A stretch of DNA of 64,000 bases from Hydnum rufescens UP504 (lineage: Eukaryota; Basidiomycota; Agaricomycetes; Cantharellales; Hydnaceae). Position numbers and translations under genes: made by a program. Below are positions 1-64,000 of this stretch, piece after piece. Each line of letters begins with the position of its first letter. Within the stretch, counting starts at the first letter, position 1. The DNA is taken from contig MU129120.1 in assembly GCA_014904985.1 (NCBI GenBank), forward strand, positions 36,590 to 100,589, written 5' to 3'. The notes beneath the pieces were generated by a model. The model searched no databases and was not told the origin of the DNA. It saw only the letters and a program-made list of their open reading frames with translations.

Positions 1-856
1 GCCCCACGCTGTGGCGTCTCTACGTTGATAAAATCGATCATATTGAATCCCGCAGGTTATAAGTGCGACAACCACGCCCAGATAAAGCGGAATTTGGAGG
101 AGGCCACTCCGATATGGAAGAACCCCCAAAAGCGACCGTCCGAGAAGGAGTGATGGGGTGAGAACCTTGAAGAGGCCAACAAGGAGCTCAATGTGATAAG
201 TGTACTTGTTGGTAATCATTATGATATGACAGAAATTCCTATGTGACAGAGATAAGACGAGACAGTTGAAGCAAGGGACACAATTTCTCGTGGGCGGCTC
301 GTGAACTAGTGCACTCGCAAGGTTTGTGTGTCAAGTTGACGTCCCTGACTCTCATGACGTACAAGTGAGCTTCGTCGCTATGACATTCTTACTTAATCCG
401 ACCAATGCTGGGTCACCACTGGCGACTGGTGTACTCGAGTTGGCGCGACTTGAAAAATCACAAAAAGTCACAAGTCGCCCGAAGTCGAAAGTCAAATCAC
501 AAGTCAGAACTCAGGTCCACTTGAGAGCTGAGGATTTTGAGTGTCGGATAATGGAAGCCGACTATCCAATGGCATATTGGCGCGGAATTTTAGACTTGAG
601 GGGCCCTCTCATTGTGGTGCTGTCGAGGAGTCGGCGTACGGTACGATTCTGCTCCTCTGTAGACCCACTTTGGAGGCTTGACGCACCAGACATTCACGAC
701 CAAAAATGTGGTTTTACTCCCTGAAGAATCAAGGTTCTCTGTCGATTCCAGTCTTTCTCCGCGTGAAATGCCAGTCCTAAAGTGTGCACCGCTAGCCGCA
801 GCCCGGTTATTATGTAATCATCACTCCTTGTCCAACTCTCAGGAACACGAAGAAAG
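1..856. other. No gene recognised
   Basis: I see no protein that I recognise on either strand. Around 450-520 there is a short low-complexity patch in which AAGTC/CAAGTC recurs several times, giving a basic peptide in one frame that does not look like a conserved protein. The stretch may be intergenic or the upstream part of the gene that follows. Confidence 0.4.
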
Positions 857-1480
857 ATGAGGCAGGGCTTTACTCTTGAGGATGCTGAACCCACCATCCT
901 CATTGATTATGAGCTTGAGGAAAAACAGGAGTTTGAACGAGTCTTAGGAGACATCGCACGAGCTCAGAAGCCGGAGATACATTGCCCACCCACACCGCTG
1001 CAACCGTCACTTCGTCTATCCACATCTTCCTCGTCTTTGGCGTGCGATTCAAATTCGCGCTCGTTCGATTCCTCGTCTTCTTTGGATGTTCCAAGCCTTG
1101 CATCCTCTCTCACGTCAGCCAAGTTGGGAGAACAATTCCGAGCATTGGCAAGAGGACGAGCATTCGGACCTTATTCCCTGCCCAGAACCTGGTATTCACT
1201 TTCATGCTCGACATAAAGAATTCGTTATTATCACCCCTTCCTCTGCTGTGCATCGCCTTGTGACGGTACGCTTTAACGGCAGTACCGTGGATAGTGTCCT
1301 CAGTCGCAAGCCGTTGGGTGCCCATGCGCCCTCGTTCTCTCCCCATGATGTCGTTGTCTCTACACGAGGTGCACATCATATCGCTGCCGTTCGACGTGGG
1401 ACGAAGACAAACAGGATCTCCTTAACCGTTCAAGGATCTAGTCAGTACTCATGCGAATCGTCTTTGCCTGGGTTTTGACA
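857..1480 (+). CDS. Possible exons of an unknown gene
   Basis: Two overlapping open frames follow each other. The first (from 857) contains an acidic start and a Ser-rich segment; the second (about 1110-1478) has a more regular composition. Neither resembles a family I know. They could be 5' exons of the Kelch-like gene downstream, with a splice or frame change near 1130-1150, or remnants of a separate gene. The stretch 1481-1906 has no clear coding signal. No start or stop could be fixed with confidence. Confidence 0.22.
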
Positions 1481-1906
1481 GAGTAATATCCTTCAACAGA
1501 ATCGGGCACTCCATTTTCACCTTCCGACGAAACATCCGAATCAGTTGTTTGCAGATTTTACTTCGCATCGGTCATCCTTCCAGCGCTATTCTGGCGATGC
1601 TTGGACTCCAAATTGTACCTCGTTGGGAACCAAAACCTCTCCCGTGTCTGGACTCTAGAAATTCCCGAATTTACGGTACGACCTCCCAAAGGTTGTTTCA
1701 ATTTTATTCCAAGGCACCAGAATATCGTGTTGATCCCCACCTTGAAGACTTGACATGGTATCAAGAACATAGCAAGACTTTTCCACGCCCGAATACAAGG
1801 CCGCGTCATCTTTCCGGATGCCCCAGAGTGGGAATAATTTGGAAAAGGAATCTTATAGTGATAGGGTGAATTTGGCAACCAAACCCCTTTATATTGGATA
1901 CTTACA

Positions 1907-3509
1907 GTGATCCATAGCGTGGAACCATCACCAGAAAAGGGCTCTCGGCCATCCAACACATCTTCCAAGTCGAAACAGAAAGCAGCTAAATCATCCAAGA
2001 TGCAATCCCGTTCCTCCGCACTTCTCTCTGCACCGTCGCACTCGTTGAATATATGGCAATATTCTATTCAAAACCGTACTTGGGCTAGGCACCAGCCGGC
2101 AACAAACCCTCCGCAAGGCGCAGGTCCGAATTTCCTTAGTAATCTCACTGGTTGCTTAGTAGGAGAAAGTGTCGCTTGCATTGCGGTTGGGAGAGATAAT
2201 AGCACATGCATTTGGCTATTAAATCTGGCTTGTGAGTTTGGTTGGGTTTGGTAGTCGTAACGTGTCTTCCTAATTTCACACTTTCTTTAGCATGGATGTG
2301 GTCGGAACTTCCTGGGTTTTTCCCTCGTGGGGCACGAGTTTATGGCATGTCAGCCGTCGGTTCTGTGGTTTACTTCATGGGGAGTGATCTTGCCGAGGAC
2401 CTACCGAGCCCCGTGGTTCATTGTGATTTGTCCACCTTTGAGGTAGTTATGATATTGGGGTATCAGTGGCCTATCTGACTCGTTCCCTTGTAGCCATTCG
2501 TGGAGTCATCACGAGGGGAAAGCAAAGCTGGTGTCAAGTCGCTTATATTTCCACCCTCGATGTCGGTGCAAATCACAGAGCCATCGACGCCATTAGGAAC
2601 GGAAGGACCTTCTTTCTTCCCACCAACGTCTCAGTCGCCTCCACGGCACACTGAAGTCGCCGCTTCAGTTCTTCCTTCATATGACACAGCCCCTTCACCG
2701 CTGAACCCACGTGTGGCCACTATTCTATTTCTTACACCATATCGCAAGCTCCATGAATGCCATGGTGATTCTCAATTTGAGAAACTCAAAAATAATTTGA
2801 CTAGTGAGTGGACGACGTGCGCGATGATTGTAAGTCGTTGTAGGCCTTTGTTCTTCAATGTTTATCCCAGACTGAATACATGTATTCGGGCGATTTTTTG
2901 TAGGCTATGTGTTTCATTGGGTGAGTGGTCTACCTATCTTCCCATCATTTTGGACATCGGAATTCATAATCTGGTACAGAGTGAATGGCGCAATTTTTGG
3001 ATTCACCAAGGACTCCACAATCGTCACCATTGATGATATTGCCGAGAGGGCAGTTGCAGTCTCGATGCTGAGCTCAGTACTCAGTCTTGCTGCAGCCGCT
3101 TGGATGTACTGCGTATATTATCCCCAGGATGGAGATACGTTTCGAGTAAGTCCACGAACATCCATCCTGATCTGTGGGACTCCTAAGATCTATCTTTTTT
3201 TTTTTTTTACAAAGCATCAGGCTCGAGACGCTCTTAACACGTATGCAATATTCTCCATTCGTGCGCGGGTGCCTTTTGCCTGTGACTGTGTTGCGATTGC
3301 TGCTTTTATTGTTTTCGTCCTTCATTCTTTGATCGAAGTGTATCCCAGGGATGGTGGTGCCGCTCGCAGCTGTGATCGGGATCCTGGTGGGTCTCAATTG
3401 GATGGTATACTGCTATTATTTCGTGCGACTTGTTGTCGTGTCTATACGACGTGGCCTTGGGCGGATATTCCATGGGACGGGTCTGATACCGGGGATACAG
3501 CTTCGGTGA
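1907..3509 (+). CDS. Kelch-like protein with C-terminal membrane segments
   Basis: A multi-exon reading frame can be followed through 2000-3509. The N-terminal part has Kelch-blade-like phrases (IWQYSIQNRTW, then a Trp-Ser-Glu-Leu-Pro strand and YGMSAVGSVVYFMG). A Ser/Pro-rich linker follows. Clear introns are 2443-2493, 2921-2979 and 3146-3220, all GT..AG. After the last intron come two hydrophobic stretches, one around VSMLSSVLSLAAAAWMY and one around VPLAAVIGILVGLNWMVY, which look transmembrane, then a basic tail. Between 3300 and 3350 the frame shifts by one base at a GGG run: reading through would join the segment ending EVYPR directly to MVVPLAAV. Either a small intron ending at 3349 or a one-base error explains this. 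The start is uncertain; the codon at 1907 is not firm. Function unknown; Kelch repeats usually bind proteins, but the membrane tail is the more telling part. Confidence 0.45.
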
Positions 3510-3574
3510 TGACAGTAGTGGGGACAGAAGAGAGTGGACAGAAACATGATGGGGTGACTTCCGTACCATCATAG

Positions 3575-4949
3575 TGCTTGCCTATTTTCTTTTGCTTTGC
3601 TATTCGTGACTGATACTATTGTTATTTCTTTGAACAATGAATGTAGTGTAGTGTATTATTTATCAGCGAGCTTCTGAGAACGGGGGCTCCCCCCTAACTC
3701 TTGGAACCCTGGTGTTTACTTGGATACTGGAGACTAGGAGACATGACTTGAGTACTATTGATATTGTAGTGCTTGGGCCAATTTGTCCGTACTGCGTACA
3801 ACCCAGTATGGATATGGATTCCCTGCAACAGCAGACGCTCGTGCATGTGGTCACATGAATATACTTATCATGGTCCAGCTAAATGCTCACCCTCTCCGGC
3901 GGGTCCCACGCTCCAGTTGGCTATAATATTGCCCGTCCCCCGCCACCACGAATACTTTTTAACAGTCGTGAATCGTCCCCTGTGGTCGTCTGACTCCGTG
4001 TATGTATCATACATACACTAGCTAGCAGCGGAGGATATCGGAGCTGGTGCGTCGACTCTCGGAGCGCGTGGGGTGGTGGCTGTGGCCTTCGGCCAAGTCG
4101 CCGTTTTTGTGGATGTGATCCTATAAATAAATAAACGCCTCATGAAATATGTATGTATGGTGTGGGAATCAGGGGGGCGGGCAGGGGGGTGGGCAGAGCG
4201 CCGGGACAGGGTCTCTGATCCGCGCGCCAGAGTACTGCGTGTGCCTAGGAGGCGTTTACACACACACACATTGCATTGCATTGTAAGTAGATATATGAGA
4301 GCGGCGATTGTTGGTTGCACACTCATTTCACACTGGCGTGACTCTCCGAGAAGAAGACACAGCTACTATACTATAGTCTGTTTTTTTTTTGGCTGGTGCG
4401 GGGCGGAAGAGACACCCTAGGACACAATTGCGGTAATGGCATGCATGGCGTGCGTGGCGTGAAGACCCCCCGGCAGTACCAGTAAATGAATGACGAAGCT
4501 GCATGCATGTCGTTTTTCCATCGTACCGGAATTCATATGAGGAGCTGGCAAGCCTTCAGGTGTTACAGTAACTGCATATATTTCACAATGTCTTTAGCAC
4601 AAAAAAGAAAAAGAAAAAAAAAAACAAGAGCAAGATCCTTAGTGATTATCTAGAACTAAACTGCGGAGGGTTGGCGTCGTCGTACATATGGGTGGAAGGG
4701 TAGGATGCAGCGTAGTGAGGGAAGGTGGGCGTGCGTCGGTGAATTAATACATTAGCAACGAGCAAACGGACCGAGGAGCAATGGAGCGTTAGGGGGTCGG
4801 ACAGTGCGAGGAAAATACGGAGCGGATGGGGGACACATAACACAGCTGACAGTTCCACGAGGAGAGTGAGTTAAAAGTACAGCGTCATGAAAGCGTAGCA
4901 GGGAAAGTTTTGCGGGGAACCGTTGCAGGGTATCAAGCAAGAACTGCAC
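3575..4949. other. Intergenic stretch, no gene recognised
   Basis: No convincing coding signal on either strand. The stretch includes a GC-rich patch (4010-4260), a short CA run at 4258-4270 and an A-rich tract at 4600-4625. It lies between two convergent genes and probably holds their 3' untranslated regions. Confidence 0.5.
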
Positions 4950-6751
4950 CTATGCAACTTTCTCCACGGAGGACGTGTGATTAGGCCCCGCCCCGAGAAT
5001 TTCTGCACGCAAGTCGTCAATGAAGATGGTTTTCTCTTCTGTGTAGGAAGTGTCCTTGATTGAGGCGATGACAAGAGCGGCGAAGGGGAATGAGATAAGG
5101 AGGACAGCCCAGCTAGCCAGCTGGAATCACCACACACACAAGTCACATGAGAAAGAAGGCAAGCAAATGAAAGAAAATGGACGACTTACGATTTCATTTA
5201 AGAATGGCGGAGTGACGGCGTCCATACCGAAACTCCCCGCCGCGCCTGCAGATTGGATCGCTTTGTAAAACCCGGCGAAGCGGGCGAGGGTGAAGGGATC
5301 GTTGGAGATCGCACCCATGATCCAGTACGCGAGCGCCTGGAAGCTCGCATCACCAAAGAAGTAGAAGAAGAAGAGTGCACCCTTGGCACGGTATCTCTTG
5401 TCGTGGTAGTTCATCTTAGTGATCTCGTCGTGCCGGTGGAAAGTGAGCTGGAATGCGAGGCCGCAGGACCACACGGCGATAGTGATGATGGTGACGAAGG
5501 CGAGTCCGAGCCAACCGCGCGTGCGCCGCTTAAAGTGTGTGCCGTCGAGGACAAAGAAGCCGATGATAAGCGCGCCACAAATCGCACCGGCACCCTCGAG
5601 GGTCGCGTTGAGGGCACGCGTGGGACCGTCAAAGTAGAAGGTATTGACGGCACCCTGATAGGAGTAGAAGTAGTTGCTCGCGAAGAACATGGGGACGAGT
5701 GCGATCATGCGCCAGTCCTTGAGGACGGTAATGAAGTTCCTCACTTCCTGAGCGGGAGTGGAGGCGGCTTCGAGTTTGACGATGGAACCATCGGAACGGA
5801 CGATGAGGTGCGGGGGCAGGATCAAGAACGTCGAGGCCGTCCCGATGAAAATGATGATAATAAAAGCCTCCAATTGGCAATTCATTCAATTCATTAATAT
5901 GGTAGCACATGGTCATTAAGCTTACAAGGTAGGTTGCAGTGGACACCGCGCTCAGTTTTCCCGACCGGATGTTGATAGCGAGGGCGATGACCGAGCCGAT
6001 GAAAGAGCCGAACTGGAAGATGGCCCAGAAAATACCGAACGCCTTGCCTTTGTCTTTCTCCAGCGGGTAGCTCATCATGATCGAACCCTGCGCGGACCAG
6101 AGCAGGGCGGCACAAGCGCCGAGAATCCCTCCGGCAAGGATCAAAAACCACCGGGTGTTCTGAGTCTGATAACTAAATGATCCAAGTTGAAATTGAGGGT
6201 GCACACGACTATTTTTGGCGGTGGTCACGTACCACCACAAGGCGCCGACGTAGAGCGCATAGCCTAATGAACCGATGAAAAGCGTGATACGAGGACCGAG
6301 AACTGGAAGGGAATAAAATGAGAGCGCGATCAAAGACCAGAGATGGACATGTGAGCACCATTGTTGATGCCCCCAGAAACAAGACCTGATAGGCATCATT
6401 GCGACCTAGTAAATATCCCATAGTAAAAAAAAAAGAAGAGAGATACGTTACCAGTGAGAGCAAAGACACCATAGAGAACACCATTGGCCGTGTCGGAGAG
6501 GGCTACGTCCTCCGTACCACCGGCCCCCAAGTTGGAAACCGCGCTGAACATGCCGACCGTTGCGAAACATGTAATCCCTGTTAGGCTGGATAAGAACAGG
6601 TGCACGAACTCGAAAGAAGAAAACTACTGACCGACCAGAACGATCTGGGCCATAGGGCTCCTGGAAAAAGATAATATCAATATCCGTCTTCTCAGACCAT
6701 GGCGGGTTGGACGCACTTGTACCAAGCAGGAAGCTCTGGAAGGGATAGCAT
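4950..6751 (-). CDS. UNC93-like (DUF895) major-facilitator membrane protein
   Basis: Spliced from eight exons (minus strand: 6717-6751, 6632-6660, 6452-6577, 6359-6385, 6229-6302, 5926-6165, 5190-5867, 4950-5120), giving about 459 residues with every junction in phase. The order of signatures is that of fungal UNC93-like proteins: WYKSPMAQIVLVG, then CFATVGMFSAVSNLGAGG, FALTG-LVSGGINNVLGPR, SLGYALYVGALWWY, and the ALLWSAQGSIMMSYP loop, followed by six or more hydrophobic helices and an acidic C-terminal tail. The family is built like major-facilitator transporters with about 12 helices; in animals UNC93 proteins regulate potassium channels or escort Toll-like receptors, but the fungal members have no settled substrate. 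The start at 6751 is the first ATG in frame and gives the usual short N-terminus. The exact acceptor of the intron near 6166-6228 is the least certain junction. No frame damage seen. Confidence 0.9.
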
Positions 6752-7040
6752 GCTTGCGAGGGGGGGGAGACGTGGGCGAAGGAAGGGAGAATAACCTTCT
6801 TTTATATGAAGATTGAGATAAACATGTTTTATCGCCTTGTGATGGTTCTTTCGGAGTAAGTGCCGAGAGTGTTACTCTTTCCCAGACGCATCAAATTTTC
6901 CCGGGGTTAACGGGAGGATAATACCCCACTGTCGGGGGCGAGCCGAAGTGTCCAGCGACAGAGAACGCGAAGGAGAACTCAACGTTGACCGCGCTTGTAG
7001 GGATCACGTGTGTGCGTCAAACGTACTACCGTTTTTTCCA

Positions 7041-8068
7041 TTACCTAGATGAATCGCCAGGGCATCCATCAGATCTGGCCCAGAGGACTTGATGGCGCTC
7101 AAGGCTCCATATTTTTACCGATGGTCTATGCACCTGGACGATGCGGAGGCAACTTGTACCCATTCCAGCATTGAAGCCGCTGCAGCCGCGCACTACTGTA
7201 TGACTTCTGTCTCCATGTCGCGGCAAAAGCCAACGGAACCACGACAATCCTTTTTTAGATATCCAGTTTCTTTATGTCCCAATTTGCGTAAACTACCGGG
7301 ACCGACGGTGAATGCACGCGATCCTTGCATGGCTATGCTGTGGCTGTGCAGGTCGCAGCCAAGTGCCAACGGGCGATCGATGCTCACGGCTTCCTCCCAC
7401 ACCTCGACTGCTTCCTGGTAGCAACCAAATCTGGAAAAAATAGAGAAAGATGGTGACGAGCGAGCGAGCGAAATGAATTTGGCCGATCTCCTGCTGGTCC
7501 ACGATAGAGGCCTCGCTTGTCTGAAGTCCTTCCTCACGGCGGCCAAGACGCCAAAGAGCTGCGGAAAGCTGGCCAAGGGAGGCAGCCAGCCCAGGTATGT
7601 CTCTCGTAGCCCGGTACAAGGCCATCGCTGTAGTTCCGACTCTCGATAGCCTCGTCCCGAAGCCCCCAAATCCGACAGATTCAATGATAACTTGCCTATT
7701 TTCCCCGCCAGCCGCCAGCTACGCCGCATCGAGTTTGACCGGAGAGATGCTATGTAGTTCACCCAGGACCTCCAATGTGGTGGACACACATTCACGAAGC
7801 TGGGGCGTCGGGTCCCCTGTCTGCGAGCGGTGAAACTCCGATAAATCCCTTGCTTTTCCAGCGTATTGCTTATGCGTGAATCAATCGTTCCCGACACCAT
7901 TTTCGGAAGCTGCATGGGCGTGTGGAATGAGCGAATATCTGAGTATTCGGGTACGGCATGAGGACGCAGGCCGCCATCACACAGTGACCGATACTCATCA
8001 GGTGTAGTCGTTAGAAATGGCAGACGAATTGTCTCCTGGTACCCTGATTGTGCCTTTGAAGTATACAT
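7041..8068 (-). pseudogene. Decayed copy of the TPR gene at 10474-12862
   Basis: The minus strand from about 7830 to 7290 matches, segment by segment, the TPR part of the intact-looking gene 3 kb away. Shared phrases include GDPTPQLRE at the N-side, ALYRATRDIPGLAASLGQLS and LWRLGRREEGLQTSE. The reading frame is broken several times: an in-frame TAG replaces a Leu codon near 7720, and small insertions or deletions alternate the frame before and after the DIPGLAASLGQLS segment. The part nearest 8068 and the part nearest 7041 no longer align clearly. It is a tandem duplicate that has lost coding function. Confidence 0.62.
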
Positions 8069-9222
8069 GCCAATCCTCTCTTTCCTTTCTCCATGGAAAA
8101 TGATGGGTGGTCCCCACCCCTCCAGCTTGCAAGTCAGCCCATAACGCGTCTATTCATATATTTGCAGAGCTCGTCTGGCCACTACGTACTCATGGTGTTC
8201 TTCCCATTTCCCACAATCCTGTATCTCACGACGAACGCCGTCGACGTTGTCGCGATATTGAGTCGCTCCATACTCCTCCCTGCTCTTCCTCGCACAAGGT
8301 GGAAGTAAAATCGATCGCGACGGGAGCCAGAGAGTTGGGGGGCGCATGCTTGGACCATCAGGTTGGCGATACCGAGCATGGCGCTGGACGATATTCGCCT
8401 CCAGCTTACTCCGTGATCGGCGTTTGGAGTTCCGCGAGCATCTACCCGGTGCGCACAACTCGGACGACGGTTTCGGATACCAATGGACGCGAAATAGCGT
8501 ACCTCCGATATCTGTTGTGCCAATAATATAATGCCAGTACTAGACCGGTCAATGACCCGGTTAGTGATGATATATGCCTCATTAGATACATATTAACGAG
8601 GGCGATCAATTGGATGATGGACACCCCGGTCGTAAATATACATCTCCTTCACTTAGTACCACCACTGAAAATTTTAAATCATGGTATTGACACCTTCTGT
8701 CTCAAAATCGAAGAGATCTGAAAACTTAATTCCCAAAATAAAGGATAACGCATGGCAGATGATATTGAACAGCCTGGTGTTGTTGAGACCAATTCCAAGC
8801 TATTTATATACACTGACCCTTTGACCCCTTCACATTCTATTGACCGTCTATTGACATTGACCCACTGGTCAATGCTATTGACCGGTCATTGACAACACTG
8901 AATAATGCAGCGTCGAAGAACTCTTCGGGGAAGTTGAAGCAGGTGATTGGCCCCACAGAATAAATGGGATCGATACCCCCGAGAGACTCTAAACTGCTCT
9001 TAGCTTTGACGCGAGGACAGAATTCCCTCTAAAACCCTCTCTTATTATGTAAGCGTAAGAGTTCGAGAATCGTCACTGTGTGCACACGAAGCCCATCTGA
9101 CCACGCAAGAGAGCCGGGGGAGGCAAGGAGTCCGAGGCGACTTTGTTACAGTACAATGTGAAAAAAATGGAGGGAAGACATTATATCCATGCTCAAGAAC
9201 CATACGGTGAGCCCCCTGGACT
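8069..9222. other. Intergenic, with GACCGGTCAATGAC-type repeats
   Basis: No gene recognised. Between 8541 and 8893 the motif ACCGGTCAATGACC and its complement occur repeatedly: near 8541-8560, then clustered at 8815-8893 as TATTGACC/GGTCAATG copies. The outer copies are partly inverted to each other, which could mark a small decayed transposon of about 350 bp, but internal structure is poor. Confidence 0.35.
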
Positions 9223-9800
9223 TCAACCAAACGTATTCTCGCCTGAGTACGAGACATATAAGAAGTTATCCTCATCCCTGAGAACAAATCCTCAGTCAGC
9301 ATGAAGAGTGACAAAAGAAAAACAGGCACTGACTTATGCTCCTCGTAGATCGCGCTCATGAGGGCAGCCGTTGGCGGGAGAACTTCATCGACAAAGATGA
9401 AGATAGCTTTCTCCGGCGCAAGCTTAATCCGTTTGCGAATCACATAAACAAACTGTCCAACGGTGAGATCCTGCGAAGGCATATAGTTAGGGACTAGCTC
9501 TAAAGGGGTCGCCGACGTGTCCCCCAACGCACTGATGGCACGAGGTACTTCTTCTTGTCGATAGTCGGGATATCCGTACGATCTGCCTTCTCGCAAATCA
9601 CCTTAAAACCCAAGGAATGATGAGAGCGACTGGCTTGTCCACAGTGGAAGAAGTACACACAGGGATACGATCTGGGTACTTCTGTCTGATTCTCTCAGCC
9701 TCGGCCTTGCGTTTCTCTAGAAACAGAGAATGAGTACCAATATATAGTGGGAAAAGGAAAGCGTACCGAAGGGGTGTTCGTCCTTGAATTTAGATCTCAT
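9223..9800 (-). CDS. ATG8: Autophagy ubiquitin-like protein Atg8
   Basis: Five exons (minus: 9767-9800, 9661-9716, 9533-9601, 9334-9470, 9223-9277) splice in phase to 116 residues. The protein starts [20 protein letters not shown] and contains [20 protein letters not shown] and [17 protein letters not shown], with the family's ubiquitin-like fold. Atg8 is attached to phosphatidylethanolamine by the Atg7/Atg3/Atg12-Atg5 system and drives autophagosome growth and cargo selection. Four introns of about 44-67 nt all have GT..AG ends. The unusual point is the C-terminus: the frame ends GENTFG and then TGA, so the lipidated glycine would already be terminal, whereas most Atg8 proteins carry extra residues removed by the protease Atg4. 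A further intron just before the stop cannot be excluded. Confidence 0.96.
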
Positions 9801-10473
9801 TGTACGGTCAAAGAGAGGGCAGTCACAGTCGGGTTAGGAGGTGGGCACTCGGAAATATGCGTTGACTCGGACTTAGCCGAGTTCTTATGTAATGGGTCCC
9901 ATACTTCCGCTGAAAGTCACCATCATGATGAATTCCATAAGGACCGCTTGTATCCATCGTGGGCAGATAATTACAGCCACAGGGACAGGTTCATGTGATG
10001 GCAGCATTTCTATTTCTTTCTCACGAGTCGAAACTTCCTAGGGGGGCACCCGAAATACAGTACCGACCGCCACGCTAATAGGAATTATAGTAGCCTCAGG
10101 AACTACAGTACAGTACATGCCAGTGAAGTACACAAAGTACCTGAACAAAGCCAATGAAGAAAATCACAAATGTCGTCCAAATAAACAAACTTTAAATACT
10201 TGCGGGTCCAGCAAAGTCGAAGGACGCCAGCCATGGGGCCAACGGTTCCTTTACACCCTCACCAGGCTCACCCCATCGCTCCCTCTCCGTAGCGCACATA
10301 ACACAGACCAATCAGGGCAGTCTCCCTATCCCAACGCGTGTTCAATCGAACTCTCCAAAGATAGCATTATCAACCATGCCATTGTGGCCATTCGAGGTAT
10401 CCCCGGAAGAAGGCGGGGACGGAGAGCGAGGCGGAAAAGCAGAGGCGCGAGTAATGATCACGGGAATTTGGGC
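9801..10473. other. Intergenic, partly duplicated downstream
   Basis: No gene recognised. The part at about 10235-10330 is similar to 13840-13935 (GGTTCCTTTACACCCTCA versus GGTTCCTTTATACCCTCA and the following Pro-rich-like run), showing that the segmental duplication of the neighbouring TPR gene includes its 3' flank. Confidence 0.5.
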
Positions 10474-12862
10474 TCATATACAGAATGCATATCCATATCC
10501 TGCCAATCCACTGTTGGAATGGTGCCCGTACACCGTACGCATCCATTGGTCCAGGTCATCCGCTTCCTTCCTCACTCGCTGTGAGTCCTGATTATACCCC
10601 ATATTTGAATAGCAACGTGCAAGCATGGAGAGCAATGCCACAAGTCTCGCAGAGAACACTGCAGGACGTTGAATTGCGAGGGGTCTCGACAAACTCACTG
10701 CCTCTTGAATTGCCAGAAGAGCCTCAGGCAAACGACCAAGAGCAAGAAGAATGTCAAAGAGGTAGGACAGTGAGCGGGCTAGATCAGGATGAAAAATACG
10801 GGTCGCTTGGCTGCCAGTGAACGGTAAATGCTCACCGCCTCCTCACTCACTTTAAGCGCTGTCTCGCGGTCGCCACACTCCAACAGATGCTTGGAGTGGG
10901 TAAGGAGAGAGGTGGCAAGACGGGGGCTGAATGCACCTGGCCTATTCGCTGCTAGGGGGCGGTAGATGCCCACAGCCTCTTCGTTCGCTTTGAGCGCTTC
11001 CTCATATCGACCGAATTCTGAAAGACGCTTGGAGAGGTTCACAAGAGAGCGGGCAAGATCTGGGCGGAATGGGTCGGGCCGATCCCTAGCCAGTGGGCGA
11101 TAAATACTGACAGCCTCCTCATTCGCCTTGAGGGCTCCTTCATGGGGACCCAATTCCGAAAGACGATTAGAAAGGGAGACAAGACAGCGAGCGAGATCTG
11201 GGAGGAATACACCGGGTCGACCCGCTGCCAACGGGCGATACATGCTCAGGGCCTCCTCACACGCCTCGACTGCTTCCTGGTAACGACCAAATCCGGAAAA
11301 ATAGAGAGAGATGGTGACAAGCGATCGAGCGAGATGGGGTTGGAATGAATCCGGCCGATCTCCTGCTAGTCCACGGTAGAGCTTCACAGCATCCTCGCTT
11401 GTCTGGAGTCCTTCCTCACGGCGGCCAAGAAGCCAAAGAGCTGTGGAAAGCTGGCCAAGGGAGGCAGCCAGCCCAGGTATGTCTCTCGCAGCCCGATACA
11501 GGGCCACCACTGTAGTTCCGGCCTCGAAAGCCTCGTCCCGAAGCCCCAAATCGGACAGATTCAATGACAACCTGCCCATTTTCCCCGCCAGCAACGCCGC
11601 ATCGAGTTTGACCGGAGAGATGCTGTGCAGTTCATCCAGGAGCTGCAATGTGGTGGACACACATTCACGAAGTTGGGGGGTCGGGTCCCCTGTCTGCGGG
11701 CGTTGGAACTCCGGGTCAACGAACTGTGGCTCAGTATATGTGGGACCAATGTCTGGCAAAATACTGTCGATCTCCGCTGTGAGCTCGGATATCTGGCTGG
11801 TGAGATATGAAATATGACGGTCGTGCCCAGTTTGCAAGACAGTCGTGGCCGAATCCCTGTTTGACGCCATCAGTGTCTATTCAGCATCTCGAAACAACAT
11901 CAGTAAGAACCTGGAGGCCAGTGGAGTCGAGGCTCCTCGCAATCCCATCTCTTCCAAGCGTCCCTGCACTGCCACTCCAATCTGCTGGAACATGGCCTGT
12001 CCGGCTGGACCCTGTAGAAGGTCCTGAAGGCTCGCCGAAGGGATCGAAGGCGGAACAAGTAGACCCTGTCTGTCCTCATTCCGCGATCATTAATACAGAT
12101 GGACCAGGAAACATAATCGTTTCCACCCTGTCCGTGAAATTAGATGATCTGATGGATGTGAGAATCTTGAAGACAACGTCAGGACCTTCTCGCAAACGGG
12201 TGCGCATAGACACTCACTTGGAATGTGCTAAAACAATCCGTCAGATTCTCGCCGTGCCTTGATAATCCGGTTTTAATTTCATCTCGCTTGAGATACTTTT
12301 CCAGGAGACCCAAACGAGCCCACCGATCCGCATCATCCCTGATTGCCATCAAGTTGCTGCCGCAAAAAGAGACATTATTGAGCACGCAGGACATCCAGCG
12401 ACTACGAAAAGAAAAAAACCTCTTTAGAGCAAACAGTCTCGCAGCTGTCGGCGTGTCATCAGGAACAGGGGCCTTGATCGTACGTAGCTCCTCTACCAAA
12501 CTTTGAAGAAAGTTGAGGACCCGATATATGAGGCGTATGCATCCCTCTTGGCCTTCTCGCATGGTTTTGACGATGTCCATAGTTGCCGACGCAACATCCA
12601 GGATTTGAGTCAGCGGCCCCGCAAGGGCCAGGGGGACGCTAGGAATCTTATCGACTATTGAGGCTACAGCGAGAGCAGCATCCCAGACAGGGCGGCTGGT
12701 GTCGTTGGAGACATTATTTGGATGGCTTCGAAGAGATGCCATGGGAAGCGTAGTAGGGGCGTTGCTGGCGACGGAGCTGGATTCGGGATTAGAACCCCTA
12801 AAGTGCTGTGATGTCGATGCGATGCCAGGTCGCCTGTGCAAAAACGATCGTCGGGACGGCAT
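10474..12862 (-). CDS. Helical-bundle (MLKL-NTD-like) plus TPR-repeat protein, one frame break
   Basis: The minus strand encodes an N-terminal region with a basic Ser-rich leader, then an amphipathic helical bundle (VWDAALAVASIVDKIPSVPL, EGCIRLIYRVLNFLQSLVEE, RWARLGLLEKYLKRDEI) resembling the MLKL-NTD/HeLo-like domains found in fungal NLR-type proteins. Introns follow near 12205 (donor GTGAGT), 12130-12060 and 11935-11865; the last joins PLAS to RDSATTVL. The C-terminal part has about eight TPR-type repeats of 42-44 residues with the consensus LA.SL..LS..L.E.GR.EEAL, EEAVSIYRPLA, RP..F. Near 10794 the frame breaks at an A5/T5 run (10792-10796); adding one base continues FHPDLARSLSYLFDILLALG and the final repeats to the stop at 10474. 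The start at 12862 is the first sensible ATG. Such proteins are thought to act in cell-death or recognition responses in fungi; that role here is inferred only from architecture. Confidence 0.62.
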
Positions 12863-13799
12863 GGAAATGTTGCAGGTTTGGGGCAGAGTGTGTGTGCGCA
12901 GAATCGTCGGGAGCGAATTGGGAACAAATTCAAATTTCCTAAGGGTCAATGAACTTCGAAATCTTTAGAACATCCAGAAAGACCCACATTTGTAAAACAA
13001 CCTCTAAGCTCTAGAGTAGGCGGTGTCCTGGTTCACTCATTTTGACACTGACTTTGGCCAAAAACTTGGGTGCAAATCCACTGATTTGCGGGTAAGTTTG
13101 GCTTCAAAGATTCAAAAATCAGCGAAATGATCTGTAATCAATCTAGAACGGATGCCTTGCATTTTGATGCATCATAGATTTGAGAAATAGCACGCAGGAG
13201 GTTTGAGGAGCTCTATATCTCGTTTTCGTCCCCGCGGCTAATTCCGGACCGTGAGATATTACTCTTTATGGTAATAACAATTCGCTGATGCCATCTTGTG
13301 TTTTAAGGGGCCCTGGATACCACACTGAGGATCGTAGAGGTCCTGTAACTGTGCCTGGGGCAGTACCAAACTCCCAGTGTGAGAAGCTTCCCCCCAGGGA
13401 GCTTGGAAGAGGTAAATACTATAGTTATATCCGAGATAAACGATCTCGGTGCACTGCAAACATAAATGATGCCCTACGGCGTTGTTAATCGGACTTGTTC
13501 TTCGGGCTGTCTCTTATTGCCGTTACTGTAATTTCGGGTTCTACGTTTGCTACATAATTCGGATATACTGTAGGACTTGCTACTGCGGTCGAGACCAAGT
13601 TTGCAGATGCCATAACGACTGAAAGAGTCTGCTTTGCATCGTCCTTCCGCTTCTCTATCGTTGTGCCACATATGGTCTTGTTTGGTCTGGACCTCATGAA
13701 TACTTAAAATTTGACCCAACTGAGCGAAATCCGTCACATCTGTCGGGATTATGGTAACCATTTCACCCTACCCGTAATCTGAACTAGCCCGCATGCCAC
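12863..13799. other. Intergenic stretch, nothing recognised
   Basis: No conserved protein, RNA or repeat is apparent. A small inverted pair flanks 13300-13460 but is not strong enough to call. Confidence 0.4.
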
Positions 13800-14530
13800 A
13801 GAATCTCCGGTAACAACATTGGCCCAGTTTACGGTGGTTCCTTTATACCCTCACGAAGCTCACCCTAGCCTTCCCCTCCCGATTATCGGGCGGCTCCATA
13901 GTGTACCTCACATATAGGCTAATCAGAGAGATGTCATCATCCACCATGGCATCATGCCCGTCTCGTGTTCTAAGCTGTGTATCAAGTCAAGTGAATGAGC
14001 GAATGATGATTATGGAGTTGGGACTCACGTGGATCGTGCTAATCGACTGTTGATACAATACCCATACACTAGATGCATCCCTGGCCCAGATCATCTGCTT
14101 CCTTTGGCGCTGCTGCACATCATCGTAGCCCCATAGCTGAATAGCAACGAGAAACACAGAGAGCAATGCTACAAGGCTTCCGAAGAAGACCGCCAGAGGC
14201 TGGTTGTGAGGAGTCTTTGAGCAAGTTCGGTACCTCTTGAATCACCAGAAGACCCTCGGGCAGATGACCGATATCAAGAAGAATGTCGAAAAAGAGTGAG
14301 CTGCCTACATCAGGATGAATACTAACGGGTCGCTCAGTGCCGCCCAAAGCACCAAAGCCACTTTGAAGAGGTTGCTAGGGAAGAGGGAGAGATCTGGGGG
14401 AAACACATCTGGGCGATTCTCAGCACGAGGGCAGCTTCCCGCGATGCAAACGAATCGACCGGATGTATTCTGCCCAGATCTTCGTTCTGGAACCTGGCAA
14501 ACTCTGGTGGACGGCTCCCGCTTTTTTCGC
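13800..14530 (-). pseudogene. Second decayed partial copy of the TPR gene
   Basis: Minus-strand translation of 14350-14040 retraces the C-terminus of the TPR gene: DILLDIGHLPEGLLVIQEV matches DILLALGRLPEALLAIQEAV, SRCYSAMG matches ARCYSNMG, and beyond it a fragment ending in W..L.. matches the DDLDQWMRTVYG tail. The 3' flank (13840-13935) matches the 3' flank of the parent. Frames change several times and no repeat is intact. Together with 7041-8068 this makes three copies in 7.5 kb in the same orientation. Confidence 0.52.
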
Positions 14531-17235
14531 ATTTTCCAAGTAAAGTGACATGTAGACCTGGAAGATGCGGATAGACTGGGGAGACCTTGGTAAACGAATC
14601 GGCGATAGGCTCAGCGCCATACTCCTGTGGAAATCCGCCCCCAGACCTCGAAATTCCCCAGTGGGGTCCGATCTTGACATCTGGAACGGCCCTGGTGCAA
14701 GTGTGCCGAGGGCTCACCAAACTTTCTGGAGTCTGAACCGTTGGATCCTGGGCTTCGAAAATTTCGAGTTTCTGGTTCTGGTTGTTTCCACGAAGATGAA
14801 GTCATGTGACCGCTTTGGCAACTTGCTTCCGATGGTATGGGCAGCACTCTATCTGAACTCTGAAGAGGGGCACATCCTGCACCCCAAAGACCACGATACG
14901 ATTTTAAGTAGGGTCGTCGGTTTGATGTGGTGTCACCCTACGAAGACAGGGACGACACGTCGATCACTCTCTCGTTCATCTTCGAGTACCGACCCCGCGA
15001 AAATGGCGCGGGCAATGGCTTGCCATGTGAGGTTAATGGGGCTTGTTATTCTGCTGCACGCGTTGGACGCGTATGGGTCGGTTTCGTCTCTGGATCTAAG
15101 CACGTCCACTAGCCCAACGACAGCCACTTGCTTTGGCAATCGAAATTGTGCCTTAGACTTCATCCCGATCTTAACCTTATGGCCGCAAGTTTCTATCGCT
15201 CTGCGCTCTCTTGGTATCGTGTATTTTACTTGTCCGCAGATGGTGGATGCCTTCCGACGATCTTCCGTCCCGCTGATGCGAGGACTGTACACCGTAGTCT
15301 ATCGCCCCGACGCTTGTCTTCGGTGGTGTATTGGAGCTTGGTTGCCCCACGTACTTCAGGTCTCGAACATATACAATCTGATGCGATAATGTCTGTATTA
15401 TCTTTCTTGGCCTTCTTTGCGTAGCGCGGTCCCAGAAGAATACATGGACTTCATTTCTCCGAGGCTGAATGTCCGTACTCACTTTGCGACGGCCGCAGCC
15501 CAGGTTGAGAAAGACTATCACTAAACCTCCCAACGCGAGAGACCCACCATTGTGACCGATTTTCTCGGGCCTCCCGTGAAAATAGTGACAAGTGGAAGCA
15601 TAATCGGAGCTGAAGCCGGTTTGGCAACAATTACAGTATGAATCAAACATTCTGTAGAATAATTGGCATCGAGAGAGAACGGACACGGGTGCGAAGTAAT
15701 GGGTGCATAAGTCGCGCATGTCAACACGGCGCCATACATGTAATCAAGGAAAATGGGCGACGGGGGTGATTGCAGTCTGCAAGAAATGGCAATATGCGTT
15801 AGGTGACGCCAAGTGTCCCTGAATATCCAGATCCTTTCCCCCCCCCTCCGCTGTCCAATTATAGATGCCTTTGAAGGCATCGAGTTTCCTCCGTGTCGTT
15901 CCCCTTTCTCTCTTCTAGCAATCTTACTCGTCCCCTTCCGATCGTCCACCTTCTCTTCTCCCTTTATATATACCGAGATGCATCCCAAGGATATATCTCA
16001 ACACATTTCAGGCCTCTTCATGGGCTCCGAACCGATGCCCCGTGGTTTCTGCATGGATAGATCTCGGGAACATACAAAGATGAGAAAAGTGTACAATCAG
16101 TGCAGCAAGGAGAGGTCTTCAGAATGAAATCGTGAAGGATCTGCCGTTATTCATTTGTCAACGGGTGGGGAAAGGGGAGTCTAACACCCAAGATCCCCCA
16201 AGCAGAGGGATAGCAGCGTTGGCGACTATAGAATATCACCATCGGCAAAGAATGCTCGAGGCTACTTTGCGTTATTGTACAGGCTGGTAAGTCACCCAGG
16301 CGCTCTTCTCAATGCGGGTCGGCGAAGGTAGGTTGAGAGCTGTCATATTTACCGTAAGCGGGTACACTTTGCACATGAGACTATCACCATTTCCAAAGAA
16401 TGCTCGAGGACACTTTGTGTTACACGCGAACAATGAGCCGATAAGTCATCTAGGTACTCGAGGGTTGTCACATTTACCGTAAGTAGATACACTTTGTATA
16501 TGTAGAGCACACTACTTACGAAAACATACCCAACGTCGACGAATAAGGAGCCACAAGATATGGAGGAACCCTGCAAGAGCGGAGCGATGAGGGTCTTGGC
16601 CGATGTAAAGCCCGGGAGTCAGAAAAGGGGGATGTGAAAGAGTGGTCGGGATCACGGTTTCCAAGCCCATTCTCGGACAGATCCCCCCGGCCCCACATGT
16701 CCTTTTGTTCTGGAATCAAGGCCTTACGCGGCTAAGGATGGGTGTCGTGAGAGGCGATTCGATCTACTATCGGGGCGTGCGCTCTTACGACAGTTAGGTG
16801 TCATCAAGGGCGAGGACATACATATCCAGCAACCAAAACCAGATGGCGATATTATACCCGTAGGAACACCGGATACATCTCCGACAACATCTCCGACAAC
16901 GAAGAGAATAAAAGGATCTGAGACTAAGAGGCGGTGTCTCTGAAGGAACGAGGCGCAGTTTTACTAGGACACCAACTGCCAACTGGAGCCGATGAATCCA
17001 GCAAAATTTCCCACGGGGAAATAGAAATCCAGCGCTGGTGCATAGATACGCAACAGCCTACAGGACAAAAGCAAGAAATATTTATTTAGATGATAAGACG
17101 CTGTAGGAACATGTTTCCTATGGCCGTGCTTCAAGAGTCGGTCGCGACTAGTAAGTAGTTGTGTGACAGTGACAGCGTGACGGGTACACACCTAAGACAC
17201 GGAAGAATAAATATCAACGCGTGCTTCCTTTCGCC
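14531..17235. other. Long stretch without a secure gene
   Basis: Open frames occur on both strands but none resembles a known family. On the minus strand about 15780-15450 there is a hydrophobic segment (LALGGLVIVFLNLG followed by CGRRK) after a Cys/Ser/Pro-rich part, in two adjoining frames; this could be the relic of a small single-pass membrane protein. The remainder contains the imperfect tandem repeat at 16226-16505 listed separately. Confidence 0.35.
16226..16505. repeat. Imperfect two-copy tandem repeat, about 135-150 bp
   Basis: The block starting TATCACCATCGGCAAAGAAT (16231) recurs as TATCACCATTTCCAAAGAAT (16381). Both continue through GCTCGAGG, CTTTG.GTTA, AAGTCA.C.AGG, TGTCA.ATTTACCGTAAG and GATACACTTTG. 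The second copy is shorter by a deletion in its middle. No coding role is visible. Confidence 0.75.
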
Positions 17236-20200
17236 ATGCCCAACGGGCCAGCCAATGAAGGAGCCGGGGACCTCTTCGATGATCTCATATACTACCTCTC
17301 ACCCAGCCTCCTTCCAGACCACAGTCGTGTCGTACGCGCCATTATGAGCAAGAACGGCGCGAAGGAAGCTCAGAGAAAAGATATCCGATCCGCCACGCAT
17401 ATTATATCCGAGTCGCACTTCCTCGAGAGGCTCGAGTTTGGAGAGGTGGGTCTACGTGACGACGTGGCTATCGTTACGGTGAGTGAACTCAAGCGTGCTT
17501 CCAGTAGAAGGAACTGAGTGAAGGAATCGTGTTAGCCTCAATGGGTGTGGTCTGCCGTGTGGCTTGGCCGACTTCCTGCGTAAGCGTGTGCTGATAATAT
17601 AGGTCCTCGATCTGGCTCTATTGCCTGACTGATATGCTCGCTGCTCCAGGGCCCGTGGGTTCTCCACCGACCCACGCATGATATTCTCTGGAATCGTAGG
17701 ATGTAGCTCAGATGTGAGCCCGTTATTTCTATAGTACAAAGACTGGACCCTGGGAGATCTTACCAAATTAGTATAACAGATCCCTGCTGGCGATCGCGAG
17801 GCTATTGCAGCTGGGATCCAAAGTTTAGGAGGACAGTGGCGAAATGCCCTTACCAAAGAAGTCACTCATCTGTTCGTTTTGACGCCTGGAGGGGTTTGTT
17901 TATTCTCGTCTGACCTTCCACCTACCTGGATGATAAGCTCTGATTTCGTAGGACAAATATAACAGTGCGATCCACTACTACAACCTCATTGGACAGCCTT
18001 ATGTTGTCACACCCCACTGGTTCGACGACTCATTCAAATGCCAGCGAGTGCAGCCTGTCACTCAATACCTGTTCCCTGATCCCCCTGTTCTTCACTCCCA
18101 ATCCATCATATCTCAAATCCTGACCGCACACAAAGATGAAGGCGAGGCCGTCGTTTCTAAGCTTGAACAGGCCCTTGCAGGTAAATTCGGCCCGCCGAAA
18201 ATCCGAACCCCCCAAGAGCGGGAGAAGGATCGGCAGACGTCGCGGGAGAATGCCGCAGCCGCCGAACGCCTCTCTATCATGAAGTCCGTGGAAGCCCAGG
18301 CGAGTTTCGAGAACATTGACGTGCCGAATGGTGCCGGTGGAGAATTTAATGACCTTTGGGACGGGAGGAAGATTCATATCAGCCCCACGGTGAACGCTCG
18401 TTTGCGCGGTTCTATTGGGGTTAGGGTTCAAGCGGGTGGAGGAATTATTGTCAATGATCCTGAGAGGGATGACTTCGACATCCTTGTCACACCGCACACC
18501 GGAGGTCCGATATATGATGCTGTCAGTGCTTCCTTTTGTACCCATTAATATCGCTTGCTAAGTATGAGAACTAATTCAGGCTAGGCGGGACAAGAAATTG
18601 ATCGGTACAATTGAATGGCTATTCTACTGTCATTCAACAGGCCGGATCAGCTTTCCTGATGATCACCTTGTCCACATTCCTTGTCCCAAAGACACCATAC
18701 CTGAATTTCAAGCAACGGTGCGGATTTGCAACAATTCTTTGGACTGCACTCAAGTTTTTGTGATGATTAGACTTTAACTATTTCTGGTTACACCGGATTA
18801 TCGCGCGAATACCTCAAGACTCTGCTCTCCCGGATGGGGGCACCAGTTACACCGGAGATGACTCGTCAGTCCACTAAAATATGTGTGGCATCCAAGTAAG
18901 CTGTCTCTCTTTGTTTCTGTGTAAGTATTAGCGATGTGCCTGCTTTAATTCGACATTAGGTTAAATAGTGCCAAGACTAAATTCGCGGACCAGTGGGGGG
19001 TTCCTGTTGTCAACCATCTGTGGGTGGAAGAGTGCGTCAAGCAATGGCGTTTCGTGCATCCGAGTGTCCAGGCTGGGCGTTTCACGAATTATCCACCCTC
19101 CGTGGACTATGGGAACCTCCTCGGCCAGCGAATAGCCCACGCGACGAGAGCGGAAAGCGCAGACACCAGGAGACTACCTCAGGGGATGGCATCAGAACGC
19201 GTCAGCGAGACGGCTGCTTCTGGTGATATCTCCATGCATGAGGCTCCCATCCGGACCTCTCCCATCATCAGTCCCCCAGGCAGTGCATCCGAAATCGAGC
19301 AAGCTGTGACTTTGGACGGAAAGGATGAAGAGAACCCACTCGATGGGGATCGCTGGTCGTCGCCGTCGGCCGGAAGCCGACGAGACAGTCGAACAACCTC
19401 GGACATCTTCATCGAAAGCAAAGGCCAGTGAGACAATTCACGCATCACCTACGAAAAGTGCTGCAGAAGCTGAGGAGGAAGAAAATGTTCGCGACCATGC
19501 CCCACCATCGACTGCAAAAGTAGTCTTGGTCGAGGACGTTGAGATGGGAGAACCGCCTCTCCACAGAAGCCACGGTGACGGTCCCATCTCGGCCGTGAAG
19601 CAATTGAATCACACTCATTCAGATGAGGATAGTGATGACGAGCTCCTCAGTGCGGAACAGATCCTGGCGCAAAGTCGGCTGAAGCCTTCGGCAAGGTCGG
19701 GGCCTACACTATTACCCAAGTCTAAATCGTCGTCTAAGATCGCGCCAAAACGTCAACGCGCCAGGGCTGGAGGTCGAGGTTCTACTCCGTTGTCCCCCAA
19801 ACAGGGAAAGCAAGGCACACAGCTTCCGTAGAGATGGTGGACAGTGATACCGAGTCTTTCTCTCCTCCGAAGAGGTCCGGCCCCGCGCCCAAACCACGAT
19901 TTTCGCAAAAGACCACACCAGCGGCGGCGCCAAGGACTACGGCAATGACGCCTGAAATCCTGATCTCGGGTCCGAACATTCCTCGTCGGACAAATAGTGT
20001 GAATCCTGCAGCCGGGCCCAGCCGAGCCCCTCAACGGGACAAGGACCTTCGTCGTCGAGAATCTACAACGACTCCAGAAGCGGACGCCCCCGCGTCGCCT
20101 ACGCCGAGCAAACGATCTCTGAAGAAACGTGCCAGTGAGAACCTGTTGGCCTCGAATAAGGCATCAACATCGAAAGCCAAATCTAGTAACACCAAGGTCA

Positions 20201-21577
20201 GCGAGGGAGATTCGGTGGCGAAGTCGTCGCGACCCACAGCCGTTGCGTCTTCGTCACGATACACCCGCGATAGTGTGGCGACTAGTTCCGATGATGGGCG
20301 TTCGAGGCGTGCGGCTGCGGTGCGGGCTCGTGTAGGCCTAGCGGCTGATATCGAGGATGCGAACGCGCATTCGGCGAGTTTGAAGGCCAGCAAGGGGAAC
20401 ATACATAAACTTAGTTTGGGTAAACGAACGCGTTCAGAGGCGATGTCGACGGATGAAGATGGAGACAGTGAAAATGGAAGATCTGAAATGCGGCACGTCA
20501 AAGCAAAAACGCTGCCGAAGGTGTGTACATTCGTACTCTTTCAAATGAAGATGGACTGGCGGTTCTCAACTCACATCCTGGCAAAGATCGTCAATATTGA
20601 CGAGTCTGAATCTGAGACTGGGAGGGTTAGGTATGATTCCATGTGCGTGATCGCTCCAGAGGCCTGTGTTGAATGTCCCTTTCTTTATGAGCAGGTCGAA
20701 AGAGCCACTGCCACAGCGCAATGTTAAGATCAAGATCTTGTTGACTAAGGCGAAGATTCCCACTACCAGCGCAGCGTACAAGGTACGGCAACACAGTCAT
20801 GACAATTCACACATCACTGACTCTGGGAAATCCTTGGACAATTCTAAGACGATCAAGAAGCTTGCCGTGCTCACCGAGAATCCGGCAGAGTGCACCCATT
20901 TGGTGTCTTCCATGATCTCCCGTACTTCGAAATTCCTGAGGGCGATGAATGTGGCACCGTTTGTGTTGAAACCAGAGTGGGTAACCGAGTCTGCTAAAGC
21001 TCGTCGCTTACTGCGTGAGTCCCCTTGCCTGCTTGGGTTCTGATCTAGTAAAGTTTTGTCGATGGAGGTTGACGAGAATTCGGCCACTCAGCCGAAGCGG
21101 ATTTTAAATTGGACGACCCTGACGGTGAACAGAAGTATCATTTTATTCTGGACGAAGCGCTGCAAAGAGCTAAACGAGGAAAGCTGTTTGCGGGCTTTAC
21201 GCTGTATGTGACGCCTAAAGTTGGACTGAATCTCGAAGAGTTGGAGGAGGTCATCAAGTTTGCGGGCGGAAAGGTACGTTGCATTCAGCTTATTCGCGTT
21301 GGAACAGGTTTGATTGAGAAGTGGCGGGTATTGGAACGTTTCGTTTTCCTCTCAAAAAAAAAAGATGATAAAGAGCAGTGCGCTGCAGAAACGACAAGCA
21401 TACAAGGAGAAGACGTTCATGATATCAAGCTATGAAGACCAGAATTTATGGCAAGACCTAGCTTCGAGCGGGACACCGATCTACAATCATGCGCTCGTCC
21501 TGAATAGTATCCTGAGGCAAGAATTGGATCTGGATGGTCTGGTGGAAACTGTTGCCCTCCAACTTGAGGACTCTTAG
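17236..21577 (+). CDS. Multi-BRCT DNA-damage scaffold (Rtt107/Brc1/PTIP type)
   Basis: A long multi-exon gene with BRCT domains at both ends. The N-terminal set contains THLFVLTPGG and YVVTPHWFDDSFKC (about 17830-18040), a third domain around ISPTVNARLRGSIGVRVQAG to LIGTIEWLFYCHSTGR (18360-18650), and a fourth around TISGYTGLSREYLKTLLSRM to VVNHLWVEECVKQWRF (18770-19050). A long Ser/Lys/Arg-rich linker (19100-20520) follows. The C-terminal pair contains ECTHLVSSMISRTSKFLRAM, KPEWVTESAKA and AGFTLYVTPKVGLNLEELEE, ending at 21577. This layout is that of yeast Rtt107, fission-yeast Brc1 and animal PTIP, whose C-terminal BRCT pair binds phosphorylated H2A at damaged forks. Introns (for example donors at 17478, 20521, 20790 and 21274) are GT..AG. 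Inside the linker the frame changes near 19345 (GGGG run) and 19793 (CCCCC run); both can be restored by one base, so assembly error is likely. Start 17236 is the first ATG before the first BRCT. Confidence 0.85.
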
Positions 21578-22729
21578 TGACTCGTGGGTGTGGCAATCAT
21601 GCTAGTCTCCATGGCTTGATCTTCCTTTGTGTCATATGCTGTTAAATGGACTTTTTTTTTTTTGGATGTCATCCCGATCGTCTAGCAATATTGATGTACT
21701 CAATTCAAAGGAGTTTTTGATGGAAGAGAGAGTGGGATGGGTGATTTTGTCAGTTCGACCACCATCAAAGCTACCGAGCTTCCTCTGTGACTGCTAGACA
21801 CACTGTGCAGGAGCTCAACGGTGTTACTATTACGATCCTCCACAGGGGTTAGCCCCCGTGCCAGGTGTTAACAGAAGCCAAGCCCTGACAATTCAGCCAC
21901 TGCTTTGTCTGAATCCTAGTAAAGGCGAGATTCAATGGTGGACACACCCAGGCGTCTCGATTTTCCTTTCGAGTGCTTTTGTGGCTTGATAGTGGTACAG
22001 ACATTCCTGCGGCGCCGGTCATACGGCACGAAACACGGGGCGTGCGCCTTGTCACAGACCTGAAAGTACCAATAAGACGTGCGTACCAATCACTCTTTCC
22101 TCGAGGTCCATTCTTCGAAGACCGCTTGTTATCTATTCCAGAATCCTAAGCACCACCTGGGGGTGACGATGGGTGGATGGCTGACTAATGAGGCAGGATT
22201 CTTCAGGATTGGCTTAGCTAGGATGAATTCGGCTAGGAACGGCGTAGGGGTGACCCAAGTGTGAGTACTGTACGTGGGATCGGGACTGTCCACGGAGAAG
22301 ACTTAATATTAATGCAGAGATGAGAGTCAAATTAAAGGTACTCGAAGGGCCCCCATCTTTGGGGAGCTGCACTGGCCGTGAGATTGGGTGTTGGTTTCCA
22401 GTGATTCCAGCTGTCAATAATTATTAGCCCCGCCGCCATGGAATCTGTCGTGTTTTGTGCCCAATTGCGGCTCCTCCACGGCTAATTCGAGCTATTTCCT
22501 AATATTACTTCTCTTTCTGCTCAACTTCCTCTACATCTATGGACGATCTCATTATTGTCTGATTCCCACGAGTCATAATCGTTACTCCATTTGGGATAAG
22601 CACTATTTATATTGGATGTCACATGTGTAACATCACTAACATGTCGAGCCACAAAGGCATCAACTTTTAGGGTTTGAATAAATAAAATATTTAACTCGTG
22701 AGTCTCTCACTTCTGGATTTACATGTACC
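21578..22729. other. Intergenic stretch, nothing recognised
   Basis: No coding or RNA gene recognised. The AT-rich part 22480-22720 lies just upstream of the next candidate start and may hold its promoter. Confidence 0.45.
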
Positions 22730-23400
22730 ATGTTCACTAAATCCCTCAAGCGCAAGCCCAGCGCCACCAACATCGTCACAGTTTGTTTCCAACCTTTCGA
22801 GCCACAAGGATCCTCATCCAGCGTGAATTATGAGAGACACCTCTCCTTTCGCTCCCACTCTGATTCTAAATATTCTGGGTCTACCTTGAATCGTGTCAAC
22901 CCAACTGTCGGTGAAATGCCATTCCATCACGTCCATATCGCTCACTTATTCCACATATTTCACAAACGCTTTCCGTGTTCATAGAATACCAAGTCCTCCT
23001 CTAGATGGGCAGGCCTGATGTCATTCTTCCCCTTCCTCACATCCTTCCTCCCCCCCTCCCACGCCTCCACTGTACACTCGACACCCGGAGGCATTCAAGT
23101 CCACAAAAGTGCCGCCTCACCGCAGAGTCCAGTCCCGTCCCCACTCGAAGGCACCACAACTCGGCCAGGATATTCAAAAGCCGTAGACAATCCATACCCA
23201 GCATCGTCATAACAGACGCAAACGATGACACGAACGAGTACGTCCCGGGCGACGAAAAGCCCGGGTACGTGACTTCTGCGGTCTCTCCGTCGCCGCCTGC
23301 GCCTGCGCCGTGGACGGTACCGAAAGGCAGTGTACTACTTTCTGTTCCTCCTGTGGTGTCGTTGCGCGTTCTGCCGCGGGCTGTGAATCGTGCAGGATAG
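22730..23400 (+). CDS. Hypothetical small basic protein
   Basis: An ATG at 22730 begins MFTKSLKRKPSATNI and is followed at once by a GT donor-like site. A second open segment (about 23060-23400) in another frame encodes a Ser/Pro/Arg-rich protein with SSPVPTRRHHNSARIF, SIPSIVITDANDD and DEKPGYVTSAVSPSPPAPAP, ending at a stop at 23398. One or two introns would join them. The composition is that of a real intrinsically disordered protein, but I do not recognise a family. The antisense frame over the same interval is also open and is the main alternative. Confidence 0.35.
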
Positions 23401-23989
23401 GAGATCGCAACCGCGCGGGCGTAGTAGGGATGCCAGTGGTCGAAAGGTCCTCTGACGCCGATCCTTGATCGAGAGTGAACGGGGGCACTGGAAGCTCAGG
23501 ATGGTGTCCAACAGCGAGGGGCCGAATCTTGTTGATGCCGTGTGATGATTGGCTTGGCCATTGGATCGCTTGTACCCATGGTCGTGGAGCGTTGTTCGGC
23601 GGGAAAAAAATGGGTACTTGTACTTGACTAAAATTCAGAATAGTCTTCCCTCGTTCCTTTTTTCGTTTCTGTTCATTTTCGTCGATGGCCCGTCTGATTT
23701 CATCACACTCTTTTGTTTTTCTCTTAACCGCTGTCTCCATCATCCCTGATATGTCACTGTGGAGTTTAATATAGACTTGTACTAATGGAATTATATTCAC
23801 ACAACACATACATACACATCGATGGGCGTCTGAGGGTAGTGAGCGTCCTTGATTGGATGGTGACTCGTCAGCGTCCGATAAATTCCCGAAGAAGAGCATA
23901 AGAGCATAATCCATATATCACTCATCCAAGCAATCACTCCCAAATAACAGGAAGTCCTTATTGTGTTGACCTGTGCATCGCCCAGCCGA

Positions 23990-25436
23990 TCAGGAAAAAC
24001 CACTGCGACCGCCATTCGCTCGTTCCTCCTCGTCCATGAGACTCCTAGCAAGTTCCGCATCCGCAGCCTCTTGTACCCTCAACCACTCCTGCTCCTCGCG
24101 CTGCAGATCCTCCGCCAAGAGTGCGTCCGCGTCGAGCATGCTCGCTATCTCGTCGTAGGCTGGTGGCAGAGCGAGCGAGGCAAGAGCGGTCCGATTCACT
24201 TGTTGTCGTCCTGGTACATCACCACCATCGTCATTCGATGTCGATGGTGGAGACGACAATGGTGATGGTGTTGCTTTAATCCCGGCGGCACTATTCCGTG
24301 GATTTGGACTCGCGTATTTTTGATTCCCGGGTCGAAGGAAACTGGGGACGGGTCCGAGAGGTGCGGGTCCTGATGATCCGTATGGCCGCACAGGTGGGTT
24401 ACTTTTTGCGGGCCTTGAAGTGGGGGAGGCGGAGAGATAGTCGAGGGTGGACCGAGTTTGCGGTGAGTGCGGAATGTAGGGTATGCTACCTGTCCCGGGG
24501 AGCCCTCCTAGTGTGCTTGGGAGCGGAGGACTTGTCGGAGACGGGGCGAGTGTGGAAGAGTGTGGCGGTGCGGCTCCGAATCGAGATGGGTTACTGTTCC
24601 TCGGAGGCTGTGTTAAAGGTGGCTGTGCTTGTGGATGGCGAGGTGGAAGCGGTGGGGCGGAGTCAGGGGGCTGTGGTCGGGGAGGCGGTGGACCCGGAAT
24701 CCCAGAGGCTGTGGAAAGGAGTTGTGTGCCTGGAGGGCTTGACAAGGGTTGCCAAAGACGTTCGTTTGCAGGGAGTTTGGATGGCCTCTGGGCTAGAGCT
24801 TTTGCCTGTATAGTGAATAGTGTCTCAGTGATCCGTGCTAGATGAACCCACAAGGATACAATGCGCACGGCAGGGAAAAATGTGAGTTCTACATAGACTT
24901 CGCCGCGTTGCGACCCGTCGAGCGATAATGGTACCCAATCTAAACAACATCAAAAATTGGGAAAAAAAAGGAGTCAGTACGTGGTTGCGCATACAACGTG
25001 GCCAACACAAGAAGCACCCTGCATACCATCAAACTCGCCACTCTCCAGAACGTCTTGAATCACGATCTCCCCCTCCCCGAGTCTCTCATCGACCCTCTTG
25101 CCCGCCGTAAAGACTCCCACCCTGAGGGTCTTCGATCCGTGACCAGCCACATCATGGTCATAGATCTCGAAGCGTATCTCCTCGTCCCACAGGGGATGCT
25201 GCCCACCTCTAGGATCTTCTTTCGTGCGCTTTCCCCCGCCCCCGAATCGAACGAGACAGTATGGGGATTGTTTGTAAATCGATGGATTTGGAAGATTTCT
25301 CTGTGTGCGCGATGGAACCAGGTAATGACGGGATGAGGGCCTAAATGTATCAGACGATAGCTTGAGACCGAACAAGAAACGTGCGTACGGCTTTAAGTAC
25401 GACGACCACAAGGGTACCGACCTTCTGAGGTGCCAT
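23990..25436 (-). CDS. C2-domain protein similar to Inn1/Fic1 (cytokinesis)
   Basis: The minus strand starts MAPQKVGTLVVVVLKA (exon 25389-25436), continues ARNLPNPSIYKQSPYCLVRF (exon 25027-25300), then DWVPLSLDGSQRGEVYVELT (exon from 24939), and after an intron with donor GTGCGC enters a long Pro/Ser-rich tail with many PxxP stretches. The tail ends with an acidic coiled segment (LLAEDLQREEQEWLRVQEAA) and a stop at 23990. A single N-terminal C2 domain followed by a proline-rich tail is the layout of budding-yeast Inn1 and fission-yeast Fic1, which link the contractile ring to septum synthesis by binding SH3 proteins such as Cyk3/Cdc15. The C2 part conserves the KARNLPN..KQ.PYC signature of that group. 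No frame damage seen. Assignment to this group rather than another fungal C2 protein is an inference from layout. Confidence 0.8.
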
Positions 25437-25795
25437 CGCTACCACACGAAGCTTGAAGTTAAAATTCTCGTTGCCTACGAATGTTCAGGACCAACATAAG
25501 TTCTCATCACATGACCCTTATGATATATCATATAACGAGCATTGCAATCCCCCAGTATAGGTTCCTTCTCACAACATAGCCCGCGGTCGGTGAGAGGAAT
25601 GTGGGGCGATGCTCGCTTAGAAGATTCACACACACGATATGCGATGAAGCACGGCCACACCCAAACGTGACACCATTACCCCGTGCGACTGGAATAATAT
25701 ATTACAAGCCAGCCGAGCTGAGGCCGATGAACGGATAGAGACGAGGACGATTATACAATAGACGACTGACGAGTACCTACTAAACGATCTAAAGC
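25437..25795. other. Short intergenic stretch between two minus-strand genes
   Basis: Nothing recognised. It contains the 5' flank of the C2 gene and the 3' flank of the GOT1 gene. Confidence 0.5.
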
Positions 25796-26517
25796 CTACA
25801 TAACGGAAGGGGAAGTAAAATATTCCATCAGTTCGGGTGCTTCCTGGAGAGGTGAGAAGAGACACCAAAGGCTGAGAAAGAGACGTACCGGGCGTATATA
25901 AGGTAGATTTAGAAGAGTGCCCAATATCGGCAATTGTCTTAGGAAAGTAAGTACGACGGGGAAAAAGTCTCTGCCAGATACCAGATTCCAGGGCAAATCA
26001 GGGAAAGCGACGGTCGACATCAAAAAAGCGCTCAGTAAGCATACAACGATAATATTCTCACCCAAATAAGTTCAGAAATCCAAATGTCTCGATGATCATT
26101 CCAAAGAAGGGCCATTTGAGAAAGACGAGCGATATCCCTCCAAGGAAACATATTGACCCGCGTAGTTTTTGTTTTCGAGCGAAAAATAAAAGGTCTTCGT
26201 CGGCCCAATGATAAGTGTCAAGCCCGAGATAAACAGGATCTAAGAGAACGTCGCATCGGGTGGCAGTTCCATTCGATACAAATCAACACAATCTCACAGC
26301 CCCATGACAAACAAAGAAGAGAAATCATTGCTGTGTCACTCACGTTCCCAAGAGCCAATAGACCGCCATCAAAGAACAAGAGAACCCCGAGAAGCATGAA
26401 GAAGGCACCGAAAGATGTAAGCGCAACGCCAATCTCTTGTTGAAAAAACAACTTGGCGTCAAGGAAAGTCAAAGGAAAGGGTAGCAAGGACGTACTTTGA
26501 CCGTCGGTGAGCCACAT
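25796..26517 (-). CDS. GOT1: Golgi vesicle-transport protein Got1, one frame break
   Basis: Exons on the minus strand give MWLTDGQ-KIGVALTSFG, FFMLLGVLLFFDGGLLALGN, ILFISGLTLIIGPTKTFYF, RGSICFLGGISLVFLKWPFF, GMIIETFGFLNLFG and DFFPVVLTFLRQLPILGTLL, which is the Got1/Golt1 family from end to end: four membrane helices in a protein of about 140 residues that helps ER-to-Golgi vesicle fusion. Introns have donors GTACGT, GTGAGT, GTGAGA and GTACGT. After TKTFYF the frame is wrong until RKQKLRGS; adding one base to the A5/T5 run at 26182-26186 restores TFYFFARKQKLRG, exactly as expected for the family. This is probably a sequencing or assembly error. The last exon (EAPELMEYFTSPSVM) is the least certain part, as the C-terminus of the family varies. 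Confidence 0.86.
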
Positions 26518-26638
26518 GCCTGCAGAATCTTAGCCCAAGTGTTTTCTGGGCGGACGGACGACACGTAGCTTTGCTCCCGTCGGCACGCGCCGGTCCAACG
26601 CGACTGTCGGCTCCCTAAACACGACTCTGCCCCTATTC

Positions 26639-28102
26639 ATGCAAAGTGCGAAACCCGATCCCGACCACACCTATGGTCCGTTACTGAGGTTTATACGGAG
26701 TTATGAATTACTTCAACTATAAACCAATTGAACTTTTCTTCCCCCAGAGGTCTGGAGACTCGGGACGAATCTGCACAACTCAAAGCTCTGCAACTTTTAA
26801 CCATCTCCCTCGGGTGAGCTTGCAACTTACGCACCCCGACTCTCGGCTCCATATTCAATATATTTGTATATACCGGCAGAGAGGAATCCACCGACCTCCA
26901 GAATCCTCAAATACAGCCCTTGTTGCCAGTTGTTGCGACTCTGCTGCAAAGTTCATCCCCCAAGGCCCGGGATGTCGCTGTCCAATTCCTAGAGGCCCTC
27001 TTATCTCGCCCAGAGTCCCGCAACGCAGTCTGGGCCCAAGCAAGGATCATGAAGAGGTCGGTTCTTCGCACAGTTGCCGATGTTGCTCTATCTCAATTAC
27101 TGGCAGTCTGATAGATATAGCAAAGTCAAATGTGTCGCCACAGATGAATTATCAAGTCGCGTTTTGCTTTTGGATCCTTTCCTTCGATCCCGAAATCGCC
27201 CGGGTGATAAGCAAGTACGTCTAGCGGGCCTCGCATTGGACGATCACTGATACCTCTCCATTCCAAGGAAATATGACATTGTGAATGTTCTGACAAAGGT
27301 CGCTAAAACTGCGGTCAAGGAAAAGGTTATTCGTGTCATTGTTGCCACATTTCGGGTACGGCATTTTCATTCTAGAACATGGCTTTCACCTAGACTGTGT
27401 GTGGGGTATTCAGAATCTGCTGGCCCACGCTCCACAAGAGAACTTGCCGTTTATGCTGGTCGCACAGCTCTTGCCGTTCATACGCAATCTCCTTTCGCGG
27501 AAATGGGCCGATGAGGAAATTCTTGAAGATCTACAATTTCTGCGAGACGAATTGACCAAAGGCTTTGAAAGTCTCTCGTGAGCCCGGGGTCTAGACAGCC
27601 GGTTCTTTTGATTTATTCCCCATATTCTCTGCAGAACATACGACGAGTATGTATCTGAGCTAGCCTCGGGACATCTTTCCTGGTCTCCGGTGCATGAGTC
27701 CGAATCATTTTGGAGGGAGAACGCCGCGAAGCTCAACGAGAATGATCACAAGCAACTTCGGTAGCTCTCCCCTTCATGGATCCTCCCTTCTATGATGTGC
27801 TTACACCATTATTTCAGTGTGCTGGTGCAACTCATTTTAGCCTCACAAGATCCTACGGTGCTGGCAGTAGCAGCCCACGATCTAGGAAAATATGTCAAAT
27901 ATTCTGAAAGCGGGAAAAGGTAAGGAGGTAATGGTGTTTGTTTAGTTGTGTTATTCACGCGTGAAGCGTTCTCAGGTTGATAACAGAGCTGGGTGGTAAG
28001 GCAAAGGTAATGGAGCTGATGGCACACGAAAACCCGGACGTGCGATTCCAGGCCCTTGTGACCGTTCAGCGACTAGTTTCCCATGCGTGGGCCGCACAAT
28101 AG
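26639..28102 (+). CDS. VMA13: V-type ATPase subunit H, N-terminus missing
   Basis: Exons give [42 protein letters not shown] (from 26880), [78 protein letters not shown] and finally [20 protein letters not shown] and [20 protein letters not shown] before the stop at 28102. This is the regulatory subunit H of the vacuolar proton pump, a HEAT/ARM-repeat protein that couples the V1 and Vo sectors. All introns (donors GTGAGC, GTCGGT, GTACGT, GTACGG, GTGAGC, GTAGCT and GTAAGG) are plausible and the frame is otherwise intact. The problem is the 5' end: family members have roughly 100 more residues before [20 protein letters not shown], but upstream of 26534 the frame is closed and the space is taken by the divergent GOT1 start at 26517. 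I use the first in-frame ATG (26639). Either the first exons are lost or misassembled, or this is a truncated copy. Confidence 0.85.
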
Positions 28103-28404
28103 TACAGTTTCACACCCGCCGATGTCTCAAGTTTGTGGACATTGCCTTGGTTTTTCGTCTCTCACTTGTTCTAATGTTCTTGACTCTTGCCTCGCTCCTT
28201 CAGCAGTCATATCGGCTACGAACGACCCAGAACGCAATGCATACAATGATCGATGTTTCTTTGCTTCGTCCCCTTACACTATGATAAATAATACACAGAA
28301 ATATTTTATGGTTCCTTCAACGTCGTTAATTCCGTGGGTTCCAGAAATCCAACTGCGGAAGCGATCCTACTGCACGACCCATCCTCACCTTTCGCCTACC
28401 CAAT

Positions 28405-28640
28405 ATGGTGGCCAGTTGACACCATTCATCCTGGGAGAAAAAAAAGGAAGTCCAGGGTCATATCATCCAGATACAATTGAAGGTGCAGAGTTCAACGAAA
28501 ACACATAGCTGGCGAGCTCGATGGGGAAAGAACATATCGCATGTAATTATCTCACCTGGTTGTCACTGGGTACCTTTGAAGAATCCAGGGCGCGGATTTC
28601 TGTGCTTTTCGATCGGGGATTCGCGCCAAATTCTTGTGAC
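28405..28640 (+). repeat. Dispersed repeat, copy 1 (partner at 35695-35905)
   Basis: The segment from CCAGTTGACACCATTCATCC through CATCCAGATACAATTGAAGG, GCTGGCGAGCTCG.TGGGGAAA and CCTTTGAAGAATCCAG recurs, diverged, at 35695-35905. Both are on the plus strand. The translated frame around TPFILGEKK and SYHPDTIEG matches TPFILRWKK and RHPDTTEG, so the repeat probably comes from an old coding sequence, perhaps of a transposon. Confidence 0.6.
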
Positions 28641-28691
28641 GCCCCAAAACTGGTGCAGTACTTTGGCCGGAGTGATCTGTGACGTGTTATA

Positions 28692-29574
28692 CTATTAGTT
28701 ATGGGGTACTTGCCGCGAAGTCAGAAAAAAAGCTCTTGCACAAGCTAGAGGGCTCAGATTGTGCTCAAACTTGGCAGAAAGATAGTAAATGATACTCTAC
28801 ACAGGCTCTAAAAATTAGGGAGGAATATATGCAGAATTGAGTGTGTTGGAAGGAATCCGCGTCAAGCAGTCATTTCGGCAATGGCAAGTTCGTGATATCG
28901 GGTAGTTGCCGCCATTCCTTCCCACCACTTGACACCAATAGAACCCCCGCCGTACCTTTATCTAGAGTATTTCTGAGCTCGGAGACATGAGCCAGAGGGG
29001 TGGTGGACCTAGATATATCACTATCTGGTCTATCATGTATTGTGCTTGTCCACACTCAATATAAAATCCCATTGAGCTCATATGGCTCCCAGCCATTGAG
29101 GTCTTGGCCCCAATTGAGGCCATTGATGAGGGAAGTGATAGGGGATTGATTATTTCTGGGATGGGATGGCAGGTGGCAGTAATTAGGCATGAGGTTGTTC
29201 TGGTGGCAAGCCCCTCACATGATCCTTCGGACATTTACAACCCCAATTCACCTCCAGTATGACTGGTATTTCATTTATGACTTGCTAGAAGGGTAGTCCA
29301 TAGCTCAAAGACAATATTTTCCCAGTGCAGTGGCTTGTTGACTTGCTAAAGCACTTCAAGTGATTCAAAACCATTAAATTCTCATCATTTTCAAGAATAA
29401 TGTACTGTAAAGAAGTGACAATTTCGTAATTTTTTGAGTTCTCTTTGCACAGAGCCCTAGGTATATGCTGCCTGCACCTAAGTGCCAGATATGGGCCGTG
29501 ACGGACGAGAATTGAAGGGGCTAGAGGGGTCGCGCCAATTACCCGATCACGGCAACGAACCCCATAACTAATAG
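28692..29574. mobile_element. Possible non-autonomous TIR DNA element, about 880 bp
   Basis: A perfect 16-bp inverted pair bounds the interval: CTATTAGTTATGGGGT at 28692-28707 and ACCCCATAACTAATAG at 29559-29574. TATA stands directly outside on both sides (28688-28691 and 29575-29578), compatible with a TA or TATA target duplication. Just inside the left end ACTTGCCGCGA matches the complement of the corresponding right-end sequence. No transposase is encoded. The right end is repeated once more downstream at 29898-29913. Confidence 0.5.
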
Positions 29575-29922
29575 TATAGCTCTAATTCAGCTCCAAAGTC
29601 CCTGGAATTTTGTCGATGACTTGCTAGAGGTGTGCCCCATAGTTTAACAACAACATTTCCCCGATCCAAGGGCTCCTTGACTTGCTAAAGCAATTATAGT
29701 GGTTCAAAACCACCAAATTTTCATCCGCTTCGAGGTTAATGTAATGGAAAGAAGCAACAATTCAATGATTTTTGGCACTCTTTTTGCGCAGAACCCTAGG
29801 TATATACCGCTTGCTCCTATGTACGAAATATGGGCCGCAATGGGGGAGAATTGAAGGGGCTAGAGGGGTCGCGGCAAGTACCCGATCGCGGCAACGAACC
29901 CCATAACTAATAGTAGTGTTTT
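29268..29922. repeat. Direct repeat, two copies of about 310 bp
   Basis: Copy 1 (about 29268-29578) and copy 2 (about 29612-29922) share GACTTGCTAGA, CTTGCTAAAGCA, GGTTCAAAACCA, CCCTAGGTATAT, AATATGGGCCG, GAGAATTGAAGGGGCTAGAG and GAACCCCATAACTAATAG. They differ by many substitutions, so the duplication is old. The copies contain the right end of the TIR element above. Confidence 0.78.
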
Positions 29923-31632
29923 TTGTGACTTGTGACCAAACCTATGATCGAGGCGTGGCTCGAGAGTGCTAGTTTGCAGTCCCCGAGCAACTCAAGAGCG
30001 GGCTTTCTATTATACTTATGCGCAAACAATTCAATTTTCCTCGAGGCGACTTGACAGCGCTGTGCTGTGCCTTGTTCAGACCACCGCCATACTCACCGCC
30101 TTCATTTGCGACCGCTTTCCTTCGCCGAGCTTCTTGTCCAGCGGTCTTCACAGAGTCCTTTAATCCCATTATAGCATCCTATGGCCCAGTGACCGCCCCG
30201 AAGATTCCAGTGAAACCACAATGTGGAGGATGAAAAATCCCCCCAGCAGGAATATCCTGATATATGGAGACACGCGCTTCTCGACTTTGACTCTTATTTA
30301 ATGGCCTTGTCAGTTCATTATCGTCCTTTAGCACCAATATAGCCCTGGTCTTAAACCGGAAACAGGTCTTCCAAGTCAAGTCCCCCTCGCGTCCCGGTAG
30401 GTCGTTATTTTTCTCAATACACATGTTGTGCAGACCATATCAAGACGGTGAAATAAATATATGAAGGCGAGCCGGGAAAAGATTAATATCTGTCCAGTGA
30501 ACCTCTCATTTACTCTGTCGATGCAGGAATGCAGACAAACGTTTGTGATATATGCATGTTCTGGCCGTTGTGTCGTTTTCCATACTCCAGATTCACCTGG
30601 TCTTTGCAGGAGTCAAGGGATTGGAAGGATGCTGGAATCCAATGACTGCCCCTTTTCGTGCACCTTGGGTTTTTCCTTTACTTGCCTGGGTTCACAGCCC
30701 ACAGGAGCGTCATTGCGACTTCTGTAACCTCTCCCTTCATTTACTCATCCCTAAATAGATGGCAAAGGCGTCGGATCTCCGAACAGCAAGGGGCTATGTA
30801 ACTCATTCTTTCCCTGGTTGGCTTCTGAGCGAGGGATGATTCCCCGAAAAGGCAAAAGGCTCACCATCGTTGTTCTTGGTGAGAATGGCATCGGAAGACT
30901 TGAGGTGATGGCCGTGAGACCATCTCGACGCACCTGAGTTCTGTGAATCGTTGACCGTGACGGGCGACGAAATCGCGAGGGTCTGGGCTTATGAGTCCCT
31001 TGATTGGTTTGAATTGATCAGCCGTGTTCAAAAAGGCATCATGCAAGCGCCCACGAAGAAGAGATAATTTCTGGTCTTCAAATGCCAAACGAAACCGATG
31101 GGGCTCGAATGGGGATGTGAATATCAACAAATCCAAATCTTAGTGATATCTTGGGAACAATCTCTCGAGGTAAGTTAAATCTTAGGCTTTATCTTTCTAA
31201 AGTCAAGGCCTAGGATTCCCTGATGATTTGAGTAGGGTTGTTATGCGTGTCCTGCCAATGATTAGTCTGGACCCCTTTGAATAGTCTCAAGCTAGGAAAC
31301 TGTATTGCTTACTAAGGCGCCAAATAAAATCACGTGATTTGAGAGGCTGAGAACATGTAAATGACTGGGATGAAGACCGAAAGTCTCGAATATTGGCCTA
31401 CACTAAAAAATCCAGAGCTGGTTCTTTACCGCCATTTTTCTGTCTCTATGGTTCGATTGGGTTACCCGTGAGAATCAGGTGATTTATTCGGGACTGGCTG
31501 GTTCCTGCCTAGTTATGAAATTTCCCGATGCTCTCTGGTCTCGTGGTTTCGGCGCCCTCTCTCCACAAGTGAATATAAATTATCAATAATGAGCGCTCTG
31601 ACTCTGTCGAATCCTCCGCATTTCTGATCGCA
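29923..31632. other. No secure gene
   Basis: Only weak frames. On the minus strand about 31136-30870 an open segment (MDLLIFTSPFEPHRFRLAFE and FVARHGQRF) has a protein-like composition but no family I know. The rest appears non-coding. Confidence 0.35.
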
Positions 31633-32556
31633 ATGGCAAACGGGAACAGAACGACACCCACCGTTGACGCTCGCTCTTTTGTTGCTATGGCAAAATACAA
31701 GCGTCCACCCATCTCGTGGGTTCCAGAATTCTATGAGGAGATTACCTCTCTGAAGTCTCCGTAAGTCATCCTGTTGAATACGTGCAGCGGCATAATAACG
31801 GAGACTTTTGGCAGCCTGCGTGCATTTTTATCAGGGGATGTCCGAGACATCAAGTGCTGCAAAGACAGCGGGGGGGTTGGCATAGTCTTCATGTCCTTGC
31901 ATTCCATGAAGCTGAATGAACTTCCAGTCCCACTATCTGCTCATGTGTGTCTACATGCAGAACCAGGGGGTGCCAATTGTCTGGTTGCGGACGGAGAAGC
32001 AGTTCAATGTGTCGGGTACAATCCAATTCTCCACCGACCGCTCCAGGCTCGGGCAACCATACGACCATGACATCATGGCCATCACATTTGCTACCCTGGA
32101 TTTTCGTCACGTCGCAGACCTTCTCAACAATGTAAGCACGACTAGGATTGGCTCTCTGTCGTATGCTAGCGTTGTCAGTGGAATGCTTCATGGATGCTTC
32201 GGGGGATCTTGGATCGAATGGCCTCGATCAAACTGGCTCAAGAACACCTTCGATTTTCTCGCAAGGGACGCGGCTGATATAGAAACTGTGCAGGGCAAAT
32301 TTGCATTCCAGTACCCTGACGCAAAAAAGATCTCACTCATGGACCAGGAGACATGGAAAAACAAGGACTATTCTCTGTCCCAACCACCGAGCTCAAAACA
32401 GGATGATCGCAAGGGTGTTGATTCAAACCTAGCAGGTACGAAAGAGAAAATAGCACAATTGGCTCACCACCGACCTTATCAGACGAACATCTCCAAGGAC
32501 ACCGCCCAATGCAGTCACCCAATGTGAATACTGCAGTCCCTGCTGTTGCGACTGAT
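31633..32556 (+). CDS. Hypothetical protein, runs into the assembly gap
   Basis: ATG at 31633 begins MANGNRTTPTVDARSFVAMA and reaches SWVPEFYEEITSLKSP before a GTAAGT donor near 31761; an acceptor near 31815 continues LRAFLSGDVRDIKCC. A second open segment, NQGVPIVWLRTEKQFNVSG to DHDIMAITFATLDFRHVADL and LARDAADIETVQGKFAFQYP, runs to the gap at 32557. A small intron is needed to join the frames. I recognise no family. The 3' end is missing in the N run. Confidence 0.4.
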
Positions 32557-33161
32557 NNNNNNNNNNNNNNNNNNNNNNNNNNNNNNNNNNNNNNNNNNNN
32601 NNNNNNNNNNNNNNNNNNNNNNNNNNNNNNNNNNNNNNNNNNNNNNNNNNNNNNNNNNNNNNNNNNNNNNNNNNNNNNNNNNNNNNNNNNNNNNNNNNNN
32701 NNNNNNNNNNNNNNNNNNNNNNNNNNNNNNNNNNNNNNNNNNNNNNNNNNNNNNNNNNNNNNNNNNNNNNNNNNNNNNNNNNNNNNNNNNNNNNNNNNNN
32801 NNNNNNNNNNNNNNNNNNNNNNNNNNNNNNNNNNNNNNNNNNNNNNNNNNNNNNNNNNNNNNNNNNNNNNNNNNNNNNNNNNNNNNNNNNNNNNNNNNNN
32901 NNNNNNNNNNNNNNNNNNNNNNNNNNNNNNNNNNNNNNNNNNNNNNNNNNNNNNNNNNNNNNNNNNNNNNNNNNNNNNNNNNNNNNNNNNNNNNNNNNNN
33001 NNNNNNNNNNNNNNNNNNNNNNNNNNNNNNNNNNNNNNNNNNNNNNNNNNNNNNNNNNNNNNNNNNNNNNNNNNNNNNNNNNNNNNNNNNNNNNNNNNNN
33101 NNNNNNNNNNNNNNNNNNNNNNNNNNNNNNNNNNNNNNNNNNNNNNNNNNNNNNNNNNNNN
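32557..33161. other. Assembly gap (605 N)
   Basis: An uninterrupted run of N. Its true length may be arbitrary. It cuts off the 3' part of the hypothetical gene on its left. Confidence 0.99.
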
Positions 33162-34450
33162 AAAGTATGAGTAATCTCTTTTCAACTGATATCTCTCGGA
33201 GTGTATGCTGTTAACACCAAGCCGTATGTATCGCCCTCTATACAAGGTGCTTGAATCTTCGTATACAGTAATAGTCATCAGTCACACAGTACCACCAGGT
33301 ATATTTTTAATGCGGACAGTTACACTATAGATTCTCCGTGTCACGATTAGGCTGCTGCATCTGCTTATCGAGAATTGCGGGTATGGGCCCAATTGGCAGC
33401 ACTGAGAACGTGGTAGCGCATATTACGGTCATACTGAAGAACTTCTGAAGAGGCTGGTATCGTTTCAATCTCGTACTTCACAGGTAATGTGTGGGTTTCT
33501 AGCGAAATCCAGAATGTCGAAATCTGAGTGAAGATTATCGTGCGTTTACATTGATATGCGTTTCATCCGATATCTGGGGTGCATACCCCTGAGCGCAAAT
33601 CTATTACTTGTGCCGAATGTTGTGCTGAGGATTACAATACGCGTAACATGAACAACAAGCATCGATTTTACACATACGGTGATACTTAAAGGGTTATAGT
33701 TGAATGAAGCAGAGCGTGGTCCTTTGCGAATAGAATATGATATTATGCTCAGCGGACGTCTGATTGGAATGGAGAAGGAAGATGCGACTATGATCTGATG
33801 ATTTTGGACCTCGTCACTATATTCTCAGCATGGTGGCCATACGTGGCTTCCATCGATCGATCTGAACTTTCGCTGGTGTCATCTCGATTTCTTTTGGCTC
33901 CCGAACTTTAATAGATCGAGGAAAGAATATAATCATGTGCATAACGACATTATAGCGTATAATTATAGCATATCATCACTTTAATTAACGAGGTGTCGCA
34001 ATTCCATGTCTTTCCAGGGTGAGCTGTCGTTATGTTATCTCATAATCGATATCCTTACGTATCGACTCTAGATCTTGTTTGACCAGGAGCCTACTACCAA
34101 CTGTCCAAGAGGCATCCCTTATAACGTGCTAATATCGAATCATGAGCCTCCCTTTGAACCATCCAACCAGGAATTCGCTATTCTTCAGTTTTCGCGAATC
34201 TTGAAGCGCTGCTGGATCACGACCGATTCAACATCGGCTACCAATCTGTGAACTTATATCATCGACACCATTAAAGGCACTCCCTGATACTAGTACCTAT
34301 TCGAACAAACTATTGGGCCTCCACCAAAGATGGTGTATGTTATCTTAATCCGGATAGATCACTACTCCTGGACTGATGCACCCCAATATATTAAATTGGT
34401 TTTACAGGGAGAGCGTGTTCGACTTATGTGCCTTCCTGGCGTTGAACAAG
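33162..34450. other. AT-rich stretch, nothing recognised
   Basis: Stop codons are frequent in all frames and no repeat unit is obvious. It may be decayed transposon sequence or intergenic DNA. Confidence 0.45.
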
Positions 34451-36230
34451 GAAAGTTGATGGGGTTGATGACGATGGACTGAGCATGGTGGTGGATTCTT
34501 CGAGCTCATTCCACCGGGTCCCAATCTATCAGCGCTATCGCTGGAAATTGATGGATAACGAGGGTTTCGACGGTGCGTTGTGCTTTACTCTCTAACAGAA
34601 GTAGAAGCTGACAGGGTATTAGTAGACTCGGAGGATGGTTCCGAAACACCCTCTCTCTCAGGGAAGGATGCGTCATCATCGAAGAGCCCTCCCTATGTCT
34701 CAAAATGGACGGATTACTCTGTGAAGTTTCGCCTCCCCTCCTCGTCGATGGTGTCCTACAAGTCCTATCACGAGGCTTCTTCGCAAGCGGTATAATGGAC
34801 ACCAGAATGGGAATTGATACCTCAGCTTTTAATGCGCTTATTGGAGTGGGCCGTGACCCCTGGAAGTCGAGTCGAGTCGGTGATACTAGCCACAATCTCA
34901 ATCTCCTCTCCTATGACCAGCCGTCATCTTCTGATTTATTCATGGGAATCATGTCGTATATGTATGTATGCGGCTACGACTGTATAGTGTGTTGATTCCA
35001 GACCCATGTATGTGGAAGACTTTCTTGAAGGACAGGATGTCACACAGGCATTACACTTGGATAAATGTAGCATTTACGCTCCTGCGGGGAGATTAATGCG
35101 AGGACTCAAGGACGCGGAACCGAAAACTTCGGAACTTTGAACGAAGCAAGAATCTCGAGGAGGGTGCGAAAAAATCAGCGATACAAAGTAGACATACTCG
35201 GCGGCTTCTTTAGTCAACTTGCGCACACTCCGCACAGAGAGATTTACGTGCTGTCTGTGGACCCCTTCGGGCCGCTGAGGATACAGAAAACACAACTGGC
35301 ATTAAAGGAACGCGAGTGGGACACCAACCGTTCTCCCCCCCACCCGCCTGTGTGGCCTGAGTCTAGGATCGATTGATTACTTTGTGTCCGATCATACTTG
35401 ACGGTCATCTCCCTAATCTATCCCTACTCTATCAATCAGGACCCAAGGGGAGAGCACTCATAAAACGCTTCCTGACAGCCCAGATACGCCGAAATCGCTA
35501 CGGGACTATTTCGCTGTTCCACAGGAGCGATTCGCCCCGTTGTTTTTGATTCTCGACACCAGAGTATGAATCACCCCCCTCGAACCTGTGAGGGCCAGTG
35601 CACCACTGCCCGTAGAGGTTGTCAAGAATTTATCAAGACCGAGCGGAGAGAAATAAACAGAGGTGGAGATGGTGAAGGCAAAATAATCTCTGGGCCAGTC
35701 GACGCCATTCATCCTGAGGTGGAAGAAAAGAGGAGATCCAGTGTCACGTCATCCAGATACAACTGAAGGTAGGGTTCATAGAAAAGATGTAGCTGATGAG
35801 CTCGTAGGGAAAAGAATATGTTCCATGCAATCATGTATGTCCCCCGGTTGTGCGCACCTTTGAAGAATCCAGATCCTATGTCGACCGGAGGTTCGCGCAA
35901 GCAGTTGGTGTGACCGGCAGGTTTTGTGAGGGACTGGATCCGGTTGTATCCGAGTTCACTCGATCTCGTCTAGAGAGCGTTCAAGACTGTCGGCGGTAGC
36001 AAGGTGACTGTCCGGAAAAGCTCTATTCGAGGGGGGACTAGAAAAGATGACATGAGTAATCCTATTGCTACCTAATATACTGAGACTGGTTGTTACATAA
36101 TATGATTATGTAATGTGAGAGGGGCGGTATCGACCGATATCCTCTCAGTTGCCCTCCCAGGGTACATTGCATGGGTCCTGGAACCATGGGTGTTGTGAGT
36201 CAGGATAGGAGGGTAGGCTATGAGTAATTA
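34451..36230 (+). pseudogene. Coding-like remnants of unknown origin
   Basis: Several plus-strand segments look protein-like in shifting frames: CLKMDGLLCEVSPPLLVDG and LQVLSRGFFASGIMDTRMG (34690-34820), SAASLVNLRTLRTERFT-like text (35200-35250) and SLRDYFAVPQERFAPLFLIL (35490-35560). The last is followed by the dispersed repeat shared with 28405-28640. Frames are interrupted too often for a working gene. Origin unknown. Confidence 0.28.
35695..35905 (+). repeat. Dispersed repeat, copy 2
   Basis: Diverged copy of 28405-28640, same strand, with CGCCATTCATCCTGAGG, CATCCAGATACAACTGAAGG, GCTCGTAGGGAAAAGAATAT and CCTTTGAAGAATCCAG in the same order. Confidence 0.6.
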
Positions 36231-36235
36231 CATTT

Positions 36236-36470
36236 TTATTCAGTTGTGGCCGGGGCTTCTGCCTCACCGGCTGTCATATTGGCATCTTTGTATTCCGCAA
36301 AGGCATTGAGGTCAATATAATCGGAATCTGGCTGGGTGGCACTTTCGGACACAGCAGTGTTGGCAGCATCTTGTGGGGATGTGGCAGGAACTGATATAGG
36401 GGCTGCTGGTGCAGCAGGACCTGGGCCTGTGGGCATACTGGGGCCAGCAGGGCTACTGCCAAGGGCAGGC
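36236..36470 (-). CDS. Low-complexity Pro/Ala-rich open frame cut by the first element
   Basis: The minus strand is open from the element boundary to a stop at 36236 and encodes PAGPSMPTGPGPAAPAAP, then an acidic part with DSDYIDLNAFAEYKD. The frame runs without a stop out of the element terminus, so the original upstream part is presumably displaced by the insertion. It could be the end of a retrotransposon or host protein; no family is recognised. Confidence 0.3.
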
Positions 36471-36947
36471 TGGTCAGTCACATAGGGGACCTAATTTAGG
36501 TACCACTTTCGGGGCAGAAAATGGTACCTAATAGGTCCCCCAGACCTTACGGCCGAAATCAGGCTATTCCAATTCAGTTTTTGGGCCATCTATCGGCCAA
36601 TCCATGGCTGTGCCAGATTATATATTTATTTACTATTATTTGTTTGCTATTTATTATTATTATTACTATTATTATATACATATTATACTATATACATATT
36701 ATCCCCCCCCCCCCGGGGTCTGCCACTACAGGGGGGGATGGTTTATTGCGGGTCATGCGCCCGCATATACCCACCATACCCTCTGCAGCAAGTGCAGTCG
36801 GGGGCCGGTTCCTTTTGGGCACTCCCTTGAGGGGTCGGTCTTCATTTGTGGGGGTCTTCATTTGTGGGGGTTCGTTCGTAATTATTGTTCGCCACGTCTC
36901 GTTCAGCCAGTTCTCCTTGGGGGCTCACGGGGATTCTGGTTCAGGAT

Positions 36948-37879
36948 CTAGAGAAATAAATAATAAAATATTAGTGCAACAGTAATGCAGCGCAAAAAGA
37001 GCAGCTTATGCTGCTCTTTTTGCGCCACAAGAATAAGAAATAAAAAAATAAAAGAAAACATACGTTATAGTACCCCACACCCGCTGCGGCGGTGTGGGGT
37101 ACTGAGGCCATGGGCTCTGGCTTGTACGTACGGCGGTTTGTACGGCAGTTCGTATGGGAGCTCGCATGGGTGCCCCGTCGTTCGGGTGTCGATAAGGGGG
37201 GTTACGGGGGGGGTTTGCGTTGGTATTCGTTTGCAGGGGATGTCGAAACCTACAGAATAAAACTTGTAAATTAGTTAAGAATTAAACACCATGCAAAAAG
37301 AGCAGCTTTCGCTGCTCTTTTTGCGTGGCTGTAGCTACTGGGCTGGGGACTTACCTTATATAGGACCACACACCCGCTGTGGCGGGTGTGTGGTTCCTGG
37401 GACCTCGTTTGGCGCGGTGCTGTATGTCGCATCGTTGGCATGGTATGCCGCGTTGTTGGCGCAGTACCGTAGGTCGCGTCGTTGGCATGTTGGCACGTTG
37501 CCGTATGTCGCATCGTTGGTGTGGTACTGTAGGTCATGTCGTTGGGGTGTTGGGGCGGGTTGTGTCATTGGCGCATTGCCGTAGGTCGCGTCGTTGGTGC
37601 GGTACCATAGGTCGCGTCATTGGGGTGTTGGCGCGTTGCCGTATGTCGTGTCGTTTGGTGTGCCTTTGCTTGGGGCATTGCTGTTTGGGCCCTCGTTTCG
37701 CGTGTTTTCGTTGTGCCTTGGACCCCAGGTCTCAATCTAGAAAAATACAAAATATGTTAGTAAAAAGGTTCAAAGGGGCACAAAAAGAGCAGCTTTCGCT
37801 GCTCTTTTTGCGCCGTTGTATCTACTAGGGGAAACACTCACCTTGTGACCACACCCCCGCAGCAGCGGGTGTGTGGTCG
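36948..37879 (-). repeat. Element 1 left arm: three intron-like units with hairpins
   Basis: Three minus-strand segments have intron signals: 36948-37063 (donor GTATGT, acceptor TCTCTAG), 37251-37353 (donor GTAAGT, acceptor TGTAG, CTAAT inside) and 37736-37842 (donor GTGAGT, TACTAAC, TTTTTCTAG). Each holds an AAAAAGAGCAGC..GCTGCTCTTTTT hairpin (36990-37025, about 37293-37326 and 37778-37812). Just upstream of each donor, in the exon-like part, is a GC-rich hairpin: 37071-37101, 37364-37393 and 37848-37879. The exon-like part 37354-37735 is a minisatellite whose minus-strand translation repeats NDATYG.AP-like units. Confidence 0.75.
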
Positions 37880-37947
37880 TGTGCTTGCCTTTCCAGACGG
37901 TTGCTTGTTTTGGTTGCGGAGATGTGAAGGAAGATGCAAACTCAATG

Positions 37948-38583
37948 CCGGCAATTGCCGGTATTTAAGAAGCACCCAGTGCTGACGCTACAAGCACAGT
38001 ACACATTAATAGTAAGCATGTAGATGCAAAATAAATACTATATAATAAATATTTGTCCAATAAAATTCTAAGAAGAAGAAGATAATGAGTCAGAGCTCAA
38101 TAAGGCGTGATATGGCTAATTGCAAAGTGGATTGGGCCATTTCTATGCATCAGAATTGGCCGAAATTTGAATATATTGATGGTATATATGTACTCTACAT
38201 GGACGACGAGTTATATTGGACGTTCTGGGCATTTTTCAATTTTTCACACCTTCAATTCCCTAAATAGGGAATTGAAGGCATGAAAAATTGAAAAATGCCC
38301 AGAACATCCAATATAACTCGTCGTCCATGTAGAGTGCATATATACCATCAATATATTCAAATTTCGGCCAATTCTGATGCATAGAAATGGCCCAACCCAC
38401 TTTGCAATTAGCCATATCATGCCTTATTGAGCTCTGACTCATTATCTTCTTCTTCTTAGAATTTTATTGGACAAATATTTATTATATAGTATTTATTTTG
38501 CATCTACATGCTTACTATTAATGTGTACTGTGCTTGTAGTGCCAGCACTTGGGCGCTTCTTGAGTATCGGCAGTTGCCGGCAT
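37948..38583. repeat. Central palindrome of element 1
   Basis: Two arms of about 315-320 bp are near-perfect inverted copies, with the centre in CCCTAAATAGGG (38258-38269). Within each arm, reading outward, a TATA-like TTATTATATAG precedes the segment that leads to the first exon-like unit by about 100 bp. The arms remain well matched although each carries private substitutions. The position between two outward-reading arms suggests a bidirectional promoter or an origin-like hairpin; neither is shown by sequence alone. Confidence 0.9.
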
Positions 38584-38651
38584 TGAATTTCGCAACTACA
38601 CAGCCACATCCTAAGGCAACACACACGACCACCACACGACCCCCGACCCCG

Positions 38652-40765
38652 TGACCACACCCCTGCTGCTGCGGGTGTGTGGTCATAAGGTAAGTTTCCA
38701 TTTTAGTAGGTACAACGGCGCAAAAAGAGTAGCGAAAGCTACTCTTTTTGCGCTGGTTTTAATTTCTTTACTAACAACTTTATTATTCTAGGTTATGGCT
38801 TTGTCCCAGGTGCCAACGAGGAGGCCCGACCTGCCACAAATGAGGACCTGCGGAGCAAGCCCCCCAGAACAACAAAGGAGACCGGCGAACAACAATGCCA
38901 AACGAAGGGACGAACCACACACCCACAGTAGCGGGTGTGTGGTTCTATACAAGGTATGTAATGTACCCCGCGCAAAAAGAGCAGCGACAGCTGCTCTTTT
39001 TGTGTCGCTTTTATTTTTTGAACTAATAATATTTTATTCTAGGTATCGCCACAAATGAACCCACGAAGCAAGCCAGAATCACAGCACCCCCACAAATGAT
39101 GCACCACATGAAGAGAACCACACACCCACTACTGCGGGTGTGTGGTTTTATACTCGGTATGTAATGTACCCCTGACAGTGCAAAAAGAGCAGCGAAAGCT
39201 GCTCTTTTTGCATCATTTTTCATTTTTTAACTAATAATTTTTCATTCTAGGTATCCTCACAAATGACGACCTGCGGAGCAAGCCCACCACACCCACAAGG
39301 GAGACTGGCGAACGACGACACACCACGAACCACACACCCGCAGTAGCGGGTGTGTGGTTCTATCTATGTATGTAACGCACCCCCGACGATGCAAAAGAGC
39401 AGTGAAAGCTGCTCTTTTTGTGTCGCTTTTAATTTTTTAACTAATGATTTCTTATTCTAGGTATTGTCACAAATGGAGACCCGCGAAGCAAGCCCCCCCA
39501 GAATGACAACACCCCCGCGAATGACGATGCACCACACGAAGAGAACCACACACCTGCAGTAGCGGGTGTGTGGTTCTATCTATGCAAGGTATGTAACACA
39601 CCCCTGACGATGCAAAAAGAGCAGCGAAAGCTGCTCTTTTTGCGTCACTTATAATTTTTTAACTAATGAGTTCTTATTCTAGGTATTGTCACAAATGGAG
39701 ACCCACGAAGCAAGCCCCCCCAGAACGACAACACTCCCGCGAATGATGACGCACCACACGAAGAGAACCACACACCTGCAGTAGCGGGTGTGTGGTTCTA
39801 TCTATGCAAGGTATGTAACACACCCCCGACGATGCAAAAAGAGCAGCGAAAGCTGCTCTTTTTGCGTCACTTATAATTTTTTAACTAATAGTTTTTTATT
39901 CTAGGTATCACCACAAGTGAAGACCCGCGAAGCGAGCCCCCCCGGAATGACAACATCGCCGTGAACAATGATGCACTGAACAAAGAGATGAACCACACAC
40001 CCGCAGTAGCGGGTGTGTGGTTCTATACCAGGTATGTAATGTAGTGCACCCCCAACAGCGCAAAAAGAGCTGCGAAGGCAGCTCTTTTTGCGTTGCTTTA
40101 ACTTTTACTAATCTAAAATTTTGTATTCTAGATCTTCCTTCCCCCCAAACGAGTACGTGCCCAAAAACCCCCGAACCCACTGTACGGAAAACCGGCAGTC
40201 GAGGGTACGCGACCCTGGGCAAAAACGAGTACCACACACCTGCCAATGCAGGTGTGTGGTACTACAAGGTATTTTTTTTTTAACTTTCTACATCTACAGT
40301 GATGCCAAAGGAGCAGCGCAAGCTGCTCCTCCAGCGTCACTTCGAATTTTTTTACTAACGTATGTTATCATTCCATTCTAGGATCAAATTTAAAGGTCCC
40401 GAAACGACGACAGAGAGCTGCAACCCCCGAATGACTTGCACAATGGTGAACCACCAAGCCACGCCCGCCCAAATGGCCACCAACGAGCCGGGCGAGCCCC
40501 CATCCAAGCCCCAAGGCAGAAATGCCCAGTACCACATAGCCCCCTCAGCGGGGTGTGGTCTTTTATTTTTATTTGCAAGTGGCGCAAAAAGAGCAGCGAT
40601 AGCTGCTCTTTTTGCGCTGCTTTGAATTTCCTCCTTACTGTTTTGCTGCCTGACACCCCAGCAACATGCCGCCTGAACCCGCATCTGAACACCGGACGAC
40701 CCCCCGTCCTAAGTCCTGAGGAAACAATGAATGGTACCACACACCTGCCCTAGTGGGTGTGTGGT
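38652..40765 (+). repeat. Element 1 right arm: eight intron-like units with hairpins
   Basis: Plus-strand intron-like segments: 38690-38791, 38954-39042, 39157-39250, 39368-39460, 39589-39682, 39811-39904, 40032-40131 and 40269-40381. Donors are GTAAGT or GTATGT, except GTATTT in the last; acceptors are TTCTAG; most have CTAAC or CTAAT 20-30 nt before the end. Each contains one hairpin of the AAAAGAGCAGC type. Each exon-like part (about 110-165 nt) ends in a hairpin of the ACCACACACC..GGTGTGTGGT type followed by a donor. Units from 39251 to 40031 are tandem duplicates with a period near 220 nt. A ninth, degenerate unit follows at 40533-40765. Confidence 0.78.
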
Positions 40766-41431
40766 ATGTTTTTTTAATTGAATTTTTAAATAAATAAATA
40801 CATTAGTTCATAAGAACAAAACACGAGACTGCCAAATGAAAACAGCCCCCACCTGGTGTATATAGTGATAATGATAATAAATAAATAACTATAAATGAAA
40901 CACCAGAGGGGGGAATATAATAATAATTACTGGTGATTATCCCCAATAAGCCCGCATGGCCCGCTGTCCTGCAAGTCTGAGATTCTCTCCAAGTCCCAGT
41001 TTCGGCCAATTTTCAGCCAATTTTCAGCCATTTCGGCCAATTCTGGTCCAGGAGGTGAAATCATAAAAATGGCCATTTCGGCCGGAATAGTGATGGGACC
41101 TACTTAGGTACCATTATCTGCCCCGGAAGTGGTACCTAACTAGGTAGGCTTAGATGACTGACCAAGGTGTGAACTCAACACCAGTGTGAGTTGAGGGGTG
41201 CATAAGTTTGTAGATACAACATCTAGGTGCTGGAAATATACACAGCAGGGGATATTTTAAAGCTATCTGACAATTTTTGAGCAGATTGGAAGAAGATTCT
41301 TAGGAATTCCAAAAAAGGAAATTTTGGGCTTCTCATGTGCATGAGTGTGACAAGGGGGAGGGGGTGGTGAGGTGTCATCCAGAAGAAGCTGAAACAGGAT
41401 TCCACAAAGGTCTTAGAGGTTCTGTGCCCCA

Positions 41432-41555
41432 GTACCAGATACACACTTCAAAAATTTCGCAACACTTTGGCCTCAGTGGGATTCAAACCAGGGTAGTACC
41501 AAAAGTCACCCCAAAGACAAACCCAGATCCCCAGCACACTACACAACTAAAATAG
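41432..41555 (-). repeat. Possible tRNA-derived short interspersed element
   Basis: On the minus strand a box-A-like TAGTGTGCTGGGGATCTGGG is followed about 50 nt later by GGTTTGAATCCC, which is the tRNA box B (GGTTCGAATCC) with one CpG-to-TpG change. No full cloverleaf can be drawn, so it is either a decayed tRNA or the head of a tRNA-derived SINE. The internal promoter boxes are the only support. Confidence 0.3.
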
Positions 41556-41796
41556 AAGGATCTAATTTCTTATGAATATAACTCCATCCTGATCCACTGC
41601 TGAGCTGCTGACACTATGTGGGTTTCCGGAAACTCATGTGCCTCAGTTTTTCTGAGGGGTTTATTGCATCAAATGGGTGGAACCTGAGTGGGTGGTCATG
41701 AGGCAGGGGGGATGCTGCATTGTTGGAGTGTGACATGTTATAAGTGGTGCCCATGGGACCACAGCAGCCATGACCTCAACCTCAGTGGTTCTGAGT

Positions 41797-42915
41797 TCAT
41801 CCTTGAGGTGGCTGTGCAATCTGGTTCGCAACCTGAGCAAAAGTGCTGAGGACAGGGGAGAGCATCTGCTGCATCAAGCTTGTATCTTCCTCCAACCAGG
41901 TAAGCTGAGGTGGTTGAGAGTAGGGTGAATGGGACTTGTGAGAGTGCAGGGTAGTGGCAGCAGGCCAGGTCTGAGGTGTCGGTGGGTGCTCATAGGACAT
42001 AGTTGCAATATAGTCCACAGATGTATTGGTGCTGAGGATGTCAGCAGTTTTGGAGCATAGGATGGCAGCCACATCATTAGCATGTGTGAATATGGCAAAG
42101 GAAGCAGGTTGTTCTGGGAAGCCATGACCATTGGCCTGTAGTGTGACATCATCAATGAGATCAACCATGAAGCTGATGATCTCACTCATGTTTTGGTGAG
42201 TGAGTGATGTGGGCCACACCCAGGCAGAGGTGTTGATAACATGCCATCCCATCTCCAAGGGAGTGGCAATGCTGGGTGTAGGAGCAGGGTTCATGTTGCC
42301 AATGGAGGTGGCAGCAAGGTGTAGTGCAGAGTCTATTTCAATTCCCTGATCAGCACCAGGGCTTGGACTCATATCTGGTGTCAGTCCAATGGGCTTTCTG
42401 TTTTTGGATGCTCCATCTGGGGAACTCAAATCTTGGAGTTTGTGAATGGGAACACCCGCTGCTTCCAGATAGTCTGAAAGGGGGGTTAGCTGTTGGACAA
42501 CTGGGTAAGGTTCCCATGTTTCTTGGCCAGTGCTCCATTGGACAAGGAACATGGCATCTTTTCCCTTGCCTTTGTGGGCCTGTATGGAAGATACAATGGT
42601 GGAGTCTGGCATGCCAAACCCCAGGACCTCATCCTGAGATTGGGCCAGGAAATGGATATCATCATTAGGGATACAGGGGTGGAGTTTTGAGGCATGGAAC
42701 CTGGGGTGGAGCCCACAGGCCCAAAGCTCTGGAGAAAGGTCCAGTTCAAAGGTGGTGTGTGGTACAATTTCACACGCAATTTGGAATGGTCCAATAAATT
42801 TCAGACTCAATTTACAGGCTCAGCCTTTAGGGAGTGTGAGGTTTTCTGTAGACAGAAAGACCAAATATCCAACTGTGAATGGGGCAGGGTGGTGATGTTT
42901 ATTTGCACTTTGAGT
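41797..42915 (-). pseudogene. Ty3/gypsy integrase C-terminus with chromo-like domain
   Basis: The minus strand reads AP-FTVGYLVFLSTENL, then LSLKFIGPFQIACEIV, LDLSPELWACGLHPRFHASK, LHPCIPNDDIHFLAQSQDE and AMFLVQWSTGQETWEPYPVV, the standard C-terminal end of fungal gypsy polyproteins: a GPF-containing integrase tail followed by a chromodomain-like fold that targets insertion to chromatin. A stop interrupts the first segment near 42815, and about 190 residues of non-conserved extension run to the stop at 41797. The catalytic integrase core, RNase H and reverse transcriptase are absent. The copy is not functional. Confidence 0.8.
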
Positions 42916-42929
42916 CTGCTTTACCACCT

Positions 42930-45900
42930 TGGTCAGTCATCTAAGCCTACCCAATTAGGTACCACTTCTGGGGCAGATAATGGACCTAACATGGTCCCAT
43001 CACTATTTCGGCTGAATTCGGTCATTTAGGTCTTTCCCTTTGAAATCTCTCACTCAAGCTTCTGGCTGAAAATTGGCTGAACATTGGCCAAAATGATGAC
43101 TTGGAGCTCAAGCCCTTGGAACACTTTAATTAAAGGCCATTATAGATGGCTTGAAGTCTGCCTTTAAGGAATCAAACTTAAACTTAGGAATTTTTAGATA
43201 TAATCAAACAGTTTTTAGAATATAACAGTACTATATACACAACATATCATAACCATATGGTACTGTTCAACTGCATCTTCAGAAAGAGTTGAGGAGAAGA
43301 AGGGAGGAGGAGCAAAACACTTGAGTGACACCTGAAGTCCTCAAACCCATCCAATCCCCCTGAAGATAATATTGGAAGAGATCCCAAACTGAGGGATTTC
43401 TAACAAGCCCAGTAGCCCCCCATAGTACACTGCTTCCATCAAACAGTGTGTGAATGACAAGGCAGATGAATGCCTTAAAGCCCCAACACTAGAAATGCTC
43501 CTGCACCTTGAGTTGTTATCAGATCGTCCTGAATGTACTGGCATTGGAATGCCACAATAAAGGCCTTTCTTCCGAGCCCATATATGAGGGGAGGGATGTA
43601 GATTACATGATGAAGTGAGGGTAGGAATGAAATATCAGCTCCAAAGTGTGTTGGGAGCTCCTTAAGGTGCAATTTGCCACAGATAGGGTCGCCAATGGTA
43701 CCATTGGAGAGCCCTAAATCACAGCTTTCGATAAAGCACAATATCATATGTTTTGGTGGGGATTTGGTGACAAAGAAGCAGAAGGAGTACAGAGGTGATG
43801 AGGAGATCACCACTCATCTCACTCCTGAGCATGTAGTTCACCTCCAATTGTCTCACAAATTGGACCAATGGAAAGCTGTGATTCACAGATCCATGTCAAG
43901 CCTATTATGAAGACAATTGGAAATGAACTCATGGAGATATGGGGGAAAAGGTGGGAAACAGGGCCATAGGAAAGACAAAGCCACTGTGCCCCCAATACCC
44001 CACCAAAATGCACGATATAGGGCTTGTTTGAAAGTGTTGATTTAGGGCTTTCCATTAGGCATATGAATGCAATGAATACAACAATTGTGCTACTCCCTGA
44101 AACCACACAGAGGTGATAATAGGGACATGGCAATGATTAAGGACCCTGGTATGCCACCCTCCAGAAACCTCACAGAGGTGGTTTCTGGGTGTTGCAGTGG
44201 TCCATCCCCCCCTCTTGTGCTACTCCCTGAAGCCACACAGAGGTGGAAACAACAGGGGAATGGTGACAGCTAAGGACTCTAGTATGCCACCCTCCAGAAA
44301 CCTCACAGAGGTGGTTTCTGGGTGTTGAAGTGGTCCATCCCCCCCCCCCTCTCCCCTAAAAATAAAGTTCTAATGCACCTATCACACCAAAACCATGCAG
44401 AGGTGGCTTATGGCAGTGATAGGAATTGACACCCAGAGGGGTGTCCCCAGACCTCCTGTTGATCAGGATGGAATGTGCTCAAGTCACTGTCCACTCAGAG
44501 GTGGACAGTGACCTTGTGCAATGTTTCCTAAGGCAGCAGCTATGAGGATTGATGCCAGATCAGTAAAAATCAAAAGATAGTGCAAAAGAGCTGCACTAGG
44601 CAGCTCTTTTGGCACCAATGTATATACTAGGTAGCATATACTCACCTTACTTCCACAGCCCAGGTGTTCTAGGGTGTGGTGTTGAGTTGGGGAATAAGGG
44701 TGGTGGTGAGTTGTGATGAAAGGCACAGTGGCTGTGCCCTTTCCTCACAACTCACCACCACCCTTATTCCCCAACTCAACACCACACCCTAGAACACCTG
44801 GGCTGTGGAAGTAAGGTGAGTATATGCTACCTAGTATATACATTGGTGCCAAAAGAGCTGCCTAGTGCAGCTCTTTTGCACTATCTTTTGATTTTTACTG
44901 ATCTGGCATCAATCCTCATAGCTGCTGCCTTAGGAAACATTGCACAAGGTCACTGTCCACCTCTGAGTGGACAGTGACTTGAGCACATTCCATCCTGATC
45001 AACAGGAGGTCTGGGGACACCCCTCTGGGTGTCAATTCCTATCACTGCCATAAGCCACCTCTGCATGGTTTGGTGTGATAGGTGCATTAGAACTTTATTT
45101 TTAGGGGAGAGGGGGGGGGGATGGACCACTGCAACACCCAGAAACCACCTCTGTGAGGTTTCTGGAGGGTGGCATACTAGAGTCCTTAGCTGTCACCATT
45201 CCCCTGTTGTTTCCACCTCTGTGTGGCTTCAGGGAGTAGCACAAGAGGGGGGGATGGACCACTGCAACACCCAGAAACCACCTCTGTGAGGTTTCTGGAG
45301 GGTGGCATACCAGGGTCCTTAATCATTGCCATGTCCCTATTATCACCTCTGTGTGGTTTCAGGGAGTAGCACAATTGTTGTATTCGTTGCGTTAATATGC
45401 CCGATGGAAAGCCCTGAATCAACACTTTCAAACAAGCCCTATATTGCGCATTTTGGTGGGGTATTGGGGGCACAGTGGCTTCATCTTTCCTATGGCCCTG
45501 TTTCCCACCTTTTCCCCCATATCTCCATGAGTTCATTTCCAATTGTCTTCATAATAGGCTTGACATGGAGCTGGGAATCACAGATTTCCATTGGTCCAAT
45601 TTGTGAGACAATTGGAGGTGAACTACATGCTCAGGAGTGAGATGAGTGGTGATCTCCTCATCACCTCTGTACTCCTCCTGCCTCTTCGTCACCAAATACC
45701 CACCAAAACATATGATATTGTGCTTTATCGAAAGCTGTGATTTAGGGCTTTCCAATGGTACCATTGGCGACCCTATCCATGGCGAATTGCACCTTAAGGA
45801 GCTCCCAACACACTTTGGAGCTGATATTTCATTCCTACCCTCACTTCATCATGTAATCTACATCCCTCCCCTCATATATGGTCTTGGAAGAAAGGCCTTT

Positions 45901-46483
45901 ATCGTGGCATTCCAATGCCAGTACATTCAGGACGATCTGATAACAACTCAAGGTGCAGGAGCATTTCTAGTGTTGGGGCTTTAAGGCATTCATCTGCCTT
46001 GTCATTCACACACTGTTTGATGGAAGCAGTGTACTATGGGGGGCTACTGGGCTTGATAGAAATCCCTCAGTTTGGGATCTCTTCCAATATTATCTTCAGG
46101 GGGATTGGATGGGTTTCACGACTTCAGGCCTCAAGTGTCCTTGCCCTTGCTTCTCCTCAACTTGTGGTTTCTGCCCTCCCCCTCACCTAGGGAAGCCTTG
46201 TAGATATTAGCTAGTTGATTTGTCCAAGTCCTCATTTGGGCAAATTTCAGTCAGGTCTTGCCTGAAGAGTTGAGGAAGAGACTTCAATAGAGCATACTGA
46301 AATGCCTGACACTGCCTGAAAAATGCCCAAAAAATGCCTGAAATAGCCCAGAATGGCTGTGAGCTAGTGAATTGAAATGAATGATTTCTGACCAAATTTG
46401 GCTGAAGGCCCTAGGAGACCTATTAGGTACCATTCTCTGCCCCAAAAGTGGTACCTATCTTAGGTCCCCTATATGACTGACCA
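42930..46483. mobile_element. Element 2: TIR-bounded long-palindrome element (3.55 kb)
   Basis: Bounded by TGGTCAGTCA (42930-42939) and TGACTGACCA (46474-46483), with the same subterminal GGTACC hairpins as element 1 (42955-43005 and 46405-46465). The left end is of the kind found at the right end of elements 1 and 3, so the copy is inverted relative to them. Instead of an array of short units the interior is one very long inverted repeat. CpG is nearly absent in most of it. Confidence 0.7.
43285..46165. repeat. Long inverted repeat, arms of about 1.44 kb
   Basis: The left arm (43285-44729) and right arm (44731-46165) are inverted copies around CACAGTGGCTGTG (centre about 44730). Each arm holds one outward intron-like unit (donor GTGAGT near 44646 and 44816; an AAAGAGCTGC..GCAGCTCTTT hairpin at about 44581-44616 and 44848-44883; CTTAG at the far end) and about six short hairpins with a shared CACAGAGGTGG core, for example 44160-44190, 44292-44322, 45138-45168 and 45268-45298. 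Open frames in the arms mirror each other. The arms differ at scattered sites, many of them CpG in one arm and TpG or CpA in the other. Confidence 0.92.
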
Positions 46484-46504
46484 GCCTGGTGTGGTTGTGG
46501 TCAT

Positions 46505-46557
46505 GTGCTGTTGCTGTTGCTGCTGCTGCCATTGCTGCTGCTGCTGCTGTTGTGTCA
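46505..46557. repeat. Interrupted (CTG)n trinucleotide tract
   Basis: GCTGTTGCTG and GCTGCTGCTG units with single-base interruptions. The same place in element 3 (52060-52165) has the complementary CAG tract, about twice as long. Confidence 0.9.
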
Positions 46558-46604
46558 TGGTCATGCGGTTGCATTTCTGTTGCTGGGTGTGGCTGTGTAG
46601 TTGT

Positions 46605-47232
46605 GAAATTCAATGCTGGCAATTGCCAATACTCAAGAAGTGCCCAAGTGCTGGTGCTGCAAACACAGTACACAATAGTAGCAAGCATGTATATTTAAAA
46701 TAAATACTTGTCCAGGAACACCTGAAGAAGGTGATGATAATGAGTCAGGGCCCAATAAGGCATGAGATAGCGAATTGCAGAGTGGATTGGGCCACTTCTA
46801 CACATCAGAATTGGCCCAAATTTAAATCTAGTAGTGTTATATATACACTCTACATGGGTGATTGATTATCTCAGATGATCCTCACATTTTTCAATTTTTC
46901 ACACCTTCAATTCCCTATTTAGGGAATTGAAGGCATGAAAAATTGAAAAATGTGAGGATCATCCAAGATAATCAATCACCCATGTAGAGTGTATATATAA
47001 CACTACTATATTTAAATTTGGGCCAATTCTGATGTGTAGAAGTGGCCCAATCCACTCTGCAATTCACCATCTCATGCCTTATTGGGCTCTGACTCATTAT
47101 CATCACCTTCTTCAGGTGTTCCTGGACAAATATTTATTATATAGTATTTATTTTAAATATACATGCTTGGTACTATTGTGTGCTGTGCTTGCAGTGCCAG
47201 CACTTGGGCACTTCTTGAGTATTGGCAATTGC
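46605..47232. repeat. Central palindrome of element 5
   Basis: Inverted arms of about 310 bp around CCCTATTTAGGG (46913-46924). It matches the central palindromes of elements 1 and 3 in sequence, with CpG sites mostly converted to TpG/CpA. TATA-like TTATTATATAG is kept in the right arm but changed in the left, which has lost the segment. Confidence 0.9.
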
Positions 47233-47274
47233 CAGTGTTGAATCTGCATCTTGCTTCCATCTCTGCAACCGCTG

Positions 47275-48631
47275 TAAGCAGGAAACTGTGGAAGAAACCA
47301 GCTACAGTCCGCGAAATGGAAACGAGGACAAAGAAGGGGGATCACGGGGCCAATCCGAACGTTAGGGTCCGAGGGAAGGAAGGGTCTTTGGACGGGTAGA
47401 ATTGTCCTGTATAGATGGAGCCTATCCAGACAATAAATGAAGGGGTTGTTAAATCAGAGAATCACACTCTAGGTCCTCCTCTTGAGAGCCTATCAGAAGT
47501 GTGATTAGTGGGGGTTGAGTTTTGGAATTTACCCTGACACCAGCAGCAGTTCAACTAGCTTTTCAACTGGGGATGGGGGGAAAGACGATAGAAATTCGCA
47601 TCTCCTGCACTTAATATACATCACAGAAAAATGATATGGTAACCGGCGGAAAGATGGGATTAAGGCGAAAATGAGGAAAAAGAAATCAAGTCAAAAGCTT
47701 CCAAACTGAAGGAGATATTCAATTAACAAGTGAGAATGGGAGAATATGGCTTAACCAAGGTATTCCTCCTCTTCTACTGGACCAAATCCCTTGAGGAATG
47801 GTGGAACTGGTCGTCCTAGATGTACCCTCCATCGGGCATAGGGTGCCGGAACCATAATTGCCTTTAGTAATCAGAAAAGCGGAGGTAAAAGTGAAATGAG
47901 CCATGAGGAGACTAAATTACAGGAGGCCGAGTTCTAATCCGCTCGTTTTGCCCTTGGTACCGTTCGATGCGGATTTTCAGCGTCTTTCCAGGGGTGGTTG
48001 TTCCCAACGAATCGGATAAAAACTGATGGAGTTATTCGCGAAATACTGAAGGATTGTGTGGAGCATGAGGTAAAATCGACCTGGAAGATGCAGTTCGCAT
48101 CCGATAAACGCGTGTGTGGTACCGTTAGACAGGTATTGATCGTAGCTTTCTGGGAGCTGTCTTGCCGAGTCGATCCGATCAAAAATGAGGGAGATATTCG
48201 CGAAATACTCCTTGAGAGCATTGGAATAGCCCCTATTCAACATGTGACAAGTCTGCGAGTCAAAGTGGGAGTCGTGTTACATAATCCAAGGTCAAATACC
48301 GCCCTTGAGGCATTTGGATACGCCAATAGTGATACAATAGGTGGACGAAAGTAAGCAAGTTGAATTGCTTTAGCCTGGTTGAACTGGCTTGGAAATAAGT
48401 ACAATTTAGATGGCCTGTTGAAGTGCCAAGGACGGACAAATAATTGTCTCGTATATAGGGTGGAGGAAAAGTATAAAGGACCACGGATCCTGGGATGTGA
48501 ATCCATACTATTTGATGGCCAGAGGAATAACGAGTGTGGATACGTGAGAAATACAGAAATATGGATTCGTTTGAGGAGGTAGTTGGGCCCGGATGAGGTA
48601 TGTACGTAGTGGGATTTTATCCCTCCAACAC
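47275..48631 (-). mobile_element. Solo-LTR-like insertion in element 5
   Basis: Comparison with the uninterrupted copy near 51300-51350 places an extra 1.36 kb here. On the minus strand it begins TGTTGGAGGGATAAAATCCC and ends CTTACA, with GCGG on both sides as a possible 4-bp target duplication. TG..CA ends and the TGTTGGAGGGATAAA start are typical of fungal LTRs. A TATA-like CTATATAC lies near 48458. No gag or pol is present. The inside (47940-48240) carries a 140-bp repeated block ending in ATTCGCGAAATACT, related to 59262-59720. Unlike its host element it retains CpG. Confidence 0.55.
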
Positions 48632-48649
48632 CGCAACAAGCAACCACCT

Positions 48650-49642
48650 GAAAAGGCAAGCGCATGACCATGCACCTGCTGCTGGGGGTGTGTGGTCACA
48701 AGGTGAGTGTTTTTTTTTAGTAGATACAATGGCACAAAAAGAGCAGTGAAAGCTGCTCTTTTTGCACTGCTTTGGAATTTTTTACTAATGCACCTTTATT
48801 TATTTTAGATTGAGGCCTCACCCAATGCACAATGAGAGCCCAAATGGGAACCCAATGCATGGGAATGTGACATGGCAGTGCAATGCACAGGAATGTGACA
48901 TGGCAGCACAATGTATGGCAATGTGACATGGCAGCACAGCATATGGCAATGCAACAGCAGCACAATGCATGGCAATGCAACAGCAGCACAATGCATGGCA
49001 ACATGACATGGCAGCATGATGCACAGCAATGCAACACAGCAATGTGCCAATGACATGATATATGGCACCATGCCAAACAAGGACATGACCACATCAAATG
49101 ATGTGCCAGGAATCACACACCTGCCACAGCAGGTGTGTGGTTCCATATCAGGTGAGTTCCTCCCCCCCACTGCCTACAGCCATGCAAAAAGAGCAGTGAA
49201 AGCTGCTCTTTTTGCATGTTCTTTAATTTTTAACTAATTTAAAAGTCATATCATCTAGGTCTCAAGTCTCTTTGCAAACAAATACCAATGAAAAACCCCC
49301 CACAACCCCACTTATTGATGCCTGAATGACAGGGCACAGAGAAGACCCATATGAATGGTCATATGGATGACCTGGAGTACACAGTCCCAGTACCCCACAC
49401 TCCTGCAGCAGGTGTGGGGTACTACAAAGGTATGTCTCTTTTATTTTATTTTATTTCTTATTCTTGTGGTGCAAAAAGAGCAGCATAGGCTGCTCTTTTT
49501 GCACTGCATTGCTGTTCTACTAACATTTCATCATTTATTTCTCTAGATTCTGAACCAGAACCCCCATGAGCCCCCAAGCAGAACCCACCAAATGAGATGT
49601 GGCAAACAATTACCATGAATGAAGCCCCACAAATGAAGACTG
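48650..49642 (+). repeat. Element 5 right arm: three intron-like units
   Basis: Intron-like segments 48703-48808 (GTGAGT..TTTTAG), 49152-49258 (GTGAGT..ATCTAG) and 49430-49546 (GTATGT..CTCTAG), with hairpins at about 48733-48767, 49183-49216 and 49470-49503. They correspond in order to the left arm of element 3 read in reverse. The exon-like part 48809-49151 is a minisatellite of about 21-30 bp units (CAATGTGACATGGCAGCA), in which every CpG of the element 3 copy appears as TpG or CpA. Confidence 0.75.
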
Positions 49643-49769
49643 ATGTTGGAGGGATAAATCCCTACACATCTGAGGCCAATTTTCCAATCAAACAAACAAA
49701 TTGATTGTCCATCTGATCCTTAATTTTCATATTGTTCATTCACTGGAGAAACAATCCAAATTCCCAGGC
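49643..49769 (+). mobile_element. LTR fragment
   Basis: Starts TGTTGGAGGGATAAATCCCT, the same start as the solo-LTR-like insertion above, and continues for about 125 bp to the terminus of element 3. It truncates the outer part of element 5. The far end is cut by element 3. Confidence 0.45.
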
Positions 49770-49947
49770 TGGTCAGTCACATAGGGGACCTAATTTAGGT
49801 ACCACTTTCAGGGCAGAAAATGGTACCTAAGAGGTCCCCCAGACCTTTCGGCCAAAATCAAGCCATTCTGATTCAGTTTTTTTGGCCATCTATCAGCCAA
49901 TCCATGGCTGTGCTAGATTATTTGTTTATTTACTATTGTTTGTTTAC

Positions 49948-49993
<46 letters not shown>

Positions 49994-50277
49994 TACTACT
50001 ATTATTATATACATATTACGCTATATACATATTATCCCCCCCCCTGGGGTTTACCACCACAGGGGGGGGCATAGTTCATGCAGGCCATGCACCTGCATAT
50101 ACCCACCACACCTGCCGCAGCGGGTGGGGTCCATATGCCCTGGCCAGGGTCGGTTCCATTTGGGCGCTCCCTCAAAGGGGTCGGTCTTCATTTGTGGGGC
50201 TTTGATCGCGGTAATTGTTTGCCGCGTCTCGTTTGGTGGGTTCTGCTTGGGGGCTTGCGGGGGTTCTGGTTCAGAAT

Positions 50278-51295
50278 CTAGAGAAATAAATGATGAAATG
50301 TTAGTAGAACAGCAATGCAGCACAAAAAGAGCAGCCTATGCTGCTCTTTTTGTGCCACAAGAATAAGAAATAAAAAAAATAAAAGAGACATACCTTTGTA
50401 GTACCCCACACCCACTGTGGGAGTATGGGGTACTGGGACTGTGTACTCCAGGTCATCCGTACGACTGGTCATACGGGTCTTCTCTGTGCCCCGTCGTTTG
50501 GGTGTCGATAAGTGGGGTTGCGGGGGGTTTTGCGTCGGTATTCGTTTGCAAAGAGACTCGAGACCTAGATGATACGACTTTTAAATTAGTTAAAAATTAA
50601 AGAACACGCAAAAAGAGCAGCTTTTGCTGCTCTTTTTGCGTGGCTGTAGGTAGTGGGGGGGAGGAACTCACCTGATATGGAACCACACACCCGCTGTGGC
50701 GGGTGTGTGATTCCTGGCACGTCATTTGATGCGGTCGCGTCCTCATTTGGCGCAGTGCTGTATATCGCGTCGTTGGGTTGCTGTGTCGCATTCCCGTGCA
50801 TCATGCTGCCATGTCATGTTGCCATGCATCGTGCTGTGGTCGTGTTGCCGTACGCTGTGCTGCTGTGTCGCATTGCTGTACGTTGCACTGCTGTGTCGCG
50901 TTCCCATGTGTCGCGCGGTGGTCGCGTTGCCGTACGCTGTGCTGCTGTGTCGCGTTGCTGTACGTTGCACTGCCGTGTCACATTCCCATGTGTCGCGCTG
51001 TGGTCGCGCTGTGGTTGCGTTGCTGTATGCTGTGCTGCCGTGTCGCGTTGCTGTACGTTGCGCTGCCATGTCGCGTTCCTGTGCATTGTGCTGCCGTGTC
51101 ACATTCCCATGCATCGGGTTCCCATTTGGGCTCTCATTGTGAGGCCTCAATCTATAATAAATAAAGGCGCGTTAGTAAAAAAATTCCAAAGCAGCGCAAA
51201 AAGAGCAGCTTTCGCTGCTCTTTTTGCGCCATTGTATCTACTAAAAAAAATACTCACCTTGTGACCACACACCCGCAGAGGCAGGTGCGTGGTCG
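50278..51295 (-). repeat. Element 3 left arm: three intron-like units
   Basis: Minus-strand intron-like segments 50278-50393 (GTATGT..TCTCTAG), 50565-50671 (GTGAGT..ATCTAG, CTAAT) and 51152-51257 (GTGAGT..TATAG), with hairpins at about 50320-50355, 50608-50641 and 51196-51230. Exon-end hairpins are at 50401-50433, 50682-50712 and 51263-51295. The exon-like part 50672-51151 is a minisatellite whose minus-strand frame repeats QRTATRHSSTAYGNATT-like units without a stop over most of its length. Confidence 0.78.
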
Positions 51296-51359
51296 TGTGG
51301 TTGCCTTTTCGGGCAGTTGCTTGTTGTGGTTGCGGAGATGGAAGCAAGATGCAGATTCA

Positions 51360-51995
51360 ACACCGGCAATTGCCGATACTCAAGAAGCGCCCAAGCGCTG
51401 GCGCTGCAAGCACAGTACACAATAGTACCAAGCATGTAAATTATAAATAAATACTATATAATAAAAAATTGTCCAGGAAAACCCGAAGAAGAGGATGGTA
51501 ATGAGTCAGAGGTCAATAAGGCATGAGATGGCTAATTACAGAGTGGATTGGGCCACTTCTACGCATCAGAATTGGCCCAAATTTGAATATAGTAGTGTTA
51601 TATATACGCTCTACATGGGCGATTGATTATCTCGGACAATAATCACATTTTTCAATTTTTCATGCCTTCAATTCCCTATTTAGGGAATTGAAGGCGTGAA
51701 AAATTGAAAAATGCGATTATCATCCGAGATAATCAATCGCCCATGTAGGGTGTATATATACCATTACTATATTTAAATTTGGGCCAATTCTGATGTGTAG
51801 AAGTGGCCCAATCCACTCTGCAATTAGCCATCTCATGCCTTATTGACCTCTGACTCATTATCATTGGCTTCTTCGGGTTTTCCTGGGCAAATATTTATTA
51901 TATAGTATTTATTTTAAATATACATGCTTGTTCCTATTGTGTACTGTGCTTGCAGTGCCAGCGCTTGGGCGCTTCTCGAGTGTCGGCAATTGCTG
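51360..51995. repeat. Central palindrome of element 3
   Basis: Inverted arms of about 315 bp around CCCTATTTAGGG (51674-51685), closely similar to those of elements 1 and 5. Each arm has an outward TATA-like sequence and leads into the first exon-like unit of that side. Confidence 0.92.
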
Positions 51996-52059
51996 GCATT
52001 GAATTTCGCAACTACACAGCCACACCCAGCAACAGAAATGTGACCGCACGACCACGACA

Positions 52060-52087
52060 CAACAGCAGCAGCAACAGCAGCAGCAAT

Positions 52088-52142
<55 letters not shown>

Positions 52143-52165
52143 GCAATGGCAGCAGCAGCAACGGC
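52060..52165. repeat. (CAG)n trinucleotide tract
   Basis: Over 30 CAG units with CAA, AAT and GGC interruptions. It lies in the first exon-like part of the right arm, just before its hairpin at 52190-52220. Depending on frame it would encode Gln, Ser or Ala runs. Confidence 0.95.
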
Positions 52166-52189
52166 AACAGTGCATGACCACGACCATGC

Positions 52190-53625
52190 GACCACACACC
52201 CGCTGATGTGGGTGTGTGGTCATAAGGTAAGTTTTATCTCAATAGATACAATAGCGCAAAAAGAGTAGCGCAAGCTACTCTTTTTGCACTGCTTTCAATT
52301 CTTCTACTAACATACTTTTATTATTCCAGGTCATAGCCTGATCCCAGGTACCGAATGAAACCCTGCCAAACGAACCAAACTAATGACACCACGCTAAATG
52401 AACCCCACCGAATGAAATCCCGCTGAGCAAAACCACGCCAAACGACAATGCAATACAACAAGGATGCCAGCGATGGGGATGGGCCAATCAAGCGGCTCAA
52501 TGACACCATGCCCAACGACACTGCCGACATCACGCCCCACAGAACCACGCGCCCCGCCAAAAGAATGAGTGCCAAACAAAACCCAGGAACAAGGATGCAC
52601 GACACAGGACCACGGAACCCCCCAGACAAACCACACACCTGCCGAAGCGGGTGTGTGGTAATCTTAAGATAAGTTTTTATTGCGCCAAAGGAGCAGCGTA
52701 CACTGCTCCTTTCGCATAGGTTTTTCTTTCTTTTTTACTAACATATTATTCATTTTTTATTATAATTTCTAGGTTAACGAGTCTGCGCCCGACAACCCCC
52801 AAACCCACCTGAGCCCCGTACGAAAACCCGATAGAGGAAGGCATGCAACCGCGGTACGAACGAGTACCACACCTGCTTCGGCGGGTGTGGTACTACAAGG
52901 TAAGTAAAGCTGTACACTCCCAATGGCGCAAAAAGAGCAGCAAATGCTGCTCTTTTTGCGCCAGTTTTAATTTTCTAACTAATACATCCATCATTCTAGG
53001 CTCTCGCTTTAAATGAAGACCCGTGAAAGGGAACTGCCCCCCCCCCCCCGAAACAATAGCCGCCGAAACCCACGACGACAACACGCTGAACGAAGACATG
53101 AAACAATGCATGAACCACACATCCGCTACGGCGGGTGTGTGGTTCTATACAAGGTAAGTAACCTCGTGTACCCACAACGGCATAAAAAGAGCAGCAGATG
53201 CTGCTCTTTTTACACTGGTTTTAATTTTTTACTAACACATTATTTATTATTCTAGGTACCGCCTTACCACAAACACCAAAATGAAGACCCACCAAAGGAA
53301 CCCCCCCCCCAGGGAATGACAACGCCCCTGCCACACGGAAACCAACAATGTGACCCACCAAAATGAGTGCCAAATGAAACCTGCTGAACTGAGGAGTGAA
53401 ACCAGGCCAGACCACACACCTGCTACCGCGGGTGTGCCCACCCCAACAGACACTAGGGACCAGTCCAAACGACTGGCCCAACAGTGAACTGCCAAGCCAC
53501 GGCCCCCCTTCCCTTGAAATGGCCAGCAACGAGCCCGCCGAGTCCCGATGAAGAAGCGGAAGGCACCACACACCCGCTAGGCCGGGTGTGTGGTGCTACT
53601 AGGTTGTTTTTTTTTTTTTAAATTT
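52190..53625 (+). repeat. Element 3 right arm: intron-like units with hairpins
   Basis: Intron-like segments 52227-52329 (GTAAGT..TTCCAG), a second ending at 52772 whose donor reads ATAAGT instead of GTAAGT (52669), 52900-52999 (GTAAGT..TTCTAG) and 53154-53255 (GTAAGT..TTCTAG). Hairpins are at 52257-52289 (GAGTAGC/GCTACTC stem), 52684-52716 (GGAGCAG/CTGCTCC stem), 52925-52960 and 53180-53215. Exon-end hairpins precede each donor. The exon-like parts have stops in all frames. Confidence 0.75.
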
Positions 53626-53955
53626 CTACGGACAGTGCCACACCCGCTTGAGCAGGTGTGGTGCTACTTAGTTTTTTTTTAAGTTTCTACAGATGGTACC
53701 ACACACCTGCCCAAGCAGGTGTGTGCTACTAAGTAGTTTTTTTATTTTTTATTTTTATTTTATTTTTAAGGACGGTACCACACACCTGCCCATGTGGGTG
53801 TGTGGTGCTACTAAGTAGTTTTGTTATTTTTTTATTTTTAAGGACAGTACCACACACCCGCCCATGCGGGTGTGTGGTGCTACTAAGTAGTTTTTTTATT
53901 TTATTTCTACAGACAGTACCACACCCGCCCAAGCGGGTGTGGTATTTTTTTACTA
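53626..53955. repeat. Tandem array of five exon-end hairpins
   Basis: Five copies, about 60-70 bp apart, of a hairpin of the ACCACACACC..GGTGTGTGGT type, each followed by GCTACTAAGTAG-like text, a T-rich run and TTTCTACAGA or TAAGGACA. Donor sites are lost and the middle hairpin of the intron is missing, as though the units had been shortened. Stem lengths differ between copies but both sides match each other. Confidence 0.88.
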
Positions 53956-54326
53956 ATTGAATTTTTAAATAAATAAATAAATAAGTCCTAATTGGGCAAG
54001 TGCTCAACATGCAAATGGGTAACCAGAAAGCCCGCCTAGGCAGGCCTCAAATATATGTATAATAAGTGATAATAAATAAATAATTATAAATGAACACTAC
54101 TATCACCAATAAGTCCATATGGCCTGCTGTCCTGCAAGTCTGAGATTCTCTAAGTCCCAGTTTCGGCCAATTTTCAGCCAATTTTCGGCCATTTCGGCCA
54201 ATTCTTGGTCTAGAAGGTGCAGGCCATAAAATGGCCATTTCGGCCGGAATAGTGATGGGACCTACTTAGGTACCATTATCTGCCCCAAAAGTGGTACCTA
54301 ACTAGGTAGGCTTAGATGACTGACCA

Positions 54327-55905
54327 AGGTGATGCAACACACGACAACGTACCAAACGATGCGACACATGGCAATGCGCCAAACAATGTGACACACGGCA
54401 ACACGCCAAATGAGGATGTGACCACACTAAATAAGGGCCCCAGGAACCACACACCTGCCATGGCGGGTGTGTGGTCCTATATAAGGTGAGTCCCTACCCC
54501 CCCAGTAGCTACAGCCATGCAAAAAGAGCAGTGAAAGCTGCTCTTTTTGCGTGGTGTTTAATTCTTAACTAACTTACAACCTTTTATTCTATTGTAGGTC
54601 TTCACTTCTCGTGCCAACGAATACTGATGCAAAACCCCCCGTAACCCCACCTATCGATGCCCGAATGACAGGACCTGGGGGGACCCGTCCAAACCGCCGT
54701 ACATATGAGCCGGAGTACGGCCCCAGTACCCCACACCCGCTGCAGCGGGTGTGAGGTACTACAAAGTAAGTTTTATTTTTTTATTTCTTATTCTTGTGGT
54801 GCAAAAAGAGCAGCATACACTGCTCTTTTTGTGTTGCATTCATTTTCAACTAACCCATTATTATTTCTCTAGATCCTGGCCAGAACCCACGCGAACGCCC
54901 AACCACAAACCCACGGAATGACATGCTGCGAACGAAACCCACAAATGACCCCCCACAAACGAAAACCGCAGGGAGGACGTACAAACCGCGGTATGTACGA
55001 GCTGGAGTACACGACCCCAGTACCCCACACCTGCTGCAGTGGGTGTGGGGTACTACAAAGTAAGTTTTATTTTCTTTATTTCTTATTCTTGTGGTGCAAA
55101 AAGAGCAGCATACGCTGCTCTTTTTGTGTTGCATTCATTTTCAACTAACCTATTATTATTTCTCTAGATCCTGGCCAGAACCCGCGCGAATGCCCAACTA
55201 CAAACCCATGGAACGACACGCTGCAAACGAAACCCACAAATGACCCACCACAAACGAAAACCACAGGGAGGACCCATACAACCCGCCATACGAGCCAGAG
55301 TACAGGACCCCAGTACCCCGCACCCGCTGCAGCGGGTGTGGGGTACTGCAAGGTATGTTTTGTTTTTGTTTTTATTTTGTATTCTTGTGGCACAAAAAGA
55401 GCAGCATAAGCTGCTCTTTTTGTGCTGCATTACTGTTCTGCTAATGTTTCATTTTAAATTTCTCTAGATCCTGAACCAGAACCCGCATACACCCCCAACC
55501 ACAAACTCGCTGAATGACATGCTGCAAATGAAAACCACGAACAAGCCCCCACAAACGAAAACCGCTCCCTCGAGGGAGCACCCAAATGGACCCGGCCCCG
55601 ACCAGGGCATATGAACCCCACCCAGGTGTGGTGGGTATATGCAGGTGCGTGACCTGCAGGAACCATACCCCCCCTGTGGTGGCAGACCCCGGGGGGGATA
55701 ATATGTATATAGCATAATGTATATAATAATAGTAGTAATAATAATAATAAATAGTGAACAAATAATAATAATAAAAATATAATCTAGCACAGCCATGGAT
55801 TGGCCGAAATGGCCATATTTTGGCCGTACTGTATGGGGGACCTATTAGGTACCATTTTCTGCCCCAAAAATGGTACCTAAATTAGGTCCCTCATGTGACT
55901 GACCA
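54327..55905 (+). mobile_element. Element 4: half element, four intron-like units
   Basis: Only the half that corresponds to the left arm of elements 1 and 3 is present, inverted, ending in TGACTGACCA (55896-55905) with its subterminal hairpin (55833-55890) and (TTA)n zone. Intron-like segments are 54486-54597, 54766-54872, 55060-55167 and 55353-55467, each with a hairpin and CTAAC/CTAAT near the end. The two middle units (54766-55059 and 55060-55352) are tandem duplicates. The left boundary coincides with the end of element 3. Confidence 0.68.
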
Positions 55906-56587
55906 GGCTGGCCTGGAAACAAATCCTCCCCCTGATTACTAAGCAGGTGAGGGTGGACTTGAAAGATCGAGAGCTCAAGTGGAAAGGCAGGAAGGATGTA
56001 ATAGGAACGTCCTTATCCTTGTTGGCAACCCTGCTCTTTTATAGTATTTACAAGAAGGTAGAGAAACTACAGGAAAATAGGAGAATCTTTAGATACCAGT
56101 GCTGTAGTACTGGTGAGAAAAGAGATGAGTATTCTCGGTGAGTAGCGCTCAGCGGCACAGCATTACTAACAGGCATTCGAGTGGAATCTCTCCCTGATTA
56201 CTAAGTGGGTGAGGATGAATTCGGATTGGTGAGACTTAGAGTAGCTCAGGTGAACAAGTGATGGCAGAAAGCACCCAAGAAGAAGTCCTTAGTATTTTTG
56301 TGAGCTTAAGCTCGGATCCAGGAGGTAGATTGGCAAGGTTGTTGGCATAGCCTCACAGGGGTCACTTGTCTCCGTCTCCAAATAGGGTTCTCAGTTGATT
56401 TCGTAATGGACACTTGCCGCAGACCCCAGTCACTGTGGGGCCCAGTACATTGATTATTTATCCTTATTGCAGACAGCAAAGGCAAGAGCATAATTCATGG
56501 ATGGGCTCAGCAGTTGCCAAGTTTGGCGTCCCATCAGCGGGAATTGGAACCTATCGCTCGCTAGGTCCCCAAATTCTCCACATTTTT
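55906..56587. other. Spacer, nothing recognised
   Basis: No gene found. A direct pair CCTGATTACTAAG (55932 and 56192) with different flanks hints at duplicated ends of some older insertion. Confidence 0.35.
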
Positions 56588-57250
56588 GTGGTCTCTCCAA
56601 TTCATCTCAATCAACTTCAAGCTAGATGTTGGGCTACACTTCATGTCGTGGCTTTCTGTTGGCAGGAGTTGGTATTTGATCTTGCCCTATCGTTCTCCAT
56701 TTTGTTTCATGTGTTTTTGTGGTCTCTCCAATCCATCTCCATCAACTTCGGGCTGGATGTCGGGCTACACTTCATGTTGTGGCTTTCTGTTGGCAGGAGT
56801 TGCTATTTGATCTCACCCTATCCCTCACTGGGTCTCACACTTTTCACACGGTTTCATGCTCTCTCCAATCTGTCTCAATCAACTTTGAGCTAGACATTGG
56901 GCTGCACTTCATGTCATGGCTTTCTGTCGGCAGGAGTTGCTATTTGATCTCACCCTATTGCTTGCCAGGTCCACAAATTCTCCATCATTTTTTTTTCACG
57001 CGTTTTAGTGTTCTCTCCAATCCATCTCAATCAACTTCAAGCTAGACATCAGGCTACACTTCATGTTGTTGGTTTTCCATCGGCAGGAGTTTTATTCAAT
57101 CTCGCCCCATCGCTCACCAACTTGCACAGTTTTTCCATTGCTTTTTGCACACTTTTGTGGTCTCTCCAATCCATCTCAATCAACTTTGAGTTAGACGTCG
57201 GGCTACACTTGCTGTCGTGGCTTCTCGTCTTCGGGAGTTGTTTGACCTCA
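56588..57250 (+). repeat. Five tandem copies of a 127-157 bp unit upstream of the KDZ gene
   Basis: The unit starts GTGGTCTCTCCAAT.CATCTC (about 56588, 56725, 56852, 57009 and 57159) and runs through CAACTT..GCTAGA, GGGCTACACTTCATGT.GTGG, GGCAGGAGTTG and TTTGATCTC.CCCTAT. Copies differ by substitutions and small indels. The array stops about 200 bp before the transposase start and may be its promoter region. Confidence 0.9.
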
Positions 57251-59261
57251 CCATATCACTCAATGAGTCTCCCTGTTTCCCATCGTTTTTCACGTGTTCT
57301 ATCAATTGCAAACTACACAGCAGTCGAGTCATCACCCTATATCACCCCCTGCAAAGCATCCTATCTATCCTACGTTAGTCCGTTGGTTTTCACTGTTTAT
57401 ATTTCTGCTAAGCCATCCTCTATCGTTGGGTTCCACAGTACACAGTACTCTACCAAAAATGGCCTCAGGCATCAACAGAGCTCTGCCTAGACTGAATACC
57501 CAGATGAATCATACCAAGCTGCAAGAAGATGCCATCCCTCATCAGCAACCCAGAATGAAGAAACGGAAGAGTCAAGCGAAATTCCCTAAGCAAGAAACCA
57601 TTGGCCGTGGACCTTCCAGGCCCTTGTACTTGTCTGCAGCTCCTGCACCATCACTGTCCCAGCTCCCTGAGTATGATGTTGGTGGATCAATTCCATCGAC
57701 ATTAGACTATGATATAGATGATGTCCCGCCAATTCACATACATCTCAAATCTGACAAGCTATCTCATCACGCATGTCGAAAACATGCACAGGCTCATTGC
57801 TGGAGTTCCACAGTGCTCCCCTCATTAATATGGCCCTTCATGGCCTTCAAGCGGCAGGGAGTGAGACCGACCACATCAACATCCACAGGGTGTTCGCCAT
57901 GTTCTTGCCCCTATGTCCACACTTTACAGGTGGTTTGCGTCTTCATGGATTGTATGTTGCAATCAGCCGGTGTTTTCATTCCCTCTCGCTAATCAAGCAT
58001 TCAGATCTTCAAGATATCACTCTGGCTGTATGTCAATGTCGGCCTGCTGCAACCCAGTTAATCCAGCATGGCATCTTCCCATGTGCCCTGGTATGGCCAT
58101 CTTTAGCAGTTAGTTTGGACATGCTGGAGTGTGTGGCCGAGCTCTTTGTGCATGTTGCCCCTAACGAGAGAGCATGGGCAGCAACATTGGAGAAATATCT
58201 CAATGTCCACGGTTATCAGTTTGCTGCAAAGGATTCTTTATGTTGTCAATTCACGAATGCCCTATCTCACTACCAGATGCTGGTCTGCCTTGTCGATATT
58301 GAGATATCCAAAATCGTCGATCTTAATCAGACTTCCGCAGAATGCCTCCCATCACATTGCACTCTTGATGAGGTGACTCCAGTGAATGAGCACATTTACT
58401 GGAATGCACATAACTACATTGCACGTTTGGTTCCCCAACATGAGCCCAGCTTGTATCTGCAATCTCACTGTCCCCTTTGTTTTGGAGGAAACCATACTGA
58501 ACAGCTCGGTCTACTGTGAGTCAAGGCTTCCTTCACTCTCAATGGGTGATATATTGACTCCTTTTGTGTTTTCTAGTGTTTCCTGTATTGTCTGCATCAA
58601 TGCCAACTTCCAACTCAAGCACAACCATGATCTGGATTGAAGGATGGGCCACAAGGGTCAAACCGGCACATGGGACCCTCTGGTTATGTCACCTCAGAGT
58701 ATATGGCTCAGCGATGAACATTTGGCTGAGTGGGAGGCGAAAATCAACTCCATGCGACCAGCAAAGGCTTCAAGGACTGTGAGTAAGTGAAAGGTTGCCG
58801 AGATGACTGAAGATGACACTGCTGATGAGGAAGATCATGTTGAACCTGGGATGACGTTACCTGCATCAGCTCTCGACCAGTGCCTAGAATCCTTCACAGC
58901 AGCTGATGGAAATCATGTCAAAGCATCCACCCAAAAATTCGACTCTACAGGTGTCATGGCACTCCTCTGCCAGCACAATTGGGCAATTTTCCTTGCCAAC
59001 ATGGTGACCACTGGTGAGACGCAGTTTTATGCCTATGCTCTCATTGCTGCGTTACTGCGTGAGCTACCTGAATGTTGGAAAGTCAGTCTGCTGTATGATG
59101 TTGCTTGTGCACTTCAGCAGAGTCTGGCAAAATGGCAATTTATGCCAGGGTGGCTCAACCGGTGTGGAAGATAAAAACATCCAGTATCAGAAAATGCAAA
59201 TATCCATTGATCCCAGCCATTGGAATGATCATGTGACCTATTACGAAATTAATTATGGCTA

Positions 59262-59720
59262 TGCATGAAAACAGAGTTTGTTCGATTACTCCATCAGTTT
59301 TGATCGGAGAGGTATGCCCATATAACCCTCGGAAAGCCACGATTCACACCTTTCGAATGGTACCAAACACAAGTCGAACGGACCAAAAATGCACTCTCCA
59401 GACCAATATTACTGTCAAAATCCGGGATTTTCAGTAAAAAATGAATTTCTCCGTCAGTTCGCATTCAATCCTCTCGGAACAACCGCGCCTGGAAAGATAT
59501 AAAAAATCCACATCCAACAGTACTGATAACGCGAAGAACAGATCGAAACTGAACTCTACAGAACAATATTACTATCAGAATCAACACCCATCAGTAAAAA
59601 ATGAATTTCTCTGTCAGTTTACACCGGATCTGCTCGGAACCACTGCACCCAGAAAGCTGTTAAAAATCCGCATCGAATGATACCAAGAACGTCTATTACA
59701 GATGCAAACTGTTGTTTCTG
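59262..59720 (+). repeat. Tandem repeat inserted in the KDZ gene
   Basis: ACCAATATTACTGTCAAAAT and AACAATATTACTATCAGAAT, each followed by CAGTAAAAAATGAATTTCTC, recur about 160 bp apart, with GATTACTCCATCAGTTTTGATC at the start. Encoded text such as SITPSVLIGEV and RKATIHTFRMVPNTSRTD resembles, on the opposite strand, SRITPSVFIRFVG and KATINTCLTVPHTRLSD of the solo-LTR-like insertion (47934-48240). The two regions belong to one repeat family. Confidence 0.65.
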
Positions 59721-59869
59721 CATCGAATCCCATCCCATGCACTTGTCCCCATTATCAACCAGCAACAAAAACATCTTAACCACTGGACTACAAATAAATT
59801 AATCTCCAAGAACTCGGAAATATCCTTTGATTTCATCTCCCATTGCCACAAATAACTTCTAGAACCCCA

Positions 59870-60070
59870 CAGATAAGAAAGATAACACCTCCTTGACTAC
59901 CCTTTTGTCCTGTTTATGAATGACTCACCTTCCTTGCAACCACTTTATGAAAGATAACACCTTCTTAGCAACCCTTTTGTTCTGTTTATGAATGACTCAC
60001 CTATCATGCAACCACCTTATGAATGACTCACCCTCCTTGACAACCCTATTGTTCTCACATATGACTCACC
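59870..60070. repeat. Short tandem repeat with GAATGACTCACC units
   Basis: Three to four imperfect copies of a 55-75 bp unit containing TTTGTTCTGTTTATGAATGA, CTCACCT and GCAACCAC.TTATGAA. A TATA-like GTATAAAAGC follows at 60114, as in an LTR promoter. No boundaries of an LTR could be fixed. Confidence 0.6.
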
Positions 60071-62519
60071 TAGGAGTGAGTCATATTCTTTAAACACAGC
60101 CACCTTCAGAAAGGTATAAAAGCTGGTAGATTTTCCTGTATCCCCCCATCTTCTCACTACTGGAATATACTACTGTCTACAAATCTGCTTGCATCTGAAG
60201 AGAGTACTGATCTAAAAGCCATCTGGAGCTAAGTCATATACAAGGTTGTTAAGACTAAGTCACTGGAAGCCCTCTATGCGAAATACTGAGCCAAGGATAG
60301 TTGCAGGACCTAAGGTTAGAGTTGCTGGACATCCAAGGAAAGGTGAGTGATAACAAAGTTAAGTCAGAAGAAGAAAGAAACACATTGACATACTAAATCA
60401 AGCTTAAACTAGTCTAGAGCCCTCTTTAGAATCCGCATTTTGACCAGGAGGACACAAATAGGTACACACAAATAGCAGTAAACAGTTCAATACAACACGT
60501 ATAAGCCTTCCACAAGCATCCCTCAATATATCATTGACTATAGCTAGTCCATACCACAATCTTATCCTCCACTGAATACCATACACAACTTGTTAGAGAG
60601 TGATCAACCATCAGAGCGAACCAGCCCATTGAATAAAAACAGAAATACAGTCTCCCATCTACACACTGGCTGAACCAGAGTTTGATTTGACAGTCATCGG
60701 AGCTCCTAACCCTTCTTCTATACCAGATCTCTTTCGGTGTCTTGATATTTCATGCATATGGCCACCAGTGGGTGTGTCAATTGTGGTACCACCCTAGGAA
60801 GGCAGAGCTTTGGGGTCTTTCTGATGGGGAAGGTTGTGAACATTTCTGGAGTGAGCTCATGAAGCTTATCCCCTGCCTTTGAGTTTCTGGGGTGAGTATC
60901 TTGAAGTGGACTTGCATGTACTAGCATGGTAATAGCTGGCTTGTAGCATCATCATAGGTTGTTCATGATAGACCTCCAAGTCAAGTACCTTGATGAAATG
61001 AAACAACAAGGCGCAGCAAAATGGATTCAAGAATGAGTTGCGAGGGCAAACGAGCATCTGTTTGAGGCAGAGCAAATACTGGGTGACCGTTCAATCCAGT
61101 ATTTCCTTGCCCAGTTCAAGGAACAACATGATTATCAGAGCAAACCTATGACTCGTAAATATTCATCATTGCTCAAGGGGGAACTTGACAGGCTCATCAT
61201 CTACGCTATTGATTAGGTCAATTGAAGCTGATGGGAGCCCATGCTGTTGAGCAGATTCTAATTTTATCAGAAACTGCTGACCTGTTGGCTGCCAGATTAG
61301 ACAACCTCAATGTCAAACTCCTTGCTCTGGCAAAGGAGGGGTTAGAGGTTACAGTGTCTTCAGAGCTGAAGACAAATATTGATGAGACTAAAGAAGCTTT
61401 GCACAAAGCGCGAAATAATGTTGCACAAAAGGTGGCTGCGCTGCAGGCCATGGATGCGACATCCTTTACATCACTTGAGGAGATGAGACGAAGCCCTTGG
61501 ATCAATGCGCAACTAAACCTCCATGTGCTGCATACTCAACTTGTTGCGAAGCTTTGTGCACAAAAGTTTGAACTTAGTTCTCTGGATCATGCCCACACAA
61601 ATTGAAAATTAGGTATTTACTCTTTGTCATGATGTGTTCCTTCTCTCCTGACTGCCACATATACTTAAGATCACAACACCCATGCTCATGTCGATGTGGC
61701 AGTCAAAAGTCATACACCTGCGATCCAGTCAAATCTGAAATGCCATAATGAGAAGATTTGGCAACTTCTTTCCATGAGAGGGAAGAATGGCATTCCAAAT
61801 GACGCTTACATCCCCCTGGAGATCGAGCCTGATGGTCTCCTGAAGATGGATGTCGATCAGCCAGTCTGGCAGGATGCCAATATTGCTGATTTCCCCAATG
61901 GGAATGTTCCTGATTGGCTGGCAGATGAGTCAGTGTGCACTAATATCCTTGTGGCACAAGAAATAATCAACTGCAAGCAAGACCTGCTCCAATGTCAGGC
62001 AGAATATTCAAATTTGTGTGCTTGGTTCAATGCTGAATTTAAGGCCACAAAGAAGGCCTTTGATGTCTCAGTGGGTGTGTTTCAGTCTTTGTTTAGGGTG
62101 ATGATGTGGTACTGAAAATTGATTCAGACCTAGACGTCAAGTACTTCCTATTGATCAAACTCCACTACCTCAATGATATAGGTTTGCAGTGGAAGGCTGA
62201 TGCCATTGCATTGCCAGGAGCTGACGGTGGCCCAGAATGGGATGTGATGCCACAGCTGCCATTGTTACAAAAGGCTAGATCTCGCACCAAGACTGAAGAC
62301 CTTGTGGAGTCGGTGATAATAGATGGTATGTCAGATAATGCAAGTTCTGATGATGATGATGGAGGGGAACTGGAGGAGGCACTGTCAGAGGTTGATGCTG
62401 TGGTTCTGAATGCCCTTGATCATGTGGACTCCTGGTTTCATGCTGCACAATTTTGTGGTTCTACATTCCATACTTTGGGTAGATATAAAGAATCTTTACT
62501 TCAGATTGAAGTTGGCTAG

Positions 62520-63769
62520 TGAAAAATTTGACCAAGTTCCTCACTAAGTGGGGCCCCAGAGGCCTAAAATACCCAAATTTGGGGCCCAAATTAGTCTACT
62601 GCATGTTTTTTGATATTGTTTTGGGGCCCCTGGTTTTGTAACCCTAACTAGGCCCATCCTGTGACTCATTTTTGGGCCTATCTTAGGTACTGAAGATGGC
62701 TGTCCAGGCTGAACCCACACAGAACTCCCATCCAACCTCAACAATGTATACATCCCAGACAATACAATAGGACACATGATTTTCTTCATACAGCATGTCA
62801 GGGACCAAAAGGACCCTATTCTAAATCTTCACATCAGACAAAGAGGTTTTGCCCCAACACAACAACCACAATCCAAATGTATACAATTGCTCACATCAAA
62901 TCATACTGCATAACCTGAGACTACTTTGATAACTCTGATTTTCATGTGAGGGTGGAGATAAGGATGATCATATATGGGAATGTTGATAGAGAGATGGTCT
63001 ACCTTCCTACATTCACCCACACCCTCCTGAATAAACCATCATCATTGTCATGGAATCACCTCTAAAAATAAAAATCCTCCTCCATCACAAAAACACCAGA
63101 CAAATGAAAAACACCAAAAATGGAAAAGGGGAACATAAACAGTGGGTCTGGTCACATGTCAAAGACAAATAACTGGATACAAAAGTCATTGAAAAACACA
63201 GACCAAACACCTTCATCTGCAATTCCAAAAACTCCCCACTACAACGTCAAAAAGCCATGAACTCAACCAGTATGTGAAAACCGCAATCATTAAGGACATT
63301 CATTAAACATTCAGGAACTCAGGTGATAATTCAAATTCAACAGATCAAATTCCTCTCTCATGTCAGGACTTTCAAATGATGGGAGAAACTGAAATTGGCC
63401 TTGGAACATTTGTGACCAACCATGACTCACACTACCTAGCACTACACATAGGAGAATTTGGTGTATTCTATCCTGACATTGAAAACGACACCAATCACTT
63501 CTATTATGCCTACTTAAGCCAAGTCTGAATCAAGGACTTCAGTTCAGACAGTGCCGTTTCATTCAAATCCACCTCATCCTCATAGTATTTGGCAATATGG
63601 ATGACAGGTGCCCATACCCATACTTCACCCACACAATCCCCATCATCATTTGATCCTTTTCAAAATAAAACACTGCCTCTGCCTGCACCCTGATGACATT
63701 GATGTATAAGAAGATGACAGTGAAATATGAATGGAAGTGACCCTCACCTCAGGCAGATAGATTTGGACC
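62520..63769. other. No gene recognised
   Basis: CpG-poor, probably the non-coding end of the KDZ element or other decayed repeats. No terminal inverted repeat could be matched with sequence upstream of the KDZ gene. Confidence 0.4.
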
Positions 63770-64000
63770 CTTTGGGTCGGCTTTTACTGCACAGGAGAGG
63801 ACCCAAAGGGTCCCCCAACCTATCACAGACCCATGGGTTGGACAAATATTGACCCATGAGGGGACAGCACTAAACCATGGTTTTGGCATGGTCAGGGCAG
63901 GGTATTGACAATAAAACTCATGGGCTGGGCCACTCCACCCATGGGTGGGACCTGCTGACCCATAAGCTAGAGCATTAGACCCATGGGTTTGACCCCTAGA
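63770..64000. repeat. Cluster of ACCCATGGGT palindromes
   Basis: The 10-bp palindrome ACCCATGGGT or close variants occurs at about 63830, 63873, 63918, 63940 and 63980, spaced 20-50 bp, along with GACCCAAAGGGTC at 63800. The cluster runs to the window edge and may continue. Confidence 0.7.

Follow-up and report, generated by a model that had tools for sequence, protein, structure and literature searches.

Foldback and palindrome-centred transposons carry large inverted repeats inside the element, and so does the family described here from the fungus Hydnum rufescens UP504, in which, however, the palindrome occupies the centre and is small beside the divergent arms bearing the repeated units. 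With non-autonomous transposons bounded by terminal inverted repeats (TIRs), MITE-like or larger, this family has in common the TIRs, target site duplications (TSDs) of 7-8 bp, hundreds of copies and a transposase that is not seen, but it differs by RNA-type units arrayed in order over kilobases, outward polarity from a palindromic centre, conservation of splice sites and stems, and two end types (CAGGC and CACCT). Introners, fungal introner-like elements and the stwintrons of Hypoxylaceae are, in the excerpts of the literature available, likewise introns in repeated copies that contain inverted repeats or hairpins; theirs are single introns at new gene positions, whereas here many introns lie in each transposon and none stands alone in the sampled DNA. 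Among KDZ transposons (Kyakuja, Dileera, Zisupton), part of one report describes Zisupton as making 8-bp TSDs (PMC12730594), a likeness to the present family, and this genome is rich in KDZ genes, with at least 154 matches. Finally, splicing or introns have been linked with the silencing of mobile DNA: the accessible parts of two accounts describe SCANR, which in Cryptococcus silences transcripts with poor splice signals (PMC7763443), and HUSH, which in human cells acts on intronless transcripts (PMC8770142). Unlike such targets, the Hydnum elements have many strong-looking introns, as an escape from silencing would demand. A literature search below the level of full texts returned no description matching this element family.

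The DNA analysed is a 64,000-nt window of contig MU129120.1, and the positions below are those of the window. One protein encoded in the window has its best hit in Hydnum rufescens, at 49% identity over 72%, which makes an agaricomycete source likely. The family ends read CAGGC-TGGTCAGTCA (A end) and CACCT-TGGTCAGTCA (B end, standing at the right as its reverse complement). An earlier sequence-only reading had recognised the terminal repeats, which are indeed present, but the true ends lie 5 nt further out, with CAGGC or CACCT preceding TGGTCAGTCA. This motif has 7 matches in the window against 0.16 expected, and none of 100 shuffles reached 7; another end pattern, TGGTCAGTCATNTGANNGG, gave zero matches and did not fit the real ends. 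Genome-wide there are 634 end matches (315 + 319) versus 2 (1 + 1) in the reversed control, and of 22 end pairs sampled from the genome, seven are flanked by exact TSDs of 7-8 bp (8 bp in four, 7 bp in three, one of the seven in low-complexity sequence), in agreement with the mobile family that had been proposed. The other 15 pairs lack an exact TSD, one of them having a 7-mer with one mismatch, and no TSD was found at E1, E4 and E3, the three two-ended elements of the window. Inverted terminal repeats are present at both element ends. Five elements (L104-L108) were chosen for study because their ends have a TSD. To judge by these features, the family is one of DNA transposons, probably non-autonomous, whose copies number in the hundreds in this genome and have no recognisable gene.

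At least four copies with common ends had been claimed between 36471 and 55905. The shared ends were confirmed, but only three of the copies have both ends and two others are pieces (46489-49643 and 54332-55910). The anatomy is as follows:

36466-41169, no strand: element E1, 4.70 kb, A end left (CAGGC-TGGTCAGTCA), B end right (reverse complement of CACCT-TGGTCAGTCA)
36466-36560, plus strand: terminal region of the A end, containing a subterminal palindrome (DNA fold z -5.7)
37975-38552, no strand: E1 central palindrome, arms 288 nt, 97% complementary
41070-41169, minus strand: terminal region of the B end, containing a subterminal palindrome (DNA fold z -3.2)
42925-46488, no strand: element E4, 3.56 kb, ends as E1, interior different, one unit per arm
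46489-49643, no strand: piece of an older element, central palindrome and right arm, LTR-like interruption at about 47280-48635
46696-47141, no strand: central palindrome of that piece, arms 222 nt, 95%
49765-54331, no strand: element E3, 4.57 kb, with the A and B ends placed as in E1
51355-52004, no strand: E3 central palindrome, arms 324 nt, 91%
53560-53945, plus strand: hairpins of exon type in tandem, lacking intron hairpins, close to where the E3 right arm ends on its outer side
54332-55910, plus strand: right-hand portion of a further element, with four units aimed at an A-type end at 55896-55910

In E4, the outer arms (43326-44361 and 45098-46133) are 97% alike and the inner arms (44390-44723 and 44738-45071) 100%, and the CpG observed/expected ratio is 0.09. 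The central palindrome, which is near-perfect and presumably acts as a two-way promoter, and the outward polarity of the units were absent from the sequence-only reading.

A complete unit was defined as an exon hairpin, a donor, an intron hairpin, CTRAY and YAG, with no more than 14 nt between the end of the exon hairpin and the donor. The strict caller found 25 of them between 36471 and 55905, none in the other 44.6 kb and none in each of 20 dinucleotide shuffles. This bears out the repeated exon-hairpin and intron-hairpin units described earlier, then counted as about 22; the 27 intron hairpins of GAGCAGC type in the same region are close to the 28 or so announced, and the called introns of 89-117 nt match the range of 90-117 nt given for the intron-like part. 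The units are:

36948-37103, minus: exon hairpin 37069-37103, intron 36948-37063
37250-37394, minus: exon hairpin 37365-37394, intron 37250-37354
37737-37878, minus: exon hairpin 37847-37878, intron 37737-37841
38651-38791, plus: exon hairpin 38651-38686, intron 38690-38791
38912-39042, plus: exon hairpin 38912-38945, intron 38954-39042
39114-39250, plus: exon hairpin 39114-39149, intron 39157-39250
39327-39460, plus: exon hairpin 39327-39360, intron 39368-39460
39542-39682, plus: exon hairpin 39542-39577, intron 39589-39682
39764-39904, plus: exon hairpin 39764-39799, intron 39811-39904
39990-40131, plus: exon hairpin 39990-40023, intron 40032-40131, compensated intron-stem variant GAGCTGC/GCAGCTC
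44540-44679, minus (E4): exon hairpin 44653-44679, intron 44540-44645
44782-44921, plus (E4): exon hairpin 44782-44808, intron 44816-44921
48665-48808, plus: exon hairpin 48665-48698, intron 48703-48808
49109-49258, plus: exon hairpin 49109-49144, intron 49152-49258
49389-49546, plus: exon hairpin 49389-49423, intron 49430-49546
50278-50434, minus: exon hairpin 50400-50434, intron 50278-50393
50565-50714, minus: exon hairpin 50679-50714, intron 50565-50671
51152-51294, minus: exon hairpin 51263-51294, intron 51152-51257
52190-52329, plus: exon hairpin 52190-52221, intron 52227-52329
52863-52999, plus: exon hairpin 52863-52894, intron 52900-52999
53112-53255, plus: exon hairpin 53112-53145, intron 53154-53255
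54446-54597, plus: exon hairpin 54446-54475, intron 54486-54597
54725-54872, plus: exon hairpin 54725-54760, intron 54766-54872
55019-55167, plus: exon hairpin 55019-55054, intron 55060-55167
55311-55467, plus: exon hairpin 55311-55348, intron 55353-55467

All 25 have GTAAGT, GTGAGT or GTATGT together with CTRAY and YAG because the caller demands these signals. Perfect hairpins were therefore also picked regardless of splice sites: among the 85 with sufficient flank, a donor and a branch/acceptor accompany 54 in one orientation and none in both, and in 170 shifted control windows the donor occurs 0 times, the acceptor pattern 8 times and the two together 0 times. Genome-wide, perfect hairpins of the intron type lie at 3507 places and of the exon type at 1007, with 0 in the controls. 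Across nine elements, all 61 complete units point outward from the palindromic centre, which implies two divergent transcripts; 19 of 80 unit candidates in these elements are incomplete, and at least five of the 19 are on the inward strand. When four units were folded, both hairpins formed in every one (z from -6.6 to -8.7), and the donor was placed inside a short extra helix, clearly in three of the four.

The stems bear marks of selection. In an alignment of 67 units (77 were picked as diverse and ten removed by hand, among which were the unit of E4 and another from a transposon end), both partners have changed in one sequence or more for 20 of the 28 predicted pairs. Mismatches of non-CpG type per site, computed by one-way projection between copies, amount to 0.059 in exon stems and 0.052 in intron stems, compared with 0.101 at splice sites, 0.231 in the other intron sequence, 0.175 in exon bodies and 0.136 in the rest of the element, so that the stems have 3-4 times fewer changes than adjoining sequence. 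On the predicted sense strand, the ratio of G.U to A.C in exon stems is 33:10 in young, 24:13 in middle and 17:23 in old copies (young versus old, Fisher p = 0.002, with counts that are not independent because the copies are related); a bootstrap over 36 clusters puts the G.U share at 0.62-0.88 for young exons and 0.50-0.72 for all exons. Intron stems gave 22:3 on the sense strand, a bias that was absent with a 15-bp stem setting (14:15, 15:12 and 10:11) and with loops of 3-6 nt (10:4, p = 0.18). An excess of sense-strand G.U over A.C in young copies is a sign of selection at the RNA level; together with the co-variation and the low rate of change, it suggests that the hairpins matter as RNA.

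Several other readings of the units have to be weighed. The introns could be remnants of a many-exon transposase gene, multiplied by tandem duplication in a decayed protein-coding transposon: good splice sites around exons and introns are to be expected in the remains of a gene, tandem copies exist, and in 14 of 17 spliced arms the longest open reading frame (ORF) is above the median of the shuffles, in three also above their 95% limit (E1 right, 141 versus 138 aa; L106 left, 128 versus 118; L108 left, 223 versus 147), an excess that low-complexity repeats may explain. We consider this origin improbable. Exon indels between copies ignore the frame (29 of 86 are multiples of three, equal to chance), internal exon lengths modulo 3 fall 16/12/12, without phase, and by both measures the exons are devoid of frame conservation; the conserved part is the stems rather than the exon bodies, and both arms follow the same plan. 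A Pfam scan of 10 of the 38 listed ORFs gave no family above cut-off, with two weak matches below it, and no KDZ domain in the ORFs scanned. The genome also has MULE and hAT matches, and none of the listed KDZ, MULE and hAT matches falls between listed facing end pairs on contigs C1-C28. No transposase was recognised between the ends of two longer spans (L077 and L078), or in 5 kb taken from a 13-kb span, where nested copies were met. Transposons of the hAT type have ends of the form YARNG, a form not found in the CAGGC and CACCT of this family. As an autonomous copy, L076, a KDZ locus whose open frame is long, was rejected, its longest inverted repeat being 23 nt; as a partner, so was the ORF-bearing neighbour of an array on C2 (L079/L083), with four ORF pieces lacking a Pfam family and a far side consisting of N.

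A reading at the DNA level would make the palindromes repeated binding sites for a transposase or a chromatin protein and the splice signals incidental. Both hairpins are near-perfect DNA palindromes, and the ends and centre are palindromic as well, but donor and acceptor accompany the hairpins in one orientation only, the complete units run outward, the stems co-vary instead of keeping one sequence, and the strand-specific G.U excess of young copies is not expected from a DNA palindrome, which leaves this reading with a small probability. Stable hairpins by the thousands, and central arms of 222-324 nt that would give long double-stranded RNA if read through, could instead feed Dicer and yield small RNAs targeting host genes or the element itself. 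Stems of about 12-20 bp, as in the units, are nevertheless short substrates for Dicer, predicted transcription of the arms runs outward and not across the centre, and an Rfam search of the window gave no match above the gathering score; we hold such a precursor role, too, to be improbable. Least probable of all is an introner system whose hairpin introns copy themselves into genes to make new introns, although excerpts of the literature report inverted repeats and stable structure in fungal introner-like elements (PMC8469720) and a resemblance of many introners to non-autonomous transposons (PMC9860276). Perfect intron hairpins listed on C1 and C2 number 50, and none of the 43 whose surroundings were examined is a solitary intron in host sequence: 42 have another perfect hairpin within 1.5 kb and the last, at C2:7608, is flanked by two decayed units; for each of the other seven, a listed hairpin lies no more than 600 nt away. 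A dispersal of introns into genes thus finds no lone hairpin to support it among these 43, and hundreds to thousands of bases separate the transposon ends from the splice sites.

We favour, as probably correct, a family of non-autonomous TIR transposons with 7-8-bp TSDs that carries as cargo two divergent non-coding RNA genes rich in introns, whose hairpins might secure splicing. This explanation draws on mobility signs, polarity, anatomy, frame-free exons and stem selection favouring pairing in the sense-strand RNA, all established at the sequence level, and it supposes that the RNA is made and spliced. The element would be moved in trans by a transposase from elsewhere. Its two RNA genes would share the palindromic centre and run outward to the element ends, each as a row of units in which an exon ending in a hairpin near the donor would be followed by an intron of about 105 nt with a hairpin before the branch site. 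The exon hairpin might mark the donor and the intron hairpin shorten the distance from donor to branch, so securing splicing; we give this role somewhat less than an even chance, slightly lowered because the predicted folds do not bear out an exposed donor. As to why the element would profit from its units, well-spliced introns may shield its transcripts from silencing triggered by poorly spliced or intronless RNA, an unlikely idea that leans on SCANR in Cryptococcus and HUSH in human cells. A wider proposal, still doubtful, is a new class of protein-free mobile elements living by splicing, in which a two-way promoter would produce two lncRNAs made of self-structured modules and posing as an intron-rich gene to RNA surveillance, while structure would enforce each splice and tandem copying would add modules.

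If the RNAs are made and spliced, the family constitutes a natural library of thousands of introns with hairpin-flanked donors, strand-specific selection and no evident protein. If the proposed explanation is true, it becomes possible to test in a fungus whether introns let mobile DNA pass as self, and splicing biology gains natural stem variants from which to learn what RNA structure does at the 5' splice site. A further test, of how long palindromes inside a transposon stay alike, is offered by the homogenised palindromes at the element centres. Finally, the hairpin pattern was also met in a viral collection, in five contigs with one site each.

The window probably comes from an agaricomycete, since one host-like protein in it matches Hydnum rufescens best (49% identity). 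The repeat family described here is a DNA transposon, judged by its ends and target-site duplications (TSDs). Its individual copies, each a putative non-autonomous element, are arranged as follows.

36466-41169: element E1, both ends
42925-46488: element E4, both ends, with a different interior
46489-49643: part of another element
49765-54331: element E3, both ends
54332-55910: part of another element

The ends are of two main types, CAGGC (A end) and CACCT (B end), and directly after either comes TGGTCAGTCA, which matches the window 7 times against an expected 0.16; a subterminal palindrome was present in both element ends that were folded (n = 2). Pattern scans of the whole 63.2 Mb genome (539 contigs) gave 315 + 319 matches to the end pattern versus 1 + 1 for the reversed pattern, and 62 + 65 matches to a related end, CACCTTGGTCAGCCACTTGGGCTGACC, when at most two mismatches were allowed (control 0). 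Of 22 genomic end pairs sampled, 7 have exact TSDs of 7-8 bp (four of 8 bp and three of 7 bp; one of the seven is in low-complexity sequence), and together with the end matches these TSDs bear out the proposal of the sequence-only reading that this is a mobile family with common terminal repeats. The other 15 sampled pairs have no exact TSD, one of them showing a 7-mer with one mismatch, and a TSD is absent at E1, E4 and E3; our guess is that such cases may reflect mispaired ends or an exchange of sequence among copies. Elsewhere in the genome, an array with a palindromic centre and hairpin introns (L046, C1:87000-95999, positions 1900-6130) has no TGGTCAGTCA end within the 9 kb and is a more distant subfamily, perhaps with other ends. 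Two further arrays, L080 (C2:297200-300000) and L079 (C2:6300-9300), end in CACCT[T/C]GGTCAGCCACTTGGGCTGACC, a type with 127 genome matches, of which a few, among the matches listed, lie near but outside KDZ matches. In L108, an element with a TSD, several hundred bases of ATT/ATA-type repeat lie within the A-end region (243-800), and shorter similar runs occur in other copies.

A strict caller, which required an exon hairpin, a donor (GTAAGT, GTGAGT or GTATGT) no more than 14 nt further on, an intron hairpin, CTRAY and YAG, found 25 complete units in window 36471-55905; the remaining 44.6 kb and 20 dinucleotide-shuffled versions of the unit region yielded none. This upholds the earlier description of repeated exon-hairpin/intron-hairpin units with splice signals. 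Because this caller itself demands splice sites, the splice-site test was begun from perfect hairpins alone, 85 of which had enough flank. Donor and acceptor pattern were present in one orientation at 54 of them and in both orientations at none; by the same rule, one or both signals were missing in the other 31. Control windows shifted by 125-150 nt contained a donor in 0/170 cases and the acceptor pattern in 8/170. Genome-wide there are 3507 perfect intron hairpins (AAAGAGCAGC-N4-GCTGCTCTTT) and 1007 perfect exon hairpins (CACACACCCGC-N4-GCGGGTGTGTG), with a control of 0 for each. The first observation holds up, and the structure turns out stranger than its initial description.

All 61 complete units point outward in the nine elements whose centre was identified, five of which were chosen for having a TSD; these elements also hold 19 incomplete candidates, at least five of which lie on the inward strand. 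The central palindromes in the window have arms of 222-324 nt that are 91-97% complementary. Across 13 centres, a palindrome arm was most closely related to its own counterpart within the element in 20 of 26 cases (identity 0.74-0.99 within an element; mean 0.78 and maximum 0.97 between elements), and therefore, judging from these copies, the arms are homogenised within the element or often remade. E4, which has one unit per arm, has lost almost all CpG (o/e 0.09), yet a 334-nt arm stretch is 100% complementary, which suggests that copying or conversion of its palindrome probably came later than the loss of CpG. Since the arms are mirror copies, the two predicted divergent transcripts would have a common promoter type and leader.

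Constraint on the stems was assessed in several ways. From 100 complete units, 77 were picked as diverse and 67 aligned; RNAalifold predicts both hairpins on this alignment, and for 20 of 28 predicted pairs at least one sequence has both partners changed. When features of one element were projected onto another (12 non-independent comparisons), mismatches were distributed as listed.

Non-CpG-type mismatch by feature, 12 comparisons
Exon stem: 0.059
Intron stem: 0.052
Splice sites: 0.101
Other intron sequence: 0.231
Exon body: 0.175
Rest of element: 0.136

With all mismatches counted, the stems (0.102 and 0.106) were 2.6-2.7 times lower than exon body (0.262) and other intron sequence (0.282). 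On the predicted sense strand, a palindrome conserved as DNA should give equal counts of G.U and A.C, whereas an RNA stem tolerates G.U. Counted in 119 units, with hairpin detection neutral to both, the exon-stem G.U:A.C ratio falls with copy age, from 33:10 (young, CpG o/e ≥0.75) through 24:13 (middle) to 17:23 (old; young versus old, p = 0.002), and a cluster bootstrap gave G.U shares of 0.62-0.88 for young and 0.50-0.72 for all exons. This pattern fits copies that are under selection while mobile and decay after insertion. Intron stems gave 22:3, a bias absent at other settings (15-bp stem; loops of 3-6 nt, 10:4). For sequence data, drawn from one genome and related copies, the RNA-level evidence is good.

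What the hairpins might do was approached by folding. Both form in all four folded units, with stability z of -6.6 to -8.7 against shuffles. A simply exposed donor is not borne out, since in the predicted folds of these units the donor pairs into an extra helix, a short one, and in three of the four this is clear. The intron hairpin spans about 26-44 nt of a 105-nt intron, and looping it out would leave donor and branch site about as far apart as is usual in short fungal introns. For this reason the hairpins may secure splicing, a tentative reading that we place a little short of even, slightly lower than before because the donor lies in the extra helix. Cryptococcus transcripts whose splicing signals are suboptimal become stalled in spliceosomes, feeding RNAi via SCANR (PMC7763443), and in human cells introns give protection from HUSH (PMC8770142). 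By analogy, an element with many well-spliced introns could escape splicing- or intron-linked surveillance of the SCANR or HUSH kind, which we consider unlikely. Any function of the element's predicted RNAs is hypothetical.

The exon reading frame is not kept: of 86 exon indels that distinguish copies, 29 have a length divisible by three, and the lengths of internal exons, taken modulo 3, are distributed 16/12/12. Among 17 arms (rows of units on one side of the centre) of the nine elements, spliced by script, 14 have a longest ORF that does not pass the 95% limit set by shuffles; the three exceptions are E1 right (141 aa, limit 138), L106 left (128, limit 118) and L108 left (223, limit 147). 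In 14 of the 17 arms the longest ORF is longer than the median of the shuffles, which could be due to low-complexity repeats. A Pfam scan of 10 of 38 listed stop-to-stop ORFs gave nothing above cut-off and two weak matches below it. KDZ elements abound in this genome; among the matches and facing ends listed on contigs C1-C28, no KDZ, MULE or hAT match lay between such ends.

To our knowledge, the interior of the family fits no known kind. Among the papers listed by literature searches on basidiomycete introners, on transposons that are palindromic or carry hairpin introns, and on repeats of Cantharellales, none matched, and the motif letters appeared only in five unrelated papers. Zisupton makes 8-bp target duplications (PMC12730594); of the seven TSDs here, four are of 8 bp and three of 7 bp. 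The nearest hairpin introns found in the literature are the symmetrical stwintrons of Hypoxylaceae (PMC8469720). Introners, for which a survey names Pezizomycotina as the sole non-aquatic group among eight that have them (PMC9860276), are single introns scattered over genes, whereas the hairpin introns here are clustered within a transposon. The idea that they also hide alone in host sequence found no backing: among 50 perfect hairpins listed on C1-C2, 43 were fetched, 42 of which have another within 1.5 kb, and the remaining one (C2:7608) is flanked on both sides by decayed units; the seven non-fetched ones, at C1:373 kb, C2:160 kb and C2:642-643 kb, each lie within 600 nt of another listed hairpin.

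Other mobile DNA adjoins the elements. LTR-like pieces beginning TGTTGGAGGGATAAA, at window ~47280-48635 and 49644-49760 and also in two other genomic stretches (L042 and L050), interrupt or adjoin the elements; they point to a family of LTR retrotransposons that uses the elements as insertion targets. A Tf2/Gypsy-like polyprotein piece (41797-42819, minus strand; SH3_Tf2-1 match below cut-off) stops ~100 nt left of E4. Just beyond the last element end (55910), an ORF at 57773-58519 has a weak, sub-cut-off match to the CxC1/CxC2 cysteine clusters tied to KDZ transposases, and tandem repeats of ~137 and 152 nt (56579-57223) adjoin this KDZ-like ORF.
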